A DNA stretch of 64,000 bases, taken from a bacterium (lineage in GTDB: Bacteria > Hydrothermota > Tepidihabitantia > Tepidihabitantales > Tepidihabitantaceae). The DNA lies in the NCBI GenBank assembly GCA_035505375.1, contig DATJQV010000069.1, forward strand, positions 1 to 64,000, given 5' to 3'. The notes under the pieces are model-generated. The model was not told where the DNA came from and did not search any database. It saw nothing but the letters and a program-made list of their open reading frames with translations. Below, piece by piece: positions 1 to 64,000 of this stretch; positions within the stretch are counted from its first letter, which is position 1, and each line of letters starts with the position of its first letter. The position numbers and the translations under genes were made by a program.

Positions 1-1161
1 GATTCGGAAGGCGACATATACATTGTCTACGAGGACAATCCCGACAGCGCGTCCTACTGGTATAGTTGTATCCGTTCAAACGACGGCGGTTCCACCTGGG
101 GCTCCCCCGTCTGTATCCATGGCAGGAGTTACGGCTGGGCGCATGTCGCGCTGGACTCGGCCGGCAACCTGTTCGTAGTCTGGGCACAAGGACACGTCTA
201 TTCATCTGTGTCAACCGACAAGGGTATTACCTGGAGCCCACGGGTCCGCGTGGACGACGACACGGTGCGGGTAGAATGCTACGACGCAGATGCCTATGTA
301 CAGCCTGGTACGAATCACTACCTCGTGGTCGCGTCGGCTCCTTATCATCACAGCGGCAATTACGTGTCCTTTCACGCATACCAGTACCGTTCCACCAACA
401 TGGGCCGAACCTTCGAGCCGGGAGTCCAGCTCGACTCCCTCGGCGGCGCATTCGAGCCGCATGTCGTTGCTGATGAGCAACACATAATCTGCGACTACAC
501 AGGCCAGAGGGGAGTCCCTAGTCGTTTGATCACTGGTGCTCGGACCTATTATGAGCCGCCCGATACATGGGGCACCGGCGTGCGTGTCGCCGAACTCGAT
601 TCCTCCTACGACATATATTACCACGGCTCCAAGCTTGCCATCTCGGCTGACGGGCGCATACACGCGGCGTTGATGATCGTCAAGGTCGATAGCGGGAACT
701 ACCGCGCCTACTATGCATACTCTTCCGACCACGGTGCCTCGTGGTCCGACACGGAGTTGGTGAGCGACGACAACACTCAAGATATTGACTATCCAGACAT
801 CGCCGCCGACTCGTCTGGAAATGCCTATGTGGTATGGATGACCAACCCCCCAAGTTCCGGTGAGATCTGGTTCGCGACCAACGCTCCGGCAGGCATCGCT
901 GAAGAACCACAGCGGCACTCCATTCGCCCACAGCAATCTGCGACCATCATCCGCAACGTGCTATTCCTGCCCGAAGCCTCAAGCCTCAAACCACAAGCCA
1001 CAAGCTGCCTGCTCGACATTTGTGGAAGGAGAGTGATGGACCTCGCGCCGGGCGCGAATGTCGTGCGGGCGCTGGCTCCCGGTGTCTACTTCGTCCGAGC
1101 CGACCCGTCAGCCGTTAGCCGTCAGCCGTTGGCCGTCACCAAGGTCGTCCTTACTCGGTAG
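1..1161 (+). CDS. Secreted Asp-box (BNR/sialidase-like) repeat protein, 5' end outside window
   Basis: The frame is open from base 1, so the gene begins upstream; 386 residues are visible. Three Asp-box motifs (S-x-D-x-G-x-x-W) are seen: SNDGGSTW (26-33), STDKGITW (71-78) and SSDHGASW (about 240-250), the signature of beta-propeller sialidase-like folds. The C-terminus (GVYFVRA ... KVVLTR) resembles a type IX secretion sorting tail, so the protein is probably exported and surface-bound. Asp-boxes alone do not prove glycosidase activity. Oddly, two 7-bp repeat arrays of the kind found between genes lie in frame in the linker and in the sorting tail (977-1016 and 1107-1142). No substrate can be assigned. 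Confidence 0.75.
   Translation, partial: DSEGDIYIVYEDNPDSASYWYSCIRSNDGGSTWGSPVCIHGRSYGWAHVALDSAGNLFVVWAQGHVYSSVSTDKGITWSPRVRVDDDTVRVECYDADAYVQPGTNHYLVVASAPYHHSGNYVSFHAYQYRSTNMGRTFEPGVQLDSLGGAFEPHVVADEQHIICDYTGQRGVPSRLITGARTYYEPPDTWGTGVRVAELDSSYDIYYHGSKLAISADGRIHAALMIVKVDSGNYRAYYAYSSDHGASWSDTELVSDDNTQDIDYPDIAADSSGNAYVVWMTNPPSSGEIWFATNAPAGIAEEPQRHSIRPQQSATIIRNVLFLPEASSLKPQATSCLLDICGRRVMDLAPGANVVRALAPGVYFVRADPSAVSRQPLAVTKVVLTR
977..1016. repeat. 7-bp period array inside a coding region
   Basis: Degenerate heptamers of the form GCCTCAA/GCCACAA run five units in register and are translated as part of the linker before the sorting tail of the Asp-box protein. Confidence 0.7.
1107..1142. repeat. 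7-bp period array (GCCGTYA family) inside a coding region
   Basis: Five heptamers GCCGTCA/GCCGTTA/GCCGTTG in perfect register, coding for the PSAVSRQPLAV stretch that interrupts the sorting tail between GVYFVRA and KVVLTR. The same family recurs between genes near 12.85-12.95 and 18.78 kb. Confidence 0.75.
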
Positions 1162-1344
1162 GTGTAGGCCAGCGCAGGACAGGCAACTGCGGTCTGGCCT
1201 TCCAGCCACGTTTGAGTGGTTTGGTCGGTAGGTGAGAGCTGGCGAAAGGCGTCTTTGGTGCACCTTGCTCCAGTCAGACCAGTCTCAATCTGTTTAAGTA
1301 ACTGAAAATCACATCGTTAGATGCCATGGTGTGCGCTTGAGGTA

Positions 1345-1640
1345 TCGCGGTGCGAATCGCCCTGGGAACCGTTCCGGGAACGGTTCGGGGGGCGGTTCGC
1401 GGAGGGACTCGTAGGCCGGTTTCCCTGGCGATTCTGAACGCGGTCTGCGAGGCGGACAGGACGGCGACCTGCGGCGTGAATTGCGGAGGCACTGGCAGGG
1501 CGACTTTCCGGCCGATTCGGACGGAGACTTGCAGGCCGACCCCGCAAGGCACTCTGGACGCGGCTGGGAAAGCGACTCGCGAGTTGGCTTGCGGAGGGAC
1601 TCGCAGGGCGACTTTGACAGCTACTCGCGAGGCGAGGCCG
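1345..1640. repeat. Degenerate 12-bp tandem array, locus 1
   Basis: The gap 1162-1752 has no gene. Its core is a run of about 24 units of exactly 12 bp with consensus near RRGGCGACTCGCG. Read on the minus strand it gives a tetrapeptide pattern x-x-R-V, which explains the long spurious open frames on both strands. The register is kept although units diverge strongly. A 7-bp array follows at 1655-1690. Confidence 0.75.
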
Positions 1641-1654
1641 ATTGCAGAACCAGT

Positions 1655-1690
1655 GACCAGTTTCCAAGTGCCAGTTTCCAGTGGAGAACA
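1655..1690. repeat. 7-bp period array (CCAGTTT/ACCAGTG family)
   Basis: Five heptamers related to ACCAGTG and TCCAGTG lie directly beside the 12-bp array and 60 bp beyond the end of the secreted-protein gene on the other strand. Confidence 0.6.
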
Positions 1691-1752
1691 GAACGCGAGG
1701 ACACGCGGATTCGAGTCGGGCCGACTCAGCCTGGTTGGTGGGCTTTGACTGG

Positions 1753-2496
1753 CTAGTCGATAATGAGTTTGCTGGTCGCGGTCTGGTTGCCGACGGCGAG
1801 CCGAATCAGGTACACGCCGGTGGGCAGGTTGGGAGCCGGCTCGAAGGGCAATGTGTGGTTGCCACCGAATGCGATTCCTTGGGCGAGGGTGCTGACCCAA
1901 TTGCCGACGGCGTCATAGAGGTCCAGACTGAATCTGGCTGGTCCTGAGGTCGAGAAGGCTACCGTCGCCTGCCTGCCTCGCCCTACCGGCTGGGGTGAGA
2001 CATGGAAAAGGACTCTCGGCGGATTCTGCGGCGCTTCCTCGATGCCGGACGTCATCAGCGTGTGAGTTGCGATTGACTCGGCCAGCGACGAATCAGCCAT
2101 CGAGCGCACCCGCAGGGCGACGACTTCCTCTCCCTGTGTTGTGTCGGTGTAGACCGTGATGTCGGGCGTTGTGTCGCTGGCCCCGGCCGCGAGAGTGTCG
2201 TATATCGCATCACCGGGTTGGTGACATTGGCCTCGATCGCAACACGCGACGGCCCAGGCGGTCGGGCCCGACACAACACGACAGTCGAAGCGAAAGACAT
2301 CGGGAGATGTCCCCGTGTTGGCAAGGGTGAACAGAAACACCGCTGTCCCGTTCTGGCCGACATGTTGGACCGTGTCGCCGCGTGGAACCAAGGTGAACCC
2401 GTAGCCGGCCAGTGCCGGGCCGGCAAGGGCGGCGAGAATAGCGCAGACCGTTGCGGAGCAAATCCGCCCGCGACCACTGCGTGTTTCCGCGTTCAT
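1753..2496 (-). CDS. Secreted protein with type IX-like sorting tail
   Basis: 247 residues. A basic N-terminus and hydrophobic segment ending in PALA (about residue 30) is a signal peptide. The middle resembles an Ig-like/NEW1-type beta domain (hydrophobic strands, about 35-145), followed by a FlgD-like module and a tail LPTGVYLIRLAVGN...SKLIID. No enzyme motif is visible. Its ATG overlaps the stop of the upstream gene (ATGA), and AAGGAG lies at the end of that gene, so the two are translationally coupled. It is probably a cell-surface accessory to the two Omp28-like proteins upstream. Function unknown. Confidence 0.7.
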   Translation of the reverse strand: MNAETRSGRGRICSATVCAILAALAGPALAGYGFTLVPRGDTVQHVGQNGTAVFLFTLANTGTSPDVFRFDCRVVSGPTAWAVACCDRGQCHQPGDAIYDTLAAGASDTTPDITVYTDTTQGEEVVALRVRSMADSSLAESIATHTLMTSGIEEAPQNPPRVLFHVSPQPVGRGRQATVAFSTSGPARFSLDLYDAVGNWVSTLAQGIAFGGNHTLPFEPAPNLPTGVYLIRLAVGNQTATSKLIID

Positions 2497-3296
2497 CGTA
2501 ACTTCTCCTTAGTTTCTATGTTGTTCAGGTATGCCGTCTGCAGAACCTCACGGGTCTCGATGTCCTGCACAAAGGCAACTACCCCCAGCCGGGAGCGGTT
2601 CCAGAACGGCTGAACCTGAAAGTCGTACTCCTTCACCACCGTGTCGCCTGCCGTCAGGTTCACCGAATCGCCGTCAACGCCGGGCAGCATCTGCCTCATT
2701 AAGTGTCGGAACACCGAGTCGGTCTCACCCGAGAGGTAGGCGCGCACGCTGTCCTCTGTCAACACCACAAACAGCCTGAGGGTATCGGTCGGCGTCGCGG
2801 TGACGCCCGTTGCCCGGACCGTAACCGTTCCGCTGCTGTCGTCGGCCGTTGCGCTCACGCTCAACTGGGCCTCGGGCACGACGTTCTTGGCGGCCAGGGC
2901 CATCGCGTGGAACGTCGGGTAGTTGTCACTCGGCCCCGAGGTCCTAACGACATTCCCGCCGTCGAAGCTGGTTGCGGGCTCGCCGCCCGAGCTGTAGTAC
3001 ACGCCCATGCGGGTTTCCGAGTAGGGCGGGCTGAGCGTGTCGCCGGCTACACGGCGGTGGTAGGCAACAACGACCATGCTGTCGGGGAAGTCAGCGGCCA
3101 CGCTGTCCAAGGCTCGCGCGGCGTAAGGACAATAGCCGCAGCGCATCCACGTGAATATCTCGGCCAGCACGACCCGGTTGGTCGGCCTCAACTGCATGAT
3201 CGGCGCGTCAGAGCAGCCGGCGAGGAACCCCAGGCCCCAGGCCGCAAGCACGAGGCTTGCGGCCCGGGACATGAAGCTTAACGAAGGTGCCTTCAC
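2493..3296 (-). CDS. Omp28-like lipoprotein with thioredoxin-type CGYC motif
   Basis: 267 residues. The lipobox LAGC (about 25-28) predicts a lipid-anchored envelope protein. The segment LAEIFTWMRCGYCPYAARALD is the Omp28/thioredoxin-like CxxC site, so a redox or structural role in the envelope is likely. A second domain follows with beta-rich sequence. The first start is GTG at 3296, directly after the stop of the upstream gene; ATG at 3272 is an alternative and gives a cleaner signal peptide. Coupled to the upstream Omp28 paralogue and the downstream secreted protein in one operon. Confidence 0.7.
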   Translation of the reverse strand: MKAPSLSFMSRAASLVLAAWGLGFLAGCSDAPIMQLRPTNRVVLAEIFTWMRCGYCPYAARALDSVAADFPDSMVVVAYHRRVAGDTLSPPYSETRMGVYYSSGGEPATSFDGGNVVRTSGPSDNYPTFHAMALAAKNVVPEAQLSVSATADDSSGTVTVRATGVTATPTDTLRLFVVLTEDSVRAYLSGETDSVFRHLMRQMLPGVDGDSVNLTAGDTVVKEYDFQVQPFWNRSRLGVVAFVQDIETREVLQTAYLNNIETKEKLR

Positions 3297-5090
3297 CTAC
3301 CGAGTCACAACGATCTTGCTGGTGGTTCCGCCACGGTCCGACGACAGGCGAACGAAGTACGTGCCTGCCTTGACCGCGTGCCCGCTCGCGTTGTTCAGGT
3401 TCCAGGCTACCCACCCGCTGCCGGCAAGGTTGCCGCCCAACCGTTGCACGAGTCGCCCGTCCACGTCGTACACGGACAGGTTCCCGGTGACGCCGATCGG
3501 GACCTCGTAGTTCACGCGCGCCGTAGTCGTCACGATGCTCGCGGAGGGCGTGATTCGCCACCCCGAGGTCACGGGCTTCTCGGCGACGCCGAGCCGAGCA
3601 CCTGCCTCGAGGTTGTCGATGTACCAACCCTCGGCAGTGCCGCTGTAGTCGCTGATGAAGCGGAACCGGAGCTGCACGGTCTGTCCGGAGTACGCGCCCA
3701 AGCCTATGTCCTCTTGATACCAGCCCGAGCTCGACCCGAAGTAGTCAATCAGCGATTGCCAGAACCCCGAGCCGTTGTCTATCTCAACGACACCGTTGTC
3801 GCTCCCCAGCTCGTAGTATACGAAGTATTTCAGGGTTGTGTCGCTGCCGATGGTGAAGAACGGCGTCATCAGCCGGGCGTCGTTTTCGTTTGTGTACTGG
3901 TAGCTGCCCTCAAGGCCGCAGTACCAGCTTGTGGACGGCGAGTAGGAGTTATATGTAGTCTGGTGCCAGTTGTCTCTGATACCTCCGTGCGTCCAGCCGC
4001 CGACACCGCTTTCCATGTTGTCGGTGAACCCGGGTGTCGTGGTGACGTTCAGCGGAAAGCTCAGGTTGGCAGCCGCCGCGCCGGTCGCGGTGACCGCGAG
4101 GTTCATGGTGGCCAGATGCGGGTTTGGGCAGTTAGCGGACACGTGGATCTGGAACGGCGTGCTGGAGTAGCCGACGCCGCCGGCCGCAATGTTGGCGAAG
4201 TTGGCCGTCGGGGTCGTTACCGTGATGTAGGAGTCCGACGTGGACAAGGTCGCCGCGATGCTCTGCCCGAGGCCGGAGCCCATGTTCCGCAGGCCCACGG
4301 TCAGGTTGGCGTCGCCGTTCGGAACCGGATTCGCCGACTGATAGCCGTAGTACGCGAGTGCGGGGACGTCAATGACGGAGACGCGCGCACCCTGGTAAAT
4401 CTCCTTCGAGGAGTTGTCCTGTACGAACACGATGAAGTCGCAGTTCTTCGCCACCCAGGCCGCATTGACGGTGAAGTCACGCGTCTTTGTCAGGGAGTCG
4501 CCGGCGGCGATAGTCACCGCCTCGCCCGAGGCGGAGGGAAGCATCAGCCGCTCCACGAACTGCAGGCTATCGTCTCCCTGCCACGGGTAGTAGATATGGC
4601 TCTCGGTAAGCACCGTTTGGAGCTGCCCGCTGACCGAGCCGCTGCTGGTATTGTGCATCTTGATGGTGACCGTGCCGGTGCGCGCGGTAGTGTCGTAGGT
4701 TATCGAGAGCGCTATGGTCAAAGGACTGGATACCGCGATGCGAGTGCGGTAGTAGTTCAGGTAAGTCGGGTACATCGTTCCGGTATGCAGACCGCCGACC
4801 GACTGGTTTGAACCATCCATTATTACAGTCGGATACCCCGAGAACGAATAGTAGCTTCCCCGGGTGGCCGCGTCGGCAGTATAGTACGCGTCGCCCGAGT
4901 TCGACGCATGGTACGCAATCGCGACTACCGAGTCATTCGTGCGGAAGTTGAGCTCGTCAATTCCGCGGGCTGCACCTGGGCAGTAAGTGCACCAGGTGGC
5001 GGTGATGTCTTCGAAGACCATCACCCGCTGGCTCGCTTGCATCGCCAATGGGACCAGCAGCGCTAGCGCCAGCACTGACAGACGTTTCAT
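3297..5090 (-). CDS. Omp28-like multidomain secreted protein with CTYC motif and sorting tail
   Basis: 597 residues. The start at 5090 (MKRLSVLALALL, signal peptide) is chosen over an upstream ATG because GGAGG lies 5 bases before it. Domains: Omp28/thioredoxin-like with TATWCTYCPGAARGIDELN near the N-terminus; a beta domain about 230-330; a MAM/immune-inhibitor-A-like jelly roll around 340-480 (NMESG...GWTHGG...WYIDNLEAG); and a FlgD-like module with tail AGTYFVRL...SKIVVTR. It shares the CxxC domain with the next gene, suggesting duplication. Exported, probably surface-attached; whether the CxxC pair is redox-active is not known. Confidence 0.75.
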   Translation of the reverse strand: MKRLSVLALALLVPLAMQASQRVMVFEDITATWCTYCPGAARGIDELNFRTNDSVVAIAYHASNSGDAYYTADAATRGSYYSFSGYPTVIMDGSNQSVGGLHTGTMYPTYLNYYRTRIAVSSPLTIALSITYDTTARTGTVTIKMHNTSSGSVSGQLQTVLTESHIYYPWQGDDSLQFVERLMLPSASGEAVTIAAGDSLTKTRDFTVNAAWVAKNCDFIVFVQDNSSKEIYQGARVSVIDVPALAYYGYQSANPVPNGDANLTVGLRNMGSGLGQSIAATLSTSDSYITVTTPTANFANIAAGGVGYSSTPFQIHVSANCPNPHLATMNLAVTATGAAAANLSFPLNVTTTPGFTDNMESGVGGWTHGGIRDNWHQTTYNSYSPSTSWYCGLEGSYQYTNENDARLMTPFFTIGSDTTLKYFVYYELGSDNGVVEIDNGSGFWQSLIDYFGSSSGWYQEDIGLGAYSGQTVQLRFRFISDYSGTAEGWYIDNLEAGARLGVAEKPVTSGWRITPSASIVTTTARVNYEVPIGVTGNLSVYDVDGRLVQRLGGNLAGSGWVAWNLNNASGHAVKAGTYFVRLSSDRGGTTSKIVVTR

Positions 5091-5193
5091 ACGGACCTCC
5101 TTGGTTTCGGACTTTGACGGACACTTCTGACTATGTGCAGGCACGTGCCCGCACCGTCACCAAACGGGCCTAGACCAGGCCCATGCAGGACAG

Positions 5194-5328
5194 TCATATC
5201 TGCGCTGCGAACCGGTGAATCGTTTCGGGGTTTCCGCGGATAACGCCAACCGTGAGCGCAAGGACCGCCACGGTCAGCAGTATCGCGAAAGCCAGACGTC
5301 GCTTCGTATGACCTCCTTTCAGCAGCAT
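5194..5328 (-). CDS. Possible small single-span membrane protein, unusual start
   Basis: A 37-44 residue frame reads K-R-R-L-A-F-A-I-L-L-T-V-A-V-L-A-L-T-V-G then a short polar tail ending AAQI, so one membrane or signal segment. A strong AAAGGAGG lies where it should set a start at 5307, but that codon is ACG; the surrounding bases match the start of the gene at 5090 (GGAGGTCCGTATGAAACGTCTG, quoted only in part: GGAGG-CGT-ATG-AA), so an ATG-to-ACG change is possible. The in-frame ATG at 5328 has no ribosome site. The rest of 5091-5474 holds nothing else I recognise. It could be a decayed gene. Confidence 0.35.
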   Translation of the reverse strand: MLLKGGHTKRRLAFAILLTVAVLALTVGVIRGNPETIHRFAAQI

Positions 5329-5474
5329 GACACCGCAAAACCAGACGTCACTCTGCGCGACCCGCATGTGCACAGATCAAAGGCCAGGCAGGTGGTATTG
5401 GAGGTGAGACTGTCAATCTCCTCCAAGCTCCTAAGTCATGACGCACCGCCTGCCTGGCCAAACTGATGAGCTGG

Positions 5475-6221
5475 CTAATGGGCGCTCCCGTTACGGACGC
5501 TGAGCGCTGCGCCGAGCGCGCCAACAATCTGCGGTCCTTCCGGCACCAGCAGCCGGAGGCCGAGCCTCCGCTCCAGCAGGGTCCGGATACATGGATTCAG
5601 CGCTACGCCACCGGTAATAACAACCTGCTGTTCCGCGCCCACACGGCCGACCAGCGCCAGCAGCCGGTTGACGATTGACTCGTGGAGGCCGAGCGCAATA
5701 CTCTGCTTGCTCTTACCGGCGGCGATGAGCGACACGACCTCGGACTCGGAAAAGACCGTGCACATCGAGTTGATGTTCGCCGACTCCTGCGCCTTCAGCG
5801 CCTCAGAACCGAACTCGGCCAGCGTATACCCCAACGTCATCGCCATGACCTCAAGGAAGCGGCCGGTCCCTGCCGCGCACCGGTCGTTCATCTCGAAGTT
5901 CACCTGTCGCTCCTTTTCGACTCGTATGACCTTGGAGTCCTGGCCGCCGATGTCAATGACCGTACGGCACTGCGGGAACAGACGGCTTGCCCCGAGCGCG
6001 TGGGCCTTGATTTCGGTGATAACCGGCAGCCCGAGCTTCTCCCGCGCAAGATGGCGACCGTATCCGGTCGCGACGGTCAAGCCGTCGTGGCCGTCGAGTA
6101 GTTCCCGCGCACGGGCCAGCGGGTCAGTGCCGGTATCCACGACCCGGCTGTGCACAAGCCTGCCGTCCTCGACCACGGCAACCTTGGTCGTGCGCGAGCC
6201 GATATCGAGCCCGGTGGTCAG
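5475..6221 (-). CDS. 2-hydroxyacyl-CoA dehydratase activator-type ATPase (YjiL/HgdC family)
   Basis: ASKHA-fold ATPase that passes electrons from its [4Fe-4S] cluster to a partner dehydratase/reductase. Seen: phosphate-1 motif GLDIGSRTTK at the N-terminus, TVIDIGGQDSKVI, cluster cysteines in NDRCAAGTGRFLE and NSMCTVFSESEV, and TGGVALNP. The nearest GTG (6176) would cut off the phosphate-1 motif, so translation must begin upstream. The frame reads back to the TAG of the reductase gene with no ATG/GTG/TTG; GGAG then 9 bases then CTG at 6221 is the best start, giving 248 residues. It is the second gene after its likely partner at 6234-7502. Confidence 0.85.
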   Translation of the reverse strand: MTTGLDIGSRTTKVAVVEDGRLVHSRVVDTGTDPLARARELLDGHDGLTVATGYGRHLAREKLGLPVITEIKAHALGASRLFPQCRTVIDIGGQDSKVIRVEKERQVNFEMNDRCAAGTGRFLEVMAMTLGYTLAEFGSEALKAQESANINSMCTVFSESEVVSLIAAGKSKQSIALGLHESIVNRLLALVGRVGAEQQVVITGGVALNPCIRTLLERRLGLRLLVPEGPQIVGALGAALSVRNGSAH

Positions 6222-6233
6222 GATTTGCGGCTC

Positions 6234-7502
6234 CTAGCCCAGTTGCTCGACGAACGCCTCAATCCGCGTGCGCAACTGGCCCGTATCTTCCTCTGAATAG
6301 TCGGTCACAATCTTCAGGGACGGTTTCCCGATTCCCTTCAGCGCGCCTTCCACCCGCATCGCCTCCACGTTGTAGGTGTGGCAGTACTGGAGCACGTACT
6401 GCACCACTCCGTCCACCGCAGACTCCCCAGCCATCCGCTTAACCGCGTCGAGCCGCTCGAAGTTCGGCGTGAAGCAGGAGCAATTGACCTTGAGGTAGCG
6501 ATCGGCCAGCGCGGACAACTGGCCGTCGAGGTCTGTCGCAGTCTCGTCAACCAGGTTCTCGAAGTAGCGCGAACCGGTACAGGTCTCATCGGCGACAATC
6601 GCGGCGCCCGACGACTCGACCAAGTGGTGCACCTTCCAATTGCCCATGACCGACGGGCAGCCCGACATCATGACTCGCTTCGCACTCTTCGCAAACGGCG
6701 AGATGCCGGCCGCGACCCGCTGTTCAAGCTCGGAGTTCAGGATGTTCAGATGCTCAGTGAAGCGAACCGGCTCGTCGTTTAGCGCGCCCTGCATCACGGC
6801 CACCGCATCCAACCCGCTGATCGGCGGTGGGTCGCTCCGGCGCAGTTCTCCGAGCCGCTGGAGCGCTCGGCGCTTCGCGTTCATCACCTTGATTGAGGCG
6901 GCGAGCTTTCCCGGTTCCACCTTCCGGCCGGTAATCTCCTCGGTCTTGTCCCTGAACTCACGCACCGACCTGCGCCAAAGCTCGATGTCAATCGCTTCCT
7001 TCTTCTGCGGGACTTCCATCACATGGAAAGTCGGGTCCGCGAGAATCTCCCACGTCTTCTTCTTCACGTCGCAGGTCGTCTCGCCGACCATCATGTCCAG
7101 AATCGGCCCGTAGGGACAGGTCTTGGAGAACGCCATCCCGAGCGTGGACTTCACCAGCGGACAGATGTCACGCGGGAACGTCTTCTCCGCAAAGGGAACC
7201 GTGAACTGCGACCCGCCGCAGAGCGCAATCGGTATGGCGTCAACCGCCATCACCACTTCCTCGGGCACATAGACGCAGAACGTACCAACGACCTTGCGGC
7301 CGGCCTTGCGCGCCTCCACCAGCTCGGCGATGCGGCCGCCGTGCGCGCCGTGCAGAACCCCGTCGAAGTAGGCCATCGCCTTTGGCCGGTTCTGCTGCGA
7401 GCCGATGGTGCGCTGGAACGACCGCTCGGTGGCCTGCGACAGCTCATCGTGCAGCGGCACGTCCAGCCCGAGTTCTGCGAGCAACGTGTTGTGTTCCGGC
7501 AT
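6234..7502 (-). CDS. Double-cubane-cluster anaerobic reductase (YjiM/HgdB-like)
   Basis: 422 residues; ATG at 7502 chosen because AAGGAGG precedes it by 5 bases. The protein follows the YjiM/DCCP pattern: GTFCVYVPEEVVMA, FPRDICPLVKSTLG, CPYGPILDMMVGETTCDVKKK, ADETCTGSRYFENLV, VNCSCFTPN, LQYCHTYNVEA and TDYSEEDTGQLRTRIEAF. Members hold an [8Fe-9S] double-cubane cluster and, driven by an ATP-dependent activator, reduce small inert molecules; classic 2-hydroxyacyl-CoA dehydratases need a second subunit, which is absent here. The activator follows 12 bases downstream. Substrate unknown. Confidence 0.85.
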   Translation of the reverse strand: MPEHNTLLAELGLDVPLHDELSQATERSFQRTIGSQQNRPKAMAYFDGVLHGAHGGRIAELVEARKAGRKVVGTFCVYVPEEVVMAVDAIPIALCGGSQFTVPFAEKTFPRDICPLVKSTLGMAFSKTCPYGPILDMMVGETTCDVKKKTWEILADPTFHVMEVPQKKEAIDIELWRRSVREFRDKTEEITGRKVEPGKLAASIKVMNAKRRALQRLGELRRSDPPPISGLDAVAVMQGALNDEPVRFTEHLNILNSELEQRVAAGISPFAKSAKRVMMSGCPSVMGNWKVHHLVESSGAAIVADETCTGSRYFENLVDETATDLDGQLSALADRYLKVNCSCFTPNFERLDAVKRMAGESAVDGVVQYVLQYCHTYNVEAMRVEGALKGIGKPSLKIVTDYSEEDTGQLRTRIEAFVEQLG

Positions 7503-7576
7503 GCCTGCCTCCTTGCTCAGGTGGCGGCGGGCGGCAGGCATCTCATCTGCCGCCCGCTCGTCTGGCTCGGTCTCGG

Positions 7577-8374
7577 TTACTTAGGCTTCTCTCCAACGTA
7601 CCAACCACGCCCGACCTGGTGCGCGTGCGCCGCATCGCGCCACAGGTTCACGAGCCCGGTCGCGAACCCGAACAGGTCCGGCCCGAAGTTCTTCAGGATG
7701 GTCGGCTTCAGGTCCACCTCGACCATCGTCTTGTACTCGTCGAAGCACTTCGCGTACTCCGCGGTCTGGTCCTCAACTGTGATGTTCTTGAATCCGTACT
7801 TCTTCATCAGGTCGCCCCAGCCCTGCAGCGTCTCCATGTATGGGAACGCCATCGACTCGTACAGCTTCGCCAGCAGCGGCTCGTCGACCTTACCGGTGAT
7901 GACCCAGTCGGTGAAGATTATCTTCCCGCCCGGGGCCAGCACCCGGTACGCCTCCTCCATGAGCTGATCTTTGTTCGCAACGTAGCACCACGCTTCCTGG
8001 CCCCAGACCACGCAGAACGTGTCTTTCTTGAACGGCATGTCCATGGCGTTGCCCTCGACGAACGTGACGAGGTTGTCGAGCCCCGCAGCCTTGGTCCGCT
8101 CGATGGCCTTGGTCAGCATCGTCTTCGTGAAGTCGAGGCCGGTCACCTTCACGCCATATTTCTTCGCGATGTGGCGCGCCGGCGCGCCCAGAGCCGAGCA
8201 CACGTCGAGCACGTGCATCCCCGGCTTCAGACCAACCGCCGCAGCCATCCGGTCTGTCACTTCGTCCTTGCCCGAGTGTATCTGCTCGGACATCACTGCT
8301 TCCCACAGCAAGCCGCCCGGCCCGTCGTAAACGTCCTGAACGTCCTTGCCCGTGTAATCGTAACGCTTCTGCAT
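7577..8374 (-). CDS. Class I SAM-dependent methyltransferase
   Basis: 265 residues, Rossmann-fold methyltransferase of the small-molecule type (ubiE/PMT/glycine-sarcosine group). Motif I is HVLDVCSALGAPARHIAKK (54-72), a variant of the usual GxGxG loop; VTGLDFT (77-83) supplies the acidic ribose-binding position; LAPGGKIIFTDW is post-III. N-terminal YDYTGKDVQDVYDGPGGLLWEAVM resembles lid segments of methyltransferases acting on amines or phosphobases. It lies 74 bases upstream of the reductase/activator pair on the same strand and may be co-transcribed. Substrate cannot be told from sequence. Confidence 0.75.
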   Translation of the reverse strand: MQKRYDYTGKDVQDVYDGPGGLLWEAVMSEQIHSGKDEVTDRMAAAVGLKPGMHVLDVCSALGAPARHIAKKYGVKVTGLDFTKTMLTKAIERTKAAGLDNLVTFVEGNAMDMPFKKDTFCVVWGQEAWCYVANKDQLMEEAYRVLAPGGKIIFTDWVITGKVDEPLLAKLYESMAFPYMETLQGWGDLMKKYGFKNITVEDQTAEYAKCFDEYKTMVEVDLKPTILKNFGPDLFGFATGLVNLWRDAAHAHQVGRGWYVGEKPK

Positions 8375-8494
8375 TATGCCTCCGTCAGTATAGGTCCTGT
8401 TGGACCTATTCTTCGATTCTTAGCCGGCAAACTGCCGGCACAAAGCCGGTCAATCATGCCGCTTGTCTAGCTTGGGTTGTTAGCTGGGCTCCGT

Positions 8495-8528
8495 GACTGG
8501 AAACTGGTAACTGGTAACTGGTAACTGA
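8495..8528. repeat. 7-bp period array (AACTGGT family) in gap 8375-8688
   Basis: Four nearly perfect AACTGGT heptamers. The remainder of the 314-base gap contains a short GCCGG...CCGGC inverted repeat near 8420 and nothing else I can support. Confidence 0.8.
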
Positions 8529-8688
8529 GTCCTTCTCGCTCGGTCTCCGGGGCACACGGCCCCAGCGGCTCGACCGAGTCATGGTATCGGCCTCACGGGC
8601 TCACAGAACATCATGCTTGCCATCAATAATCATATGACCCGACCCGACCAAGTCAAGCGAGCGCCGCCGGCCTCCCGCTCCGGTACCT

Positions 8689-8940
8689 CTACCCGCGGGG
8701 CGCCTTGTAGGTTTCCACGTCGCGCAGACTCTCTATCTGCTGGCCGGCGCGCATGAACAGACCCTCAATGTTCTTGCGGTCAGGTGCTTCCCAGCAGCAA
8801 ATCGGCTGGTGGGTCATCCGGTCGACGTAGGCCCAGTCCAGTGTTATGCCGGTACCGGCCGCCGCCGCGATGACGGACGCGCAGGCGGTCTTCACCGCCT
8901 CGGCGGTCATGGGTTTCAGGACTATGATATACTTGGCCAC
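8689..8940 (-). CDS. Small DUF4242-like protein
   Basis: 83 residues, starting GTG at 8940 with AGGAGGAGCT just before it. The layout MAKYIIVLKPM ... DWAYV ... ICCWEAPDRKNIEGLF resembles DUF4242 / SCO4226-type ferredoxin-fold proteins, in which a Y-x-V-x(n)-C-x-Y/W-x-A-P pattern is usual. The match is by pattern only, and cysteines C20 and the CC pair are notable for possible metal binding. It stands alone between a gap and the EamA gene. Role unknown. Confidence 0.5.
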   Translation of the reverse strand: MAKYIIVLKPMTAEAVKTACASVIAAAAGTGITLDWAYVDRMTHQPICCWEAPDRKNIEGLFMRAGQQIESLRDVETYKAPRG

Positions 8941-9093
8941 AGCTCCTCCTGTTGTCTTCCGACGGTTAGACTCCCAGGGTGTGTGCCGACATCTGCCTTG
9001 AGTCTCTTGGGTACACGACGGCTGACCGGTCGGCAGTCACCGATACGATGATAGACCTTGCCCCGACCTTGTCAAGCTACATGCAGCGCGGGC

Positions 9094-9495
9094 CTACAGA
9101 CTCAGGAAGAGGACCGCGAGGCCGGCGCAAGCCAAACCAAGGACGTGCGTCTTCGTGAGCGGTTCCTTCAAGAAGATGAACCCGAGAACCGCCGGCAGCA
9201 ATATGTACATGCCGGACAAGGGCACGACCACTGACGCTGGCCCACGCCGAAGCGCGATGAAGAAGAACACCAGGGCGAGGCCATAGGCGAGACCGGCCCC
9301 GAGCGCCATCGGGTGCGGGCGGAGCCACTTCCCGCTGCCGTCGGTGAGCGCGAAAACGGCGACCGGAATCACGGTGGCGATGGTACTCCAGAACGCCAGA
9401 CTCTGCGGCGAGACGCTGCTTGAGATGATCTTGGCAAGGAAGCCCCAGGTTCCCCACAGCACTAGCGCGAACACGGACAGAAGTCGGTAGTCCAT
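9094..9495 (-). CDS. EamA-family half-transporter, copy 1
   Basis: 133 residues and about four to five membrane segments, one EamA domain rather than the usual two, so it should act as a dimer (like EmrE-size or paired half EamA proteins). Typical features: LWGTWGFLAK at the N-terminus and the C-terminal PLSGMYILLPAVLGFIFLKEPL motif. A close paralogue lies at 24659-25060; the C-terminal ~50 residues are nearly identical, and the bases before the ATG are also shared (GTAGTCCATGGCGTGATGCT), showing a segmental duplication. Substrate unknown. Confidence 0.75.
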   Translation of the reverse strand: MDYRLLSVFALVLWGTWGFLAKIISSSVSPQSLAFWSTIATVIPVAVFALTDGSGKWLRPHPMALGAGLAYGLALVFFFIALRRGPASVVVPLSGMYILLPAVLGFIFLKEPLTKTHVLGLACAGLAVLFLSL

Positions 9496-9602
9496 GGCGT
9501 GATGCTAGTGTGACCGCTTGCGGAAGTCAACCACCGGGGACATCGGAGGCCTGCTGAGGCAGCCCCCGGTAAAGTCGAATCCGGCTGTCCTTGCCGCCGT
9601 CA

Positions 9603-10184
9603 TCAGCGGCACGACTGCCCTTCATGCTCCATCCACGACCGCGCCGTCCAGCGCCTGGACGCACGGCCGAGCAGTCGCTCGACGATGTGCAACGCCCCAT
9701 CAATCCCCGCGGTGACGCCGGCGGTTGTGATAATGTGGCCGCAGTCGACGAAGCGCTCGCCCCGCACTACCCGACACGACGGGGCAGCGGATTTGAGTCG
9801 CTTGACACCCCAGTGATGCGTGGTGGCTCTGACGCCGTCCAGCAGCCCGGCACGTGCGAGTACGAACGCGCCCATGCAGACCGACATCACGATGTCCGCG
9901 CGCGCGGCCGCTCGCCGAATCCAGTCCAGTCCCGCGCGGCCGACATTCTCCGTCGCGCCGCCGGGAACGACGACGATGTCCGCCCGTGGGGCTGTCGTGA
10001 TGTCGAAGTCAGGCAGAACTCGCAAGCCGCCCATGGTGTGAACTGGCTTCACGTGCTCGGCAACCGTGATGACCCGGAACGCCTTGCCCTCGGCGGCGAC
10101 AATGAAGACCTCCGCCGGGCCGGTGAAGTCGAGCAGCTCCACTCCGTCGAAGAGCAGAATCGCAACCGTGCGTCGTTTCCTCAC
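9603..10184 (-). CDS. DJ-1/PfpI family protein
   Basis: 193 residues, one DJ-1/PfpI domain similar to isonitrile hydratase and the N-terminal domain of GlxA-type regulators. Seen: VAILLFDGVELLDFTGPAEVF (acidic residue of the active site), DIVVVPGG, and the nucleophile elbow MSVCMGAFVLARAGLLDG followed by ATTHHW. Starts at GTG 10184 with AAGGGG upstream. No DNA-binding domain is attached, so it is probably an enzyme (hydratase, glyoxalase or amidase type). Transcribed alone. Confidence 0.75.
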   Translation of the reverse strand: MRKRRTVAILLFDGVELLDFTGPAEVFIVAAEGKAFRVITVAEHVKPVHTMGGLRVLPDFDITTAPRADIVVVPGGATENVGRAGLDWIRRAAARADIVMSVCMGAFVLARAGLLDGVRATTHHWGVKRLKSAAPSCRVVRGERFVDCGHIITTAGVTAGIDGALHIVERLLGRASRRWTARSWMEHEGQSCR

Positions 10185-10348
10185 GCGCTATCCCCTTCGA
10201 TAGCATGTGCCGCCTTAGGGACAGGGCCGCACGCTGACAACCGTGAGCCGTCGGCCCTTGTCCGTCCAACCAAGCTCATCGCCCTCTCTCGCCGCGCTTT
10301 GCTGCCATTGTCAAAGAAGGTGACCATCGCCGATGCCCGGCTGCGAAC

Positions 10349-10804
10349 CTAACGTCTGTGGATCCCGAACAGGGCCTCGAAGGGACGGCGGTATATCTGC
10401 CTTCCGAGCCGGGCTCCCGCTTCCCATCCGTCTTCCTTGCCGTCGTGCAGTTCATCCCATACCTCAGACCGGAGGCGATAGACCAGTCCGGCCGGCTCGA
10501 CGCGGCGCGCGCGTACCGGTGAGCTCCGGCCGCCGCCGCGCCGGAATTCCACCCGACAGCCGGAAGCCCGGACGTAGCTTATGTTCCCCTTGCCCAGCGT
10601 GCAGCCCGACCCAACCTGCACGCCGTCGATGAAACAACTATAGGGCGTCCGTGCCGGACAGAAGACGTGGGCGGTAAGCTCGAACGGGGAAGCGCCCAGT
10701 TCCCGGCGGGCGCGCAACCCGGCCTTGAGCCCGAGCGCAAGCCACGGCCCCAGATGGCCGTGGAACCGGGCCGCGGCGGCGAGGCTGGGGTGCTTCGATT
10801 CCAT
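10349..10804 (-). CDS. FmdE-like protein
   Basis: 151 residues from ATG 10804 (an earlier ATG at 10885 would add a low-complexity stretch). The segment ARFHGHLGPWLALGLKAG and the later CFIDGVQVGSGCTLGKGNI are the hallmark of the FmdE domain (formylmethanofuran dehydrogenase subunit E-like), where His and Cys bind a metal. Stand-alone bacterial FmdE proteins often sit by metal or cofactor genes; here a TonB receptor is transcribed away on the other strand from the same 190-base region, so the two may share regulation by a metal or corrin. Function inferred. Confidence 0.7.
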   Translation of the reverse strand: MESKHPSLAAAARFHGHLGPWLALGLKAGLRARRELGASPFELTAHVFCPARTPYSCFIDGVQVGSGCTLGKGNISYVRASGCRVEFRRGGGRSSPVRARRVEPAGLVYRLRSEVWDELHDGKEDGWEAGARLGRQIYRRPFEALFGIHRR

Positions 10805-10853
10805 GTGAGCGTCAGATGGTATTCGGAATGGCCGTCGGTTCAAGCGTGAAAAT

Positions 10854-10920
10854 GCGGGGCAGGCACCGCCCCGCTTGACCGGCAACTCTTCCGGTGTTAC
10901 GATTCCTGAATCCGTAACAC
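10854..10920. promoter_or_regulatory. Three consecutive hairpins ahead of the TonB receptor
   Basis: Between the divergent FmdE and TonB-receptor genes are: GCGGGGC/GCCCCGC (10854-10874), ACCGG/CCGGT (10878-10895) and a 27-base near-perfect palindrome GTGTTACG...CGTAACAC (10894-10920) with inner ATTC/GAAT. It may be an operator or a leader RNA. I do not recognise a cobalamin-riboswitch core (no clear B12 box), so no riboswitch class is claimed. Confidence 0.5.
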
Positions 10921-10990
10921 TGGGAGACCCGCTACCGGCGTGATGTCTACCTACTGGTCCGCGAATCGCTAACCTGGAAAGGAACTGCCG

Positions 10991-12808
10991 ATGACCCTGC
11001 TTCTCGTTCTATCCCTGCTTACCGTTCCCGGCGGCGCGTCCGGGGACTCTTCCGTCCTGACCATTGACGAGGTTGTGGTGACCGCGGACCGCGTACGCAT
11101 GCCGGTGCGCGACGTGGCTGCTTCGATCAGTGTCGCCACTGCCCTTGATCTTGAGCGGACGACCGCCCGCACCGCGACGATGGCGCTAGACGGCATGCCC
11201 GGCGTCTTCGTCGAGCACACCGGTCAGTTCGGTCGCACCGATATCGATATCCGCGGCGTCGGAGACAACGGCACCCGGGTCCTCGTGCTGGTTGACGGCC
11301 GTCCCGAGAAGATGCCCATCTACGGCTGCACCATCACCAACACGCTGCCCTTGAACAACGTCGAGCGCATCGAGGTGGTCCGCGGGCCGCTTTCGGTGCT
11401 CTACGGCTCGGATGCGATGGCCGGCGTGGTGAACATCGTGACACGTCGGGCCGAGAAGCCGCTGGAACTCGGGGCGCAGTTCGACTATGGCTCGTTCAAC
11501 ACCCGTCACGCAATGGCCAGCGCCGGCATGAAGCAGGGCGGGTTTGACGCACTGCTGTCCGTGGACAAGGCGATGTCCGACGGCAATCTGCCCAACTCGC
11601 AGTACAACGGGAATGACGTTTCCCTGCGGTCCGGTTACGACTTTTCCTCCGCGTTCCGGCTCGACTTTACGGGCAAGTACTACACCGGCGTGAAGCACGA
11701 ACCCAAACTCGCGACCGCGCCGGACACCGCTGTCGCGACCGGCTGGAACAAGTACGACCGCGCCGGCCTGGACCTCACTGGCACGCTGGGCTCGGAGACG
11801 TTCGGCGGATTCGCCAAAGTCTACCGGACTTTCGGCATGAACCTCTTTGACCCGACGGATGGCTGGCACTCCACCGATTACACCGATGGCGTGATTATTC
11901 ACGGCCAGCGGCGGTTCGCGTTCGGCAATCTGGTCCAAGCCGGGCTCGAGGGCAGCCTGCTTTCCGGCACCTGGATTCAGTCCGACACCGCCAAGCCCAC
12001 CTGGGATCGTCAGCAGGCGGGCGTGTTCGCCCAGGACGAGCAGACCCTCGGTCCGGTCACGGCCAACGCCGGACTGCGCTACGAATACGACGACATCAGC
12101 GGTCCGATCCTCTGCCCCAAGTTCGGCGTCGTGGGTCACGCATCGGACAACACAACCGTGCGGGCCAATGTCGGCCGCGGGTTCCGCTACGCGCCCCTCA
12201 ATTACACCTCGGTCTTCCCACCCAAGAACGAGAGCCTGAAGCCCGAAGTATCGTGGAACTACGAGTTAGGCGTGAACCAACGCGTGGCCGAAGGATTGAG
12301 CGCCGACCTGGCGGGGTTCATCCTGCGGGGGTCGAATCTGATTGATGTGGCGTACGTTCCAGGCCGCGTGCCGCCGGTGGAGTTCCAGAACAAAGGCAGC
12401 TTCGCATTCAGGGGAATCGAGGCCGGCCTGCAACTGCGCACCGGGCCGTGGCGCGGCAATATCTCCTACACGTTCACGGACTTCGGGGTGAACACCCTCG
12501 ACCGCCCCGGCTCCAAACTGGACGTCTCCGCCGGCGCGACCATCAAGCGGCTCGACCTCGACCTGACATTCCAGCATGTCGCCCGCTACTTTGCGGCCGA
12601 TAGCTCGCAGTCACCCATCCCCGCGTACTACACCTTCAACCTGCGGGCCGAATACGGACTGCTGTCCTGGCTCGGGGTGTTTGCCTCGGTCGAGAACCTG
12701 CTCAACCGGTCCTACGACGAGTACGTAAACGTGCCCGGGTCGCAGGCGGGTCTGTACCGAATGCCCGGGCGTTCCCTCAGCGTGGGATTGAAACTGAAGA
12801 AATCCTAG
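10991..12808 (+). CDS. TonB-dependent outer-membrane receptor (BtuB-like)
   Basis: 605 residues. Signal peptide ends near GGASG; the TonB box IDEVVVTA follows at about 25-32. The plug domain shows RIEVVRGPLSVLYGSDAMAGVVNIVT, and the C-terminus ends in a barrel strand (SLSVGLKLKKS) without a final aromatic. It is on the short side for the family, like BtuB (about 600). It imports a corrinoid, siderophore or other metal chelate using the proton-motive force; the BtuB-like plug favours corrinoid but this is weak. GGAAAGGAACTGCCG precedes the ATG. Likely controlled by the palindrome 70 bases upstream. Confidence 0.85.
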   Translation: MTLLLVLSLLTVPGGASGDSSVLTIDEVVVTADRVRMPVRDVAASISVATALDLERTTARTATMALDGMPGVFVEHTGQFGRTDIDIRGVGDNGTRVLVLVDGRPEKMPIYGCTITNTLPLNNVERIEVVRGPLSVLYGSDAMAGVVNIVTRRAEKPLELGAQFDYGSFNTRHAMASAGMKQGGFDALLSVDKAMSDGNLPNSQYNGNDVSLRSGYDFSSAFRLDFTGKYYTGVKHEPKLATAPDTAVATGWNKYDRAGLDLTGTLGSETFGGFAKVYRTFGMNLFDPTDGWHSTDYTDGVIIHGQRRFAFGNLVQAGLEGSLLSGTWIQSDTAKPTWDRQQAGVFAQDEQTLGPVTANAGLRYEYDDISGPILCPKFGVVGHASDNTTVRANVGRGFRYAPLNYTSVFPPKNESLKPEVSWNYELGVNQRVAEGLSADLAGFILRGSNLIDVAYVPGRVPPVEFQNKGSFAFRGIEAGLQLRTGPWRGNISYTFTDFGVNTLDRPGSKLDVSAGATIKRLDLDLTFQHVARYFAADSSQSPIPAYYTFNLRAEYGLLSWLGVFASVENLLNRSYDEYVNVPGSQAGLYRMPGRSLSVGLKLKKS

Positions 12809-12845
12809 CCGCAGACGACAGTCGGCCGGCAGGCAAGAGAGGCCG

Positions 12846-12945
12846 GGCCGTCAGCCGTTAGCGGCGCATTCAACGATGCGAGTCCTATCTTGTCCGTGCG
12901 GTAGGCTGCAAGCCGCAAGCTGTCGGCTGTGAGCCGTCAGCCCTC
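12846..12945. repeat. 7-bp period arrays (GCCGTCA / GCYGCAA family)
   Basis: Two short arrays, near 12848-12865 and 12906-12945, with heptamers such as GCCGCAA, GCTGTCG, GCTGTGA, GCCGTCA. They fill the gap between the TonB-receptor and HEPN genes. Confidence 0.75.
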
Positions 12946-13024
12946 CCCGCCGCACCTTGACATCGCTCAGAGACAGGTGGATGTCACTGATTCTTCGGGG
13001 AGAAGGTCCTCGCAGTCGGCGGAG

Positions 13025-13432
13025 TTACTTCGCTACGGGAGTCTTGAGGAATTCGACCACCCGCTGCACGAACTGCTCGGCTTCGACGAGCAACTCCATG
13101 GCCTCTTCCCGTGTCGCGGTCTTGACTGTCTCGTAGTCGGATTCGTGACGCTCGTCGAAAGCCCGATGCAGGGAGCGAGACATCTCGGTCGGGAACGCGC
13201 CACCATGCACGAACTCCTTATCGAAAAGGCTGATGACCCCGGCGTGTTTTGATGACGCCCTGCCGACGTTCTGCAACAATGCCAGCACTGCATAGAACAT
13301 CGCGTAATACGCCCGATTCACAACACTCCGGGGAGTCCGCCCGGCGTCAAGCAGGACGTGCGCATCGGCGAGGGTCTCCCTGGCCTGCTGCAGGCGCAGG
13401 CTGACCAGCTCGGAAACGTGCTCCGGCCTCAA
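13025..13432 (-). CDS. HEPN-domain protein (toxin partner of MNT)
   Basis: 135 residues from TTG 13432, whose TTGA overlaps the stop of the upstream nucleotidyltransferase gene; a longer reading from 13558 would run inside that gene and is rejected. The helix VVNRAYYAMFYAVLALLQNVG is the typical HEPN core, followed by a helix-rich C-terminus. HEPN/MNT pairs are toxin-antitoxin modules in which MNT modifies (AMPylates) or masks the HEPN RNase. The classic R-x4-6-H active-site motif is not obvious here, so this may be the HEPN subtype found with MNT in substrate-binding roles. Confidence 0.75.
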   Translation of the reverse strand: MRPEHVSELVSLRLQQARETLADAHVLLDAGRTPRSVVNRAYYAMFYAVLALLQNVGRASSKHAGVISLFDKEFVHGGAFPTEMSRSLHRAFDERHESDYETVKTATREEAMELLVEAEQFVQRVVEFLKTPVAK

Positions 13433-13749
13433 ACCTCGACACCTTCGGCCTCGACAGCCAATGCGAGCGTCGAGGCGCTGGAAGGGCCTTCCTCCCATTC
13501 TGTGCGCGAAACCACGAGCGGGAAAATGACAAGCCCGTTCTCGTAGCCCAGCTCCCAAGCGCAGAACCGGACATACTCCTCGGACTCGCGCGAAACTGGA
13601 CCTTCGAGGACGACCAGCACGTCAAAGTCCGAATCCGGTTCGTTGTCGCCGCGTGCGCGCGACCCAAAAAGGACGAGCCGAACCAGCACGAGCCTTTCCG
13701 CTATCCTGGCTTTCAACTTCCGGAGCAACAGCCGTTCTCTGTCGGTCAT
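13429..13749 (-). CDS. MNT-type nucleotidyltransferase
   Basis: 106 residues. The minimal nucleotidyltransferase motif LFGSRARGDNEPDSDFDVLVVL holds GSxARG and the two catalytic aspartates. First gene of a two-gene operon with the HEPN protein; the antitoxin-first order and 4-base overlap are usual for this module. Confidence 0.8.
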   Translation of the reverse strand: MTDRERLLLRKLKARIAERLVLVRLVLFGSRARGDNEPDSDFDVLVVLEGPVSRESEEYVRFCAWELGYENGLVIFPLVVSRTEWEEGPSSASTLALAVEAEGVEV

Positions 13750-13932
13750 CGCTCAACTATATGCCGAGCAATGGAATAAGTCAAACCAGCCCAGCCGGTC
13801 GAGGTCATTATGTGCAGCCGCAAGCCTACCGCCACGAGCACTATCATGTCGGACGATGTACGAATCCTTCGATTCAACGATACACGAAATCTCGCCGCGC
13901 CTTGACATCGTCCCGTAATAGGCGGCTATCCA

Positions 13933-14934
13933 TCATACTCCGCCGGTTCCGGTCGAAGGCCCGGTGAACTCCTTGATGAAGCCCACCCATGCCAGGCTGC
14001 GCCTGAAACCGAGTCGGTGGTTCAGGGCAAGGATCGACTGGTTCGAAGAATCGTTCAGGGTCCTGATGAACGGATGGCCGTGTGCCCTCGCGTACCCGAT
14101 GCCCCGGAGCTTTAGCGCAAGCGCCAGTCCCCGCCGGCGATGCGTCCTTGTTACGCCCGTGTCCCCGGTCATGAGTGCCCGGCTGCCCGGCACCTGGCGC
14201 AGGAAATGAACCCCCACATAGTCGCCACCATCAACGGCAACAAAGAAGGCATCCGGCAGCAGATTCTCGTCCCCGCGCATCCGCTTGAGGAATGCTTCGT
14301 AGCTGAGTCTCGTGTACGGCTCCGGGCTGGGCATGTCGGCCTGGACATCCGAGATCAGTTCGTGCAGCTTACGGTCCCGGTCGGGTTCTGTTTCCAGCTC
14401 GCGCATGGTCCGGATTCCGATGCCCTGAATCTGGATGCGCTCTTCGACACCGGTAAACGGCGCCGAGTCGAACCTCGACACGTCCAGTTCCGACTCCCAG
14501 CAGCGGGACTCATCCCGGAAACCCCGAGCTTCCAGGAACCGGATACGGCCGGCCATGTCCTCACCGGCAATCGCTCGCAGCGAGAGCGGGTCGTACTGCG
14601 CGACCTCACGCGCCACGCACTCGTAGAGCGCGGAACCGATGCCCCGGCGCTGGAAATCGGGCAGCACGCTCAGCGTGAGCGAGTACCGCCGCGGATGATA
14701 CGATGTTGCCGGTTGGTCGAAGCAGCCGAAGCCGACCACGCGGCCGCCGACTTCTCCGACCCAGCGCTCCCGTCGGCACCGTTTCTCGCGATCCCGGTCA
14801 TCGATCTGCAGCTCGCCCGGCGTCGTCGGATAGTCCGGGTAATTGGCATTCCATATCTCGGCCAGGGCCGCGTAGTCAGCCGGAGCAAACTGCCTGATGA
14901 CCAGGCTCATCGGTTGCGGGGTGGTGTCACTCAT
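13933..14934 (-). CDS. Tandem GNAT acetyltransferase
   Basis: 333 residues from ATG 14934 (ATG 14910 also possible). Two GNAT domains: the first with LSVLPDFQRRGIGSALYECV (about 88-107), the acetyl-CoA P-loop motif Q-x-x-G-x-G; the second with GVTRTHRRRGLALALKLRGI (about 265-285). The two-domain layout resembles mycothiol synthase and related N-acyltransferases. Ends FIKEFTGPSTGTGGV. No partner gene indicates the substrate. The region upstream of the start holds a 7-bp array. Confidence 0.75.
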   Translation of the reverse strand: MSDTTPQPMSLVIRQFAPADYAALAEIWNANYPDYPTTPGELQIDDRDREKRCRRERWVGEVGGRVVGFGCFDQPATSYHPRRYSLTLSVLPDFQRRGIGSALYECVAREVAQYDPLSLRAIAGEDMAGRIRFLEARGFRDESRCWESELDVSRFDSAPFTGVEERIQIQGIGIRTMRELETEPDRDRKLHELISDVQADMPSPEPYTRLSYEAFLKRMRGDENLLPDAFFVAVDGGDYVGVHFLRQVPGSRALMTGDTGVTRTHRRRGLALALKLRGIGYARAHGHPFIRTLNDSSNQSILALNHRLGFRRSLAWVGFIKEFTGPSTGTGGV

Positions 14935-15002
14935 TCCCTCAGAGTCGCGTCCGCGTCGGATCTCATCCTCATCCGAGCCGCTCTTCGCCCCTCGTTCCGC
15001 AC

Positions 15003-15033
15003 CCATCACTCATCGCTTATCGTTCATCACTCT
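15003..15033. repeat. 7-bp period array (CATCACT family)
   Basis: Heptamers CATCACT, CATCGCT, TATCGTT, CATCACT in register, just upstream of the GNAT gene and downstream of the membrane-protein gene. Confidence 0.65.
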
Positions 15034-15074
15034 CCGCCTGAACCCGACCATCTTGTCATGCCGCGCCGGGTGTG

Positions 15075-15632
15075 TCATCTCTTCGCTCGTTCGGTCTCCT
15101 TTGCACGGGCGTAGAATGAACTCGCCAAGGTGAGAAGACAGGTGCCACCCGCAATCGCCCATGGCAGGTAGCCGTTATGGTACTGAGCAGCAGAGAGGCA
15201 CCCTATAGCCGCATAGTAGCCGGCAACATAGGGTATGAGAATCGCGGGCCTGGCAGGGCTGCGGTACTCAACCTTCAGCACATGGTCTATTGTCGCGGCC
15301 CCCAAGGCCCACGTGGCATAACCGATTCCTGCCCAAGTGCTGAAATCGCTCTTCTTGTGAGAGAGGTCCACAATGCTCGAAGCCAGAATCGGAATTCCCA
15401 CTAACTCTGTTCCCGCGCCCAGATACGGTGCTGCAGCAGGCGCGTGAACGCGCGTGATAAAGTATCCAGTGCCGACCAGGTTGGTCGACGTCGCCAGCCA
15501 GAAATCAGGGTCGCTAACGAAAGTGCTGGTTGGCAGCACGGCGGCCGGACTCCCCCAGGCCTCGACTGCCGTGACGACAGCCGCCACGACAATCAACATC
15601 ATCGGCGCAGGTCTGCTCGTCTTTCGGTTCAT
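15075..15632 (-). CDS. Unknown small integral membrane protein
   Basis: 185 residues with a signal-like N-terminal segment (MLIVVAAVVTAVEAWG) and about three further hydrophobic segments (about 60-80, 100-118, 128-170), ending in a basic tail RAKETERAKR. No family recognised. Its start lies 63 bases downstream of the STAND ATPase stop on the same strand, so the two could be one operon, and a membrane partner for the ATPase is conceivable but unproved. Confidence 0.5.
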   Translation of the reverse strand: MNRKTSRPAPMMLIVVAAVVTAVEAWGSPAAVLPTSTFVSDPDFWLATSTNLVGTGYFITRVHAPAAAPYLGAGTELVGIPILASSIVDLSHKKSDFSTWAGIGYATWALGAATIDHVLKVEYRSPARPAILIPYVAGYYAAIGCLSAAQYHNGYLPWAIAGGTCLLTLASSFYARAKETERAKR

Positions 15633-15695
15633 CGCCGCCTCGCTCCTCCGGCAGTCCGGGCTTCCTTTCGTATCGGTCTCCGCCCTCCGCCCAGT

Positions 15696-18299
15696 TCAAG
15701 CCGCGGGCACGACACGCTCGGACTCCCTCTTGTCCTTGATTGCCTGCAGCCGGCCGCGCCAGACCTGCGCTTCGGCCGTGCGGTTGGTCTGTTCGCAGAG
15801 CCGGGCCAGGCCGTCGAGGACTCGCGCGGTCTCCGGATGCTCCGGGCCGAGCGCTCTGTCACGGACTGCCAGCGCCCGGTGGTAGAAAGCTTCGGCTTCA
15901 CCGTACTTGCCCGTGGCCAGGCGCAGCTCAGCCAGGCCGTACAACGGGAACGCGACATCCTGATGCTCAGGCCCGACGGCGTTTTCAATGATAGCCAGTG
16001 AGCGCTGATGTAGCTGTTCGGACTCGGCAAGATGCCCCTGCAGCCGGTAGAGTTCGGCCACGCTGTGCATCGGGCCACGGGCCAGATTGATGTCGTCGGG
16101 CCCGACCATGCTCTCCATCAACGTGAATGCCCGGTGCAGGAACGGCTCGGCGTCAGAGTAACGCCCGGTGCGGAGGAGGTGCCAGCCCAGCGCGTCGAGA
16201 CGGCTGGCCACGATATTGTCGGGCGCGCGCGCGCGTTCGGCAATCTCCAATGCTTCGCGGAACAGGTGTTCCGCTTCCGGCAACCGGTCCTGTTCCTGAC
16301 AGAAATCCCCGTAGTTGAGCAGCGCCTCCGACAATGCGATTTCGACCGACCCGAGACTTCCCTTCGGGTCGGATTCGCCTGCCGCCCGCAGTGTGGCGAT
16401 GGCCTCACAGAACAGCGCGTCAGCATCGCGGTAGCGGGCGCCGAAATGGCAGACTCCGGCGAGAGTGGCAAGTGCGTTGGCCAGCAATATTCGGTCCGGC
16501 TTAGTCGTGCTGCGCAGAGTCTTGATCGCTTGATCGAGCAGGGGCTCGGCCTCGCTGAGACGAGCCTGATCATAGAACAGGACGGCAAGCCGCACCAGGA
16601 TACGCACGTACGGTATCGAGTCCTTACCCAGGACCTTCTCACCACGCGCCAGTGCCTCCTGAAGGAGCGATTCGGCCGAGCGAAGATCCCCGATTTTCAC
16701 TTCGCACCCCGCAAGGTAGCCCAGCGTTCGCACTGCCGCCGGGTGGTCCGGTCCCAGGCGCGCAACGAACGATTGATATCGCTCCCGGGTCAGCGAAAGC
16801 TGGAGTTGCTGCCACCGCCCGGTCCGCTCGATATTCACCAGTATGCTGTTGCACCATTCCGTGAAGCTCTCTGGTTCGGCCGCCAGACTGCCGTGATGAT
16901 TTGCTTCGGCGAAAGCGCGGATGTGTGCCTCAGTCACATTGTTTGGCGCGATGTCCTTGAGTTGCCGAGCGTAGTAGTTCAAGAGAAACAGATGCACTTG
17001 CTCTCTCAACTCCGGGGCCTGGTGCTCCTGCAGGCTCTGGCGCATGAGCTGGTGCATTCGCCAATGCCCCGACGCCGGGTCCTGGTCAATGAACGAGAAG
17101 CGGCACAGGTCGGCAAAGGCAGTAAGCGAATAGCCGGTGTGGTACTCACTCACCAGCGCCTTGAACAGCTCGTAATCCCAGAACCTCGGCGTGGAAAGCA
17201 CCTTGAGCGTTTCGACTTCAGGCTGAGTCAGGTGGCGCAGGAAGCGGTCAAACATCTCCAGCCGGGTGTGGGCGAAGTCATCCGGCTGCGGAGTACGATT
17301 GTGCCGTTCCTTGATTTCAACCCAGGTGTCGACGGCCAGGTCAAGAAAGTACGGCACGCCCTGGCTGCTGGTCACGATTGTGCTCTGAATCGCGGGGTCG
17401 TCGACCCCGCAGGCGGCCAGGAATCGCCGGGCATCGCTGTCACCCAGGCCGCCGACCAGGTGCTGCTGAAGGGCGCCGGCCCACTCCTCGTCCGCCTCTG
17501 CCCAGCGGAGCTGCTCCCGCCCGAAAATGACCCAGAGCACCTCGGGCAGTTGCGCCACCAGTTCCCTTACCCAGGCCTCCCGCTCCCGCAGCTTGCCTTC
17601 CACTCGTTCGGACCCGGATAGCGCATCATAGGTATCCAGGAAGACGACGGCCGATTTGCCGGCAAGAGCTGCTCTTACATCTGATGCCCAGTACATCGGC
17701 AGGCGTCCGGCAATGTCCAAAGGTTCCATCCCGACCAGACCCTTCAGTTCCTGGTGGCCCCGTTTCTCCCACCAGTCCTTGACCAGCAGGCTGCCTCTGA
17801 CCGTCAGCACGCCCAGCCGGGCGACGATTCCGATAAACGGCAGGTCCTTTGCCAGATGAATAATGTCCAGCAGATGCACGCTGTCTTCCAGGAATGGGAA
17901 GTTGTTCTTGCTCATCGGTGTCTGAGGATGGGTCTTCTGCCAGTACACGGCATAGGCGATGTCAAAGGTCGGGAAGCCGACCTTGTACTTACGCTGGAGT
18001 TCCTTGCGCAGGGCGAACAGCGCCGTCTCCTGGTCACGGTACTGGGCCAGGTCGAAATCGAGCGCGGCAGCTAACACGTCCGACCGGCCGTCAATCAGCC
18101 GTTGCAGCTCCCGGCGCAGGCTGGTCTTGCCGATGCCGCCCACGCCGAAATAGACCAGGACCGTGTTGGCATCAGGACGGTGCTCGGCGAGAACGCGCCG
18201 GAACGCGGCGATGAAGTCTTCCCGGTCCGTGAACTGGCGCGCCGCCACCGGCCGGCTTTCGCTCGGCGTGTGCTTCGGTCTTATCGGCATGGGCGGCAA
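15696..18299 (-). CDS. STAND-type ATPase with C-terminal TPR repeats
   Basis: 867 residues. Walker A FGVGGIGKTS at 51-60, Walker B SAVVFLDTYDAL at about 216-227, then a winged-helix-like region and, from about 500 to 860, ten or so kinesin-light-chain-type TPRs (e.g. LRSAESLLQEALARGEKVLG, YSDAEPFLHRAFTLMESMVG). STAND proteins are signalling switches that oligomerise on sensing a ligand with the repeat domain; many act in phage defence or regulation. There is no N-terminal effector domain (the P-loop begins at residue 51), so any effector must be separate; the membrane protein downstream is a candidate. Single gene otherwise. Confidence 0.8.
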   Translation of the reverse strand: MPPMPIRPKHTPSESRPVAARQFTDREDFIAAFRRVLAEHRPDANTVLVYFGVGGIGKTSLRRELQRLIDGRSDVLAAALDFDLAQYRDQETALFALRKELQRKYKVGFPTFDIAYAVYWQKTHPQTPMSKNNFPFLEDSVHLLDIIHLAKDLPFIGIVARLGVLTVRGSLLVKDWWEKRGHQELKGLVGMEPLDIAGRLPMYWASDVRAALAGKSAVVFLDTYDALSGSERVEGKLREREAWVRELVAQLPEVLWVIFGREQLRWAEADEEWAGALQQHLVGGLGDSDARRFLAACGVDDPAIQSTIVTSSQGVPYFLDLAVDTWVEIKERHNRTPQPDDFAHTRLEMFDRFLRHLTQPEVETLKVLSTPRFWDYELFKALVSEYHTGYSLTAFADLCRFSFIDQDPASGHWRMHQLMRQSLQEHQAPELREQVHLFLLNYYARQLKDIAPNNVTEAHIRAFAEANHHGSLAAEPESFTEWCNSILVNIERTGRWQQLQLSLTRERYQSFVARLGPDHPAAVRTLGYLAGCEVKIGDLRSAESLLQEALARGEKVLGKDSIPYVRILVRLAVLFYDQARLSEAEPLLDQAIKTLRSTTKPDRILLANALATLAGVCHFGARYRDADALFCEAIATLRAAGESDPKGSLGSVEIALSEALLNYGDFCQEQDRLPEAEHLFREALEIAERARAPDNIVASRLDALGWHLLRTGRYSDAEPFLHRAFTLMESMVGPDDINLARGPMHSVAELYRLQGHLAESEQLHQRSLAIIENAVGPEHQDVAFPLYGLAELRLATGKYGEAEAFYHRALAVRDRALGPEHPETARVLDGLARLCEQTNRTAEAQVWRGRLQAIKDKRESERVVPAA

Positions 18300-18410
18300 C
18301 TCCTCATGTTATCAATATGCCTCCTGCCAAAGTCGAAGTCAAGCCCCGTTCGGTCAGACCGACAAGCGGCGCCGCGCCTTGCTGCCGGCATCCTCCGCTT
18401 GCAGTCCGCC

Positions 18411-18447
18411 TCCGCCAATCTGCAATCTGGAATCATCAATCTAGAAT
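18411..18447. repeat. 7-bp period array (AATCTGC family)
   Basis: Heptamers AATCTGC, AATCTGG, AATCATC, AATCTAG in the gap 18300-18955. It is the only clear member of this family outside 35.7-42.0 kb. Confidence 0.75.
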
Positions 18448-18476
18448 GAATTGACCCTCGCCGCGTCTTGGCAGTG

Positions 18477-18702
18477 TCATTCAGCCTTCGGCTTGTGCCG
18501 CAGCGCCTTGCGTTTCCGAGATTCGACCTTCTTGATGTTCTCGGCCGCAGGCAGGTTCTCGGGCATGACTTTGCCAATTGACCGTCTTTGCCATCTCGAT
18601 CAATTCGGTGAGGTCAACGAAATGGTCCTTCCCGGCTCGACCAGAACTCAGCGCCAGCAGCAGTCGTCCGGCGAATCTGCTCAAACGGCGACGCGTGTCC
18701 AT
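18477..18702 (-). pseudogene. Possible frameshifted short gene
   Basis: Two frames on the minus strand look coding but do not join: an upstream part with RAGKDHFVDLTELIEMAKT and, after an apparent frameshift, VMPENLPAAENIKKVESRKRK and AE at the end before TGA at 18477. The second part has the lysine-rich, regular character of a real C-terminus. No family recognised. It could also be chance. Confidence 0.3.
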
Positions 18703-18778
18703 TGCTCGGTCTCATCACACTACCACTCACCTGCTACCTCATCAAACGATCTACGCCCTGCCCGAACGGGGTCATGGG

Positions 18779-18868
18779 GCGCAAGCTGTTAGCCGCAAGC
18801 CATCGGCTGTCATCATCGTCTGCCGTGCTATCAACTGGGAACTGGAACCTGCAAACTGGTCACTCGCG
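18779..18868. repeat. Two adjacent 7-bp arrays of different families
   Basis: GCTGTTA/GCCGCAA/GCCATCG/GCTGTCA at 18781-18814, then AACTGGG/AACTGGA/AACTGGT at 18832-18868: two heptamer families side by side in one gap. Confidence 0.7.
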
Positions 18869-18955
18869 GCGAAGCCGCGCTGCGCCCTGACATCGCTCAT
18901 AAACATGGGACTTGGCCCTTTGGCCCATGAGGTCGCGCTCATCGCCCGCCTGAAG

Positions 18956-20173
18956 CTAGTCGTTCTTGAGGTTCGAAGGCTTCCAGACGAGCTTGCCGGT
19001 CTTGTCGATGTAGCCTTGGTTCCCGCCATGCCCGACCGGCGCCAACCCCTCGTGGAAATCGTTGGCCTCCTCGCTCTGCGGCTCGATGACGAGTTTGCCG
19101 GTCTTGTCGACATAGCCCCACGTCCCACCGTCAACCGAGCCGTAGCCGTACTCGTCCAACTTCCCGCCAACGTTGACCGCTGCCAGTCCTTCGGAAAAGT
19201 GCTTGGCCTTGCCAAACCGCGGCTTGATGACGAACTCGCCGGTCTTGTCAATGTAGCCTTCTTTTCCGTCCAGCCCTACCGGCGCCAGCCCTTCGTGGAA
19301 GTCGTCGGTCTCGTCGAACTGCCGCTCGATGACGAGCTTGCCGGTCGCGTCAACAAAGCCCCACTTCCCACCTACAGCGCCGCCGTACTTGTCCTTCGCA
19401 CCAACGTTGACCGCTGCCAGTCCTTCGGAAAAGTGCTTGGCATCGTCAAACCGCGGCTTGACGACGAACTCACCGCTCTTGTCAACGTAGCCCCACTTTC
19501 CTCCTGCAAAGAAGCCCTCCGTGTCCGACTTCGCGCCCACGTTTACCATCGCCAACCCCTCGCGGAGGTCTTCGGCCTTGTCGAACTGCGGCTCGATGAC
19601 GAGTTTGCCGGTCTTGTCGATGTAACCCCACTTGCCACCTTCGACGCCAAATACGGAATGCGTCTCTCCACCGACGTTCACCGCTGCCAGCCCTTCAGAG
19701 AAGTCTCTGGCGCCGGCGAACTGCGGGTTGACTACAGGGTTGCCGGTCTTGTCAATGTAGCCCCACTTCCCACCCGCAACGATGCCGCCCTCGAACTCGC
19801 CCGAATTTCCGCCAACGTTGACCGCTGCCAGACCTTCAGAGAAGTCCTCGGCGCCGTCAAACTGTGGCTTGATGACGAAAGTGCCGGTCCTGTCGACATA
19901 GCCCCACTTCCCACCCGTAGCGTTGCCCCACTTGTCAGACTTCCCACCGACATTGACCGCTGCCAATCCTTCAGAGAAGCCCCTGGCGCCGGCGAACTTC
20001 AGGGCGATAGTCAGCTTACCGTTCGCGTCAATGTAGCCGCACCTCAAGCTGTCACAGACGTGGAACAGTGCGGCATGTTCCTGCTCTGGCGTCACGGCCG
20101 GCGTGCCCGCCGTCTGGCCGAAAGACAGCGTCGCCAACAGCGCGAGAGCGGTTATCAGGGCCTGTCTCATCAT
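18956..20173 (-). CDS. Exported WG-repeat protein
   Basis: 405 residues from the second of two ATGs at 20173, 10 bases after AAGGAG. After a signal peptide (ALITALALLATLSFGQ) come nine WG (KWG) repeats of about 40-45 residues, each reading W/E/Q-G-Y-I/V-D-K-T-G-K/E-x-V-I-x-P-x-F and then F-S/H-EGLA-x-V. WG repeats form beta structure and are common in exported or surface proteins of Bacteroidetes, spirochaetes and candidate phyla; they have no known catalytic role. The repeats are close in DNA sequence, so copy number may vary between strains. Confidence 0.85.
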   Translation of the reverse strand: MMRQALITALALLATLSFGQTAGTPAVTPEQEHAALFHVCDSLRCGYIDANGKLTIALKFAGARGFSEGLAAVNVGGKSDKWGNATGGKWGYVDRTGTFVIKPQFDGAEDFSEGLAAVNVGGNSGEFEGGIVAGGKWGYIDKTGNPVVNPQFAGARDFSEGLAAVNVGGETHSVFGVEGGKWGYIDKTGKLVIEPQFDKAEDLREGLAMVNVGAKSDTEGFFAGGKWGYVDKSGEFVVKPRFDDAKHFSEGLAAVNVGAKDKYGGAVGGKWGFVDATGKLVIERQFDETDDFHEGLAPVGLDGKEGYIDKTGEFVIKPRFGKAKHFSEGLAAVNVGGKLDEYGYGSVDGGTWGYVDKTGKLVIEPQSEEANDFHEGLAPVGHGGNQGYIDKTGKLVWKPSNLKND

Positions 20174-20209
20174 GTCATGTCTCCTTTGTTTGCGGTAATT
20201 CAATCTCAG

Positions 20210-20497
20210 TCATCCTGTCTTCTCCAATATCTGAATCTCTTCTTCCGTCAGTCCGTACAACTCGTACACCAGCGTGTCGATGGCACTGTCGGTGGTTGCG
20301 GTTTGGCGCTGGAGTGATTCCTGCTCATGCGGAGTCTTGGCCTTGGGCAACTGCTTGTGCAGAGCCTGCCCTGAGCCTGCCGAAGGGTCGAGCATCCGCT
20401 CCACCAGTTCAACCATTCTGTCATGCCGCGCGGCCAGCATCCTCGCTTTCGCTGAGCGTAGTCGGGCCTGAGGTGCCTGTGTCATTCTCCTTTGCAC
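20210..20497 (-). pseudogene. C-terminal relic of a type IIG restriction-modification enzyme
   Basis: From RHDRMVELVERML to LVYELYGLTEEEIQILEKTG this is the conserved C-terminus of Eco57I/TaqI-class SAM-dependent DNA methyltransferases, but the rest of the enzyme (over 900 residues) is missing. Inside it, in frame, a 28-base palindromic insert gives the foreign peptide DPSAGSGQA. Its N-terminal counterpart lies 3.3 kb upstream on the same strand (23717-24046), with an unrelated large gene in between. The first 77 bases overlap the 3' end of that gene in another frame. Confidence 0.7.
20364..20391. repeat. ORF-invading palindromic repeat (CCCTTCGGCAGGCTCAGGG type)
   Basis: Short GC-rich inverted repeat CCCTGAGCCTGCCGAAGGG, in frame inside the methyltransferase relic. 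A variant lies at 23849-23875 in the N-terminal relic. Similar elements inserted in genes are known from many uncultivated bacteria. Confidence 0.75.
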
Positions 20498-23400
20498 CCG
20501 ATAGCACCAGTCTCAGGCCAAGGAAGTCATCAGGCTTGTCGAATGTGAACCGCTCAAGCACCTGAAACCAGACCAGGGACTTGAGATGACGTTCCTGTTC
20601 AGGTTGGTCGCGATTCTTGCTGAGCCAGTCAGGAGCATTCTTCAGGAACTCCTCAACCTGTGCGGGCAGATCGTTCATTGACCTGACGTCCACGTACCAC
20701 TGTCCGCGTATCTTCGAAGAATCGCCGCCGACTGGGAGTGGGCTGTACTGCATGAGAAGACCGATGCTCGCAGCATCAATGACCGCGAGGGTTTCCCCTC
20801 CCCTGTCCTTGGATGGACTTTCGACGTGGACTGGGACAACCGGCACGTACACGTCTCCGCGTCGTATCCAGCCGATTTGCCGCTGGACGAGGGGCTCGCG
20901 CTGCGGGTCACTGTAGCGCGGTACGTAAGATGGATTGTCCCGGACGTACTCTGCCATGCTTGTGTAGGTCGTCAGAAGGACCGCCTTAGCCAGGTCGCGT
21001 TTGGTGCCGAACTGGGCGATCAGGGCATCTACGCTGCCGACGGAGACTTCCGTGCACCAGTCGAGAAGACGCTTGGCGAGAAACGCATCTTCTCCGCCGG
21101 CCACTGCCTCGCCCACGGCCTTCCCCCTCTGCCGGGCATCGCTGTCGGTGCGGTCAACGAACTCCTGTTTGTCGCGGAGTTCACTGAAACCAAAGAAAGT
21201 GTCAGCCTTGTCCGATGGGGTCTCGGTCAACCGCTCTTCATGTTTGCCTAGTTTCTTCAACAGTGGACGGAACCAGCCCCCGTCGGCGAAGCCTTCGGCG
21301 ACGCCGGCCGCGAGCGCGACCACACGACTGGCCGGGATGGGCGCACCGGTGATTCGTGCGAGTTCGCTGTCCTCGAACTCCTTCTTCACGCGCTCAAACG
21401 CCTGCTTCAGAGTTGGTATCGCCGCCCTCTGTCTATCCCCTAATAGACTTTCCCCCGCGGCACCAGCCCGTGCCATCTCGTCGAGCATCTGAAGCAAGCC
21501 GTGCTCACCCGACACGGCCCACGCGAGCTCAGCGACGGGCTTCAGCCCCGCCTCCCCACCTTGACCTTCGGCAGTGAGCCGAAGTGCCTTCATGCAAAAT
21601 ACCCTGTCTATGGACTCTGTTCGACCGACGTGATGTGGTGGCTCTCTCCACAGGAGCGTATCCCAAGTGCCAGGAAACTCCGCCCTGCTCGCACGCAGGT
21701 ACGCGTCTGCAAGCTCTGACAACTGCGAAGGTAGGCGGTTCTCGATTTCGCCGTACAGATCGGCCCACAGAGTCTCATCGCGTTCGCGTTGCCGACGCTC
21801 TAACAGCCAACCCCCCATCCAGAGATGCATTACTTCTGTGCGTCCACGTAAGTCCCTCCGTAGGTTCTTCAGGGCATGCAGGCGCGCCTTGGTCCGCTGC
21901 AGGCTGGCATTTCGCTCAACTGATGGGTTCGCATAGTTCAACTCCAGTTCAAGTTCCTCCTCGCCGTATGGTGAGTCGTCCGCGACGTGTGTGTGGAGAC
22001 CGTCGGCAGCGTTGAGCAGGTCCACGATGTCATCCTTGTGTCTGTAATTGCAGGCTGACCTGAGCAGATTCTGAGTCACGTTGAGCGTGCTCCTAATCGA
22101 CCTTGTGAGCGCCTCCGGGATAGTCCCGGTGTCGTCCAGTGCGGCGGTCACGCGCCCAGAGAGTGCCCACATCACCTGCTTGATCCACCCCGCGATTGCG
22201 TCAATCACCTGTCGCCGTGTTTCGTTGTCCAGTCGTTGAGAGGCAGAGTCCAGCAAAGCGCGAAGGGGTTCGTTCAGGAATGACAGAAAGAGAGAGGGAG
22301 TCTTGAACATGCCACTACTTAGGATGATCGTCACACCCAGGAATCCAGTCTTGTAGATGCTCTCGGGGGACCTGGTGAGGATTGCCTCGTCGACGACGCG
22401 CCGAATGTCATGCAGTATCCACTCGGTCTCGTGCATCGCTGGCTCTGACTTGTCTGATCCATCTCGCTGGAGGTTATCTTTCTCCCAGTCCAATGCGTAT
22501 TCAGTGAACGCGGATCCTAGCTCGACATACGTGCTGACGCATTCGTCAATTCTGCTCTGGGCACTATTGCGAACTGCTTCCGCAAGCTGGTCTCGGAGTC
22601 TCTCGAGAGCTGGCCTGAGCTCTGAGGTCAAGTTCTCGTACCTCGGGTCTAGCTTGAATGCCCGCCGGGCTAGTCTCCGCACCTCGGCCAACGCACGGGG
22701 ATCGCGAACCAAGTCTTGGTCGAAGCTAATGACTGGGCTAGCTTCGTGTACAATGTCTCCGTATCCCGCCCTTAGGTACCTTCGTCTGTTCTCGGCCAGC
22801 CTGCGGCCCTGGCTGGTACCGGGAGTGGAGCCGGATGCCTTCTGCGGTTCCGGACTCGACTCGACCGCGCGAAAGGTGAATTCCGCATCGTTGGCTGCTT
22901 CCTCAATTACCCCAGCCAGTTCCTTCAAGACGCCGAAGTCCAGCTTGGTCACAAGTCCCCTCTCAGGAGCATAGACATTGTGATAGGCTGTTCCTTTCGG
23001 AGCATGCCGGAAGTAGACCAGTTCTATGCCCGATGCATCCAGGCTGTCCTGCAGATTCAACATCGCTAGACGCCTATCCTCTGATACATTCATGTGCCGC
23101 TTCAGGATGTCCTTCAAGAGCGCGGTTCGTTCCGCACGGAGGCGATTCCCGTCTAGGAGGATTAGCAGAAGTCGGTACAGAGACGGGACCATGAACAGGG
23201 CGAGTGCCAGCGGAGGAAGCACCTTGTAGGGAACGTTGCCTTGAACCATGAGGGTGGGGAATCCCAGCACCGCCCAAAGTGCAAGTGGATACACGGATCC
23301 AGCCCTCAGAAGCACACGCGTCTTGTCGCTTTCCTCCTCTCGGCGCATCCCAACGGAGATGGCTATGAGAAGAGCAAAGACGGTTCCGGTCAGCGCCGAG

Positions 23401-23705
23401 TGAATGGCCATCAACGTTTGACTGTCGATGATCCCATTCACCCACGTAGCGATCGACTGCAGTACTCGCACAATCAGCCCGAGCACTGGTGCTGCTGACC
23501 ATGTGTTGATCCACGCGGCGTTCTCCGTTAGTCGATACCAAAGCGTCAACACTAGGATACCCACAGAGAGAGCAGCAATCATGGCGGTGGACTCAGGCTT
23601 GGGTAGATACCAGTGCATCCATGCTCGCCTCAGCCACGAAGGTTGAGCACTGCGTCGCAGCTGTTTGATACGTGCGCTGGATCCGCCTTTGGCTTCGCCA
23701 ATCAT
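20421..23705 (-). CDS. Large membrane-anchored protein of unknown function
   Basis: 1094 residues. Five hydrophobic segments in the first 190 residues (about 41-58, 72-93, 99-118, 136-155, 162-184) anchor a soluble part of 900 residues that is mostly helical and rich in charged residues, with no nuclease, ATPase or protease motif I can see. It ends with 25 residues read across the start of the methyltransferase relic, so the original C-terminus may have been replaced. It sits exactly between the N- and C-terminal relics of one restriction enzyme, as if it had been inserted there or had replaced its middle. Such sites are typical of defence islands, so a defence function is possible but unproved. 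Confidence 0.7.
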   Translation of the reverse strand: MIGEAKGGSSARIKQLRRSAQPSWLRRAWMHWYLPKPESTAMIAALSVGILVLTLWYRLTENAAWINTWSAAPVLGLIVRVLQSIATWVNGIIDSQTLMAIHSALTGTVFALLIAISVGMRREEESDKTRVLLRAGSVYPLALWAVLGFPTLMVQGNVPYKVLPPLALALFMVPSLYRLLLILLDGNRLRAERTALLKDILKRHMNVSEDRRLAMLNLQDSLDASGIELVYFRHAPKGTAYHNVYAPERGLVTKLDFGVLKELAGVIEEAANDAEFTFRAVESSPEPQKASGSTPGTSQGRRLAENRRRYLRAGYGDIVHEASPVISFDQDLVRDPRALAEVRRLARRAFKLDPRYENLTSELRPALERLRDQLAEAVRNSAQSRIDECVSTYVELGSAFTEYALDWEKDNLQRDGSDKSEPAMHETEWILHDIRRVVDEAILTRSPESIYKTGFLGVTIILSSGMFKTPSLFLSFLNEPLRALLDSASQRLDNETRRQVIDAIAGWIKQVMWALSGRVTAALDDTGTIPEALTRSIRSTLNVTQNLLRSACNYRHKDDIVDLLNAADGLHTHVADDSPYGEEELELELNYANPSVERNASLQRTKARLHALKNLRRDLRGRTEVMHLWMGGWLLERRQRERDETLWADLYGEIENRLPSQLSELADAYLRASRAEFPGTWDTLLWREPPHHVGRTESIDRVFCMKALRLTAEGQGGEAGLKPVAELAWAVSGEHGLLQMLDEMARAGAAGESLLGDRQRAAIPTLKQAFERVKKEFEDSELARITGAPIPASRVVALAAGVAEGFADGGWFRPLLKKLGKHEERLTETPSDKADTFFGFSELRDKQEFVDRTDSDARQRGKAVGEAVAGGEDAFLAKRLLDWCTEVSVGSVDALIAQFGTKRDLAKAVLLTTYTSMAEYVRDNPSYVPRYSDPQREPLVQRQIGWIRRGDVYVPVVPVHVESPSKDRGGETLAVIDAASIGLLMQYSPLPVGGDSSKIRGQWYVDVRSMNDLPAQVEEFLKNAPDWLSKNRDQPEQERHLKSLVWFQVLERFTFDKPDDFLGLRLVLSGAKENDTGTSGPTTLSESEDAGRAA

Positions 23706-23716
23706 GTCAACAGAAC

Positions 23717-24046
23717 CTAGTACCCACCGCTGCGGCCAGTTGAGGTGACCATGCTTTCGGAAGCGAAGATGTCGTCTAGCCCTTCGGCTGAACTGGGCGT
23801 AGTCACGCCCGCTATCTTGATCGACTCTTCGCGGATGACCGGCTTGAAGACCCTTCGACTACGCTCAGGGCAGGCCCCGGTCAGACCGGCCGTGTTGGCG
23901 ACGTCCCAGCCGAGGGATTCGAAGAAGGGGTTGAGGAGCTCGGAGCGTAGTTGTTCTTCTTTGTAGTCAGGGGACAGGAAGACCTTGCGGTCGCGGTCGA
24001 ACCGCTCCACCGGGTCGCTGACTTGCTTCGGTGCAATCGGGCCCAT
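23717..24046 (-). pseudogene. N-terminal relic of a type IIG restriction-modification enzyme
   Basis: 109 residues. PVERFDRDRKVFLSPDYKEE and LRSELLNPFFESLGWDVANT, then VIREESIKIAGV, are the conserved N-terminus of Eco57I-class enzymes (start of the nuclease region), but the frame leaves the family after about residue 82 and stops. A palindromic insert in frame produces ACPERSRRVF. The matching C-terminus is at 20210-20497. Confidence 0.7.
23849..23875. repeat. ORF-invading palindromic repeat, second copy
   Basis: CCCTTCGACTACGCTCAGGG inverted repeat in frame in the N-terminal type IIG relic, opposite orientation to the copy at 20364-20391. Confidence 0.75.
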
Positions 24047-24309
24047 TGCGGCAAAAGAATAGAGGCGGCACTACGCGAGTCAAGAGCAGGGAAGGGCGCT
24101 TCATTGGCGCTGCCGGTGTACGGTTCTGCACAGCAGCGGCCACATAGGCCGTTTCGGAGTGCAGATTATCAACTGGAGGCTGGGGAGGCTTGTATATGAA
24201 TTAGGCTAAAAGCCGCCGAGGCGGACTTCTGGCCTATCCGCCTGAGACGCTAGGCGTTAGGCCTGTAGCTCGCAAACCCACCCCCTCACCCCCCACACCG
24301 TTCAGGAGA

Positions 24310-24600
24310 CTACGGACAGGGTTGCTTCGTGCATCGTTCGGGAGGTTACCTCCACCGCAATTCCCGGATGAACCTCCACCGGAATTCGCCGGGTTGGTCT
24401 ACCGGTTGCTCTCCGGTTAGCTTTCCGGGTTAGTCTACGGGTTGCTCCACCGGTTCCTCTCCGGGTTGGTCGGAGCGTTGCGGCCCGGCTAACTCCGCGG
24501 GTTGCCGTCCTCGCTGGTCCCGAGGCAGCTCCGGCCGTTGCTCTCCGGATTGCTCTGCGAAATGCTTCCGGAGTTGCTCTCTCGTTGCTCTGCACGTGTA
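24310..24600. repeat. Degenerate 12-bp tandem array, locus 2
   Basis: The gap 24047-24658 has no gene. About 23 units of 12 bp with consensus CGGGTTGCTCTC keep exact register; on the minus strand this reads as R-A-T-R-like tetrapeptides. About 250 bp of it is homologous to the array at 52035-52290, including the left edge CTCCACCGCAATTCCCGGAT. Confidence 0.8.
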
Positions 24601-24658
24601 TCGCTTGGCCCGTTCGCGCCGCAGAAGGACGGCCGGCGTGGTGGTCGCCATGCCGGGC

Positions 24659-25060
24659 CTAGAGGCTTAGGAATAGAACCGCGAGGCCCGCGCAGCCCAA
24701 GCCAATGACGTGAGTCATCGTGAGCGGCTCTTTGAGGAAGATAAACCCGAGCACGGCCGGCAGGAGGATGTACATGCCTGACAGGGGCACGACGACCGAC
24801 GCCGGTCCGCGGCGCAGGGCCAGGTAGTAGGCCACGGTCGCGATTCCGGCCAGGACACCGGCGACAACCGGGAGCGCCGCCGGCTTCATCTCACTGCGGG
24901 TCCGCGCGGTCAGCGAGTATGCGGCTATCGGCAGGAGGCCGGCGAGAGTCGTCCAGAACGCGACGTTATGGTCGGACGCCGTCCTGGTAGCGAGCTTGCT
25001 TAGGAAACTCCAGAAACCCCAGGCAACCAGGGCGATGAGGCAGAGCAGTCGGTAGTCCAT
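24659..25060 (-). CDS. EamA-family half-transporter, copy 2
   Basis: 133 residues, paralogue of the protein at 9094-9495 and of identical length. The shared block runs from LRRGPASVVVPLSGMYILLP to the C-terminus GLAVLFLSL. The N-terminal half differs more (LVAWGFWSFLSKLATRTASD), which may reflect different substrates. Single-domain EamA proteins work as dimers. The gene follows a 12-bp array instead of a normal terminator. Confidence 0.75.
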   Translation of the reverse strand: MDYRLLCLIALVAWGFWSFLSKLATRTASDHNVAFWTTLAGLLPIAAYSLTARTRSEMKPAALPVVAGVLAGIATVAYYLALRRGPASVVVPLSGMYILLPAVLGFIFLKEPLTMTHVIGLGCAGLAVLFLSL

Positions 25061-25319
25061 GGCGTGATGCTATGTGGCAAGCCCCGGAAGTCAAACCGCG
25101 CAGGCCGGACCGGCGAGCCGCAAGGGACGCTGAGATCGCCTCCCCGGAACCGATAGAGGATTCAGGGATAGTTGAATCTGCTTGACATCGGGAAGGGGGT
25201 TGCTATTGTTCCGCCGGGCACGCTGGAAGCGTAATCGTTATAGGCTCGGTCACATTGCGAAGATTGCAGCCAGACTCGCGACCAGAGGTGACCCTCTTTC
25301 TTTTCGGCCCGAGCGAGTT

Positions 25320-25354
25320 CAGAAGCTAGAGGCTAGATGTCAGAAGCTGGAAGT
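25320..25354. repeat. 7-bp period array (AGAAGCT family)
   Basis: Heptamers AGAAGCT, AGAGGCT, AGATGTC, AGAAGCT just upstream of the YjbQ-like gene. The rest of 25061-25403 shows no gene. Confidence 0.65.
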
Positions 25355-25403
25355 TCCGACACCCTCAGCTCGACTGAGTATTCACCCCAACACAATCCAC
25401 CTG

Positions 25404-25820
25404 ATGGTGCTTAGCGCGACGTTTGAGGTTTCCACTCAGGGCTTCTGCGACGTCGTTGACGTCACACCCCAGATCGCGGCCATCGTCGAGAAGTCCGGTA
25501 TCAGGAACGGCGTCGTCTGCATTGCGAACCCGGGTTCTACCGCCGGCATCACAACCATCGAGTTTGAGCCTGGCGCGGTCGCGGACCTGAAGGCAGCACT
25601 TGAGAAACTCGCGCCCGAGAAGGCGCGCTACCATCACAACGATACATGGGATGACGGCAATGGCTTCGCCCACGTGCGGAGCGCTTTGGTCGGTGCGTCG
25701 CAGTCGTTCCCGGTCAGGGACGGCGCGATAGCGCTTGGGACGTGGCAGCAGGTTGTCTTCCTCGATTTCGATAACCGACCGCGCCACCGAAAGTTGGTGG
25801 TGACGGTCGTCGGCGAGTAG
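25404..25820 (+). CDS. YjbQ/UPF0047 family protein
   Basis: 138 residues from ATG 25404; the frame is open further upstream but that part contains a 7-bp array and does not match the family. The whole YjbQ fold is present: GFCDVVDVTPQIAAIVEKSG, GSTAGITTIEFEPG, YHHNDTWDDGNGFAHVRSAL and GTWQQVVFLDFDNRPRHRKL. Members have weak thiamine-phosphate synthase activity in vitro; the physiological role is unsettled. No good ribosome site is seen. No functional neighbours. Confidence 0.85.
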   Translation: MVLSATFEVSTQGFCDVVDVTPQIAAIVEKSGIRNGVVCIANPGSTAGITTIEFEPGAVADLKAALEKLAPEKARYHHNDTWDDGNGFAHVRSALVGASQSFPVRDGAIALGTWQQVVFLDFDNRPRHRKLVVTVVGE

Positions 25821-25840
25821 TTAACTGAGGAACCCGATAG

Positions 25841-25879
25841 ACCAGAATTCAGAAGTCAGATACCAGAATGCAGAAGTGC
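25841..25879. repeat. 7-bp period array (CAGAANN family)
   Basis: Five heptamers CAGAATT, CAGAAGT, CAGATAC, CAGAATG, CAGAAGT in exact register, shortly after the YjbQ stop. Confidence 0.8.
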
Positions 25880-25959
25880 GGACGCGGAAATAGTTGACCA
25901 CGGATGAACACGTATGTGCACCGTTGCGATACTTGGAATACGTCGGGACAAAAGAAAAA

Positions 25960-26034
25960 GAGAGTCACGAGAAGCTCAGTGTCGCGGCAATGTTTTGACC
26001 GAGCCGGTTTATGATACCGAACTTTCGTGCTCTC
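25960..26034. repeat. Dispersed 75-bp inverted-repeat element, copy 1
   Basis: Arms GAGAGTCACGAGAAGCTC and its partner ending CGTGCTCTC pair over about 23 positions; where the sequence differs from other copies (AAGCTCAGTGTC against AAGTTCGGTATC) the pairing is kept by G-T or compensating bases. Loop about 30 bases. Related copies: 35884-35956, 36930-37005, 38652-38727. Confidence 0.75.
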
Positions 26035-26126
26035 GAATATCTTAGACACACCAAGGCTCAAAAGGTTGCGCTGATTCTAGCGCCACCGTATTCGGGCCCC
26101 AGCCACAATATGGCCAAGTTCATATA

Positions 26127-27383
26127 ATGTCAGAAGTTACGGATATTGCGGTAGTTGGCGGCGGGGCTGCGGGCTTGGCCTGCGCCGTGGCTGCAGGCCG
26201 GCTGGGCCTCCGCGCGGTCGTTCTGGAGCGAACCGACCGGTGCGGCAACAAGCTAACCGTGACCGGTGGCGGAAAGGGCAACTTCACCCACGCCGAATCG
26301 CCGCGACAGATGGCCGACCGCTTCGACTGCGACATCCGGCTCCTGATGCCGCTGCTGCGTAAGTTTCCGTATCAACGCGTGGTGAAGTTCTTCGCGGGCC
26401 TTGGAATCCAGGCCCGGACCGACGAAGAGGGCTGCGTTTGGCCCAATGGAACTGACGCGGCCGGGATCAGGGATGCGCTTCTGCGTGAAATAGCGGCGAA
26501 AGGGGGCGTGTTGAGAACCTCCTGCCGGGTAGTCGGTCTTGAGCCAGGGTGGCAGGTCCGCATGGCCGATGGCGGTACGGTGACTGCGCGGAACGTCTGC
26601 CTTGCGACTGGCGGGGCAAGCTATCCGCGCACCGGCTCGACCGGGGACGGTCTTGGGCTGTGTCGGAAACTTGGCCTGAAGACGGTGGAGTGGTTCCCGG
26701 CCCTGGCGTCGCTCCGGACGCAGGAAGACTTGAGCGAACTGGCCGGGGTCACGCAGCCTCGCGTCGAGATGACTCTGTCAGTGGAAGGCCGCGAACCCCG
26801 AACCGCGACCGGCCACTTCATATTCGCCCACGTCCATGTATCCGGGTCGAGCGTACTCAACCTCTGCGGGTACGCAGCGCGAGCCCTGGCCGAGCAGAAG
26901 CACGTAGTTCTGCGGGTCAACTGGGTTCCGGGCAGGAGTACTTCAGAGCTGGCTGATGACTTCGCCACCGCGCGGGTAGGCCACCCGAAGAAGCAGCTTG
27001 GGACATTCCTCGGCGCGTTCGTGGCGCGGCGGCTCGCCGCCAGACTTTGCGCTCTCGCCGGGGTTCCGGCCGTCCGCATGCTCACGGACCTGAGCCGGCA
27101 AGAGCAGCAGAGCATCATCCAGCAGCTCTGCTCGACCGAGTTCTCCATTGTCGGCACCGAGCCGATGGAGCGCGCCACGGTCACCGGGGGCGGCGCGGAC
27201 CTGGGTGAAGTCGACCTGAAGACGATGGAGGCGCGACGTTTTCCGGGTCTCTACTTTGCCGGTGAGGTGCTTGACGTCTGGGCTGAAACCGGCGGTTACA
27301 ACCTGCACTTTGCCTGGGCGACAGGCATTCAGGCCGCGGAATCGGCCGCATCCAGGCTGGGACACGGAGACACACGGCCGTAG
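26127..27383 (+). CDS. BaiN/HI0933-type FAD-dependent oxidoreductase
   Basis: 418 residues. The dinucleotide-binding motif IAVVGGGAAGLACAVAAGRLG opens the protein, followed by LTVTGGGKGNFTH (the HI0933 signature, usually SGGGRCN), CLATGGASYPRTGSTGDG, and the C-terminal FAD motif FPGLYFAGEVLDVWAETGGYNLHFAWATG. These flavoproteins are predicted aminoacetone or bile-acid-type oxidoreductases; true substrates are mostly unknown. Single gene, facing an M23-like gene across a strong hairpin. Confidence 0.85.
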   Translation: MSEVTDIAVVGGGAAGLACAVAAGRLGLRAVVLERTDRCGNKLTVTGGGKGNFTHAESPRQMADRFDCDIRLLMPLLRKFPYQRVVKFFAGLGIQARTDEEGCVWPNGTDAAGIRDALLREIAAKGGVLRTSCRVVGLEPGWQVRMADGGTVTARNVCLATGGASYPRTGSTGDGLGLCRKLGLKTVEWFPALASLRTQEDLSELAGVTQPRVEMTLSVEGREPRTATGHFIFAHVHVSGSSVLNLCGYAARALAEQKHVVLRVNWVPGRSTSELADDFATARVGHPKKQLGTFLGAFVARRLAARLCALAGVPAVRMLTDLSRQEQQSIIQQLCSTEFSIVGTEPMERATVTGGGADLGEVDLKTMEARRFPGLYFAGEVLDVWAETGGYNLHFAWATGIQAAESAASRLGHGDTRP

Positions 27384-27391
27384 TCAAGCTC

Positions 27392-27433
27392 GGGACACGA
27401 TCCGAATTGCACGGAGCAATTCGGTCATGTCCC
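27392..27433. terminator. Long hairpin between convergent genes
   Basis: GGGACA...CCGAATTGC pairs with GCAATTCGG...TGTCCC around a 5-base loop (about 17 pairs, few mismatches). Its position between converging stops suggests a two-way terminator, though there is no T-run. Confidence 0.6.
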
Positions 27434-27437
27434 TCCG

Positions 27438-28775
27438 CTACCTGAGGACGACCAGCTTCGTGTTGTAGGTGTCCCTGCCGTCGAGGGTCAGCTTGACGAA
27501 GTAGACGCCGGCGACAGGTGGAGCAAAGGTGAAGCGGTGCTCGCCCGGGCCAAGCCTGCCATCCGCCAGATTCGTCACCACCCGGCCAGTCTGGTCATAC
27601 ACCCGCAGCGTGGCCGCACCAGAGCCGGCAGTACCGAAACTGATCAGCCCGCCGCGGCCAACGGTCAGCGCCGCGCGCAGCGGCCGTGACAGCACCGCGT
27701 ACGGCGGCGCCTCAACTGCGAGTCCGTTACGGGTCCTGACCTGCATCGAGTCAATCTTCGTGTTGCCGGTGATATCGCTCGCGCGTACGTAAACCCAGTA
27801 GGTCGTGTCGCCCACCAGGCCGGTATCCCAGTTGCCGCTCGTGTCGGCAGCATCGATAATCGAGTCGCCGTCGGTGTTGGTGACGATGAAATAGTACGCG
27901 CGGTAGTCGTAGTCGCCCTGCGACTTGCAGGTGTTGTCGGCCTTGTAAACGACGTTGACCAGGGAACCGTCGAGCGTATTCGAGAACTGCACGCCGATTC
28001 TCCACGGGACCACGACCAGCCCGTCTTCCCGCTTGATTGAGTAGTCGATTTCGTAGGGCGCGAGTTTGTCCCAGGTCGCGTTGCCGGTCGTCGTGCCGGT
28101 CTTGTCGTATGCCTTGGCGATGATGTCCACCTTGCCGACCAGGCTGTCGGGGCTGACGTAGCTGTTGTTCCGGTTGTCCCGGCAGAAAGCGAATTTCTGG
28201 CTCGTGCGGGCGTTCTCGATTACCGGGGCTACCGTGTCGGTGTTGGGCCGAATGATGGTCAGCGGGTTCTGGATGAACGACCAGGTGGGATTTGGAAACC
28301 GCTGCCAGGTCGCACCGGTATCGGAAATGCGCGCGAAGTGGCAGTGGTCGAATCCGGTTACCGGCCACGGCACGAGATACCCGATGGAGTCGCCTGCCTG
28401 GACTTCGTCGCCGAGGTTGCGGTGCCAGCGGGTCGAATCGATGTGGGCGTAGAGCCAGCCCTCGGCTCGGCCGGTGAAGCTGGAATTGGTGTCGCAGATG
28501 GCAAGGCGGTAGTGGTATTCGGCCTGAATGGTACCCCATGCCTTGACCCAGCCGTGTCTGACCGCGCTGACCCGGCGGCCCTGCGCGCCGGGCGTGATAA
28601 CGTCAATGCCGTTGTGGAAGTACGCACTGGTGCTGACCGTGTCGTAGTGCTGGTAGTTGCCCCAGTTGTTACCGAGCGGGTGGACCGAGTCCAGCGGTAC
28701 AAGCGGCCAGTTCGTAGCAAGGGCAGGGCACGCCAGCACGACGGCAAGGGAAGCGAATACGACGATGGTTCTCAA
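27438..28775 (-). CDS. Secreted M23-like peptidase with sorting tail
   Basis: 445 residues. Signal peptide MRTIVVFASLAVVLACPALA. LytM/M23 metal motifs are present: HNGIDV (H-x-x-x-D, about 54-58), YAHID, and DHCHFAR (H-x-H). M23 enzymes cut peptidoglycan cross-bridges, but secreted members can be other endopeptidases. After the peptidase domain come an Ig-like region with P-V-I-E-N and N-x-x-D-x-I, and a FlgD-like tail GVYFVKLTLDGRDTYNTKLVVLR (19-23 residues, given here by its ends GVYFVKL and KLVVLR). Exported through the general pathway, then likely type IX-type sorting. Monocistronic. Confidence 0.8.
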   Translation of the reverse strand: MRTIVVFASLAVVLACPALATNWPLVPLDSVHPLGNNWGNYQHYDTVSTSAYFHNGIDVITPGAQGRRVSAVRHGWVKAWGTIQAEYHYRLAICDTNSSFTGRAEGWLYAHIDSTRWHRNLGDEVQAGDSIGYLVPWPVTGFDHCHFARISDTGATWQRFPNPTWSFIQNPLTIIRPNTDTVAPVIENARTSQKFAFCRDNRNNSYVSPDSLVGKVDIIAKAYDKTGTTTGNATWDKLAPYEIDYSIKREDGLVVVPWRIGVQFSNTLDGSLVNVVYKADNTCKSQGDYDYRAYYFIVTNTDGDSIIDAADTSGNWDTGLVGDTTYWVYVRASDITGNTKIDSMQVRTRNGLAVEAPPYAVLSRPLRAALTVGRGGLISFGTAGSGAATLRVYDQTGRVVTNLADGRLGPGEHRFTFAPPVAGVYFVKLTLDGRDTYNTKLVVLR

Positions 28776-28842
28776 GACAGGTTTCCTTTCGCAAGACGAC
28801 AGCGTGAAATCTTAGGACGGCATCGCGGCGGTGTCAAATCAC

Positions 28843-29712
28843 CTACAACCCGCGCAGGTACTCGGGCTTGAAACGATGACGCCGGATTGCCTGAGTCAAT
28901 TCGTCGACCAGTCGTTCCTTGTCTTTGGGCAGGCGGCCGGCGAGCGGCACGTAGTTCGAGGCGTGGTTGGAGCGGAAGACCGTCGCTTTCACTTCGACGT
29001 TCTCCAGGAACAGCCTGAGCTCGGCTGCGAATTCTGCCGGCTCGGGCAACTCGAACTCGCCGGACTCAAGCTGCCGGGCAAGCGGCGTGCCGGGAACAAC
29101 GGTTACAGTCAGGGCTGACATGTAGTTGGGGTTCATCTGCGACACAGCTTTGGCGGACTCGACTGCGTTCTCCCGCCAGTGTTTTCGGCCGCCGAGCCCG
29201 AGCAGGAAGATGACCGATGACTTCATGCCGGCTGACATGCCGTGCCGGACACCGGCTACCATTTCGTCGGCGGTGGCTCCTTTGTCTATCTGCTTTAGGA
29301 TCGCATCCGAGCCGGATTCAAGCCCGAGGTAGAATATCGAGAGCCGGTGAGCCACGAGTTCCTCCAACTCCGCGATGGACTTCGAGACAAGGTCACGGGC
29401 GTTGGCATACACACCAACGCGCTGCAGGTCCGGGAACGTCTGCTCGATGGTGGTGAGAATCTTGAGCAGGTGCGGCATCGGCAGGATGAGCGCGTTGCCG
29501 TCGCAGAGGAACACGCGCCTGACATCGGCGCCGTAGTACTTGCGCGCGGCGGCGATATCTTCGAGGACCTCCTTGAGCGGTCGCACGCGGAACTGCTTGT
29601 CCCGGTACATGGCGCAGAACGTGCAGCGGTTGTGCGAGCAGCCGATGGTGACCTGCAGCAGCAGGGAATCGGCCTCAGAGGGCGGTCGGAAGATGTTGCC
29701 GACGTAGCGCAC
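28843..29712 (-). CDS. Radical SAM protein
   Basis: 289 residues. The cluster motif is GCSHNRCTFCAMY, i.e. C-x4-C-x2-C rather than C-x3-C-x2-C, a spacing found in a subgroup of uncharacterised radical SAM proteins with this N-terminus (YVGNIFRPPSEADSLLLQVT). Other conserved parts: VFLCDGNALI, IFYLGLESGSD and VTVVPGTPLARQ. It lacks a B12-binding domain. Reaction unknown. It ends 68 bases from the peptidase start on the same strand. Confidence 0.8.
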   Translation of the reverse strand: MRYVGNIFRPPSEADSLLLQVTIGCSHNRCTFCAMYRDKQFRVRPLKEVLEDIAAARKYYGADVRRVFLCDGNALILPMPHLLKILTTIEQTFPDLQRVGVYANARDLVSKSIAELEELVAHRLSIFYLGLESGSDAILKQIDKGATADEMVAGVRHGMSAGMKSSVIFLLGLGGRKHWRENAVESAKAVSQMNPNYMSALTVTVVPGTPLARQLESGEFELPEPAEFAAELRLFLENVEVKATVFRSNHASNYVPLAGRLPKDKERLVDELTQAIRRHRFKPEYLRGL

Positions 29713-29814
29713 GCGGTATTAGCTCGCGAGATTCTACACCCGGTCGCAGTTGTGGTCTAGCCGCACGGCCGGAGCGGATTGCAGCCGCTTGACCCGAGAG
29801 CCAGCAGGACTAAG

Positions 29815-31131
29815 ATGGACGCGATGTTCGAGTCTAATCCGGACTTCTCCGCACGAACTCTTGACCTTGGCCCGGAGGTGGTGGACGGCCTTGAGGTGGA
29901 GCGGCTGCGCCGCATCCTGGCGGCCAAAGAACCGGCATCGTCTCTGCTGGCGCTGTCGAGCGAAGACCTGCTGGAGCGGCTCGGTGTGCTGGTGCGCAAC
30001 GGCGGACCGCGGCTGACGGTCGCCGGTCTGTTGCTCGTCGGCCGGGAGGACGTGCTCCGCCAGCAACTGCCCGGGCACGAGGCCATTTACCTGCATATGA
30101 AGAGCGACACCGAGTACGACAAGCGGGTAGACTCGGCCCGTCCGTTGCTCGCGATACTCGAGCAGTTCACGCAGGCGCTCGAATCCTGCAACCGCATCTA
30201 CACGCTGAAACTGGGGCTGTTTCACTTCGAGATTCCCGACTTTCCGGATGATGTCCTGCGCGAGGCGCTGCTCAACGCGTTCGTCCACCGCGACTACAAC
30301 CTGACCGGCCCGATCTACCTCCGCCATTTCCAGGACCGGCTCGAGATATCGAGCCCGGGTGGATTCTTCGGCGACGTCAACCCGCAGAACATACTCGGGC
30401 ACGAGCCGGTATCGCGCAACCGCCTGCTGGCCGAGAGTCTGCAGAAGGCCCGGATGGTCGAACGCGCCGGCATGGGCGTCAAACGGATGTACCACATTCT
30501 GCTGTCGTACGGCAAGGAGCCGCCGAGTTACGAATCCGGGCCCGACTTCGTGCGCCTGACCCTGCGCAGCGGCCGAATCGAGTCCGCGCAGGGGAATCGT
30601 GACGAGGCGGGAATCGACGAGGACTTCGCCCGCTTCGTGGTCAACCGCCACCAGGAGGGCCGCGAGCTTACGCTGCATGACCTGCTGGTATTCTCGTTCC
30701 TCAAGCGCAACCGCGAAATCGACCTCGCGGATGCGGAACGGATACTCCAGCGCAGCGAGAACGAGGCACGCGAGACCCTTAGTTCGATGGTCCTGCGCGG
30801 GCTGCTGGAGCCGTTTGGGCAGAAGAAGGGCCGTGTCTATCGCCTGTCCAAGGCAGTCTATAACCAGCTCAAGAAGAGCGTGAGTTATTCGCTCTTCCGC
30901 CGGGCCGAGGCGGCGTTTGCCGAGACCGCAATCATGGGCTACCTTGAGGACCTTCCGGGGCCGGAGGATAAGCGGTTCATCACCAACGAAATCGTCCGCA
31001 CGCTCCTGCGGGTAAGCCCGGCCCAGGCCGGCTACCTGCTGTCGAGCCTGGTCAAGAAGAAGCGGCTCGTCCTGCGCGGCTGGGGCCGCGCCGCCAGATA
31101 CTACAAGTCCAGCCAGCTATCGGTCTTCTAG
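29815..31131 (+). CDS. GHKL-type ATP-binding transcriptional regulator, lacking the AlbA_2 domain
   Basis: 438 residues from ATG 29815. The GHKL box DVLREALLNAFVHRDYNL and ISSPGGFFGDV, NPQNILGH...RNRLLAESLQ, VERAGMGVKRMY identify the COG2865 group (Schlafen-AlbA_2 plus HATPase plus winged helix). The C-terminal third carries two winged-helix-like regions. The usual N-terminal AlbA_2 domain (about 120 residues) is missing: the protein begins at the linker FSARTLDLGPEVVDGLEVER, and upstream sequence is the promoter of a divergent gene. It is either a natural short form or truncated. Confidence 0.75.
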   Translation: MDAMFESNPDFSARTLDLGPEVVDGLEVERLRRILAAKEPASSLLALSSEDLLERLGVLVRNGGPRLTVAGLLLVGREDVLRQQLPGHEAIYLHMKSDTEYDKRVDSARPLLAILEQFTQALESCNRIYTLKLGLFHFEIPDFPDDVLREALLNAFVHRDYNLTGPIYLRHFQDRLEISSPGGFFGDVNPQNILGHEPVSRNRLLAESLQKARMVERAGMGVKRMYHILLSYGKEPPSYESGPDFVRLTLRSGRIESAQGNRDEAGIDEDFARFVVNRHQEGRELTLHDLLVFSFLKRNREIDLADAERILQRSENEARETLSSMVLRGLLEPFGQKKGRVYRLSKAVYNQLKKSVSYSLFRRAEAAFAETAIMGYLEDLPGPEDKRFITNEIVRTLLRVSPAQAGYLLSSLVKKKRLVLRGWGRAARYYKSSQLSVF

Positions 31132-31217
31132 GACATTGGGACCGCGGGAGCGATGCTCCCACACTGCGTAACAGAAGGCACCCTCGGGAGAGGGCACCAG
31201 CGCTTGAGCGGCTCGGA

Positions 31218-31853
31218 CTACTTTATCGTGGCGGAAGTCAGTGCCGCGTCGTAGACCGTCCTCTTGCCATTCGCCGTGTAATCATAGGACACCTTGACCA
31301 TACCGGTGCCCCGGGCAAACCACTCGTAGACGTCTTCGGTCACGCCCCCTGCGCTTGAGGTCAACTTCACCTTCCATGCGTCCCGGTAGACCCCGGCCGG
31401 CACCCTGACGTCCTCCTGGCCGACGACCGTCGCGGTCGCGGAACCTTGTGTCCACGTCTGACCCTCAGCCGGTGTCGATCTCATCATCGGCACTCCGACA
31501 GTGTCGCTGAGGTCTGCGTACGAAAAGATGGTATCACCGACCTCGGTCACGCAGAAGTAGCTGGTCGTGGTGATGATCGTGTCCGGTGCCCGGTAATGGT
31601 CCGTCGCGTCATCCCTGAACTTCGTGACCTCCCTGCCGTTGAACAGGTTGGCCTTTCCCAGTGCGGTCGTGGTCTGGGTGCCGGTTATCGAAGTGTCGAG
31701 GGACGCACTGGTGGTACCGTGCAGAGTGCATTCGGACATGTTCCAGGCGCTGCCGACAGTCATCGGGTATATCGGACCGGTTGGGGAAGTACAGCTCATG
31801 CCCAGAAAGGCAATGGCCGCGACGGCGAAGACTGCCGGCTTTGTCATTGCCAT
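31218..31853 (-). CDS. Lipoprotein of a two-member family, copy 1
   Basis: 211 residues with a lipobox ending MSC (about 20). After it, IYPMTVGSAWNMSE...TLHGTT, VTKFRDD, TTSYFCVTEVGDTI, ATATVVGQEDVRVPAGVYRDAWKVKLTS (ends ATATVVGQEDV and AWKVKL) and the terminal SATIK. The paralogue at 54442-55065 has the same blocks and identical last five residues. Envelope protein of unknown function; beta-rich. Confidence 0.7.
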   Translation of the reverse strand: MAMTKPAVFAVAAIAFLGMSCTSPTGPIYPMTVGSAWNMSECTLHGTTSASLDTSITGTQTTTALGKANLFNGREVTKFRDDATDHYRAPDTIITTTSYFCVTEVGDTIFSYADLSDTVGVPMMRSTPAEGQTWTQGSATATVVGQEDVRVPAGVYRDAWKVKLTSSAGGVTEDVYEWFARGTGMVKVSYDYTANGKRTVYDAALTSATIK

Positions 31854-31924
31854 GAGGGTGCCGCTCCTGACGGCGGTCGGGTGGGTGTCTGGCCGCGAGT
31901 CAACTCGGACACAGACGGGGTGGG

Positions 31925-32644
31925 TCAGACTTCGGCTGAGCGCTCGCGGCGGCTGAGTCGGATGCGGCGGGACAGAGTTCGCTCGCAGAAGCCCTGGTCG
32001 CGATGGAAGCCCTTCTGTTCGAGTTCGGTCCTCATCAGATCGGCAAGGTCAATGATGTACCAAGCCGGCTTCACGTCGCGCGTCCGCCAGTAGCGCTCCA
32101 CCCACTCCAGTACGACCTTCCGCTCCACCGGGCTCGAGTGGCTCCAGGCCGCCTTGACCCCAAGCGCGCGCGCCTGGGCACGGATCCGGCCGTAGATCGA
32201 TGCCATCGAACGCCGCACCGGGTAGATGGGCCGCGGCCCTTCCATGCTGCGCCGAAGCTTGGCGAGCGGTGCGAGGCACGCCTCGGCTGCGGCGGCGGCG
32301 TTCTTGTGCTTGCCATCGGCGACCGCCTGCGCGTACCGGTTGATGATCCGCATCTCCGCCGGAGTCCAGCTCGGCGGGCGACGGTACCGCGACCGGAAGC
32401 GCGGTGGTATTCGTGCCAGCAGCGCCCGGTATGTCGCCTCCCAGGTACGCGCGTGACCGCTGCCCGTGCTCGCGCGAATGCGCTCGATCTCGGGCAGGCA
32501 GACGGTGGCCGCGTACCGCGGCGACGCCAGTTTGCCGGCGATGACCAGTCGAACGTACCGGTCCAGCACTCGCAGTTCGGCCTCGGTCCAGACGGGCGCC
32601 GGGCTGGTTGCAGATTTCTTTCCGGGATGTGTTGACCTATTCAT
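31925..32644 (-). CDS. Two-repeat Myb/SANT-like protein
   Basis: 239 residues. Two similar blocks: PVWTEAELRVLDRYVRLVIAG (about 18-38) with a later RTWEATYRALLARI, and PSWTPAEMRIINRYAQAVADG (about 90-110) with SMASIYGRIRAQARALG. W-T-x-x-E-x-x-x-I/L-x-x-Y is the pattern of Myb/SANT-type three-helix domains, which bind DNA. The rest is very basic (RSRYRRP, RRIRLSRRERS). A DNA-binding role is likely; the domain pairing is unusual in bacteria. An inverted repeat lies 3 bases upstream of the start. Confidence 0.5.
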   Translation of the reverse strand: MNRSTHPGKKSATSPAPVWTEAELRVLDRYVRLVIAGKLASPRYAATVCLPEIERIRASTGSGHARTWEATYRALLARIPPRFRSRYRRPPSWTPAEMRIINRYAQAVADGKHKNAAAAAEACLAPLAKLRRSMEGPRPIYPVRRSMASIYGRIRAQARALGVKAAWSHSSPVERKVVLEWVERYWRTRDVKPAWYIIDLADLMRTELEQKGFHRDQGFCERTLSRRIRLSRRERSAEV

Positions 32645-32646
32645 CG

Positions 32647-32672
32647 GTTACATACAATGGTAGTGCTGTAAC
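32647..32672. promoter_or_regulatory. Inverted repeat at the start of the Myb-like gene
   Basis: GTTACA-(14 bases)-TGTAAC directly before the ATG of the gene at 31925-32644, in a place where a dimeric repressor would block transcription; possibly autoregulatory. Confidence 0.4.
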
Positions 32673-33424
32673 ACCGGAAGTCAACTCAGGAAGAGGCCCG
32701 CTGAAACGGGCATTGGCGCCACGGAAGCACCATGGAATCAGGGTCGAAGCTCGAAGTCCGGATGACGATTGCGGCGCGAATGACCAGTGGCTCAGGCTTC
32801 GGGCTTGAATCGGACTTCGGGTCCAGCGCGTGTCGTCGTGGCCGACTGATTCAGGGACAGGCATGTTGTGACGTGGCGGGCGGGTGCATGGCACCCGCCC
32901 GCTCTGTTTGGCTCGGTCCAGCGGCTAACGACCGCCTCGGTTGCCCCGATTCTCGGGGCGCTGCCCGTAAACGGGCGACCTCCGCGGTCAGCCTTAGGGA
33001 AATAGCTACCTGCCGGGACTCATCGGCTATCCCGTGTCGCGGAGTCCATGTTGACCATGAGGAGACCGGATGCGGAAGGTACCAATACCGGCTGCGACCA
33101 TCAAGAGCACGGAAACGAACCTGTGCCAGGACCGAGAGGCAGCAGGACAACGGCGACCCGTGCTCCTGCCCACACCGGCATAATGCTACCTCCGACCACG
33201 GCTGGGTGTCAAGAGTGGCACGAAAGAGCGCGACTGGGAACGGAGAGAACCGTGTGCAGAATTGCACGCCGGCCCACCCGACAGTGACGAACGCAGCTGG
33301 AAACGGGCATCAGTCCGCCGCGCTCGAACAGTGGCCGCCGGGCCGCAGGCTGCCCGCATCCTGAAGGCCGCCCGAACGGCTTGACTTACGGCAGGCGGCA
33401 AATACACTCATTAGTAATGGTTCC
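32673..33424. other. Gene-free stretch with secondary structure
   Basis: No frame here looks coding on either strand. A GCGGGTGC/GCACCCGC hairpin lies at about 32878-32900, and 32930-33040 contains several short GC stems (CCCCGA/TCGGGG, GCCCGT/ACGGGC) that could be part of a folded RNA, but I recognise no class. Confidence 0.4.
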
Positions 33425-33462
33425 GGGCCGGCTGAGCCGTGCATTTACGGTCGCGCCGGCCC
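33425..33462 (+). promoter_or_regulatory. Hairpin in the leader of the papain-family gene
   Basis: GGGCCGGC pairs with GCCGGCCC and an inner CCGT with ACGG. It ends 26 bases before the ATG, ahead of AAGGAG, so it could influence translation or mRNA stability. Confidence 0.5.
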
Positions 33463-33488
33463 GCAGCCATTCCCCATAAGGAGAAACA

Positions 33489-35678
33489 ATGCCACAAAGA
33501 TTAACTGTATTGCTATGCTGCTGGGTTCTGCTCGGAGCCGCGACTGCCCGGGCCGAGTTACACCGCCTCGGGTACATCCACGAGGACCTCGACAAGCTCG
33601 CGCCTGAGCATCAGGTCAAGAGCATACCGGTGCCGCTGGGTGCTGCGTCTCACTATAGCCAGAAGGTGGTGGACCTGACCAGCCAGATGCCGCCGGTCGG
33701 AGACCAGCAGCAGCAGGGCTCCTGCGCCTGCTGGTCCTGCGTTTACTATCACCGGACCCAGATCGAGTACCACGAACGGCACTGGGACCTGACCGACCCG
33801 AATCACCAGTTCAGCCCGGCTTTCGTCTACAACCAGGTCAACGGCGGCGGCGACAACGGCTCGGGTTTCAACAACATCCTGCCGCTCATCTGCGACCAGG
33901 GAGTGTCGAGCCTGGTCGACTGCCCCTACAATGACGGCGACTGCACCAGTTGGCCCTCGGAGTCGGCGTACTCGCACGCACTTCCTTTCCGCACCAAGAC
34001 GTGGGCATGGTTCCACACCTACGACACGACCGGCATCAACATGATAAAGCAACTGCTCGTCAACGGCAGCACCGCGTCCCTCGCCATCGGTGTCTGGGGC
34101 AACTTCGACAACATCGCCTCGTACAACTACATGTACTGCGCGTCCGACCGGGAGGGCACGAACCGGGGCGGACACATGATAACGTTTGTCGGCTACAACG
34201 ATACGCTGCCGACGCACGACGGGACCGGCGCGTTCAGGATGGTCAACTCCTGGGGCACGGGCTGGGGTCAGGCCGGCTACTTCTGGATGTCCTACCAGGC
34301 GGTTATGGACAGCTTCCTCAGCGGACGGGCGGTCGGCTACCTGACCGACACGGTCGGGTACGTACCGAAGCTGGTTGCGCGCGTTCAGATCAACTACCCG
34401 GCCCGCGACAAGGTGGGGCTCAAGTACACCATCGGCACCCGCACGAATCCCCTCTGGACGAAGACGTTCCGCAAGTGGCGCAACGCCAAGACCGACCATC
34501 CGTTCCCGGCCAATAACATGGTATTCGACCTCACCGACGGCTCATCGTACATCAAGAACGGCCAGACCGACTCCATCTACTTCATCGCGTGGGATTCCAC
34601 CGGGTACGGCGACTCCGGCGCCGTTGCCAGCTCCTCGGTTCAGTACCTTGACTGGGGCACAATCTTCAACTCGGGATCTACTCCTCTCACCATCTGGGAT
34701 GACGGGAGAGTGCTGGCCGCCGGCCACCGAATCTGGGAGACCAACAAGGACGTTACTGCCGACTGGATATTCTCGCCGACCGGGATCGTCGAGCCGGAAA
34801 GCTCCTACGTGCCGCGAGTCGAGGTCCGGAACAACGGCCAGAACGCCGTCACGTTCCCGGTCCGGCTCACCATCAGCACCGGCTACGCGGACACGGTGCA
34901 GGTGACGAACCTCGCGCACGGCCAGGCGGATACGATTGCCTTCTTACCCTGGGTGGTTCCTCCGCGCTGCACCGCCGCGGTCCGGTGCTCGACCGCTCTT
35001 ACCGGGGACGAGAACCATCAGAATGACCTGACCACCGCGGTGGCCTGGGCCAGATACCACGACGTGGGCGTGACCCGGATCATCTCGCCCGGCGACACGG
35101 TCGACTCGGGATTCGTCGTCCATCCTCAAATCCAGGTCTGGAACTACGGCACGCAGACCGAGGCCGTCATGGCGACGTTCCGCATTCCCGACGATGGCTA
35201 CTCGCGTGTCTCGCAGGTATCGATTCCCTCTCATCAGGGAATACCAATCACCTTCGCCACCTGGGTTCCCAAACTCGTCGGCAGCCACATGGCCCGGTGC
35301 TCGCTGTCCATGGCCGGCGACGCCGTACCTGCCAACGACACGATGAGCCGCCAGGTTGACGTGCAGGTCGCGGGCATAGCCGAGGGGAAATCGGCGCCGA
35401 ACGGATTCCGGCTCGAACTCCCGCGCCCGAGCGTCCTCAGCCGGAACGTGGCCGTTGCCTTTGCGCTCCCGCGTCCGGCCGACGTCTCGCTGGCCCTCTA
35501 TGACGCGACCGGTGCGCTGGTCCGCCAGCTCCGCCGCGGCAACACTGCCGCCGGACAATACCGGCTGAACTGGGACGGCACCGACGACGAAGGACGCCTG
35601 GTTCCGGCCGGCGTCTACTACTGCCGTCTCAAAGCCGACGACCTCCTCTCCACGCAGAAACTCGTCGTACGGCGGTAA
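33489..35678 (+). CDS. Secreted C1 (papain-family) cysteine protease with sorting tail
   Basis: 729 residues. Signal peptide ends near ATARA. The catalytic site PPVGDQQQQGSCACWSCVYY (oxyanion Gln, Cys in about residue 75-80), the histidine loop NRGGHMITFVGYND and MVNSWGTGWGQAGYFWMSY are complete, so it should be active. After the protease (about 45-290) come CARDB-like repeats (about 420-620) and a FlgD-like module ending PAGVYYCRL...QKLVVRR. Exported and probably surface-bound or released to degrade proteins. AAGGAG lies 5 bases before the ATG. A strong terminator follows. Confidence 0.85.
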   Translation: MPQRLTVLLCCWVLLGAATARAELHRLGYIHEDLDKLAPEHQVKSIPVPLGAASHYSQKVVDLTSQMPPVGDQQQQGSCACWSCVYYHRTQIEYHERHWDLTDPNHQFSPAFVYNQVNGGGDNGSGFNNILPLICDQGVSSLVDCPYNDGDCTSWPSESAYSHALPFRTKTWAWFHTYDTTGINMIKQLLVNGSTASLAIGVWGNFDNIASYNYMYCASDREGTNRGGHMITFVGYNDTLPTHDGTGAFRMVNSWGTGWGQAGYFWMSYQAVMDSFLSGRAVGYLTDTVGYVPKLVARVQINYPARDKVGLKYTIGTRTNPLWTKTFRKWRNAKTDHPFPANNMVFDLTDGSSYIKNGQTDSIYFIAWDSTGYGDSGAVASSSVQYLDWGTIFNSGSTPLTIWDDGRVLAAGHRIWETNKDVTADWIFSPTGIVEPESSYVPRVEVRNNGQNAVTFPVRLTISTGYADTVQVTNLAHGQADTIAFLPWVVPPRCTAAVRCSTALTGDENHQNDLTTAVAWARYHDVGVTRIISPGDTVDSGFVVHPQIQVWNYGTQTEAVMATFRIPDDGYSRVSQVSIPSHQGIPITFATWVPKLVGSHMARCSLSMAGDAVPANDTMSRQVDVQVAGIAEGKSAPNGFRLELPRPSVLSRNVAVAFALPRPADVSLALYDATGALVRQLRRGNTAAGQYRLNWDGTDDEGRLVPAGVYYCRLKADDLLSTQKLVVRR

Positions 35679-35700
35679 CGGGAGACTAACTTACACTCAG

Positions 35701-35729
35701 GGGCGGGCGCTTGGCCCGCCCCTCTTTTT
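35701..35729 (+). terminator. Rho-independent terminator
   Basis: GGGCGGGC, loop, GCCCGCCC followed by CTCTTTTTC, 22 bases after the protease stop. Confidence 0.85.
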
Positions 35730-35749
35730 CAAGCCCGCGCTTCGCCGCG

Positions 35750-35853
35750 GCCAATCTGGAATCTACAATCGAGAATCTGCAATGGGATGGCTGGTCGGTT
35801 CGCGGCGCAGCCGCGGCCAATCTAAAATCTGCAATCCAGAATCTAAAATGGAT
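35750..35853. repeat. Two 7-bp arrays (AATCNNN family) 65 bp apart
   Basis: AATCTGG/AATCTAC/AATCGAG/AATCTGC at 35757-35788 and AATCTAA/AATCTGC/AATCCAG/AATCTAA at 35819-35850, each preceded by CCGCGGCC. This marks the left edge of the toxin-antitoxin island. Confidence 0.8.
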
Positions 35854-35883
35854 TGATGGGCGGGGCGGCAGGCCTCAACAAAA

Positions 35884-35956
35884 GAGAGTCACGATCAGTT
35901 CAGTATCTCGGCATTAACAGATTGCCGGTTAAGTGATACCGAACTACCGTGCTCTC
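35884..35956. repeat. Dispersed inverted-repeat element, copy 2
   Basis: 73 bp. The best-paired copy: the arm GAGAGTCACGATCAGTTCAG matches the reverse complement of the other end with two 1-base bulges and few mismatches. It is followed by the shared tail GTAAGACGC...GGTTCGCGGGCGGG. It lies just after the 3' end of the orphan cas6 gene. Confidence 0.8.
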
Positions 35957-36007
35957 AACATGTAAGACGCAGCCGGCGGGCAAATGGTTCGCGGGCGGGC
36001 AGGGATT

Positions 36008-36715
36008 TCAATCCTCGGGAAACCAGACTCCGGTGCTGTGCCGCCTCGGCGCGGAACGACCGACTGCGCCCCGCTCGGGCACGAACACACCGCAACCCAT
36101 GCGGCGGCCGGGCCCTACCCCAAGCTCCTGCAGCCTCAGCGACTCCTCCGGAGATAGCCCCCGCGCCAGCACTTCCCAGCCGACAACCGCAGTCTCGCCG
36201 ATCTGCCGGAAGCGCCGCACATAAGGGCAGCCTGAGGCGGGGCGTCCGGTGTCGGACGGGCCTGCGTGCTCATTCACCTGCTTCCGGCGCAGGGCCGGAA
36301 CCGCCCTGATGCCCAGGGCGCGGAACTGAGCGGCCAGCCACTCTTCCACCTCATCGCTGTAGCGGCACTGCTCGACGACCACGAAAGCGCTCACGAGACT
36401 CGCGGCCGGTCTCAATTCGGACCGGGTCGGCTGGCCGAGTATCAGCGTCGCGCTGCCGAACACGAGACACTGACCGGCCAGCGGCTCAAGCATCGGCAAA
36501 GCCTCGGCCCCAACGCGGAACGTGAGGCGGGAACCTGGCGTCAGGTCGAGAAAGCCGCGGTGAGGGTTGCCCTGAATCGGGACAATCGCCAATCCCACCT
36601 GGGCCTCCGCTGCCACCCACGGCACGGCGCGCGCCACAGCCCGGTACACGATATAACCATTATCGACGGGAAGCGGCGTCCCGCGGACGGGGAAACTCAG
36701 TTCGACTACCGGCAT
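36008..36715 (-). CDS. cas6: Orphan Cas6 (Cmx6/MYXAN-type) CRISPR RNA endonuclease
   Basis: 235 residues. The layout follows Cas6 of the MYXAN subtype: MPVVELSFPVRGTPLPVDNGY, a GSRLTFRV strand, LEPLAGQCLVFGSATLILGQP, then VVGWEVLARGLSPEESLRLQ and the C-terminal glycine-rich RNA-binding loop ELGVGPGRRMGCGVFVP. Cas6 cuts CRISPR precursor RNA at repeat hairpins. No other cas gene and no CRISPR array lies in this 64 kb. A 20-residue stretch around SDTGRPASGCPYVRR looks inserted. Copies of a 73-76 bp hairpin element flank the gene on both sides (35884-35956 and 36930-37005). It may serve a distant array in trans or process another RNA. Confidence 0.7.
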   Translation of the reverse strand: MPVVELSFPVRGTPLPVDNGYIVYRAVARAVPWVAAEAQVGLAIVPIQGNPHRGFLDLTPGSRLTFRVGAEALPMLEPLAGQCLVFGSATLILGQPTRSELRPAASLVSAFVVVEQCRYSDEVEEWLAAQFRALGIRAVPALRRKQVNEHAGPSDTGRPASGCPYVRRFRQIGETAVVGWEVLARGLSPEESLRLQELGVGPGRRMGCGVFVPERGAVGRSAPRRHSTGVWFPED

Positions 36716-36873
36716 AGCTCATTATGGGCCGGGCGGCCCGAGAGTCAATCCGGCGAGGGGGGTATCCGGTCAGCTCCCCACGCCGGGTGCGTCGAATGGG
36801 CGTCCGCGTGAGGAATAACCTGCGTGACCGGGATTAGCGGGCGTGGATGTCAACCGCGTGACTTGGGCTCTGC

Positions 36874-36904
36874 AGACAAAGGACCAAGGACGAAGGACCA
36901 TGGA
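36874..36904. repeat. 7-bp period array (ACCAAGG family)
   Basis: ACAAAGG, ACCAAGG, ACGAAGG, ACCATGG in the gap 36716-37076, which otherwise holds only the inverted-repeat element. Confidence 0.65.
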
Positions 36905-36929
36905 TTAGTTCCCGGCGGTTCCCAAAAAA

Positions 36930-37005
36930 GAGAGTCACGATCAACCCAGTATCACGACAATGTCTATGACCGAGCCGTTTAACGATACCGAGCTGCCGTG
37001 CTCTC
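36930..37005. repeat. Dispersed inverted-repeat element, copy 3
   Basis: 76 bp, with arms GAGAGTCACG and CGTGCTCTC. It is nearly identical to copy 4 over the whole length including the 3' tail AAACGGTTCGCGGGCGG. It lies between the cas6 start and the end of the HNH gene. Confidence 0.8.
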
Positions 37006-37076
37006 AATTAGTAAGACGCTGAGAGCGGACAAACGGTTCGCGGGCGGCATCGGGGGTCCGCTGTGCGATTTATGAA

Positions 37077-37799
37077 TCAGGACTCCTTCGACAGTATCCA
37101 GCAACCGGACTTCCCAGTCGCTACATGGACGAGCAGCTTCCCGTCCTTCATCCCGAACCGCCTGACCAGGGCTTTGACGCATCCGCGGGGAACCTGCTCA
37201 TACGTCTGTCCGCGCCGGCACACCCTCACCTTCGGCAGTCTCGCGTAGGCGCGTCGAATGGCCCGCACCTGGGCCGGGGTCAACATGCGAAGCTCGTCGG
37301 ACACTTTAGCCCGAGTCCCGTCCCGGAGAGCTCGCCACGCCGTATCGCGTCTCGTCGCCAGCTCCAGGTGCCGCGGGTTGCAGCACGGAGGACCGGCGAG
37401 CTTGTGGATGACCACCATTCCCTTGGGGATTGGCCCGTGCTCGCGTATGTACACCCGCCGGTGGACATAGCGGATGCCATGCCCGAAAAACCCGTAGCCT
37501 CTGACCTTGTGGCCCAACCAGGGCCAGCACTCGTCGTCACCACGCACGTCAACGAGTGCGACCAGCTTGTCGATGCCCCGGCACATTGCGGTGTAGAACG
37601 CGCGCTCCACTTTGATGGTGTAGCCGGGAACACTGGCCATCCTGGTGTTGACCGGCTTGTAGGGCAGTTGGGCCCTCAGTTGCCGGACACGCTCGCGCGA
37701 CACTCCGACTTTCCGGGCAAGTGCGGCTTCGTTGTAGCGGGATGCCTTCTCGCCCAACGCGAGTATCCGGTCGATAGCTAATGGTGCTTGTCTATTCAT
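37077..37799 (-). CDS. HNH endonuclease with N-terminal helix-turn-helix
   Basis: 240 residues. N-terminal resolvase-like HTH with AALARKVGVSRERVRQLRAQ (about 25-44). The HNH domain reads DDECWPWLGHKVRGYGFFG (the W-x-G...GYG opening of phage HNH enzymes), HRRVYIREHGPIPKGMVVIHK and CCNPRHLELATRRDTAWRA (about 88-155). It resembles free-standing homing or phage HNH nucleases rather than restriction enzymes. C-terminal half basic, with VRVCRRGQTYEQVPRGCVKALVRRF. It lies between two inverted-repeat elements (copies 3 and 4), so it may be mobile or part of a mobile cassette. Confidence 0.75.
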   Translation of the reverse strand: MNRQAPLAIDRILALGEKASRYNEAALARKVGVSRERVRQLRAQLPYKPVNTRMASVPGYTIKVERAFYTAMCRGIDKLVALVDVRGDDECWPWLGHKVRGYGFFGHGIRYVHRRVYIREHGPIPKGMVVIHKLAGPPCCNPRHLELATRRDTAWRALRDGTRAKVSDELRMLTPAQVRAIRRAYARLPKVRVCRRGQTYEQVPRGCVKALVRRFGMKDGKLLVHVATGKSGCWILSKES

Positions 37800-37915
37800 G
37801 CCTCGGCAGAAGCCGGTCCTTCCCCGTGTCTCGATCTTCCGTCAATAACGGGAAAGATCCGGTGTTATGCATGGCTGGATTCTAGGACTTGCGGGCAGGC
37901 ATGTCAAACCGAGGG

Positions 37916-37955
37916 ACAATCTGGAATCAGCAATCTACAATCTGAAATTGACCTG
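37916..37955. repeat. 7-bp period array (AATCTGG/AATCAGC family)
   Basis: Four units AATCTGG, AATCAGC, AATCTAC, AATCTGA between the HNH and RelE-type cassettes. Confidence 0.8.
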
Positions 37956-38031
37956 CTCCCTGTCCCTTCATTTTAGTGTACCGCGTGATGTGGGCTGTGC
38001 AAACTATGGACCAGGGACAAAGAAGGCGCCA

Positions 38032-38298
38032 TCAGCGCCTGCGGTAGATTTCGCGGCGGTGGCCGATGACGTGAACCAGCAGTATCTGGTCACCATCAAG
38101 CAGCTCGTAGATGACCCGATAGTCACCGACCCTCAACTTGTACAAACCGGCGAGGTCGCCGCCCAAGGCCTCCGGTCGGATTGTGCCGAGATTCGACGCC
38201 AGCCAGTTGATGCGTTGAACGATCCGACGCGCTTCAGGCCTATCCAGCCGCGCCAAGTCGCGGGCCGCGGCATCCAGGAGGCGAGCCCGGAACGCCAC
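38032..38298 (-). CDS. RelE/ParE-type toxin
   Basis: 88 residues with GTG start at 38298, two bases after the antitoxin stop. Fold markers: MAFRARLLDAAARDLARLD, LGGDLAGLYKLRVGDYRVIYEL and LLVHVIGHRREIYRR, the usual RelE/ParE pattern with basic C-terminus (R, Y, R near the end). Members cleave mRNA at the ribosome or poison gyrase. Second gene after the antitoxin. Confidence 0.85.
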   Translation of the reverse strand: MAFRARLLDAAARDLARLDRPEARRIVQRINWLASNLGTIRPEALGGDLAGLYKLRVGDYRVIYELLDGDQILLVHVIGHRREIYRRR

Positions 38299-38300
38299 GC

Positions 38301-38516
38301 CTAGTGCAGGCCGAGTCTCCGAGCAACGTCGTCGAGCGTCTCGCCTCGCTCGCCGCTCGCCACCTTGCGCCGTTGGCGCAGAAGCCGCGCATGAAGCGCC
38401 CGCTTGACGGTGAGTCCTTCATCTGGGTCACCGAGCAGCTCTATCAGCTTCTCCTCGACCGTCTCGCCAATCATCTCCCGAAGCTGCTCCTTCGTCATTC
38501 GCGCTACGCTACTCAT
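38301..38516 (-). CDS. Antitoxin of the RelE/ParE pair
   Basis: 71 residues; MTKEQLREMIGETVEEKLIELLGDPDEGL is the typical N-terminus of short antitoxins found before ParE/RelE toxins, and the C-terminal TLDDVARRLGLH would wrap the toxin. First gene of the operon, two bases from the toxin. Confidence 0.8.
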   Translation of the reverse strand: MSSVARMTKEQLREMIGETVEEKLIELLGDPDEGLTVKRALHARLLRQRRKVASGERGETLDDVARRLGLH

Positions 38517-38562
38517 CCATCATGATACCGGAGCAGCGCGCGCCGGTCAAGGTGGATGGCAG

Positions 38563-38602
38563 CGTCAATGTGCAATCGCCAATCCGGAATCAACAATGGG
38601 TT
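38563..38602. repeat. 7-bp period array (AATCNNN family)
   Basis: CAATGTG, CAATCGC, CAATCCG, GAATCAA, CAATGGG in register after the RelE cassette. Confidence 0.6.
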
Positions 38603-38651
38603 TCGCGGGCGGGCGGGATTCGGCGGCTATCCTTCAAGAGTCCGACAAAAA

Positions 38652-38727
38652 GACAGTCACGATCAACCCAGTATCACGACAATGTCTATGACCGAGCCGT
38701 TTAACGATACCGGAATGCCGTGCTCTC
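38652..38727. repeat. Dispersed inverted-repeat element, copy 4
   Basis: 76 bp; differs from copy 3 by a few bases (GACAGTCACG instead of GAGAGTCACG). It stands between the RelE and zeta-type cassettes. Confidence 0.8.
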
Positions 38728-38805
38728 AACTAACAAGATGCTGACCGCGGACAAACGGTTCGCGGGCGGGCGTGTCTGACTCGCGACCGTTCTCCGACTC
38801 GGAGT

Positions 38806-39378
38806 TTGACTTCCTCGCAGTGCTTGAATAAGCTCAAACCTGTGGCCATCGGTTCCAGAGCTCCAGGACAACGACGCTGCATCGTCATTGCGGGTCCGAA
38901 CGGTGCGGGCAAGACTACCTTTGCGCGCGAGTTTCTTCCGCGTGACGCCGGCATCGTACACTTTGCCAATGTAGACCTGATCGCTGCCGGCCTGTCGCCA
39001 CTGAGACCGGGCTTGGCCGCACTGGCGGCCGGGCGTCTGTATCTAGCCGAACTTGACCGGCTCGCCCGGGCCGGACTCGACTTCGCCTTCGAGACGACTC
39101 TCAGCGGTCTAGTGCTTGTGTCACGGCTCAGACACTGGAAGTCCGGCGGCTACCGCATCGAAATCATCTTTCTGCAACTGAGTAGCCCGCAGCTCGCAGT
39201 ACGCCGCGTCGCCGCCCGAGTTCGGCAGGGCGGCCATGACGTGCCCCGCGACGACATCGTCAGGCGCTTCGAGCGTGGCTGGCGCAACTTCTGTTCGGTC
39301 TATCGGCCGCTTGCCGATGCCTGGGCAGTCTATGACAACTCCGGGGACGCGCCCCGATTATTGGAGAGGGGACCGTGA
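38806..39378 (+). CDS. Zeta-toxin-like P-loop kinase
   Basis: 190 residues from TTG 38806 (TTG 38824 or GTG 38842 are also possible; no clear ribosome site). P-loop CIVIAGPNGAGKTTFAREFLP, then FANVDLIAAGLSPLRPG, DFAFETTLSGLVLVSRL, VRRVAARVRQGGHDVPRDDIVRRFERG, and WAVYDNSG. This is the COG4185 group, kinases related to zeta toxins that phosphorylate UDP-N-acetylglucosamine. The small gene overlapping its stop is the usual partner of this group. Confidence 0.85.
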   Translation: MTSSQCLNKLKPVAIGSRAPGQRRCIVIAGPNGAGKTTFAREFLPRDAGIVHFANVDLIAAGLSPLRPGLAALAAGRLYLAELDRLARAGLDFAFETTLSGLVLVSRLRHWKSGGYRIEIIFLQLSSPQLAVRRVAARVRQGGHDVPRDDIVRRFERGWRNFCSVYRPLADAWAVYDNSGDAPRLLERGP

Positions 39379-39536
39379 AGAACAAGAGCAAAAGCAGCGC
39401 ACAATCGAAGGAGTTCGCCATACGTGTAGGCCGCGCCCTGCGCCGAGCCGCTCGACAGGCCCGTCGCACCGCGCGCGCCTACGGCACGCCGCTCTACGTC
39501 TGGCGGAACGGCAAGGTAGTCGCCGAGAAACCCTGA
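39375..39536 (+). CDS. Small partner (likely antitoxin) of the zeta-type toxin
   Basis: 53 residues, starting GTG at 39375 with a GTGA overlap of the toxin stop; too short and with the wrong start codon for a normal gene search. The conserved part FAIRVGRALRRAARQARRTA then AYGTPLYVWRNGKVVAEKP is the pattern of small proteins found directly after COG4185 kinases in many bacteria. Its basic helix would contact the toxin or nucleic acid. Toxin-first order differs from most pairs in this island. Confidence 0.75.
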   Translation: MKNKSKSSAQSKEFAIRVGRALRRAARQARRTARAYGTPLYVWRNGKVVAEKP

Positions 39537-39622
39537 CCGGTTCCTCCTCGGTATCAACACAGCGCAGGCTCCGACGCTGACGGAAGGGCTTCGCTCCGGA
39601 AACTCGCGGCGAGGCCACAGCT

Positions 39623-39737
39623 AATCTGCAATCGACAATCTAGAATCTGCAATGCCTTGGGCCGGGATGTCAACCTCCCTCGGGGTCGGCCAATCCAAAA
39701 TCAGCAATCTAGAATCGTGAATTCCCTGGACGGGGCG
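39623..39737. repeat. 115-bp composite repeat, copy A
   Basis: [7-bp array]-ATGCCTTGGGCCGGGATGTC-(CTCGGG...)-[7-bp array]-CGTGAATTCCCTGGACGGGG. The same unit recurs at 41005-41120 and 41876-41990, each between toxin-antitoxin cassettes. Confidence 0.85.
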
Positions 39738-39739
39738 AG

Positions 39740-40237
39740 TTAGGCGGACGGGCGGCGAATCGGTTGACTGTGCCTGGCGGGCCAGGTCTTCAGCAGGTCC
39801 GGGTGCTGCGCGCGTAGCCAGTGAACCACCAGTTCGCGGACGCGAACCGCCAATTCGTGCATTTCCAGCGCCTCGCGCTCCGACACCGCGCCCGCGACCT
39901 CGTAATCGCTCACATGCCGCTTCTTCTTCATCCGCTGCAAGAGGTCCACGTCCCGCCCCGGCGCCTCGATCGTGTGGCGCAACGACTCAACGAGGCGGTA
40001 ATGGTGTCCCTTCTCGCTCGGCGACACGCGGAAGCCGGCAGCGGCCAGGGCTGCCTTTGCTGCCTGAAGAGCCGCATTGTACGCAATCGCCAACTTCCAG
40101 TCGTCGGACAGACCCGGGGTCTGGGCGGCCGCGATGTCGCGTTCGACCACGGACAACAGGTCGGCGATCTCCTCCGGACTGGTCTCGTGCCGCTGCAGCG
40201 AGCCGCTACTTACCCAGCCGTCTAAGGTCGTGCTCAT
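39740..40237 (-). CDS. HEPN-type protein, partner of HTH-MNT
   Basis: 165 residues, almost all helical. WKLAIAYNAALQAAKAALAAAG is the core helix of HEPN proteins (YNAALQAAKAAL resembles the YYAMFxAARALL motif), and YRLVESLRHTI follows. It starts inside the 3' end of the nucleotidyltransferase gene (32-base overlap), so the two are coupled. Likely the toxin or RNase partner; no R-x4-6-H motif is obvious. Confidence 0.7.
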   Translation of the reverse strand: MSTTLDGWVSSGSLQRHETSPEEIADLLSVVERDIAAAQTPGLSDDWKLAIAYNAALQAAKAALAAAGFRVSPSEKGHHYRLVESLRHTIEAPGRDVDLLQRMKKKRHVSDYEVAGAVSEREALEMHELAVRVRELVVHWLRAQHPDLLKTWPARHSQPIRRPSA

Positions 40238-40811
40238 TGCCGAATAGGAACAGCTTCTCGCGCCCCGTCACGCTGCGGACAAAGTGGTTGCCGGCAGCCA
40301 GCTTCCGGCGGAACTCCGCCGATGTGTACACGGTCGGGTTCACCTCCCGGCTAAGCCTGCGCTGTGCCGGAGCCAAAGTCTGCGACAACGCCGCGAACGA
40401 CGCATCGCCGACGACCAGCAGATCGACGTCGCTCGCGCGGCGTTCCTCGCCCCGTGCTACCGAGCCGTACACGAACGCCACGTCGATGTCGGCGGCCAGC
40501 GGCGCGAGCGCCTCGCGCAGGACGTCGGTGACCCCGGCCGTCTTCACAACCAGACTCTTGAGTTCGTTGAATATCGGACTCGCGGAATTGGCCTGAAAGT
40601 AGACCTGCCGACCTTGCTGCCTGCGCGTCACGATGCCCGCCTCGGCCAGTTGCGCGAGCTCGCGGTGCACGCCACTCGGGCTGAGACCGGTCTCGCGGAC
40701 GATCTGGCGCAGATGATATGCCTCGTCGGAGTGGCCGAACAATAGCGCCAGCACCCTCCGCCGAGCCACACCGAAGAGGACCTCACCCGGGCCGGCCGGC
40801 TCTGTTCTCAT
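40206..40811 (-). CDS. HTH-nucleotidyltransferase fusion (antitoxin/regulator)
   Basis: 201 residues from ATG 40811. An ArsR-like winged helix (HLRQIVRETGLSPSGVHRELAQLAEAGIV, about 30-60, quoted by its ends HLRQIVRETGL and AGIV) is fused to an MNT domain with FVYGSVARGEERRASDVDLL, which contains GSxARG and D-x-D. Longer readings from 40937 or 40832 run through the promoter and are rejected. The promoter overlaps a palindrome, consistent with autoregulation. C-terminus ends GNEHDLRRLGK. Confidence 0.75.
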   Translation of the reverse strand: MRTEPAGPGEVLFGVARRRVLALLFGHSDEAYHLRQIVRETGLSPSGVHRELAQLAEAGIVTRRQQGRQVYFQANSASPIFNELKSLVVKTAGVTDVLREALAPLAADIDVAFVYGSVARGEERRASDVDLLVVGDASFAALSQTLAPAQRRLSREVNPTVYTSAEFRRKLAAGNHFVRSVTGREKLFLFGNEHDLRRLGK

Positions 40812-40813
40812 AG

Positions 40814-40849
40814 TGCGAACAATTGTACGCATAAAGTGAACGCCGTCAA
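40814..40849 (-). promoter_or_regulatory. Promoter overlapped by an 18-bp palindromic operator
   Basis: -35 TTGACG (40844-40849), 16-base spacer, -10 TACAAT (40822-40827). TGCGAACAATTGTACGCA (40814-40831) is a nearly perfect palindrome over the -10 and start point, ending 2 bases before the ATG. The predicted transcript is leaderless or nearly so. The HTH of the gene itself is the obvious ligand. Confidence 0.65.
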
Positions 40850-40935
40850 ATCGAGGTGACCGCGGCTCCGGCCTTGAGCCACCAGCCGCTTGTGCTTGAG
40901 CTTGCGCTTGAACTGCGACGGTAGTCGCCGCCGCC

Positions 40936-41120
40936 AATCTACAATCGACAATCCAGAATCTGCAATGCCTTCGGCCGTTGTGTCAATCTGCCTCGGGTTC
41001 GGCCAATCTACAATCGAGAATCTAGAATCCGAAATGCCTTTGGCCGGGATGTCAACCTGCCTCGGGCTCGGCCAATCCAGAATCAGCAATCTAGAATCGT
41101 GAATTCCCTGGACGGGGCGG
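40936..41120. repeat. Composite repeat, copy B (one and a half units)
   Basis: Three 7-bp arrays at 40936, 41005 and about 41070, spaced by about 65-69 bases, separated by GCCTTYGGCCG...TGTCAA and TGCCTCGGG. From 41005 on it matches copies A and C. It lies between the HEPN/MNT and DUF4258 cassettes. Confidence 0.85.
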
Positions 41121-41186
41121 GTCAAAGGGGCGGCAAGTCGGGTCAGCGCCGCTGGACTGCCGGCGCGACGCACCCTCCGCGGTGGT

Positions 41187-41402
41187 CTACGCCGGAACCG
41201 GTATCAGGGTGTAGACTCGGGCGAGGCGTGCGGCGGCCCTGACGTCGCCGGACCTTAGCGCCTCGCGCACGTCATCCAGCTTGTAGGCGTCCTCCAGGGT
41301 GAGGTAGGGTGACCAGCCATGGTCCGTCTCAACCAGTTCGACGTCAACCTCAGCCACGTACTCACCTTCGTGCACCAGCTTGGTTCGATGTCGGGTTCTC
41401 AT
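41187..41402 (-). CDS. Partner of DUF4258 toxin (putative antitoxin)
   Basis: 71 residues, start ATG 41402 in an ATGA overlap with the upstream gene. HRTKLVHEGEYVAEVDVELV followed by GWSPYLTLEDAYKLDDVREAL and LRSGDVRAAARLARVYTLIP is the pattern of small proteins that follow DUF4258 genes. Beta-hairpin N-terminus and helical C-terminus. Confidence 0.7.
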   Translation of the reverse strand: MRTRHRTKLVHEGEYVAEVDVELVETDHGWSPYLTLEDAYKLDDVREALRSGDVRAAARLARVYTLIPVPA

Positions 41403-41725
41403 GTCAACCTCCTCTTCAGGCCAACGTCCCATCGCTTTGGGTCCGGACGATAGGCTGTGACCAGAACGGCGGGACTCTTCTCGCCTTGCGGGATTCCCCA
41501 GAGCACATGCACTGGATTGCCGTCGCGGTCACGCTGCAGCACGAGCACGCATGGCCCCTTGGCAAACGCCGGGTAGTCCTCGACAGGCTCGGCGGCGGGC
41601 ATGCCCGCGACCAAGTCCCGCAGCAGTATCCCGTCCGCCGCCAGCTCATCGTAGCCATGCTCGGACACCCGCACTTCACCCTTGGCAACAAGGGCAGCAA
41701 TCTGCTCCAGAGTATCGGTCACCAC
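41399..41725 (-). CDS. DUF4258 family protein (putative toxin)
   Basis: 108 residues. VRVSEHGYDELAADGILLRDL is the DUF4258 opening with its conserved His, then VEDYPAFAKGPCVLVLQRDR, VHVLWG and AVLVTAYRPDPKRWD, the usual end of BrnT/RelE-like folds of this group. Operon with the next gene (4-base overlap). Toxicity is inferred from family context. Confidence 0.75.
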   Translation of the reverse strand: MVTDTLEQIAALVAKGEVRVSEHGYDELAADGILLRDLVAGMPAAEPVEDYPAFAKGPCVLVLQRDRDGNPVHVLWGIPQGEKSPAVLVTAYRPDPKRWDVGLKRRLT

Positions 41726-41875
41726 TACAGGTTACTCCAAATGCCTGCATCGGGCAAGCTCCTCGTCGGGGCCAGGCGTAACCCCTGGCCCCTCGTTCAG
41801 GGGGTCAAGGGACAACGACGCTTACTGGACGAGCGAGTGGGCTCGCGGGCGAGTCAATTTGCCACGCGGTCGGCC

Positions 41876-41990
41876 AATCTGCAATCGACAATCTAGAATC
41901 TGCAATGCCTTGGGCCGGGATGTCAACCTGCCTCGGGCTCGACCAATCCAAAATCAGCAATCCAGAATCGTGAATTCCAAGACGGGGTGT
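41876..41990. repeat. 115-bp composite repeat, copy C
   Basis: Same order as copy A: 7-bp array, ATGCCTTGGGCCGGGATGTC, CTCGGGCTCG, 7-bp array, CGTGAATTCC. It lies in the gap 41726-42097 between the DUF4258 and retropepsin-like cassettes. Confidence 0.85.
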
Positions 41991-42097
41991 GTCAGATGGG
42001 CATCCGCGCGTCGGGAATCCGCTACCGCGTCACCGTGATCTCTACGCCGTTGACATCGCTCAGAAACACGCGAAGTGTCCCGCGCGGTTCTCCGGGT

Positions 42098-42550
42098 TCA
42101 GTGAATCGGCAGGGTCAGGCGCCCGGTGCCGCGCGAGCGGCTGAGGCTGACATCAAAGCGGTCGAGAAAGCCGGTCTGTCCGAGAAGGCCTTTACTCCCG
42201 GCCGGAAGCCCGGTGAACCCTGCGTACATCTGATAGGAAAAGAAAGGGCCGCGCGCACCCCAGACCGCCATCGTCACCATGTGATAGTGCAACTTCGACA
42301 TCTTTCCGCTCGCACTGTGGAACCCCGCGGTCGGGCATCGGCGCCAGTCGATGCCGAGCTCCTCGGCCAGACTGAAGTGGAAGACGCAGTCATCCGAGCC
42401 GGAATCGAGCAGCCCGAGCAAAGTCGCGGTAGTCCGGTCGCCCCAGCTCAAGCGGAACGGCACCATCGGTCGCTGAACCCTGCGGCCGGCTGGAAACGCC
42501 CGGCAGGGCTCAGCCTCGAACTCGTAGAATTGAAGTGGGAGTGACTTCAC
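42098..42550 (-). CDS. Retropepsin-like aspartyl protease
   Basis: 150 residues. One aspartyl-protease half: LLGLLDSGSDDCVFHFSLAE holds the catalytic D-S-G-S, and KGLLGQTGFLDRFDVSL is the second conserved loop (hydrophobic-hydrophobic-G). Such single-domain bacterial proteases act as dimers. AAGTCACTCCC lies before the ATG (weak site). It follows the DUF5678 gene by 7 bases; the pair recurs in bacteria and archaea as a small two-gene module of unknown purpose, possibly toxin-antitoxin-like. Confidence 0.75.
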   Translation of the reverse strand: MKSLPLQFYEFEAEPCRAFPAGRRVQRPMVPFRLSWGDRTTATLLGLLDSGSDDCVFHFSLAEELGIDWRRCPTAGFHSASGKMSKLHYHMVTMAVWGARGPFFSYQMYAGFTGLPAGSKGLLGQTGFLDRFDVSLSRSRGTGRLTLPIH

Positions 42551-42557
42551 GCCCCGG

Positions 42558-42761
42558 CTACATCACGAGGGCGCACGATTCCAATGGAATCTGGGTAAAG
42601 ACCGGATCCTTCACGCCGGCCTTGTCTGCACGCTGGGCCGCAGCCTTGAGCGTCCGACCCTCAGCGACCCGCCGGTTGCTGCGCGGGTCAAGGGCAACCC
42701 AATAGCCGGGCTTGCCGCTCAGCCTGATGGCCCTCGTGCGTTGACTCAGAGACCTACTCAC
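42558..42761 (-). CDS. DUF5678-like small protein
   Basis: 67 residues from GTG 42761. PGYWVALDPRSNRRVAEGRT, then LKAAAQRADKAGVKDPVFTQIP is the DUF5678 pattern (YWVAIDP...V-x-G-x-x-L-x-x-A...DPVFTKVP). Upstream partner of the aspartyl protease. Role unknown; possible substrate or antitoxin of the protease. Confidence 0.7.
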   Translation of the reverse strand: MSRSLSQRTRAIRLSGKPGYWVALDPRSNRRVAEGRTLKAAAQRADKAGVKDPVFTQIPLESCALVM

Positions 42762-42960
42762 GATTCAATTCTAGCCGTTCAGAGTCGTGCGTCAAGCAGA
42801 CTCCTCGCGAGGACATCTGCAAACCGCTAAACCTGACCTCGCGGTTGTTCTTGATGAAGTCCGCCGGCATCTCGACCAGCCTGCATCCCAGTGATTCCGC
42901 CAGAGCCCCGCGCTCAGCCGGACCGCAGCGTGACCGAATAGTACAGATGTTGGGACAGAC
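42754..42960 (-). pseudogene. Open frame without start, possible gene end
   Basis: Between TAA at 42961 and TAG at 42754 the frame reads RCGPAERGALAESLGCRLVE, then MPADFIKNNREVRFSG, which looks coding, and its stop overlaps the DUF5678 start. There is no ATG, GTG or TTG at the front, only an internal ATG. It may be the C-terminal remnant of a larger gene. The remainder of 42762-43080 shows nothing else. Confidence 0.35.
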
Positions 42961-43080
42961 TTAGGAGATGACCGGGGGATTCGGAGAAGGGCTCTTCATC
43001 TCACGGCCGGATTCTAGGACTCTCGGGCGTGGCGTGTCAAATTGTGAGGGAGAAATTGTGTGAAGGCCCCGATTCGACCT

Positions 43081-43581
43081 TTACGGTGTACGAGCGAAGA
43101 CTATCGCCCCCCTCCTCCACGTGCTTCCGAACGAGCCTCCGCAGTAGCGTCGCGTCGTGCGATCCTTCAGCTCCACATCAAACTCTTCGGACTGGTGGCG
43201 CTCTGTCACGACCGCTTTGGCTTTGAACCAGTACTCGTAGCGGAATCCGCGATCTTGGTGTTTGTCGTACCAATTGGGGCCAGCTATCGTCGGCCATGGA
43301 CTCGCCTGACGATTACGGTCCACCGAGAAGTCGACAATCTCTGCGCGGTATTCGATCCAACCCACACCCCAGGAAGAGTGCTCTGCCCGTCCATTGCACG
43401 TGTATCGCTTGGGCACGTAGATGTAGAGGTTGAATGGACGCGGCATCTCTTGGAGCCTCCTGACAACCCAGCCTTGCACGCTTGCCGAGTACTGGATCGC
43501 CGTGCTGCCATGCTCACGGCAGTACTGTGCGTGGTCTTCACCGAGCTGCTTTGGACCTATCAAGATAACTGACATGGCCAT
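43081..43581 (-). CDS. Unknown protein, third gene of the JAMM operon
   Basis: 166 residues; ATG 43581 preceded by GGAGGAGACG. Reads MAMSVILIGPKQLGEDHAQY, PFNLYIYVPKRYTCNGRAEH, GVGWIEYRAEIVDFSVDRNR, RYEYWFKAKAVVTE. The alternating hydrophobic strands with Y-V-P-K-R and W-I-E-Y-R-A-E-I recall the PUA/EVE-ASCH class of modified-base or RNA readers, but I cannot confirm it. 19 bases after the JAMM gene on the same strand. Gene ends within 60 bases of non-coding DNA. Confidence 0.6.
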   Translation of the reverse strand: MAMSVILIGPKQLGEDHAQYCREHGSTAIQYSASVQGWVVRRLQEMPRPFNLYIYVPKRYTCNGRAEHSSWGVGWIEYRAEIVDFSVDRNRQASPWPTIAGPNWYDKHQDRGFRYEYWFKAKAVVTERHQSEEFDVELKDRTTRRYCGGSFGSTWRRGAIVFARTP

Positions 43582-43600
43582 CGTCTCCTCCTATTCACGC

Positions 43601-44122
43601 TCAATCCGTTGCGTTCACCGGTAGCATCCTGATTCTCGGTTCGGAGATTGAGTAGGCGCGGATGTTGAACGAACAGCCGAGCCGGGGTTCGTAGCCGATG
43701 AGCGCCCGTTTCGACGTCCGGTTGGGCGTGCGGACAGCGGGACGCACCGCGACAATCACGGCAATGGGCGCAAAGATGTCGTCCGCGAATGCCAGCCGGT
43801 CGTCAGGCGACACGCCGTGCGCTAACTCGTCGACGTCGGAGATGTGCGAGTGGAACGTGCCGAGTACTTGGAGATGTAACTTAAGCCCAAGCTCGTACCT
43901 CCGATCCGCCATCTTCACGACTTTGACGTCGGCGTGGTGACTTGCCCGCCTCCCGCCCCGGTACAACGCTGCCCGCTCCACCACGATGTGACGTTCCTTT
44001 CTCACGCGGCCGAAAAGAAACCCGACGCGCTCCTGTCTGCGCCTTCTCATCACGCCGCACAGTGTCCACCAACACATATCTTGGAGGACGCTCGGCCTGA
44101 ACTCAACCGAGTCGGGATTCAT
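43601..44122 (-). CDS. JAMM/MPN-type metalloprotease
   Basis: 173 residues. JAMM motif is complete: a glutamate in IVVERAALY, H-S-H in VLGTFHSHISDVDELA and S-x-x-D in GVSPDDRLAFA. GFLFGRVRKERHIVVERA is the usual start of the domain. JAMM enzymes remove ubiquitin-like proteins or cut cysteine-synthesis carrier proteins; in bacteria they occur in pathways such as Bil/CBASS-like conjugation and sulfur carriers. Here no ubiquitin-like, E1 or E2 gene is recognisable. Middle gene of a three-gene operon (gaps of 12 and 19 bases). Confidence 0.75.
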   Translation of the reverse strand: MNPDSVEFRPSVLQDMCWWTLCGVMRRRRQERVGFLFGRVRKERHIVVERAALYRGGRRASHHADVKVVKMADRRYELGLKLHLQVLGTFHSHISDVDELAHGVSPDDRLAFADDIFAPIAVIVAVRPAVRTPNRTSKRALIGYEPRLGCSFNIRAYSISEPRIRMLPVNATD

Positions 44123-44134
44123 CTTCCAGCAATA

Positions 44135-44692
44135 CTAATGCACGCCAGGACGTCGCGTCAACAACATGAAGTCATGCTCAGTGATCTCGTGGGTGTGCCC
44201 AAAGAAACGCAGCCCCGGGTTGAGGCGGGCCTCTGGGTGCTGACCGAAGAAGTCCAGCGCGTCGTAGTACGGCTGTACCCGAACCGGCTCTTTCAGGTAT
44301 ACGTCCACATCTCTAAGGCGACAGACACGCGGATACGTATCAGGATGCGGGTTGTTTGGGTGCCTAGCATCTGCGGCGCTGGGGCTCGTCACTACACATC
44401 CATGAGCGACTACTCCTCCATCATCATCAGCATGCCTAGCTCGATATACACAGATTCTGTCTTCTCGCCTAGGAACATGTGGAATGTGTTCTCGAAAGGC
44501 CATGATTGGATCCGACACGAGGAGCATCCGAGCGATGATCTTGTCTGATGATACGTACACACCTTCTACTAGCTCGTCATTGACAGGCACAAACAAGCAG
44601 CATGTGACGGCTATCTCTCGGCGATTGCCCCTGATTGTCTTTCTCCGCAACTGATCTGCAAGTCTCTCCAATTCCTCCATCTGAAAGGTCAT
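44135..44692 (-). CDS. Unknown protein, first gene of the JAMM operon
   Basis: 185 residues from ATG 44692, with GGAGAGACAC before it. Coiled N-terminus MEELERLADQLRRKTIRG, then REIAVTCCLFVPVNDELVEG, DRICVYRARHADDDGG and the C-terminal FFGHTHEITEHDFMLL. The H-T-H stretch and the hydrophobic strand pattern recall a degenerate JAMM domain, so the operon may encode an active and an inactive MPN protein, but this is only a resemblance. No family recognised. Confidence 0.55.
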   Translation of the reverse strand: MTFQMEELERLADQLRRKTIRGNRREIAVTCCLFVPVNDELVEGVYVSSDKIIARMLLVSDPIMAFREHIPHVPRREDRICVYRARHADDDGGVVAHGCVVTSPSAADARHPNNPHPDTYPRVCRLRDVDVYLKEPVRVQPYYDALDFFGQHPEARLNPGLRFFGHTHEITEHDFMLLTRRPGVH

Positions 44693-45371
44693 GTGTCTCT
44701 CCCTATTCTGCTGAGCGCTCTAGGTTTGGTTTAGGTATCTGCCCGCGACTCCTGTCGACTGAGGATCACGTAGTGACCAGTCCGGACGCGGGACCATATA
44801 GAGGAACAGCCGCGCCGCCAGACCAGCGGTTCGGAGGGCTCTTCTCTGGCGCGCAATGCCTAACCCACGCAGCCACAGGCAGTTCGAGCGCTAGACGGTA
44901 TGCCGAAGTGGCCGCTTGCAGTTTTCCCGAACACGAAGCATTATCCCGCTTCGGCTCGGTTAGGTCTGCATGATCGCCGGCCGGGGGGTTTTCGGGACAT
45001 CTTGTTCCACGTTCGACAATGTCGGACTTGGCTTGTCCTCGGGCTGGAATCCAAGCCGGGAAGCTGGGCGTGTCAAACGGGCGGGCAGTAGCGCGGCAGG
45101 AATCTTCCATGCGGAGCTTGTACAAGAACTCAGACTCGGCGGCGCGACACTACCATCGAAGGCGTCATCCGCGTCAGACGACCGCTACAGGTTGTAGCAA
45201 GGCAGGCACAGCTCGGGGTTTTGGGACAAGCTCAGTGTCCCTCTTTTTCCCGAGGGAGGTAGGCTGCGACGGGTGGTGGTCCCGAGTCGCTGAGCCGAGG
45301 TTCTCCGACACACCCCTAGGGGTCCGCTTACTGCTGCGCCGTGTCTGGCTTCTTCTCGCCAACCAGCCGAG
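44693..45371. other. Gene-free stretch
   Basis: No convincing coding frame on either strand. A CCCTC...GAGGG hairpin lies near 45243-45261. Otherwise I see nothing in it. Confidence 0.5.
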
Positions 45372-45986
45372 CTAGAACCGGATGCCCAAGACCGCCTCAA
45401 TTGCCGATGGGTACAGCGACACCGCCTGTGACCGATACGCATCATTGAAGGTATACGACATGCGTACCTCGGGGACAACCGTGACATCGTGCAGATGGAC
45501 GATGGCACCGATACCCCAGTTACCGCCGACATTCACCGGTTGGAAGTGGCTTTCATCCAGCAGCACCGTGTAGACCCCGGACGATTGCGCATAGCCGAGC
45601 AGGATATCCATCCTTGGACCGGCAGTGATGAAGAGGTTCGCTAGCTTCAAGTTGGCAATGAACCGCACCATAACCGGCACGGTCAAGTAGTCAGCCCACA
45701 TGTCATCGCGGTAGCGGCCCAAGAAATCGCCGTTCTCGTTCACCACATCCGTTTCTACGTACTGGCCCCGTTGCAGGTAGTGAAGTTCAACTCGCAGGTA
45801 TGAGGACGCGAGGTCCACCATCACGCCGGCCTGTGGACCCAGACGTCTGTGGTAATCATCTGCGAGTGGAGTGTTCAGAGACGAGAGCCCTGCACCGACG
45901 ACGATGCCTGCGCCTTCGTACAACTTGGCCCGAGTCGTAGAGACGGCCGCTAACATGAGCATTACGGCGACTACATTCCGACCCAT
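45372..45986 (-). CDS. Outer-membrane beta-barrel protein (PorT-like)
   Basis: 204 residues. Signal peptide ends ...VSTTRA; then repeated amphipathic strands such as GAGIVVGAGLSSLN, YLRVELHYLQRGQYVET, LTVPVMVRFIAN, LFITAGPRMDILLGY, ending with a strand and terminal Phe (EAVLGIRF), the signal for outer-membrane insertion. This is the small eight-strand barrel group PF13568, common in the FCB superphylum. AAGGAGGTAATTGAC lies before the ATG. Single gene; role unknown. Confidence 0.8.
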   Translation of the reverse strand: MGRNVVAVMLMLAAVSTTRAKLYEGAGIVVGAGLSSLNTPLADDYHRRLGPQAGVMVDLASSYLRVELHYLQRGQYVETDVVNENGDFLGRYRDDMWADYLTVPVMVRFIANLKLANLFITAGPRMDILLGYAQSSGVYTVLLDESHFQPVNVGGNWGIGAIVHLHDVTVVPEVRMSYTFNDAYRSQAVSLYPSAIEAVLGIRF

Positions 45987-46152
45987 GTCAATTACCTCCT
46001 TGAATGGCGCGCGATGGGATGCGTAGCACGGGGGAGTTTCGGAGACATCTTACCACGCTATCTCCGTCAGAGCCGAGGGTCCGGGTTCCATCGGACATGG
46101 TAGCGGCTTAGCCGGGCGTGTCAAATGGGCATCCGCGTTTGAGACATCCCGA

Positions 46153-46893
46153 CTATGTGTTCTTCTCGACTTCCGAAAGGCTCAGCGTACTTGAGTGTAA
46201 CATGGCCAGGTGTTCGTAGTCCAGGTAACGCACGCGGGTCCGTAGCGGCTCATACACTGTGCGGCCGATGACGTCTTCGAACTGGCGCCGTCGGGCAGAG
46301 TGCCCCACGGCAATCATGTCTACGCGGAAGTCAACCAACTCCGAGAACTTCTCGAATGCTCCCCGGAAGTCGGTCGTATGCTCGATTTCGATGACGCTGG
46401 CGGGAAACCCTCGGGAGTTGAACCACACGGCGTCGATCATACGGACGGAACGTAGGACGCGGTCATAGGTGAACTCAGGGATGCTCGTCGTGTCGGCGAT
46501 TTCCTTCAGCGGACGTCCGGCGCAGAGACGGTTTCCATCCTGCGCGGGGACGTAAGTCTGATGGCCTTTGAGATGTCCAAGCTCCAGAGCAAGTCCTTGA
46601 TAGTAGGAATGGGAAAGCTCTGCGCCTTGCGTGGTTCTGTCATCGGGATTCTGCATCATCGCACGGATGTCCTGCGGCAGGCGGTCGCGGCACTCACACA
46701 GCGCCCAGAGGCCGGGTTTGACCTTGAAGAACAACTCGGACTGCTGCACGATGCGCCGCATGGACGCAAATGGGGTCTTGGTCTTCCACTTAACGTCCTC
46801 GACCTCCAGCGCGTGTTCGTAAAGGTAGCGCAACGTTGCGAACCCGCCATTACGCCTCATTGCCTCGGCAACTGCGTCAATCTGCGTCTTCAT
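46153..46893 (-). CDS. HARE-HTH protein with restriction-endonuclease-like C-terminus
   Basis: 246 residues, GGAGGACCG before the ATG. N-terminal HARE-HTH: AVAEAMRRNGGFATLRYLYE and WKTKTPFASMRRIVQQSELF, FFKVKPGLWAL (1-66). The C-terminal part has RMIDAVWFNSRGFPASVIEI then EHTTDF, where D...E-x-E fits a PD-(D/E)xK nuclease core, and ELVDFRVDMIAVG as the following strand. HARE-HTH is fused to nucleases in restriction systems for modified DNA. No methyltransferase is adjacent, so it may be a solitary defence nuclease. Confidence 0.7.
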   Translation of the reverse strand: MKTQIDAVAEAMRRNGGFATLRYLYEHALEVEDVKWKTKTPFASMRRIVQQSELFFKVKPGLWALCECRDRLPQDIRAMMQNPDDRTTQGAELSHSYYQGLALELGHLKGHQTYVPAQDGNRLCAGRPLKEIADTTSIPEFTYDRVLRSVRMIDAVWFNSRGFPASVIEIEHTTDFRGAFEKFSELVDFRVDMIAVGHSARRRQFEDVIGRTVYEPLRTRVRYLDYEHLAMLHSSTLSLSEVEKNT

Positions 46894-46995
46894 CGGTCCT
46901 CCGTTCTGGCCGGCCTTCGGACTTGTGTCTCGGCCACGGTCAAATCTAGGCCGCGAACGGTAACAGTCAAGCTAGGCGGGAAGGGAGGTCCGCAG

Positions 46996-47226
46996 TTATG
47001 CCGGCCCGTCGTCGAGCATCGGGATTTCGTCCGGCAGGCCCTGCGGCAGTTCGACAAGACCGAGGCAGTCCACGCAGGAGTACCCGCGTTCAAGCCAGTT
47101 GGCGCGACCCGAAGTCTTCCACGAGTAGATGCTGGTGCGGTTCTTGCGCGCCGCGCCGCGCGCCAGCCGCCACTCCTCCAGGTGATAGAAGTCGGCTGTG
47201 ACGATTGGTTCCAAAGCTACTCGCAT
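46996..47226 (-). CDS. Unknown small protein, third of three
   Basis: 76 residues from ATG 47226 (GTG 47229 also possible), TGATG overlap with the upstream gene. LEPIVTADFYHLEEWRLARG, NRTSIYSWKTSGRANWLERG and YSCVDCLGLVELPQGLPDEI. The C-x-x-C could bind a metal. No family recognised. Confidence 0.5.
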   Translation of the reverse strand: MRVALEPIVTADFYHLEEWRLARGAARKNRTSIYSWKTSGRANWLERGYSCVDCLGLVELPQGLPDEIPMLDDGPA

Positions 47227-47510
47227 CACGTCTGCGCCTTCTGACGTTGGTATGCAGCATCCAGGCTGAACTCGGCCCTACTGGCCGCGAAGTCACGGGC
47301 AAGCTCGTAGCAGTAGACCTCGTCGAACGACGTATCGCGCAGCCACGGGTTTTCTTCGGCCAAACGTTCGAACGCGGCCGAGGCCTGTGGGCCGGAGGCG
47401 ATTCCGAGCATCTGGACGTTCTCAACGTCCGGCATGGCAGATTCGGAGCCTGGCTGATACGTGTACCCCTCTAATGTCAGGAAGATGAAAGCTCGTTCGG
47501 GCTTGCTCAC
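47226..47510 (-). CDS. Unknown small protein, second of three
   Basis: 94 residues. GTG 47510 chosen because AAGGAGGACTTCT precedes it; an earlier TTG lacks a site. ERAFIFLTLEGYTYQPGSES, ENVQMLGIASGPQASAAFER and FDEVYCYELARDFAASRAEF. No family recognised. Coupled to the gene that follows. Confidence 0.5.
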   Translation of the reverse strand: MSKPERAFIFLTLEGYTYQPGSESAMPDVENVQMLGIASGPQASAAFERLAEENPWLRDTSFDEVYCYELARDFAASRAEFSLDAAYQRQKAQT

Positions 47511-47555
47511 AGAAGTCCTCCTTGCGTCAATCAACGCTGAATCCGGCTCGTTGGC

Positions 47556-47810
47556 TCAGACCGCGTACTCGTACCTGTGCGTTTGCAGAACGTGCTCTAT
47601 CGCCGCTACCGCTCTTTCGGCTTCCTCTTCAGATAGGTCAGACCAACCGTGTTCCTCGGCAACGGGTTCAATGTCCCAGCCGAAACCATTCATGCTGTTG
47701 TAGGCACTCCAGCGACAAATTGATGAACCGACGCGCAGTTCTCCTCCGCCTACCCAGTCGTCAAACTGGTCCCTGTGATACAGGGACTCCACGATCACGG
47801 TTCCATGCAT
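47556..47810 (-). CDS. Unknown small protein, first of three
   Basis: 84 residues from ATG 47810 with AGGAG five bases before it. MHGTVIVESLYHRDQFDDWV, ICRWSAYNSMNGFGWDIEPV and LSEEEAERAVAAIEHVLQTH. No family recognised. Together with the next two genes it looks like one operon; all three lack signal peptides. Confidence 0.5.
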   Translation of the reverse strand: MHGTVIVESLYHRDQFDDWVGGGELRVGSSICRWSAYNSMNGFGWDIEPVAEEHGWSDLSEEEAERAVAAIEHVLQTHRYEYAV

Positions 47811-47904
47811 GCATTCTCCTTTGTGCGTAGGCACGCCGGGATCGTACCACGAGGCAGCTTAGAAGTCTACACTATAGAAGTAGCATACCTAAGAACCGGG
47901 ATAA

Positions 47905-48044
47905 GTCAGAGATCAGAGACCAGAAACCAGATATCAGAAAGCCGGGCGTGGCGGAGCAAGGAGCAAGATGGAGCAAGCCAGAAGGCAGGGCGGCGGCGAG
48001 GGATAATTCAGAATTCAGAGAGCGGAAAGCAGAATGCAGAACTG
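47905..48044. repeat. 7-bp arrays (YCAGANA and TTCAGAA families)
   Basis: Arrays at 47905-47941 (TCAGAGA, CCAGAAA, CCAGATA, TCAGAAA) and 48006-48044 (TTCAGAA, TTCAGAG, AGCGGAA, AGCAGAA, TGCAGAA). This opens the 1.5 kb gene-free block 47835-49373. Confidence 0.8.
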
Positions 48045-48129
48045 CGGGAGGGCGACCTTGCGATGGTTGGCGGGCATCTACAGGTAGTGGTCGAACGGCG
48101 GGGCGCTGGAAAGATGGGTCTGGCGCAGG

Positions 48130-48475
48130 GCTGGATACCGTTTCAGAGACAGGAACTGCGGCTGTTACGAGTGCGGGAACGTGGGCCGGAACGGACGCTG
48201 TTTCGGGGCCTGGAACTGGCGCTGTTACGGACGCAGGCACGGAAGCCGTTGCGGCAGCAGGGCCGGGTGCTGTTACGGGTGCCGGGACAGGGGCTGGAAC
48301 GGTGGCTGTTGCAGGTGCGGAAACGAGGGCTGGGACAGGCGCTGTAACAGACGCAGGAACGAGGGCAGAAACGGGCGCTGTAACAGGTGCGAGGACGAGG
48401 GTCGGAACAGGTGCTGTGACACGTGCGGAAACGAGGGCTGGGACGGGTGCCGCACAAGGGGCAAGGACTCCCCCA
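48130..48475. repeat. Degenerate 12-bp tandem array, locus 3
   Basis: About 28 units of 12 bp, consensus GCTGTTACGGGT or GCGGAAACGAGG; alternate units are more alike, giving a 24-36 bp higher order. Read as A-G-T/A-V-T tetrapeptides on the plus strand and A-P-V-P on the minus strand, which creates long false frames. Flanked on both sides by 7-bp arrays. Confidence 0.8.
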
Positions 48476-48503
48476 GCCGTCCAGGGGACAGAGAAGACCG
48501 GAC

Positions 48504-48614
48504 AATTCAGAAACCAGAATTCAGAAACCAGAAATGCCCGAACGGGAACGACTTGGGACACGACGGCGGGGACGAAGTCAAAAGACAGAGGCCAAGAGCC
48601 AAGAGTCAGAACCG
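48504..48614. repeat. 7-bp arrays (TTCAGAA/ACCAGAA and GAGCCAA families)
   Basis: TTCAGAA, ACCAGAA, TTCAGAA, ACCAGAA at 48507-48535 alternate perfectly (a 14-bp unit). AGGCCAA, GAGCCAA, GAGTCAG lie at 48589-48612. Confidence 0.75.
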
Positions 48615-48810
48615 GGGACGTGGAACGACGAACGGACGGACTCCGGGTTCACCGAGAGGGCGAAAAGAACTGAAGGTTTAATGACTCTCGCCAACCGAGC
48701 GTAACTCAATTACTCTCGGTCGGTTAGGCACTATCGGGTCACGGAGAATCCGCACATAGGGGTCGCCTGGGGGCTAGCCTTCGAAGAAGGAATAGGCTAA
48801 GGTTAAGGCT

Positions 48811-49064
48811 AAGGTTAAGAAGCAGATTTGAAGGGAGCATTGAGAGGAGCTTTGACGCGAGCTTTCGACTGAACTTTGAAGCAAGCAATGTGAGAAGCGA
48901 TGCGTTGAGCTTTGACGTAAGCAATGCACGAAGCGATGAGGCGAGCTCTAAAATGAGCGATGGAATGAGCTTTCGAAGAAGCTTTCGACTGAGCTTTCGG
49001 GGGAGCTTCTTGAGGAGCTTTCCGATGAGCTTTCTGACGAGCTTTCAGCACGGCTTTGAGCTAC
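48811..49064. repeat. Degenerate 12-bp tandem array, locus 4 (most regular)
   Basis: At least 19 units of exactly 12 bp, from 48835 to about 49064, each beginning RAGCNNT (mostly GAGCTTT) followed by five variable bases. The fixed half and variable half are sharply separated. A 6-bp GGCTAA/GGTTAA run precedes it (48793-48818). Confidence 0.85.
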
Positions 49065-49092
49065 GTGCTTGGGGGTCGTGCGAAGGACAATC

Positions 49093-49268
49093 GAATTCAG
49101 AAGCCAGAGACCAGAAACCAGAATGCAGAAGTGGAGAGGAAAGGGATAGAGGGATAGAGAGATTGAGGGATCGAGTGGAAGGAAGCGGGCGAAGCGAGAA
49201 GCCAGAGGCGAGAAGCTAGAGTGCAGAGCGAAGCCAAAAGGCAAAGGCCAAAGGCCAAAAGGCAAAAC
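49093..49268. repeat. 7-bp arrays (CAGAA and GGCCAAA families)
   Basis: TTCAGAA, GCCAGAG, ACCAGAA, ACCAGAA, TGCAGAA at 49094-49130; GAGAAGC-type units at 49195-49225; AGCCAAA, AGGCAAA, GGCCAAA, GGCCAAA, AGGCAAA at 49231-49267. Confidence 0.8.
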
Positions 49269-49373
49269 GGCGGTGAGGCGTAGCGCAGAACTCAGATGTC
49301 AGACGCTGGAAGTCAGCAGTCCCGACGGGAACGAGCAACGATGGACGTGAGAACGATGTACGGCGGTGGGCGG

Positions 49374-49601
49374 TTAGGCCGCTGCAAACTGGCGGACTTC
49401 GACCTGGGTGCTGTTGCGCGCGGTCTGTTCCGCCTCTTTGAGCAGCCGGTCGGCAATGGCCTGCTCGACGTAGTCCTCACCGCAGTTGGGACAGACTTGA
49501 GCCGGAACGCCCTTGAGGACGACCGTGAGGCCGTCGCGTTCCAGCGTGGCAGTGGCCGTTCCCGGCCGGGTCTCGGCTTGTTTGCACACGACGCACTTCA
49601 T
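49374..49601 (-). CDS. YgiT/MqsA-type zinc-finger antitoxin
   Basis: 75 residues. MKCVVCKQAETRPGT and VCPNCGEDYVEQAIADRLLK give two C-x-x-C pairs for zinc, the N-terminal domain of MqsA. The C-terminal HTH of full MqsA is absent. Usually paired with a DUF4258 or MqsR toxin, but here it follows HicA by 6 bases, so it is either orphan or part of a mixed cluster. Confidence 0.75.
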   Translation of the reverse strand: MKCVVCKQAETRPGTATATLERDGLTVVLKGVPAQVCPNCGEDYVEQAIADRLLKEAEQTARNSTQVEVRQFAAA

Positions 49602-49607
49602 AGCACT

Positions 49608-49823
49608 TCAGAGGTCTTCGGGAGTGAGGCCGCTGTGTTTGGCGATTCGGGCCAGCATCCGCGGGCCGATTTCCTCTTGGTCGTGGAAAGCGAACAGGAA
49701 GTCAGGCCAGCCGGGTCGGCTGAGCACGCGCTGAGACGTTCCCGATTGTCGTTTGATGACCCACCCGATGCGAAGCAATCCGGCGAGGACCCGATTGGCC
49801 TTGGTTGAAGGCCAAGCGCTCAT
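49608..49823 (-). CDS. hicA: HicA-family toxin, probable loss of catalytic histidine
   Basis: 71 residues. LLRIGWVIKRQSGTSQRVLS, RPGWPDFLFAFHDQEEIGPR and MLARIAKHSGLTPEDL follow the HicA pattern. HicA needs a histidine in the G-S-x-H/G-S-H position; here it reads GTSQRVL, i.e. Gln in its place. If so the protein binds HicB but cannot cleave mRNA. Stop of hicB overlaps its ATG (ATGA). Confidence 0.75.
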   Translation of the reverse strand: MSAWPSTKANRVLAGLLRIGWVIKRQSGTSQRVLSRPGWPDFLFAFHDQEEIGPRMLARIAKHSGLTPEDL

Positions 49824-50020
49824 GCAGGCACGGCGAATACTTCCCGGAGCGCCGGGATTTCCTCGCCGTGTTCAATTCTGTCGGCAAGAACCCGCAGGGC
49901 CAGCGCCTTGACGTTGGCTATCACCGTCGCCCGGTCCGGACCGTACGCCATGACGCCGGGCAGGTCGGGGACCTCGGCTAGCCAGCGTCCGTCGTCTTCT
50001 CGATCTATCTCAATCTTCAT
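49820..50020 (-). CDS. hicB: HicB-family antitoxin
   Basis: 66 residues, MKIEIDREDDGRWLAEVPDL, PGVMAYGPDRATVIANVKAL, ALRVLADRIEHGEEIP: the degraded-RNase-H fold of HicB without a separate DNA-binding domain. Gene order hicB-hicA with 4-base overlap. It is probably still needed for autoregulation even if the toxin is inactive. Confidence 0.8.
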   Translation of the reverse strand: MKIEIDREDDGRWLAEVPDLPGVMAYGPDRATVIANVKALALRVLADRIEHGEEIPALREVFAVPA

Positions 50021-50051
50021 TCACGCTCCAGTCTCTCGTCGGTGAGCAGCA

Positions 50052-50297
50052 TCAAGACACGGCCGGGGCCAGGGGGTAGACAACGTCGGCGCGCAGGGCC
50101 GCGGCGGCAAAGGAAAGGGCCGCCCTGATCGCATCAGCGGTCAGCCGCGGGTACGCCGTCAGGATATCATCGACCGTTTCGCCCGCTGCGAGCTTTTCGA
50201 GAATCAGCTCGACCGTGATACGCGTACCGGCAATGACCAGCTTCCCCATCATGATGCTCGGGTCGGAAACGATGAGTCTGTCATTGTCGGCCTTCAT
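50052..50297 (-). CDS. DUF433 antitoxin-like protein
   Basis: 81 residues from ATG 50297. IVSDPSIMMGKLVIAGTRIT, VELILEKLAAGETVDDILTA and YPRLTADAIRAALSFAA are DUF433 (a VapB-like winged helix). The usual partner, a DUF5615 PIN-like toxin, should follow; only an 11-codon frame (MLLTDERLERE) lies in the 31-base gap to hicB, so the toxin is missing. Confidence 0.75.
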   Translation of the reverse strand: MKADNDRLIVSDPSIMMGKLVIAGTRITVELILEKLAAGETVDDILTAYPRLTADAIRAALSFAAAALRADVVYPLAPAVS

Positions 50298-50372
50298 GGC
50301 ATTCATCCTGAGTAGAGTATCGCCGGGTTCAAGACGGCTGTCAAGGAAAGTGCGCAGGGACGGCGAGGGGTC

Positions 50373-50456
50373 CAGGGGTCGAGGATTCCAGGATTCCAGC
50401 GGCGGAGGGACTACCGACGAAGTGAGATGTTAGATGAGAGATGTTAGATGGCAGAA
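50373..50456. repeat. 7/8-bp arrays (GATTCCA and GATGTTA families)
   Basis: GGTCCAG/GGTCGAG/GATTCCA/GATTCCA at 50371-50400 and GATGTTA, GATGAGA, GATGTTA, GATGGCA at 50426-50453. Confidence 0.65.
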
Positions 50457-50532
50457 GTGCCAAGGAAAGGGATCGAGAGACCCAGGGACAGAGTGCGCGG
50501 ACGGCGGTGGGCCGAAGGAAGGTCAGGTCGGA

Positions 50533-50619
50533 TCAGGCGCCGGCGACGAATTCCGCAACCGAACGACAGGCTTCACGCATGTCCCAAAGCAGGGCGACGT
50601 CCCGGTCTTCAGGAAGCAT
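50533..50619 (-). pseudogene. Truncated HepT (DUF86)
   Basis: Starts ATG 50619 inside the MNT stop region and reads MLPEDRDVALLWDMREACRS, VAEFVAGA, then TGA: the first 28 residues of a DUF86/HepT-type HEPN protein (normally about 110, continuing YEEFLxDRxxxxAVERxLE). The toxin half of this pair is therefore lost. Confidence 0.65.
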
Positions 50620-50911
50620 ATACGACCTCCGCCGTCGAGAGAATCGCCCGCCGGCGGAACGGGTTGCGCAGGCCGGCACGCTCAACCAGGTCGACTTCCC
50701 GGCCGAAGATGTCCTTAAGGTCCTCACGCAGTTCGACCAACTCAAGCAGGCTGGGATGGACCTCCGTGCCGAACGACACCAGTATGTCGACGTCACTGTC
50801 GGCTCGGAAGTCGTCGCGCAGCACCGAGCCGAACAACGCCAACTCGGCCACGCCGTAGCGCCGGCACAACTCGGCAATCTTCTGTCGGTCAAACCTCAGT
50901 TTCGGACTCAT
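50609..50911 (-). CDS. MntA-type nucleotidyltransferase antitoxin
   Basis: 100 residues. LALFGSVLRDDFRADSDVDI holds G-S-x(2)-R and D-x-D; FGREVDLVERAGLRNPFRRR is the third conserved strand. MntA AMPylates HepT. It overlaps the truncated HepT, so it is an orphan antitoxin. Confidence 0.8.
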   Translation of the reverse strand: MSPKLRFDRQKIAELCRRYGVAELALFGSVLRDDFRADSDVDILVSFGTEVHPSLLELVELREDLKDIFGREVDLVERAGLRNPFRRRAILSTAEVVYAS

Positions 50912-51002
50912 GCCTCAGTGTAGCTATTCATCCGACAGAAGTCAATGTGGGACGAAACAGGCTTGCGCGATCATAGGTTCAGGGGCCGCCTTCGGCGGCA
51001 GT

Positions 51003-51135
51003 GATGAGTGTCCAGATGGCAGAGTGCAGTGGGCAAGAGTTAGTGGTCCAGTGGTCAGGTGGTCGAGTGATCGGCTCTGAGAATCTGTGTTCATCCGTGT
51101 TCATCTGTGGTTAGCCCTCCTGGTGTCTCTGTGTC
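51003..51135. repeat. 8-bp and longer imperfect arrays
   Basis: AGTGGTCC/AGTGGTCA/GGTGGTCG/AGTGATCG at 51040-51070 and a GTGTTCATCCGTGTTCATCT run at about 51087-51108. The rest of 50912-51250 contains no gene. Confidence 0.55.
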
Positions 51136-51250
51136 TTGGTGTAGCTGTCGGTTCCGCCATAGTGGCCGGCGGCTTCCCGCCGGCGGTTGGCCCGCGCGCG
51201 AAGCGAAACGGGCGGGTTGCCCCGCCCGTCTGATTGAAATCCGGCTGGTA

Positions 51251-51571
51251 TTACCAGCGCGTGCCGGAGCCGCTGGAGCGGTCTTGCGAGCGCCCGCCGT
51301 AACCGCCGCGTGAACCGCCCTCAGTGCGCTCGCGCGCAATGTTGATGGTGAGCGGACGGTTGTCCATCGAATGGTTGGCCAGGGCCGCAATCGCGGCGGT
51401 GGCCGCGTCGGCGTTGCTCATCTCCACGAATGCAAATCCCCGGGAACGGTCCGTGAACTTGTCTTTCACTATGCTGACTGACGACACTTCGCCATGCGTC
51501 GAGAAGAGCTGGCGGAGCTGGTCTTCGGTTGCGCTGAAGGGAAGATTCCCTATGAAAACGCGCGTACCCAT
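51251..51571 (-). CDS. RRM-type RNA-binding protein
   Basis: 106 residues. RNP2 VFIGNL at 5-10, RNP1 RGFAFVEM at 44-51, complete single RRM (to about 80), then a Gly/Arg/Ser-rich tail (GGSRGGYGGRSQDRSSGSG). These small bacterial RRM proteins, like cyanobacterial Rbp, bind RNA and are often cold-induced. GGAGG lies 8 bases before the ATG. A strong promoter 160-190 bases upstream gives a long leader, as in cold-shock genes. Confidence 0.85.
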   Translation of the reverse strand: MGTRVFIGNLPFSATEDQLRQLFSTHGEVSSVSIVKDKFTDRSRGFAFVEMSNADAATAAIAALANHSMDNRPLTINIARERTEGGSRGGYGGRSQDRSSGSGTRW

Positions 51572-51731
51572 TATAGAACCTCCGAACTTGTTGTGCTTGG
51601 GAATCGTCTGGATCTAGGAGAGCGGTGAAACGAAGCTCACGAACTCACAGGACCGGAACGGGACACAAGCGGCTGTGGGGCCATGTCTTACATTACGTCG
51701 GCGGCGAGGCCCCGGTTGCGACCGACTGCTG

Positions 51732-51759
51732 ATATTAACCGAAAATTCATCCATGTCAA
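51732..51759 (-). promoter_or_regulatory. Predicted promoter of the RRM gene
   Basis: TTGACA (51754-51759), 16 bases, TAATAT (51732-51737) in a locally AT-rich patch. The transcript would have a leader of about 150 bases before the ATG at 51571. Confidence 0.6.
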
Positions 51760-52034
51760 GTTAAGTTTTGCCAGCGTGAGAGTGCGGACGCCGGATGAAT
51801 CAGAAGTCAGAAACCCGGCATCGGAGCTGCCGAGGTAAGTCGAGAGACAGGATCCGGAGGCGCCAAGCGCCGCGCCGGTCGGCAATGAGTCGAATCAGTA
51901 TCATTCTACGCGCGGCCGAAATCCGTCCTAAGCTACGTAATCTCAAGTCCCTAGCCCCATTTCGCCCAAGATCTCCTCCCCCGCCCGGGGGATTACCCTG
52001 CAGATAGTAGACAGGATTCAGTAGACAGTAGACA

Positions 52035-52290
52035 GGGGGGTTATCTCCACCGCAATTCCCGGATGAACCTCCACCGGAATTCGCCGGGTTGCTTCACCGG
52101 TTGCCCTCCGGTTTGCTCTCAGGGTTAGTCTACCCGTTGCTCCACCGGTTCCTCTCCGGGTTGGTCGGAGCGTTACGGCCCGAGTAAGTCCGTGGGTTCC
52201 CGTCCGGGTTACTCCCGAGGCAGCTCTGACCGTTGCTCTCCGGTTTGCTCGGAGGATTGCTTCCGGAGCTGCCATCTTCGTTGCTCTGCA
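52035..52290. repeat. Degenerate 12-bp tandem array, locus 5
   Basis: About 20 units related to CGGGTTGCTCTC, homologous along its length to the array at 24310-24600 with scattered substitutions and unit-level differences. A short AGTAGACAG repeat (52010-52036) borders it. The remaining part of 51760-52316 holds nothing I recognise. Confidence 0.8.
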
Positions 52291-52316
52291 CGCACTGCGC
52301 GGCGTTCTCGGGTCGG

Positions 52317-52736
52317 TCAGTTGCCGAGGCCCATCTGTCCGCGCCAGCGTTTCTCCATCCGCTGTCGGAGTTTCTCGTCTCCGACCCCCGGTAATGCTCG
52401 GCGCGATTGGTACATCAGGTAGTACTCCTGTCGGGTGAGGCTCGCGATGCTGTCGAGCGCTGTCCGGTCAATCGCCGTGTCCGGCGGCTGCTGGAAGTTC
52501 TGCCAGCTAGATTCCACGGACCATCTGCTTATGTGGTTCTCCAGCCGCCTCATCTCCGGCCGGAAGCTGTCCACGACCACCATCCGGCTCCACGTTGGCG
52601 CGTCCTTCTGGAGCGATGCATAGAAACGGTCCCATTTGTGCAGGCGCTGCCACTGGGCCCAGGCGTAAACGCCCAGCTCCGCCACGTTCCCGGCCAGCGA
52701 AACCACGAGCAGAACCATTACCCATCTCGGTCTCAC
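52317..52736 (-). CDS. Membrane-anchored Spy/CpxP-like protein, copy 2
   Basis: 139 residues with one N-terminal membrane anchor (WVMVLLVVSLAGNVAELGVYAW) and a helical periplasmic domain. It resembles the protein before it in operon in size, anchor and helix pattern (FRPEMRRLENHISRWSVESS, LTRQEYYLMYQSRRALPG). Such small helical proteins near ECF sigma factors (zraP/cnrX/Spy-like) sense metals or envelope stress. ATGA overlap with the upstream gene. Confidence 0.65.
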   Translation of the reverse strand: MRPRWVMVLLVVSLAGNVAELGVYAWAQWQRLHKWDRFYASLQKDAPTWSRMVVVDSFRPEMRRLENHISRWSVESSWQNFQQPPDTAIDRTALDSIASLTRQEYYLMYQSRRALPGVGDEKLRQRMEKRWRGQMGLGN

Positions 52737-53197
52737 CTCGCACCTCCATCTTTCGTGACCCCGCTCGACTCCGCCATGAGCATGGAGTCGAGATACGCCC
52801 GCTCCATCTTCCGCTCGAGCTCGAATTGGTCTTGGCGCAGAAGGCGGGTGGTCCCCCGCTCGAATTCGTGCAGCAACCTGCTCACTTCCCGGTGGGACCT
52901 GGCGATCCGGTCGAGCACGTTACTCACCCGCACGGAGTCCGGGTTCGGTTCTTCGGCAAGAAACCCCAGTTCCTTGGTCGCCGCGCTCATGGTATCGTAC
53001 CATGGCGCACGGGCCTTCTCAAAGTCGGCAAGCGCCCCCCAGACCTGGCGTCTTGTGGTGCCGGGCTTGAAGATCCTGGCCATACTCTGCTGGTCGATCC
53101 GCCAGTCCCGGTACTTCTCCAGACCGTAGAACCCCAGCACGCCGGCATTGACGGCAAGCGACAGCACGAGCAAGAGATAGAGCCATCGATGTTTCAC
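52733..53197 (-). CDS. Membrane-anchored Spy/CpxP-like protein, copy 1
   Basis: 154 residues: anchor WLYLLLVLSLAVNAGVLGFY at 5-24, then helices with VLDRIARSHREVSRLLHEFE and LERKMERAYLDSMLMAESS. CnrX/ZraP-like two-helix hairpin is likely. ATGA overlaps on both sides (with the anti-sigma gene and with the second copy), so the four genes from 54217 are one tightly coupled operon; these proteins probably feed an envelope signal to the anti-sigma factor. Confidence 0.65.
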   Translation of the reverse strand: MKHRWLYLLLVLSLAVNAGVLGFYGLEKYRDWRIDQQSMARIFKPGTTRRQVWGALADFEKARAPWYDTMSAATKELGFLAEEPNPDSVRVSNVLDRIARSHREVSRLLHEFERGTTRLLRQDQFELERKMERAYLDSMLMAESSGVTKDGGAR

Positions 53198-53616
53198 TTG
53201 TCCTCCCCGTTTGGCAATTCAAGGCCGACCTGCGCGAGCCGGTCGGCGAAGCTCTGCTGCGGACCGACCGTCGCGCGGGCGAGCGCGGTCCCGAGCCAGA
53301 CCCCGAGCGCGACCAGCACGACTGCCGCGGCCCTTGCCCAAATCCGGCTCAGCCCGCGCTGTCCGACCGGGGTCGCAATCAACCACGGCCCGGCCTGCAC
53401 CTGGCGCTGTCTGACCCCGGCTATGATGCGGGTCGCAAGATAAGCAGGTACTTCCGGTTTCGGTTCCTGGCGGAGCATTGCGGCGTCGCTCTTCAGCAAC
53501 TCCAGCTCCTGCCTGCAGTTAGCGCACCCGGCCACATGCTCTTCGACTGCCCGGGCTTCGTGTTCGCTCAGGCAGCGGTCGGCCAGGCTTACGAGCTTCT
53601 CTTTATCACACTTCAT
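53194..53616 (-). CDS. Anti-sigma factor with zinc finger
   Basis: 140 residues from ATG 53616. Zinc-binding H-x3-C-x2-C in EEHVAGCANCRQELELL (about 24-40), a linker, one membrane helix AAAVVLVALGVWLGTALARA (about 95-114) and a short outer tail. It holds the ECF sigma factor at the membrane until signalled. Overlaps the sigma gene by 11 bases. Confidence 0.8.
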   Translation of the reverse strand: MKCDKEKLVSLADRCLSEHEARAVEEHVAGCANCRQELELLKSDAAMLRQEPKPEVPAYLATRIIAGVRQRQVQAGPWLIATPVGQRGLSRIWARAAAVVLVALGVWLGTALARATVGPQQSFADRLAQVGLELPNGEDK

Positions 53617-54217
53617 GTTCTTCACATTCGTAGACACACGACTCCCGATTGTCTATCGCCGACGTCCGTGTCAGGTCCCGGGCATGCACGTCCTCAAGCG
53701 CCCGTCTGACTCCAATCCTCGCCCGGTACAGCAGCGAATTCACCGAGGCCGGGCTGCGGCCCATCGCCGCGGCAATCTCTTCGTGGCTCATCTCTTCGTA
53801 GATGGAAAGCACGAGGGCCGAACGCTGGTCTGCGGGCAAAGCCTCGAGCGCGCGGCCGATGCGCTCCGAGAGCAGGCGCTGCCTCAGTGCCTCTTCCGGC
53901 TCATCACGACGCGGAGCCGGTATTTCCTCAGACACCGGGTCCGACGGCTTGCGGCGCGAAAGCCGGTTGATACAGAGATTGGTCGCAATCCGGAACAGCC
54001 AGGTCTTGAAACTCGCCTGACCCCTGAATCCCCTAAGTGCTTCCCATGCCTTGACAAACGCAACCTGAGTCATCTCCTCGGCTTCGGCGCCGTTCCGGCA
54101 CGTCCGATACAGGTAACAGTAGACCGAAACGTGGTGCCGACGGACCAGTTCGTCAAACGCCGACAGGTCCCCGGCCTGCGCCTGCGCGACCAGTTGCCCG
54201 TCATCCATCTCGTTCAC
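53606..54217 (-). CDS. ECF-family RNA polymerase sigma factor
   Basis: 203 residues from GTG 54217 (ATG 54208 possible). Region 2: FDELVRRHHVSVYCYLYRTC and EEMTQVAFVKAWEALRGFRG, WLFRIATNLCINRLSRRK; region 4: LEALPADQRSALVLSIYEEM, SHEEIAAAMGRSPASVNSLL, RARIGVRRAL. First gene of the operon with its anti-sigma and two periplasmic sensors. Regulon unknown. Confidence 0.9.
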   Translation of the reverse strand: MNEMDDGQLVAQAQAGDLSAFDELVRRHHVSVYCYLYRTCRNGAEAEEMTQVAFVKAWEALRGFRGQASFKTWLFRIATNLCINRLSRRKPSDPVSEEIPAPRRDEPEEALRQRLLSERIGRALEALPADQRSALVLSIYEEMSHEEIAAAMGRSPASVNSLLYRARIGVRRALEDVHARDLTRTSAIDNRESCVYECEEHEV

Positions 54218-54391
54218 AATCTAGTAGACACACCACCGCGCCGCATCTCTCGCGGGGACGGACATCCAATCGCGCCGGTAGGGCGCTTCCTTCTCATCGG
54301 CTGCCTCCAGCGGCGACTGCCGGGCGACGTACGGCCCGGAGTTGCCGAGGAAGTCGATGTCGAACCGGCGGAGTCGGCTCATACCGGCTGC

Positions 54392-54421
54392 AAAAAACGC
54401 CCTCCTGGTTAGAGAGGGCGT
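54392..54421 (-). terminator. Rho-independent terminator
   Basis: On the minus strand ACGCCCTC, loop, GAGGGCG then TTTTTT, 20 bases after the lipoprotein stop. Confidence 0.85.
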
Positions 54422-54441
54422 CGAGCCGGGAGCAGCCGTAG

Positions 54442-55065
54442 CTACTTGATGGTAGCCGAGGTGAGTTCCTGGTCGGAAACCGTCTCCGCGTTGCCGACCG
54501 TATGGTCGTAGTAGGTCCTGACCAGTCCGGTGCCATTTGCGAACCACTGGTAAGTGTCAAAGCCGCTGTTGCTCAGTTTCACCTTCCATGCTCCCTTGTA
54601 GGTTCCGGCAGTCACCGTCACGTCTTCCTGGCCGACGACCGTGGCTGTCGAACCGCCCTCAGACCACGTCTGGCCGGCAGCCGGGTCCGAGGTGATCAAG
54701 GGTGTGCCGGTCGTGTCGGTGGTGTCCACGAAGACCCGTATGGTGTCGTTCACCTCGGCCACATAGAGGTAGACGGTCGTGGTGGTGGTCGTGTCGGGCG
54801 TCTTCGTGTGCGTCGAGATGTCCTGCTTGAACTTCACGACCGCTTTGCCGTTTACGAGGGTGGCGTTTTGCAGCGCGGTCAGGACTGTGGTGCCGGTGGA
54901 CGCGGTGTCGAGGCTTCCCGTGGTTCCGGATAGCATGTACGTCGAGAAGTTCCACACGTTACCGACGGTTAAGGGAAACACGGAACCGGCCTTGGAGTTG
55001 CAGCTCGTGCTCAGCAGGGCGACGGCTGCGACCGCCGCGAGGGCATACAGACGTTTCACAGGCAT
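54442..55065 (-). CDS. Lipoprotein of a two-member family, copy 2
   Basis: 207 residues, lipobox STSC near 22. Paralogue of 31218-31853: shared blocks VFPLTVGNVWNFS, SLDTASTGT, VVKFKQD, GSTATVVGQEDVTVTAGTYK, GAWKVKLS, and the C-terminal TSATIK. It lacks the CFVTEV cysteine of copy 1. AAAGGAGGTCCC precedes the ATG. Envelope protein, function unknown. Confidence 0.7.
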   Translation of the reverse strand: MPVKRLYALAAVAAVALLSTSCNSKAGSVFPLTVGNVWNFSTYMLSGTTGSLDTASTGTTVLTALQNATLVNGKAVVKFKQDISTHTKTPDTTTTTTVYLYVAEVNDTIRVFVDTTDTTGTPLITSDPAAGQTWSEGGSTATVVGQEDVTVTAGTYKGAWKVKLSNSGFDTYQWFANGTGLVRTYYDHTVGNAETVSDQELTSATIK

Positions 55066-55143
55066 GGGACCTCCTTTGGGGGAAGTGTAACGAGTGCTGG
55101 TGTGATGTCAAGCCTGAGTGCCGGCCGGTCGGCCGCGGGGCGA

Positions 55144-56553
55144 CTATTCGCCCAGATACGGCGCGGGATTGTGCAGGAAATCGGTGGTGACGGTCAGCAG
55201 GACCTTGATGCCGGTGGGCAGCACGGCTTCGTCCATATCGAAACGGTCGGAGTGGTTCATGGCGGTGATGCCGCGAGCGGGGTTGCCGCCGCCGAGGAAC
55301 AGGAACATGCCCGGAACGCGCTCGACGTAGCAGGCGAAATCCTCGCCGCCGAGGTTCGGCTCCATGTCGTCGTCAACGCTCGCAAAATGCGCCTTCAGGA
55401 CCTCGGCCGCGTGCTTCGTAAACACCGGGTTGTTGACCAGCGGCGGGTAGGCGGGTTCCGCGTCAAGTGTGTAGCTGGGAGGCCGGGGACAGGCCGACGA
55501 AGCGCCTGCGTCGGACTCGGCGCGGGTCTGTCCCCAAGTCTGCGTGGTACCTTCCCCATTTTCGCGGCCATAGACGAGCATCAGGCCGTCGAGATTTGAC
55601 CGGATGGCAGCGGCGATTGTTTCCGAGTCGCGCACGTCATAGGCCCGGAATGTTCCAACAACCTTGGCCTCGCCCGGAGTCTGGTTATGCTGCATGCCGG
55701 AATGGACCTCCCCGAATCCGAGCACGTAACGCGAGTTGGGGCTGAGCCGCTGACGAATGTCGGTCTGGATCGTGCTGATGAAGCGGGCTGCAATCTGTAT
55801 GGGGTCAATGTTGTCTTGCGGGCACATGTGATGTCCGGGCTTGCCCTTGATGGTCACCTTGAATGTGCGGGTCGCGGCCATGAACGGCCCGGCACGGAAT
55901 CCGATTCGCGACAGCGGCATGTTTCCGAAGATGTGGACCGCGATGATTGCATCGACGTCGTCCAGACAGCCTGCCTCGATCATCCGGCCCGCGCCTCCCG
56001 GCGGCACTTCCTCGGCCGGCTGGAAGATGAGCCGGACGTTGCCCGCGAGCTTGTCCCGGTGTTCCTGCAGCCAGCGCGCCGCGCCCAAGAGAATCGCCAT
56101 GTGCCCGTCATGTCCGCAGGCATGCATCACGCCCGCGTTCTCCGAACGGTAATCGCGGTTCAGACTGGTTTCGGCCTCCTGAATCCGGAGCGCGTCCATG
56201 TCGGCACGGAGCGCGATACGACGCGACCGACTAACCACGGATGGACACTGATGAACACAGATGGCTTTGTCGGGGACATCTGCCCGGTTATCCGTGTTGG
56301 CCCCCGAGGCCCCTGTCAGGCAGTGCATCGGTGGTTCATCTGTCCTTCCGGTTCCATTGCCGCGGATGTCGGCAATCACGCCGGTCTGGCCTGCCCGACG
56401 ATTCTCGATGCCAAGCCCGTTCAATATTTCCACGATCTTGTCCTGCGTCTTGTGTTCATCGAAGCTCGGCTCCGGATGGTGGTGGAACCAGCGCCTGAGA
56501 TTCCTAACCCAGGAGACAAGGCTGTCGTCAAGCTCTATCATTTCCGCCGCCAT
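55144..56553 (-). CDS. M20 amidohydrolase/peptidase with two in-frame insertions
   Basis: 469 residues from ATG 56553, one base after the Fpg-like stop. M20D core: LRADMDAL, GVMHACGHDGHMAILLGAAR (metal ligands), LIFQPAEEVPPGGAGRMIEA (catalytic EE), HIFGNMPLSRIG, GGEDFACYVERVPGMFLFLG and HSDRFDMDEAVL. It hydrolyses N-acyl amino acids, hippurate-like amides or dipeptides. Two stretches do not belong to the family: about 43 residues before RRIALRAD (68-110) and about 30 before SYTLDAEPAYPP (around 330-358). Both match intergenic repeat types of this genome. Whether the enzyme still works is not known. Confidence 0.85.
   Translation of the reverse strand: MAAEMIELDDSLVSWVRNLRRWFHHHPEPSFDEHKTQDKIVEILNGLGIENRRAGQTGVIADIRGNGTGRTDEPPMHCLTGASGANTDNRADVPDKAICVHQCPSVVSRSRRIALRADMDALRIQEAETSLNRDYRSENAGVMHACGHDGHMAILLGAARWLQEHRDKLAGNVRLIFQPAEEVPPGGAGRMIEAGCLDDVDAIIAVHIFGNMPLSRIGFRAGPFMAATRTFKVTIKGKPGHHMCPQDNIDPIQIAARFISTIQTDIRQRLSPNSRYVLGFGEVHSGMQHNQTPGEAKVVGTFRAYDVRDSETIAAAIRSNLDGLMLVYGRENGEGTTQTWGQTRAESDAGASSACPRPPSYTLDAEPAYPPLVNNPVFTKHAAEVLKAHFASVDDDMEPNLGGEDFACYVERVPGMFLFLGGGNPARGITAMNHSDRFDMDEAVLPTGIKVLLTVTTDFLHNPAPYLGE
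55485..55535. repeat. Palindromic insert within the M20 gene
   Basis: GGGGACAG ... CTGTCCCC with an inner CCGACG/CGTCGG stem (51 bases), in frame in the M20 peptidase where the family has no extra residues. Confidence 0.7.
56224..56352. repeat. Intergenic-type sequence inserted in the M20 gene
   Basis: About 129 bases in frame containing AACCACGGATGGACACTGAT, a word also found between genes near 25.90, 51.09 and 58.35 kb. It adds about 43 residues before the RRIALRADMDAL motif. Confidence 0.65.
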
Positions 56554-56554
56554 C

Positions 56555-57385
56555 CTACGCCTGGCACTTCGGGCAGAGGTAGCACGCTCCTCCGAGATAG
56601 GCAATCTTCTCGATCTTCTTACCGCATTGGGGGCAGGGTTCTCCTGCGGTGTCAGCCGACATGATGCGCTCGTATCGGCCCGGGCGGCCGAACAGGTCGA
56701 GCTCGTCGGACCTACCGCCTTTGGCGATGACCTCGCGCACGGTCTTGATGATGGCATCGTGCAGCGTGCGGCGCTGCGCCGGCGATAGCTCGGCAAGCGC
56801 ATGACGCGGGTGCAGCCCGGCCCGGAACATGATGTCCTGCGCCACCGAATTGCCCAGACCCGGTATCAACTGCTCCTGCGTGAGCAGCCCTTTCACGCTT
56901 CGCTTCTCGCCTTCAAGCAGCTCGTCCACCAGCCCGGTGAAGTAGGCGAACGTGAATTCCTTGTCCGCCGGCGTGCGCCGCATCCCTTTGATGTACTTCC
57001 GCTCCCGCTCCTTGCCTTGCTCGAACAGCTCCATCGCGCCCCACATCTGGGTCGTGACCGAAAGGGCCGACGCGTCCTCGAACTGAAGCAGCAGGTGGTA
57101 CTTCCCCGGCAGGTCCGCGCCGGGCTCGTGGTACAGCAGACGGCCGCCACACTCGCCGAGCACGAGAACATAGCCCGGTTCGAGCGGGACCATCATCCAG
57201 CGTCCCCGGGCGCTGGCGGAGCCGACTCTCTTTCCCTTGGTCAGGCGCTCGAACTCGGCCGGTTTGCGGTTGTACCAGACGAACTTGTGCGGCGAGTTAC
57301 CGAGCCGTCCTCGCTCGACGATCTTGCCGCGCAGGGTCTCGCTCATCTGCCGGGCAAGCGTCGCGCACTCGGGAAGCTCAAACAT
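56555..57385 (-). CDS. Fpg/Nei-like DNA glycosylase lacking the N-terminal proline
   Basis: 276 residues. H2TH region (VKGLLTQEQLIPGLGNSVAQ) and a zinc finger CPQCGKKI...CYLCPKCQA are intact. The N-terminus reads MFELPE instead of MPELPE; Pro2 is the catalytic nucleophile of Fpg and Nei, Glu3 is kept. A subgroup with M-I/F-ELPE starts is known and lacks Pro2, so it probably binds damaged DNA or uses another residue. It is one base from the M20 gene and overlaps the DUF3795 gene by 8 bases: a four-gene operon. Confidence 0.85.
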   Translation of the reverse strand: MFELPECATLARQMSETLRGKIVERGRLGNSPHKFVWYNRKPAEFERLTKGKRVGSASARGRWMMVPLEPGYVLVLGECGGRLLYHEPGADLPGKYHLLLQFEDASALSVTTQMWGAMELFEQGKERERKYIKGMRRTPADKEFTFAYFTGLVDELLEGEKRSVKGLLTQEQLIPGLGNSVAQDIMFRAGLHPRHALAELSPAQRRTLHDAIIKTVREVIAKGGRSDELDLFGRPGRYERIMSADTAGEPCPQCGKKIEKIAYLGGACYLCPKCQA

Positions 57386-57818
57386 CGCGCCTCTGCGTAA
57401 GCCATGCGGGCAGCCGTCCGTTCTCGACCATAATGCGAATCAGGTTCTCCATGCCCGCGAACTGGCGCATGCAGAGTTCGTATTCCTCCTCAGTCAGGTC
57501 AGCGGTGCGCGGATAGCAGTAGAGCAACAGGCCTTCTTTGTTGCCCATCAGTGGTCTCACGTTCTTGCACGGGAAATCAGCACACAGACCGCAACTCTCG
57601 ACGCCATTTTCCTTCGCGCATGGCCGGGCCGTGCACGACTTGTCGGCCAGCCTGCCGTCGCTGCGGCACCCGTCGCAGCGGACGTTCTCGACAGTGTACA
57701 TCTGATGGCCGAACAGCTTGCGCCAGCCGTCAACCAGCTTCTGCCGCACGGCCGGGTCATCCGACCGCGCCGCACACAGGTCGCAGTTGTACCCGCAGTA
57801 ACCCGTCATCTTCTCCAC
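57378..57818 (-). CDS. DUF3795 protein, second of two
   Basis: 146 residues from GTG 57818, six bases after AAGGAG (ATG 57809 also possible); longer readings enter the upstream gene. TGYCGYNCDLCAARSDDP, RCDGCRSDG, CTARPCAKENGVESCGLCADFPC: eight or more cysteines in C-x-x-C-type pairs, the DUF3795 pattern, probably binding Fe-S or zinc. Function unknown. Confidence 0.75.
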   Translation of the reverse strand: MEKMTGYCGYNCDLCAARSDDPAVRQKLVDGWRKLFGHQMYTVENVRCDGCRSDGRLADKSCTARPCAKENGVESCGLCADFPCKNVRPLMGNKEGLLLYCYPRTADLTEEEYELCMRQFAGMENLIRIMVENGRLPAWLTQRRDV

Positions 57819-57829
57819 CCATGTCTCCT

Positions 57830-58258
57830 TCACCTGGCTGACGAGCCCTGCTTCGCTCGCAGCTTCTCCAGCCGCTCCCGCTGGCCCTTGAACACCGACG
57901 ACTTCCAGGCCGACTGCAGTTGTTCGCACGGATACTTCGGACAGCGCCCACAGTTTGCGACGCCCATCTCCATCGCGCAGCAACGCACGGGACACTGCAG
58001 GCACCCCTTCAGGCACCTCGCATCAATCGTCGCGCACCCGTCGCAGATGATGTCGCGACTCAGGTCTTCGTAGAGGTCCTCTACCTTCTGACCTTCGGCC
58101 AGCTTGGGCTGTCGCTGCTTGCGCGCCCGCTTCATACCGGACTTCAGCATCGCCTGGAAGAGGCCCTTCATGTGCAGCTTCTCGCCCAGCCGCGGAAACC
58201 TGTAACCCGGGCACTTCGCACAGTCAATGCCGCAGTAGGCAATCATCTGTCTAGCCAT
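57830..58258 (-). CDS. DUF3795 protein, first of two
   Basis: 142 residues from ATG 58258. MIAYCGIDCAKCPGYRFPRL, IICDGCATIDARCLKGCLQC and PVRCCAMEMGVANCGRCPKY: cysteine-rich DUF3795, similar in order to the next gene but diverged. First gene of the run DUF3795-DUF3795-Fpg-M20. Confidence 0.75.
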   Translation of the reverse strand: MARQMIAYCGIDCAKCPGYRFPRLGEKLHMKGLFQAMLKSGMKRARKQRQPKLAEGQKVEDLYEDLSRDIICDGCATIDARCLKGCLQCPVRCCAMEMGVANCGRCPKYPCEQLQSAWKSSVFKGQRERLEKLRAKQGSSAR

Positions 58259-58310
58259 TGGATAGAATCGGCGGAAACCGCCGGAAGTCAAGGATTCACA
58301 GAACTGGACG

Positions 58311-58427
58311 AGTCAGAATTCAGAATTGCGGACCGGACTGGGCAACCACGGATAAACGCAGATGGACACGGATACAGGACCCGGATAATCCAGAAATCAG
58401 AGATCAGAAAGCAGAATGCAGAATTGA
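58311..58427. repeat. 7-bp arrays (CAGAA family) upstream of the DUF3795 operon
   Basis: GTCAGAA/TTCAGAA at 58312-58327 and TCCAGAA, ATCAGAG, ATCAGAA, AGCAGAA, TGCAGAA at 58389-58424. Also CGCAGATTA/CGCAGATGG/CGCAGATTG (9-bp) at 58446-58472. Confidence 0.75.
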
Positions 58428-58518
58428 GGATTCGGAAAGGACATCCGCAGATTACGCAGATGGCGCAGATTGGCCGGCCAGAACCCCTGGCCCCAGAACC
58501 CGGCTGCTGTGCGCCGGA

Positions 58519-59646
58519 TCAGCCGAGTCGCTTGCGGAAGCGGGAGATGGCGATACCGAGTATCACGCACCCGAGCACGAAGAGCGAGAGGGCATCACGC
58601 CAGAGACTCGCCATGCCCACACCTTTGAGGAAGATACCCCGGATGATGGTCATGAAGTAGCGCAGGGGCAGGAAATACGTGACAAACTGCACGATCACCG
58701 GCATGTTGGCTATCGGGAAAGCAAAGCCGGAGAGTTGCATCATCGGCTGCATGATAAAGAACTGCGTGGTCATCGTCGCTTCCTGCTGGGTCTTGGCGAG
58801 GGTGGAGATGAGCAGCCCCAGTCCGAGCGTGGCAATCTCGAACACGAGGCAGAGGCCGAATAGAAGCGGGATGCTCCCTTTCAGCGGAACATGGAACCAG
58901 AGCGTGGCGACGACCAGGACCAGCACGACGTCGACAAGGCTCAAGACCGCGAACGGCGCGAGTTTGCCGATGATGAGCTCGTAGGGCCGGATGGGTGTGA
59001 CGATGAGTTGCTCCATGGTGCCGGCTTCCTTTTCACGCACGATGGCGAGGCCCGTGAACATCATCGTCATCATCAGGAGCACCATCGCCAGCACCGCGGG
59101 CACCATGTAGTTGCGGCTGCGCAGGGTCGGGTTGTACCAGACCCGGATCTGGGGATTGATGGACGGCAGTTTCAGGCTGGCGCCGCTTCGGCTGAAAGCC
59201 GCCAGCAGTACCTGCTGCGAGTATTGCCCGACAATGAGCGCCGCGTAGCCGAGGCCGATGCCGGCCGAGTTGCTTTCCGATCCGTCGGCAATCGCCTGAA
59301 CCTGCACCGTGCGGTGCGCCAGGATGCCGCTCTGGAAGCCCGGCGGCAGGACCAGCGCGAGCGATGCCGAGCCCTTGTCCATGGGCCGGTCAATGTCATT
59401 GGGCGACTGAACGTAGCCGACCAGGCGGAACTGACCCGAGCTTGTGAACCGTTCGACAAACTGACGGCTGGCGACGGTTCGGTCCTGGTCGCAGACGAGC
59501 AGGGGGATGTTGTTGACGTCGAGGTTGGCGGCATAGCCCAGGATGACAAGCTGAATCACCGGCGAGAGGAAGGACATGATGAACATACGGCGGTCGCGCC
59601 GGATCTGGATGAACTCCTTGCGCATGATGTGGAGGATGGTCCTCAC
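58519..59646 (-). CDS. ABC-2 type exporter permease, second
   Basis: 375 residues from GTG 59646 with GGAGG seven bases before. N-terminal cytosolic helix (MRTILHIMRKEFIQIRRDRR), one membrane segment, a large outer domain (about 50-175) and five membrane segments to the end: the YhhJ/YbhR layout. GTMEQLIVTPIRPYELIIGK is the ABC-2 coupling region. Last gene of the exporter operon. Substrate unknown (drug, lipid or polysaccharide). Confidence 0.85.
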   Translation of the reverse strand: MRTILHIMRKEFIQIRRDRRMFIMSFLSPVIQLVILGYAANLDVNNIPLLVCDQDRTVASRQFVERFTSSGQFRLVGYVQSPNDIDRPMDKGSASLALVLPPGFQSGILAHRTVQVQAIADGSESNSAGIGLGYAALIVGQYSQQVLLAAFSRSGASLKLPSINPQIRVWYNPTLRSRNYMVPAVLAMVLLMMTMMFTGLAIVREKEAGTMEQLIVTPIRPYELIIGKLAPFAVLSLVDVVLVLVVATLWFHVPLKGSIPLLFGLCLVFEIATLGLGLLISTLAKTQQEATMTTQFFIMQPMMQLSGFAFPIANMPVIVQFVTYFLPLRYFMTIIRGIFLKGVGMASLWRDALSLFVLGCVILGIAISRFRKRLG

Positions 59647-59667
59647 GACAAACCTCCGGAGAATTTA

Positions 59668-59752
59668 GATTCCAGAATCCAGAGTCCAGAATTCAGAGCG
59701 TCCGAAATCCGGACTTCTGAGTTCTGGTTTCTGGTTTCTGAATTCTGATTTC
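59668..59752. repeat. Inverted 7-bp arrays between the two permease genes
   Basis: CCAGAATCCAGAGTCCAGAA on one side and TTCTGGTTTCTGGTTTCTGA on the other face each other, so the transcript could fold back. Heptamer period exact in both arms. Confidence 0.75.
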
Positions 59753-59761
59753 GTTCGGTCC

Positions 59762-60913
59762 TCACGACATCTGCCTTCTCAGTCGGGCCGTGCTCAGGCT
59801 GATTGTCGCCACCGCGAACACGAGCAGAAATACCATCTGCGGCCAGAAGGTCGAGAGCCCGACGCCCTTGATGATGATCGCCCGCAGAATCGGAAGGAAG
59901 TACCGGGCCGGAATGATGTAGCTCACGACCTGGACCGGAATCGGCATGTTGCGCAGCGGGAAGATCCAGCCGGAAAGAAGGAACGAAGGCAGCATCGTCA
60001 GCAGCCCGGAGAACTGGTACGCCATTCGCTGCGTGCCGGCGATGGTGGATATCAGGAGCCCCATGCCCAGCCCGCCCGCGAGGAAAAGCCCGGTCGCAAG
60101 GAAGAGCAGGAGCCAGCTTCCTTTCACCGCAACGCCGAAAAGAAGCCAGCCACAGAGCACGATGACGGTCGCGCCGATGAGGGAAAGGACGATGTAGGGC
60201 ACGCTCTTGCCGAGGATTACCTGCAACGGGTGCAGCGGCGAGACCACGAGTTGCTCCATGGTGCCCCGTTCCTTTTCCCGGACAACCGAAAGCGAAGTCG
60301 AGGTCACGGTCATGAGCAGAAGAATCTGGACGATGATACCGGGAATCAGAAAGCTGGCGCTGTTGAGTTCCGGGTTGTACCAGACCCGCGGCCGGTAGTC
60401 GATCGGCAGGGCCAGGTTGGTCCGGCCGATGCGCACCAGCGCCGCGGTCGTGAGTTGCTCGGAGTAGGCCTGCATGATTGCCCCGGAATAGCCGATTACG
60501 GTCGAGGCGGTGTTGGAGTTGGAACCGTCAACGGCTAACTGGACGGCCACGTTGCTGCCGCGCGCGAGGCTGTCCGCGAAGCCGGCCGGCACCACGAGCA
60601 CGACCTGCGCCAGCCCGCCGTCGAGCACCTCGTCAACGCCCCGTTCGCTGGACAGGTATCGGCTGAGGTCGAAATACCCCGAGTGCAGGAAGCTCTGGGC
60701 GAAGTCGCGGCTCCGGCTGGTGTGGTCATTGTCGAGCACAGCCAGCGGGATGTGTTTGACGTCGAAGTTCAGAGCGTACCCGAAAAGCAGCATCATGAAT
60801 ATCGGGAAACCGAGCAGCACCGCCAGCGTGCGCCGGTCGCGCAGCATCTGGCGCACTTCCTTGACTGCGACCGGGCGCACGCGGCGCACGCGATTGACAA
60901 GCCTACTGGGCAT
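59762..60913 (-). CDS. ABC-2 type exporter permease, first
   Basis: 383 residues from ATG 60913 with GGAGA seven bases upstream; an earlier TTG is not needed. Same topology as the next gene (RDRRTLAVLLGFPIFMMLLF anchor, outer domain, GTMEQLVVSPLHPLQVILGK coupling region, five more segments). The pair of permeases forms the heterodimer of a YbhS/YbhR-type exporter. Confidence 0.85.
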   Translation of the reverse strand: MPSRLVNRVRRVRPVAVKEVRQMLRDRRTLAVLLGFPIFMMLLFGYALNFDVKHIPLAVLDNDHTSRSRDFAQSFLHSGYFDLSRYLSSERGVDEVLDGGLAQVVLVVPAGFADSLARGSNVAVQLAVDGSNSNTASTVIGYSGAIMQAYSEQLTTAALVRIGRTNLALPIDYRPRVWYNPELNSASFLIPGIIVQILLLMTVTSTSLSVVREKERGTMEQLVVSPLHPLQVILGKSVPYIVLSLIGATVIVLCGWLLFGVAVKGSWLLLFLATGLFLAGGLGMGLLISTIAGTQRMAYQFSGLLTMLPSFLLSGWIFPLRNMPIPVQVVSYIIPARYFLPILRAIIIKGVGLSTFWPQMVFLLVFAVATISLSTARLRRQMS

Positions 60914-60930
60914 ACTCAGTCTCCGGCGCA

Positions 60931-61046
60931 AGGATGAAGGATGGGGGATGAAGGCGGAAGGATGAAGCCCGATTTCCGACTTCGGACTTCGGACTTTCCT
61001 GATTCATCCTTTCCCGTTTCATCCCTTCCACTTTCACCCTTTCTGC
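60931..61046. repeat. Inverted 7-bp arrays between ATPase 2 and the first permease
   Basis: AAGGATG/GGGGATG-type units on the left, TTCATCC/TTCATCC-type units on the right with ACTTCGG units in the centre. The stop codon of ATPase 2 (61034) lies inside the right arm. Confidence 0.75.
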
Positions 61047-61966
61047 GTTTGGTGCTCAACCAGGTCAATGAACACGTCCTGCAGGGACGGCACTATCCTG
61101 CCGACGCGCTCAACCGCGATGCCACGGCCCGCGAGAGTAGTACGGATGCGTTCGGTGCCGCCCGCTTCGTCCTCGACCCGGACGTGCAGCGCGTCGCCGA
61201 ATACCGCTGTCTCCAGCGCCCACGGCTGTTCCTGCAGCACGGCGAGCGCGTCGATGAGCCGGTCGCATCGCACCTCGAGAATCGGCGTCTTGAACGTGCG
61301 CGCCTTCAGCTCCTGGGGGCTGCCGCCGGCAATCAGCCGGCCGGCGTGAATCAGCATGACATGATTACAGTACTCGGCTTCGTCGAGGTAGTGCGTCGTG
61401 ACGAAGACCGTCGTGCCGGCTTCGGCCAGCCGGTCAATCAACTCCCAGAACCGGCGCCGCGAGACCGGATCAACTCCGCTCGTCGGCTCGTCCAGAAAGA
61501 TGATTTTCGGCTCGTGGAGAATCGCGCAGCCGAGCGCCAGGCGCTGACGCCAGCCGCCGGAAAGCTCGGATGTCAGGCTCTTCTCCCGACCGTGAAGCCC
61601 GGCCATGTCCAGCGCCCACGCGGCCCGCTCCCGCAGCTTCGGGATGGGAATCCCATACACACCGCCGAAGAATGTCAGGTTCTCCATCACGGTCAGGTCC
61701 GGGTAGAGCGAGAACTTCTGCGACATGTAGCCGATGTTCCGCTTCACCTGTTCCGATTGACGGGCCACGTCGAAGCCGCCCACCGTGGCCCGGCCCGAGC
61801 TCGGGCTCAAGAGCCCGCACAGCATTCGGATGATGGTCGTCTTGCCCGCGCCGTTTGCGCCGAGGAATCCGAGGATTTCCCCCCGTGCGACGTTGAACGT
61901 GACGTCGTCCACCGCGGTGAACCGGCCGAACCGCTTGGTCAGACCCAGGACCTCAATCGTGTTCAA
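61034..61966 (-). CDS. ABC exporter ATPase, second
   Basis: 310 residues from TTG 61966, the only start near the domain edge (LNTIEVLGLTKRFGRFTAVD); upstream codons include repeat sequence. Walker A GANGAGKTT, signature ELSGGWRQRLALGC, Walker B IIFLDEPTSGVD. In E. coli YbhF two such ATPases are fused; here they are separate genes. Confidence 0.8.
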   Translation of the reverse strand: MNTIEVLGLTKRFGRFTAVDDVTFNVARGEILGFLGANGAGKTTIIRMLCGLLSPSSGRATVGGFDVARQSEQVKRNIGYMSQKFSLYPDLTVMENLTFFGGVYGIPIPKLRERAAWALDMAGLHGREKSLTSELSGGWRQRLALGCAILHEPKIIFLDEPTSGVDPVSRRRFWELIDRLAEAGTTVFVTTHYLDEAEYCNHVMLIHAGRLIAGGSPQELKARTFKTPILEVRCDRLIDALAVLQEQPWALETAVFGDALHVRVEDEAGGTERIRTTLAGRGIAVERVGRIVPSLQDVFIDLVEHQTQKG

Positions 61967-61979
61967 TGCAGCGGACTGG

Positions 61980-62034
61980 CTTCCAGGATTCGAGGATTCC
62001 GGGGGGCGAGTGTCCGGACTGGAATCTTTGATTC
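61980..62034. repeat. Inverted 7/8-bp arrays between the two ATPase genes
   Basis: GGATTCGAGGATTCC near 61986 faces GGAATCTTTGATTCC near 62019, so the gap can form a hairpin. Confidence 0.6.
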
Positions 62035-62952
62035 CTAGACCCCTTTCTCCAGGAGGGATATGAAGACGTTCTCCAGTGAAGGCGGGGTGACGCGCCAGCT
62101 CGTGACGTCGATGCCGGCTTCGACCAGGCACCCACGGATGCGGGCCGAATCAGGTTCAAGGTCCGGCACCACCACGTTCAGCCGGTCCCCGAACATCTGC
62201 ACGTCGGCCCCGGGGACCCGGCGCACGATATCGCGAACCCGCCTTATCTCGGGTGCGACGATCTCAATCACTGCGCCCTTCATGAGGTTCTTGATGTTCT
62301 TCGGCGTGTCCGCAACGAGAAGCCTGCCCTGGTTTATCATCCCGACGCGGCTGCTGCGTTCAGCCTCATCGAGGTAGGGCGTAGTCAGGAGAATCGTGGT
62401 CCCCTGCTTCAGGAGGTCGGACAAGATGACCCAGAAGTCCCGGCGCGAAACCGGGTCAACGCCGGTAGTAGGTTCATCCAGGAGGATTATCTCCGGAGTG
62501 TGAACCAGCGTGCAGGCCAGGGCCAGCTTCTGTTTCATGCCGCCGGATAGTTGCTCGGCCAGGCGTTTACGGAACGGTGTCAGGCGGGTGAACTGGAGCA
62601 GCTCTTCGCGCCGGGCCTTGAAATTCGGAACGTCATGAATCTCGGCGAAGAACTGGATGTTCTCGTCCACTGACAGGTCGCCGTAGAGAGTGAACTGTTG
62701 AGAGAAGTACCCGACCTTCTGTTTGATGTAGCGCAGCCCGGACACAAGATCACGACCCAGGACGGTGGCCGAACCCCCGGTCGGTTTCACCAGTCCGCAC
62801 AGCATCCGCAGGGCAGTGCTCTTACCCGCGCCGTCCGGCCCGACCAGGCTGAACATCTCCCCGCGCCGCACCTCCAGGTTCAGGTCGGCGACCGCCTCGA
62901 TTGTCTCGAAGGACTTGGCCAGATGCCGGGTCTCGATTACGTTGTCAGGCAC
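62035..62952 (-). CDS. ABC exporter ATPase, first
   Basis: 305 residues. Walker A LVGPDGAGKSTALRML, signature QLSGGMKQKLALACTL, Walker B IILLDEPTTGVDPVSRRDFW, switch His replaced by Pro in LLTTPYLDEAE (usually TTHYLDEAE). The lost H-loop histidine suggests that this site does not hydrolyse ATP well, as in other asymmetric ATPase pairs. Second gene of the operon after the membrane-fusion protein. Confidence 0.85.
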   Translation of the reverse strand: MPDNVIETRHLAKSFETIEAVADLNLEVRRGEMFSLVGPDGAGKSTALRMLCGLVKPTGGSATVLGRDLVSGLRYIKQKVGYFSQQFTLYGDLSVDENIQFFAEIHDVPNFKARREELLQFTRLTPFRKRLAEQLSGGMKQKLALACTLVHTPEIILLDEPTTGVDPVSRRDFWVILSDLLKQGTTILLTTPYLDEAERSSRVGMINQGRLLVADTPKNIKNLMKGAVIEIVAPEIRRVRDIVRRVPGADVQMFGDRLNVVVPDLEPDSARIRGCLVEAGIDVTSWRVTPPSLENVFISLLEKGV

Positions 62953-63042
62953 AAAAGGGAAAGGGATGAAATCGGAAAGGCTGAATCAGGAAGGTCGGGG
63001 CGGGACGTTCATCATTCATCCCTTCGCCTTCATCCCTTCTGC
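62951..63042. repeat. Inverted 7-bp arrays between the fusion protein and ATPase 1
   Basis: AAGGGATGAAATCGG units on the left, TTCATCCCTTCGCCTTCATCC (a 7-bp register) on the right. The last residues of the fusion protein (GMKAKG) are coded by the right arm. Confidence 0.75.
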
Positions 63043-63813
63043 GGGTGCGACTTTGATGGTGGCGTCGGCCGGCAGCCCGGGCTTGAGCGTGCCGTCCGGA
63101 TTTGGAATCTCGATTCTCACCCCGAACACCAGTTTCACCCGATCCTCGCGGGTCTGGATGTTCTTGGGCGTGAACTCGGCAGTGGGAGAGATGAACGTCA
63201 CTCTGCCCGGGAAGACCTGCTTTGAGGCGGCATCAATCCTGACTTCCGCCGCCGCCCCGAGCTTCACCTTCGGCAGTTCCGTCTCACTCACGTAGATTGT
63301 GAGCTTCACCGTATCCAGCTTGCTCACCGAGACGATAACCGCGCCCGGAGTCGCCAGATCCCCGACCTCGACGGCTTTGCTGGTCACGGTACCGCTCAGC
63401 GGCGATATGACGTATGTGTTGTCGAGGGTTTTCTGAGCGAGGACAAGGGCTGCCTGGGCCTGAGCAACTCGGGTATCGGCATTGTCCTTCTCCTGCTTTG
63501 TCGCGCTACCGGACGCGAACAGCGCGTCCACCCGACGGGCATCGGCCTGCGCCAGATCAAGATTTGCCTTCGCCTGACTTACCGACGCGGAGGGCGCGAT
63601 ACGGTCAATCAGGGCGAGTGTTTCGCCCGGCTGCACATCGCTACCCTCATCCACCCGCAACTCGCGCACCTGTCCGGTCACTTGTGCGGCCACATTCACC
63701 TCGGTCGCCTCAATCGTCCCGGAAGCGCGGACGCTGGCCGTCTCGCCTGACCTTGAACAAGCAGTCAAAGTCAGCACCATCCCGACGCAAACTGCAATCG
63801 ACGTAATTCTCAT
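63016..63813 (-). CDS. HlyD-type membrane-fusion lipoprotein (YbhG-like)
   Basis: 265 residues from ATG 63813 (AAGG seven bases before); lipobox LTAC near residue 19. Biotinyl-lipoyl halves: ASGTIEATEVNVAAQVTGQV (about 30-50) and ISPLSGTVTSKAVEVGDLAT, with a coiled hairpin SVSQAKANLDLAQADARRVD between them, and a beta-barrel KVKLGAAAEVRID. It links the inner-membrane ABC exporter to an outer-membrane channel. First gene of the five-gene operon; a TolC-type gene may lie beyond the window. Confidence 0.85.
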   Translation of the reverse strand: MRITSIAVCVGMVLTLTACSRSGETASVRASGTIEATEVNVAAQVTGQVRELRVDEGSDVQPGETLALIDRIAPSASVSQAKANLDLAQADARRVDALFASGSATKQEKDNADTRVAQAQAALVLAQKTLDNTYVISPLSGTVTSKAVEVGDLATPGAVIVSVSKLDTVKLTIYVSETELPKVKLGAAAEVRIDAASKQVFPGRVTFISPTAEFTPKNIQTREDRVKLVFGVRIEIPNPDGTLKPGLPADATIKVAPAEGMKAKG

Positions 63814-64000
63814 AGTCTGCCTTCTTTCGACTACCGCATTCTGACCAATGATTCGCATGCCGGCCTGTGTTGCTTGTTCGGCTCCGGTCCCGGATCTCCT
63901 GCTCTTGGACCAAACGGCGGTCAGGAGCCTACCGCCGGTCGCGTCGCCCGCCCGACTCCCGGAGGAACTGGCCGCTTCTAGTCCGACCCGGTTGAAGTCC
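63814..64000. other. Leader and edge of window
   Basis: The minus-strand frame remains open to the window edge but the residues (RRSGTGAEQATQAG) are not convincing; this may be leader DNA or the end of an upstream gene. Confidence 0.3.

Follow-up and report, generated by a model that had tools for sequence, protein, structure and literature searches.

The closest described relatives of the locus reported here are chromosomal toxin-antitoxin (TA) and defence islands, with type II TA systems as mobile two-gene modules (PMC2701414) and with HEPN-MNT TA systems (PMC3710099, PMC4621449). Like these, it gathers several mutually unrelated TA pairs at one chromosomal site that varies, each pair being an autonomous unit present elsewhere in relatives; in contrast to them, its spacers are full of heptad arrays and are accompanied by a local composite repeat and by copies of an element termed R2. 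Also comparable are integron or superintegron cassette arrays, with which the locus shares the numerous small TA modules and, between them, repeats of the same orientation, as well as heptamer direct repeats, i.e. intergenic TAACTGA units known from Beggiatoaceae, Cyanobacteria and Bacteroidetes (PMC4679880). With a probability of roughly 0.8, we regard the locus as a chromosomal TA/defence island of independently transcribed modules which are gained and lost as units, its arrays being a 7-bp-periodic spacer repeat and its composite a locally duplicated spacer block.

The window (the whole stretch of 64,000 nucleotides analysed) represents contig C69 of a 3.6-Mb, 90-contig genome (G000) that is 98% complete. 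Here, cas6, an HNH gene and five two-gene modules are packed into 35.7-42.8 kb, and gene calls and family searches agree with the first-pass annotation, which had counted at least five two-gene modules plus cas6 and HNH at 36-42.8 kb. The island and its modules are:

35679 to 52315, no strand: island, a variable interval bordered by the papain/FlgD gene and by the gene block at 52.3-58.3 kb, from comparison with contig G003:C104
36008 to 36715, minus strand: solitary cas6 of the I-MYXAN type (PF09559, 1.7e-39; TIGR02807 over cut-off)
37077 to 37799, minus strand: HNH_3 endonuclease module (PF13392, 7e-12; non-syntenic copies in G000:C34, G004 and G005)
38032 to 38516, minus strand: ParE/RelE toxin (38032-38298) and antitoxin partner (38301-38516) (PF05016, 1.3e-11; copy in G002:C195)
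38806 to 39536, plus strand: zeta toxin (38806-39378) and small basic partner (39375-39536) (PF06414, 5e-9)
39740 to 40820, minus strand: HEPN toxin (39740-40237) and HTH-MNT (40206-40820) (Pfam HEPN/NTP_transf_2; PADLOC PDC-M05, 1.4e-75)
41187 to 41725, minus strand: DUF4258 (41399-41725) and partner (41187-41432) (PF14076, 1.9e-10)
42098 to 42761, minus strand: aspartyl-protease-like gene (42098-42550) and small partner (42558-42761) (PF13650, 2.5e-4, below the Pfam cut-off)

As toxins and antitoxins were named from family matches only, these are candidate TA pairs. The last of them had been annotated as an aspartyl protease/DUF5678 pair: the gene pair stands and the protease match falls below the Pfam cut-off, while the DUF5678 name is unconfirmed, since the small partner gave no DUF5678 match at E<0.1. 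To the right of the modules, window positions 43081-44122 hold a JAB-like gene (weak match) with a partner. The solitary cas6 has R2 copies on both sides; concerning a tie to CRISPR, the window gave no Rfam match, nor was a typical CRISPR array seen near cas6.

The island is missing in the congener G003, where homologues of window positions 33374-35651 and 52316-57393 stand only 1.6 kb apart (G003:C104) and a PIN/RHH pair (family assigned by sequence reading) fills the site. In G001, the papain gene has different neighbours. The unit that varies therefore spans 35.7-52.3 kb and is over twice as long as the interval considered in the first-pass annotation. Its modules also occur elsewhere: copies of HEPN/MNT were found in G003:C10, G002:C130 and G007, and copies of the aspartyl-protease-like module, at 84-87% identity, in G003:C7, G004:C375 and G004:C392. 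Together with the HNH and ParE modules, these two sit at unrelated sites in G002-G005, in G007 and on contig C34 of the same genome, and MAGs carrying the labels Chloroflexi, Acidobacteria, Planctomycetota and others contain HEPN/MNT relatives too. The comparison of relatives suggested at first pass thus yielded an island missing in one congener and modules displaced elsewhere, i.e. multiple TA or defence modules at a single site which differ between relatives. Module turnover among congeners, at the island site as well as at other places, is thus real.

Alignments of displaced modules stop at the stop codon or, at most, some tens of bases away from it, while their other end lies just past a promoter-like site. 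For HNH, the homology unit spans 37073-37910/37915 and the promoter-like site 37907-37879; for the aspartyl-protease-like module, the respective coordinates are 42085-42799 and 42795-42768. HEPN/MNT homology reaches 40886, with a promoter-like site at 40849-40822, and cas6 has a sigma70-like promoter at 36748-36721. Altogether, promoter-like sites are found immediately 5' of five minus-strand modules, with 8 hits in the region compared to 1.3 expected. The breakpoints inside the composite repeat that had been predicted at first pass did not appear: homology instead ends outside the repeats, near stop codon and promoter, although at 73-87% identity such ends may mark selection on functional DNA and not true breakpoints, which limits the breakpoint test. 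Moreover, module copies in G003:C10, G003:C7, G004:C392 and G007 are without arrays in the stretches of 6-20 kb that were read. These observations bear on an integron-like system, in which modules would be inserted, deleted or exchanged at the composite or the AATC arrays by a recombinase that is remote or has escaped notice. Such a system would fit modules that are divided by repeats of the same orientation and that move between species, but the breakpoints lie away from the repeats, moved modules lack arrays, and most modules own a promoter-like site, unlike typical integron cassettes.

The arrays were searched as AATCNNNx3+AAT with up to 1 mismatch, which gave 24 matches in the window, 22 of which fall within 35.75-41.98 kb, whereas shuffles gave 0. 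Hence, the earlier description of arrays in almost every gap holds, the count being 6 of 8 gaps, with none in the cas6-HNH gap and none after 42.76 kb. Blocks located by this pattern search are:

35753 to 35849, plus strand: AATCNNN arrays, two blocks
37918 to 37948, plus strand: AATCNNN array
38574 to 38597, plus strand: AATCNNN array

In the whole genome, 212 matches contrast with 1 for a reversed-pattern control; congeners hold 34-309 each, and matches are sporadic in the rest of the class. Among 0.68 Mb of loci from the same genome, picked for holding arrays, 77 array clusters were counted, nearly all of them intergenic. Outside the island, genes beside arrays match other genes in size (23% versus 25% under 150 aa), on which ground a tie of the arrays to small, TA-sized genes was rejected, and arrays also stand between core (housekeeping) genes; this occurrence beside genes of all sizes and between core genes speaks against the integron-like system. 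The intergenic 7-bp periodicity involves many words: in loci chosen for arrays, 143 tracts were detected at lag 7 compared to 19 at lag 6 and 10 at lag 8, and mononucleotide shuffles gave 0 at lag 7. In two core-gene gaps followed through six congeners, AATCNNN, CATTCNN, other heptads or none are present, depending on the species.

AATCNNN is one word of a genus-wide 7-bp-periodic intergenic repeat, its tandem 7-bp units lying between genes and being dispersed across the genome. With the heptamer direct repeats mentioned above (PMC4679880), it shares tandem 7-bp units, intergenic location, more than 100 sets per genome and no link to gene function; it differs in that the degenerate AATCNNN is one of many words and that a given gap may carry different words in different species. 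Within the same core-gene gap (L156:7237-7320 and 8759-8789 versus L172-L176), the word differs between congeners while the period is kept. Additionally, a dispersed repeat of about 100 nt at G000:C28:49520-49622 (L156 about 9520-9622) has at least 7 further copies in the genome, and congeners contain some as well. The right part of the island, where MqsA-like, HicB-like/DUF433 and MNT genes stand up to 52.3 kb with zero AATC arrays, supports the spacer view, whereas array density in the island, the highest among loci read (11 arrays within 6.3 kb, compared to 5 in the second-densest locus), is unexplained by plain spacer filling and counts against it. Adjacent arrays agree in orientation 28 to 5, a point in favour of the integron-like system.

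Repeats accompany TA genes in sister islands as well, which the integron-like system would likewise account for. The sister island of G005:C212 (L072), at 2680-9518, has at least 10 copies of the palindrome GCGGTTCATTTAAATGAACCGC or close variants, eight AATC arrays in one orientation, and AbiE, ParE and HNH genes. The one of G003:C54 (L106) contains AbiE and PemK-like pairs, a 109-nt CCTCTA composite in three copies and two R2 copies. Furthermore, at G000:C63 (L084) 2440-4211 an FRG-like gene and a DUF2442/DUF4160-like pair (names by sequence reading) lie by four AATC arrays; the latter pair also adjoins the ParE module in G002:C195.

The composite had been described as a 115-bp repeat at 39623, 41005 and 41876, and was measured here as about 120 nt, slightly shifted and joined by a half copy:

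39620 to 39740, plus strand: composite copy 1 (repeat search; 39620-39751 used as reference)
40933 to 41001, plus strand: half composite, 85% identity to the reference
41002 to 41122, plus strand: composite copy 2, 92% identity to the reference
41873 to 41995, plus strand: composite copy 3, 91% identity to the reference

Identities of the copies at 41002 and 41873 were taken over about 121-124 nt, and no further long copy was found in the 3.6-Mb genome. Flanks are more alike for close than for distant arrays, within the island and outside too (p=0.006), which points to local duplication of spacer blocks, with the composite as the strongest case; the composite may thus have arisen by such a duplication. 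A use as attC-like hairpin was rejected, as the copies fold no better than shuffles on either strand, which also weighs against the integron-like system. Alternatively, the composites might play a passive part, their homology allowing RecA-dependent events that delete, duplicate or convert the HEPN/MNT and DUF4258 modules. These direct repeats of about 120 nt at 91-92% identity, with exact shared runs of 54 and 39 nt, do flank both modules, and the first half of copy 39620 is like that of 41873, its second half like that of 41002, a pattern that also counts against the preferred reading; the mosaic test is weak (p=0.046), however, no deletion or duplication allele was seen, and the process would account for module loss but not gain. 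We consider it rather unlikely.

The recombinases of the genome speak against the integron-like system as well. A PF00589 search of the 3.6-Mb genome returned two tyrosine recombinases only, on C63 and C12, neither of them near the island. The C12 enzyme is a 314-aa frame assigned at the level of the PF00589 family. The one on C63 is XerD by the NCBIfam curated cut-off, scores 140 bits for the integron integrase model TIGR02249 against a cut-off of 265, and is encoded on a contig of housekeeping genes (purM-, nadB- and tadA-like; names by sequence reading). As a XerD amid housekeeping genes, it was rejected as a module mover despite its place beside arrays. Hence, the first-pass statement that no integrase is visible is borne out, both tyrosine recombinases lying outside the window, and its suggested search near other repeat copies led to XerD and not to an integron integrase; no IntI-type integrase was found in the 98% complete genome or beside an array. 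The locus differs from integrons in all three features compared, namely integrase, attC-like hairpins and cassette boundaries at the repeats. The proposal that recombination between repeats inserts, deletes or swaps modules is left unsupported by homology ends, array-free copies and genome-wide arrays, and the integron-like system is largely refuted, its remaining probability being minimal.

The first-pass annotation had not contained R2, an element of 123 nt with the following copies:

25955 to 26052, minus strand: resident, partial R2 copy, orthologous across the genus
35880 to 35998, minus strand: structured R2 copy 10 nt behind the stop codon of cas6
36925 to 37047, minus strand: structured R2 copy 30 nt behind the stop codon of HNH
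38647 to 38769, minus strand: structured R2 copy in the gap that separates zeta from the ParE antitoxin

Loci beyond the window are L131, L135 and L188-L198. A covariance model of R2 has matches in 17 of 18 genomes of the WOR-3 family and none in the other 129 genomes of the phylum searched, with one or two copies per genome outside the island genus and 2-6 inside. In several genera, R2 stands downstream of a gene for YjbQ or AsnA; many of these genera also have it upstream of a flavoprotein gene (all names by sequence reading). A role as leader of the flavoprotein gene was rejected, since the downstream gene lies on the opposite strand in G009, G013 and G017. A search in viruses gave a single pattern match of 14.8 bits only, within a predicted gene, and was likewise dismissed.

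The aligned matches from the family reveal a conserved hairpin. In its paired columns, 44 cells are changed on both sides compared to 15±2.7 in shuffles and 11 in the highest slid control, i.e. the compensatory base-pair changes of a conserved structured RNA are present; RNAalifold alone gave the closing stem only, whereas the inner stem was identified by eye before the counting, so that its support leans partly on that choice. Non-standard pairs are mostly A-C (49 to 18, p=2e-4), corresponding to G-U on the opposite strand, and in the island genus a T-run follows the closing stem on that same strand. Wobble asymmetry and T-run together point to the minus strand as the sense of any RNA here, and R2 is likely a minus-strand RNA with a terminator-like end. 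Rfam 15 has no gathering match in the window, and across ten loci R2 itself is without match at E<=5 or E<=2, except for one chance-level sRNA match which overlaps it little or not at all. At even odds, R2 represents a family of small structured RNAs that is undescribed and belongs to the WOR-3 family, normally single-copy between a YjbQ/AsnA gene and, often, a conserved flavoprotein gene. A subfamily of it would have been copied into TA islands; there, immediately after cas6 and HNH, it would act between modules as a regulatory RNA or as 3'-UTR punctuation. That R2, and not the composite, is a mobile site (MITE or attC-like hairpin) spreading modules would agree with its flanking cas6 and adjoining HNH and zeta, and with subfamily copies at other places in G003:C54 (two) and G001. 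Nevertheless, R2 is mostly single-copy at a conserved position in other genera, HNH and other module copies elsewhere have no adjacent R2, and compensatory changes and wobble asymmetry favour an RNA; R/L core boxes were not seen by eye, for which reason an attC was rejected. Such a mobile role is thus very improbable.

In the preferred reading as a TA/defence island, the site between the gene for a papain-like secreted protease and a conserved gene block would be variable, and each minus-strand module, a promoter with one or two genes, would move as a unit. Modules probably come and go by ordinary horizontal transfer together with recombination of the DNA around them, be it illegitimate or homologous. 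In this reading, AATCNNN arrays would be the local form of a fast-changing 7-bp-periodic spacer repeat filling intergenic DNA across the WOR-3 genus, and the composite of about 120 nt one such spacer block, duplicated locally. With this, the tempting but unsupported model of an integron without integrase is removed, and repeats between TA modules can be just the normal spacer DNA of a genome. The heptad spacers raise the question why 7 bp is the preferred slippage or binding unit, and R2 is a candidate new RNA family; both are parts of this locus worth following.

What the first reader, a model, noticed from the sequence alone, without database searches (positions are those of the whole stretch)
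36008..36715. Orphan Cas6 without array or other cas genes, flanked by hairpin elements
A Cmx6-type Cas6 lies alone between two hairpin-forming repeats. Cas6 recognises small hairpins, so the dispersed element (or transcripts of the 12/7-bp arrays) might be its substrate, i.e. an endonuclease repurposed for processing chromosomal repeat RNA.
Basis: inference. Interest (0 to 1): 0.8.

Follow-up and report, generated by a model that had tools for sequence, protein, structure and literature searches.

The report
Stand-alone Cas6 conserved without CRISPR
In one genus of uncultured WOR-3 bacteria, a duplicated copy of the CRISPR guide-RNA-cutting protein Cas6 lives on by itself, even in species where no CRISPR genes were found, and has lost residues its CRISPR relatives keep, so it probably does a different, RNA-related job that nobody has described.

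Summary
The Cas6 gene (36008-36715, minus) is real, intact and isolated. The genome also has a separate type I-B/MYXAN locus with its own cas6 (40% identical) and an array, so this is a second, free-standing paralogue, not the missing cas6 of a local system. Orthologues (56-73%) occur in 5 of 6 species of this WOR-3 genus. In two of them the searches found no repeat, cas1, cas3, cas7, RAMP or second cas6. The orphans form one clade (support 100/100) inside WOR-3 CRISPR Cas6 on a long stem branch. They share a conserved promoter directly before the start codon and an invariant C-terminal TGVWFP, and evolve under purifying selection. They have lost a conserved His35, Arg111 and Lys116 (to Glu) and one glycine of the Gly-rich loop; the window copy has also lost His19. 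This points to an exapted Cas6-fold protein with an altered, perhaps dead, active site. The flanking hairpin element is real and occurs across the genus (20 copies, covarying), but it neighbours cas6 only in this genome and also occurs in the one species lacking the orphan. The proposed 'endonuclease processing this element' is therefore not supported; CRISPR-independent repurposing is. Substrate and function remain untested.

The parts
36008..36715 (-). orphan cas6/cmx6 paralogue, 235 aa, intact
   Evidence: Pfam/NCBIfam/PADLOC/PDB hits; orthologues in 4 other species; own clade
36721..36748 (-). conserved promoter TTGACT-N16-CATAAT ending about 5 nt before the ATG (suggests a leaderless mRNA)
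   Evidence: same TTGAC[AT]-N16-CATAAT spacing at the same place in all five orthologues; promoter scan hit
35879..36001 (+). copy e1 of the 126-nt hairpin element; on the minus strand it follows the cas6 stop codon and ends in a U-run (terminator-like)
36925..37050 (+). copy e2 of the hairpin element, upstream of cas6 and 3' of the HNH gene
38647..38772 (+). copy e3 of the hairpin element (92% identical to e2)
25955..26080 (+). copy e0: the syntenic copy shared by the genus, 47 bp before a BaiN/HI0933-like FAD oxidoreductase gene
33489..35678 (+). C1-peptidase/FlgD-Ig protein gene, neighbour of the orphan cas6 in 3 of 5 species

Best explanation
A cas6 of the type I-B/MYXAN kind was duplicated before this WOR-3 genus radiated, left the CRISPR locus and became an independent single-gene unit with its own promoter. 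It then diverged quickly, lost a conserved His (His35; in this copy His19 as well), two invariant basic residues and part of the glycine-rich loop signature, gained a conserved C-terminal tail, and has since been kept by purifying selection, also in species where no CRISPR was found. Most likely it is a CRISPR-independent Cas6-fold protein that still binds some cellular RNA (Gly-rich loop, R67, R167 and Q196 are kept) but cleaves poorly or not at all, acting as a post-transcriptional regulator or RNA chaperone. Shown: paralogy, clade, conservation, CRISPR-independence at assembly level, residue losses. Inferred: loss of catalysis, retained RNA binding, regulatory role. The adjacent hairpin elements are a separate dispersed repeat and probably incidental.
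For: Second cas6 at 40% in a complete effector operon. Orthologues at 73/58/57/56% in four other species of the genus. In G001 and G003 no CRISPR repeat, no cas7, no second cas6, no cas3 above cut-off, no cas1; no RAMP in the genus. Orphans are one clade, 100/100, inside WOR-3 Cas6, stem length 1.46. dN/dS below 1 in every comparison: G004/G005 0.19 (YN00) or 0.37 (NG86); G000/G003 0.06 or 0.21. Residues: His35 in 11/13 CRISPR-linked relatives, A/G in 5/5 orphans; Arg111 13/13 to A/P; Lys116 13/13 to E; Gly202 12/13 to P; His19 12/13, N in two orphans including this one. Invariant TGVWFP tail. Promoter conserved. Precedents read: S. solfataricus Cas6 lacks the canonical His and is described as chaperone-like, and a non-catalytic P. 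furiosus Cas6 paralogue exists (PMC3652601).
Against: Cas6 without a canonical His can be active (S. solfataricus, PMC3652601). An invariant new His52 in all orphans could serve catalysis. Three of five orphans keep His19. RNA binding is not demonstrated and no RNA partner was found. The catalytic residue of this Cas6 subfamily is not established: I place His35 by position only. The AlphaFold model is poor (pLDDT 54.5, four sequences), so the active site could not be inspected. The stem branch is long and only six species are available.
Confidence: 0.5

Rival explanations
1. Specialised cellular RNase: still a Cas6-type endonuclease, with a rebuilt active site (for example around the new invariant His52), that cuts a hairpin in cellular transcripts, possibly the dispersed 76-nt hairpin element in trans.
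For: Element and orphan gene both occur across the genus; the element is a strong covarying hairpin; His52 is invariant in orphans and absent from CRISPR-linked relatives; in this genome the element follows the cas6 stop codon.
Against: No element copy beside the orphan in the held stretches of any other species; G002 has the element without the orphan; the two invariant basic residues are lost, Lys116 with charge reversal.
Confidence: 0.2
2. Auxiliary or regulatory partner of the I-B/MYXAN CRISPR system: a second Cas6 working in trans on the same repeat, or a non-cutting competitor that damps crRNA production.
For: Three of the five orphan-bearing species also have the I-B locus and array; Cas6 supplied in trans is known (PMC12669027); the P. 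furiosus genome has a non-catalytic Cas6 paralogue (PMC3652601).
Against: Retained in G001 and G003, in which no CRISPR component was found; residues invariant in CRISPR-linked Cas6 are replaced.
Confidence: 0.13
3. Relic of a lost CRISPR locus, or a passenger gene without function.
For: Isolated gene; degenerate active site; neighbourhood differs between species apart from the C1-peptidase.
Against: Full-length intact frames in five species, dN/dS below 1, conserved promoter and tail.
Confidence: 0.06
4. Mobile gene-cassette cargo: the direct copies of the element act as recombination sites and the orphan is one cassette of an array.
For: Three direct copies delimit about 1.05-kb and 1.72-kb intervals with single genes or a toxin-antitoxin pair in this window.
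Against: The element shows no attC-type core at its ends (by inspection); no recombinase gene was identified nearby (not searched systematically); orthologues elsewhere lack flanking elements in the held stretches; the element has a fixed syntenic copy in all six genomes; C1-peptidase linkage in 3/5 species argues for ordinary inheritance.
Confidence: 0.06

Closest known systems
Cas6/Cmx6 of type I-B (MYXAN) CRISPR-Cas (TIGR02807, PF09559; PDB 8fcj; Synechocystis 6714 I-B Cascade)
   Same: Same family, same length range, Gly-rich loop, secondary-structure order compatible with the Cas6 fold as far as the weak model shows
   Different: Not linked to cas genes or array; His35, Arg111, Lys116 and a Gly-loop glycine lost; extra C-terminal tail; kept in genomes where no CRISPR was found
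Non-catalytic Cas6 paralogue of Pyrococcus furiosus (Cas6nc, 3UFC) and His-less S. solfataricus Cas6 (PMC3652601)
   Same: Cas6 without the canonical catalytic histidine; RNA-chaperone-like role proposed
   Different: Those occur in organisms with CRISPR systems; here a bacterial I-B-type lineage, conserved also where no CRISPR was found
Cas6 genes detached from cas loci that act in trans (PMC3575380, PMC12669027)
   Same: Single cas6 away from cas operons
   Different: Those serve CRISPR arrays of the same cell; no array or other cas gene was found in two of the species here
CRISPR exaptations such as CreTA or the array-less subtype I-E module of Streptomyces (PMC8730458, PMC9458426)
   Same: Cas parts reused outside adaptive immunity
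   Different: Those use several effector subunits; here Cas6 alone

Membership tests
Cas6/Cmx6 protein family | Match to the curated family model above its cut-off | tested here: met
   TIGR02807 141.6 vs 98.85 bits; PF09559 136 vs 26.7
Cas6/Cmx6 protein family | Glycine-rich loop before the last strand | tested here: met
   GVGPGRRMGCGVF, but Gly202 is replaced by Pro in all orphans
Cas6/Cmx6 protein family | Conserved candidate catalytic histidines (His19, His35) | tested here: not met
   N19 and A35 in the window copy; His35 absent in 5/5 orphans. Which residue is catalytic in this subfamily is not established, so this lowers 'active Cas6 enzyme', not 'Cas6 family member'
Cas6/Cmx6 protein family | Cuts or binds CRISPR repeat hairpin RNA | not testable with these tools
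   needs protein and RNA
[quoted passage not shown]
   isolated gene; no array in the window; the genome's I-B locus has its own cas6
[quoted passage not shown]
   present in G001 and G003 without repeat, cas1, cas3, cas7 or second cas6; draft assemblies 95-97% complete
Non-catalytic Cas6 paralogue (Cas6nc-like) | Canonical catalytic His missing, fold kept | tested here: inconclusive
   His losses shown; structure model too weak; activity untested
Integron gene cassette with attC | attC core sites (RYYYAAC/GTTRRRY) at both ends of the hairpin | tested here: not met
   ends are GAGAGTCACG/CGTGCTCTC; judged by inspection
Known RNA family (for the hairpin element) | Match to an Rfam model | tested here: not met
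   no gathering-level hit in the window

The most novel reading that the evidence does not exclude
A Cas6 family member has been domesticated as a CRISPR-independent cellular RNA-binding protein, a lineage-wide exaptation of a crRNA-maturation enzyme with a rebuilt RNA-contact surface and a non-canonical or dead active site.
Probability: 0.45. Interest if true: 0.7.

Novelty: new variant of a known kind. Interest (0 to 1): 0.5.

Why it matters
Reuse of CRISPR parts is usually seen with whole effector modules. A Cas6 that outlives CRISPR in its lineage would show that the crRNA-processing subunit alone can be given a cellular RNA job, and it offers a small, testable protein set (five orthologues, paired with CRISPR-linked paralogues from the same genomes) to learn which residues make a Cas6 a CRISPR enzyme.

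Tried and rejected
Missing cas6 of a local or distant type I system: rejected, the C25 locus has its own. Type III client in the genus: no RAMP match. Phage or viral origin: no hit in phages or viral contigs. Cas6-element linkage: only in this genome. First folding of the wrong 73-nt stretch (D2 repeat) gave weak z-scores; the true hairpin lies at element columns 6-81. AlphaFold on four orthologues: pLDDT 54.5, not used for residue geometry, and no fold search was run on it. CRISPR-repeat-like hairpin near the orphan: none with up to 5 mismatches. Vertical versus horizontal spread inside the genus: two helicase markers give partly different trees from the orphan tree for G003, unresolved. A first Cas6 alignment was wrong because minus-strand loci had not been reverse-complemented; redone.

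Full report
Observation. The frame 36008-36715 (minus) is an intact Cas6 of the Cmx6/MYXAN kind, above curated cut-offs, with PADLOC Cas6 models and one solved relative, the Cas6 of a type I-B system (8fcj, 3e-23). Neighbours are a C1-peptidase/FlgD-Ig protein, an HNH endonuclease, a ParE-type pair and a zeta-toxin-like kinase, plus a HEPN domain and a nucleotidyltransferase further on. A crude scan found no CRISPR array in the window.

The rest of the genome. The assembly (3.6 Mb, 90 contigs) has a second Cas6, 40% identical, on contig C25. It belongs to an operon cas6-cas3-cas8a1-cas7-cas5 followed by an array of about 14 units with the 36-nt repeat GTGACGAACCCTCTGATGCCGAAAGGCGTTGAGCAC. Cas1 is absent from the genome.

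Conservation. In 100 relatives, Cas6 matches fall into two groups: four orthologues of the window gene at 73, 58, 57 and 56% in the same genus, and matches at about 37-42% that are, where checked, linked to CRISPR. A phylum-wide search of 147 genomes with TIGR02807 finds ten proteins in seven genomes and adds no further orphan. Named records place the genus in candidate division WOR-3. Phage and viral collections have no relative. G001 and G003 carry the orphan but no repeat, no cas7, no second cas6, no cas3 above cut-off and no cas1. No RAMP occurs in the genus. These assemblies are 95% and 97% complete, so absence of every component is credible but not proven.

Evolution. The orphans form one clade (100/100) nested in WOR-3 CRISPR-linked Cas6 (95/91 for the grouping with the same family's CRISPR Cas6) on a stem of 1.46 changes per site. 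All pairwise dN/dS values are below 1. The gene unit includes a promoter TTGAC[AT]-N16-CATAAT ending about 5 nt before the start codon in all five species; conserved DNA starts at about the promoter and stops at the gene's end. The C1-peptidase is the neighbour in G000, G005 and G001 although each genome has only about 3-7 such genes, which suggests an ancestral location. Two helicase markers do not agree with the orphan tree on the place of G003, so exchange inside the genus is possible.

Residues. Against 13 relatives (those checked lie in cas operons), the orphans lost His35 (11/13, A or G in all five), Arg111 (13/13, to A or P), Lys116 (13/13, to E), Gly202 (12/13, to P), and, in this copy and G003, His19 (12/13, to N). 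They gained an invariant His52 and a TGVWFP tail. In P. furiosus, H. volcanii and M. maripaludis the essential His lies at about positions 40-46 (PMC3652601, PMC3945376), which by position fits His35; Makarova et al. place the motif right after the first strand (PMC3150331), which fits His19. The window protein has neither. Some Cas6 without this His are active (PMC3652601), so inactivity is likely but not shown. The AlphaFold model was too weak to decide.

The hairpin element. It is real: four copies on this contig, a 76-nt hairpin plus a less conserved 3' part, stronger on the minus strand, followed there by a U-run. A covariance model finds it in all six genomes, 2-7 copies each as a lower bound because not all candidates were scored. 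On 20 copies, 13 pairs show two-sided changes, 0/500 shuffles reaching this (the alignment was fitted to the structure, so this leans in its favour). One copy per genome is syntenic: it follows a lipoprotein-like gene (in G000 the upstream frame is degraded) and lies 42-55 bp before a BaiN/HI0933-like oxidoreductase gene (this gene name is from its sequence by inspection, not a family search). No copy lies in the held stretch around the orphan gene in another species. In this genome e1 lies after the cas6 stop codon in sense orientation and looks like a terminator.

Mechanism. I judge most likely a CRISPR-independent Cas6-fold RNA-binding protein with little or no cleavage (0.5). Rivals are a re-specialised RNase (0.2), a CRISPR partner or damper (0.13), a cassette cargo (0.06) and a relic (0.06). 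Duplication, clade, conservation, CRISPR-independence at draft level and residue losses are shown; RNA binding, loss of cleavage and regulatory role are inferred.

Novelty. Detached cas6 genes and non-catalytic Cas6 are known (PMC3575380, PMC3652601). A conserved Cas6 clade kept where CRISPR was not found was not met in the open-access papers searched, a limited search. I rate it a new variant of a known kind.

Noticed in passing
window 25955-26080, 35879-36001, 36925-37050, 38647-38772; loci L083-L097: Genus-wide dispersed 126-nt covarying hairpin element without Rfam match; one copy per genome is syntenic before a BaiN/HI0933-like FAD oxidoreductase gene. Could be a REP/MITE-like repeat or a leader/terminator element.
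   Followed up: partly
L003 9608-16600 (G000:C25): Type I-B/MYXAN locus with full effector genes and array but no cas1 anywhere in the genome; G004 and G005 have Cas1-containing frames of 552 and 594 aa in their loci, the size of a Cas4-Cas1 fusion.
   Followed up: partly
window 37077-40937: Cluster of HNH endonuclease, ParE-type toxin pair, zeta-toxin-like kinase without obvious partner, HEPN and HTH-nucleotidyltransferase genes around the orphan cas6.
   Followed up: partly
L017 9027-9401: In G003 the orphan cas6 lies next to a PIN-domain (VapC-like) gene.
   Followed up: no
window 35744-35851, 39614-39724, 40933-41098 and elsewhere: Degenerate 7-bp repeat runs (AATCTNN) between genes, recurring in intergenic regions.
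   Followed up: no
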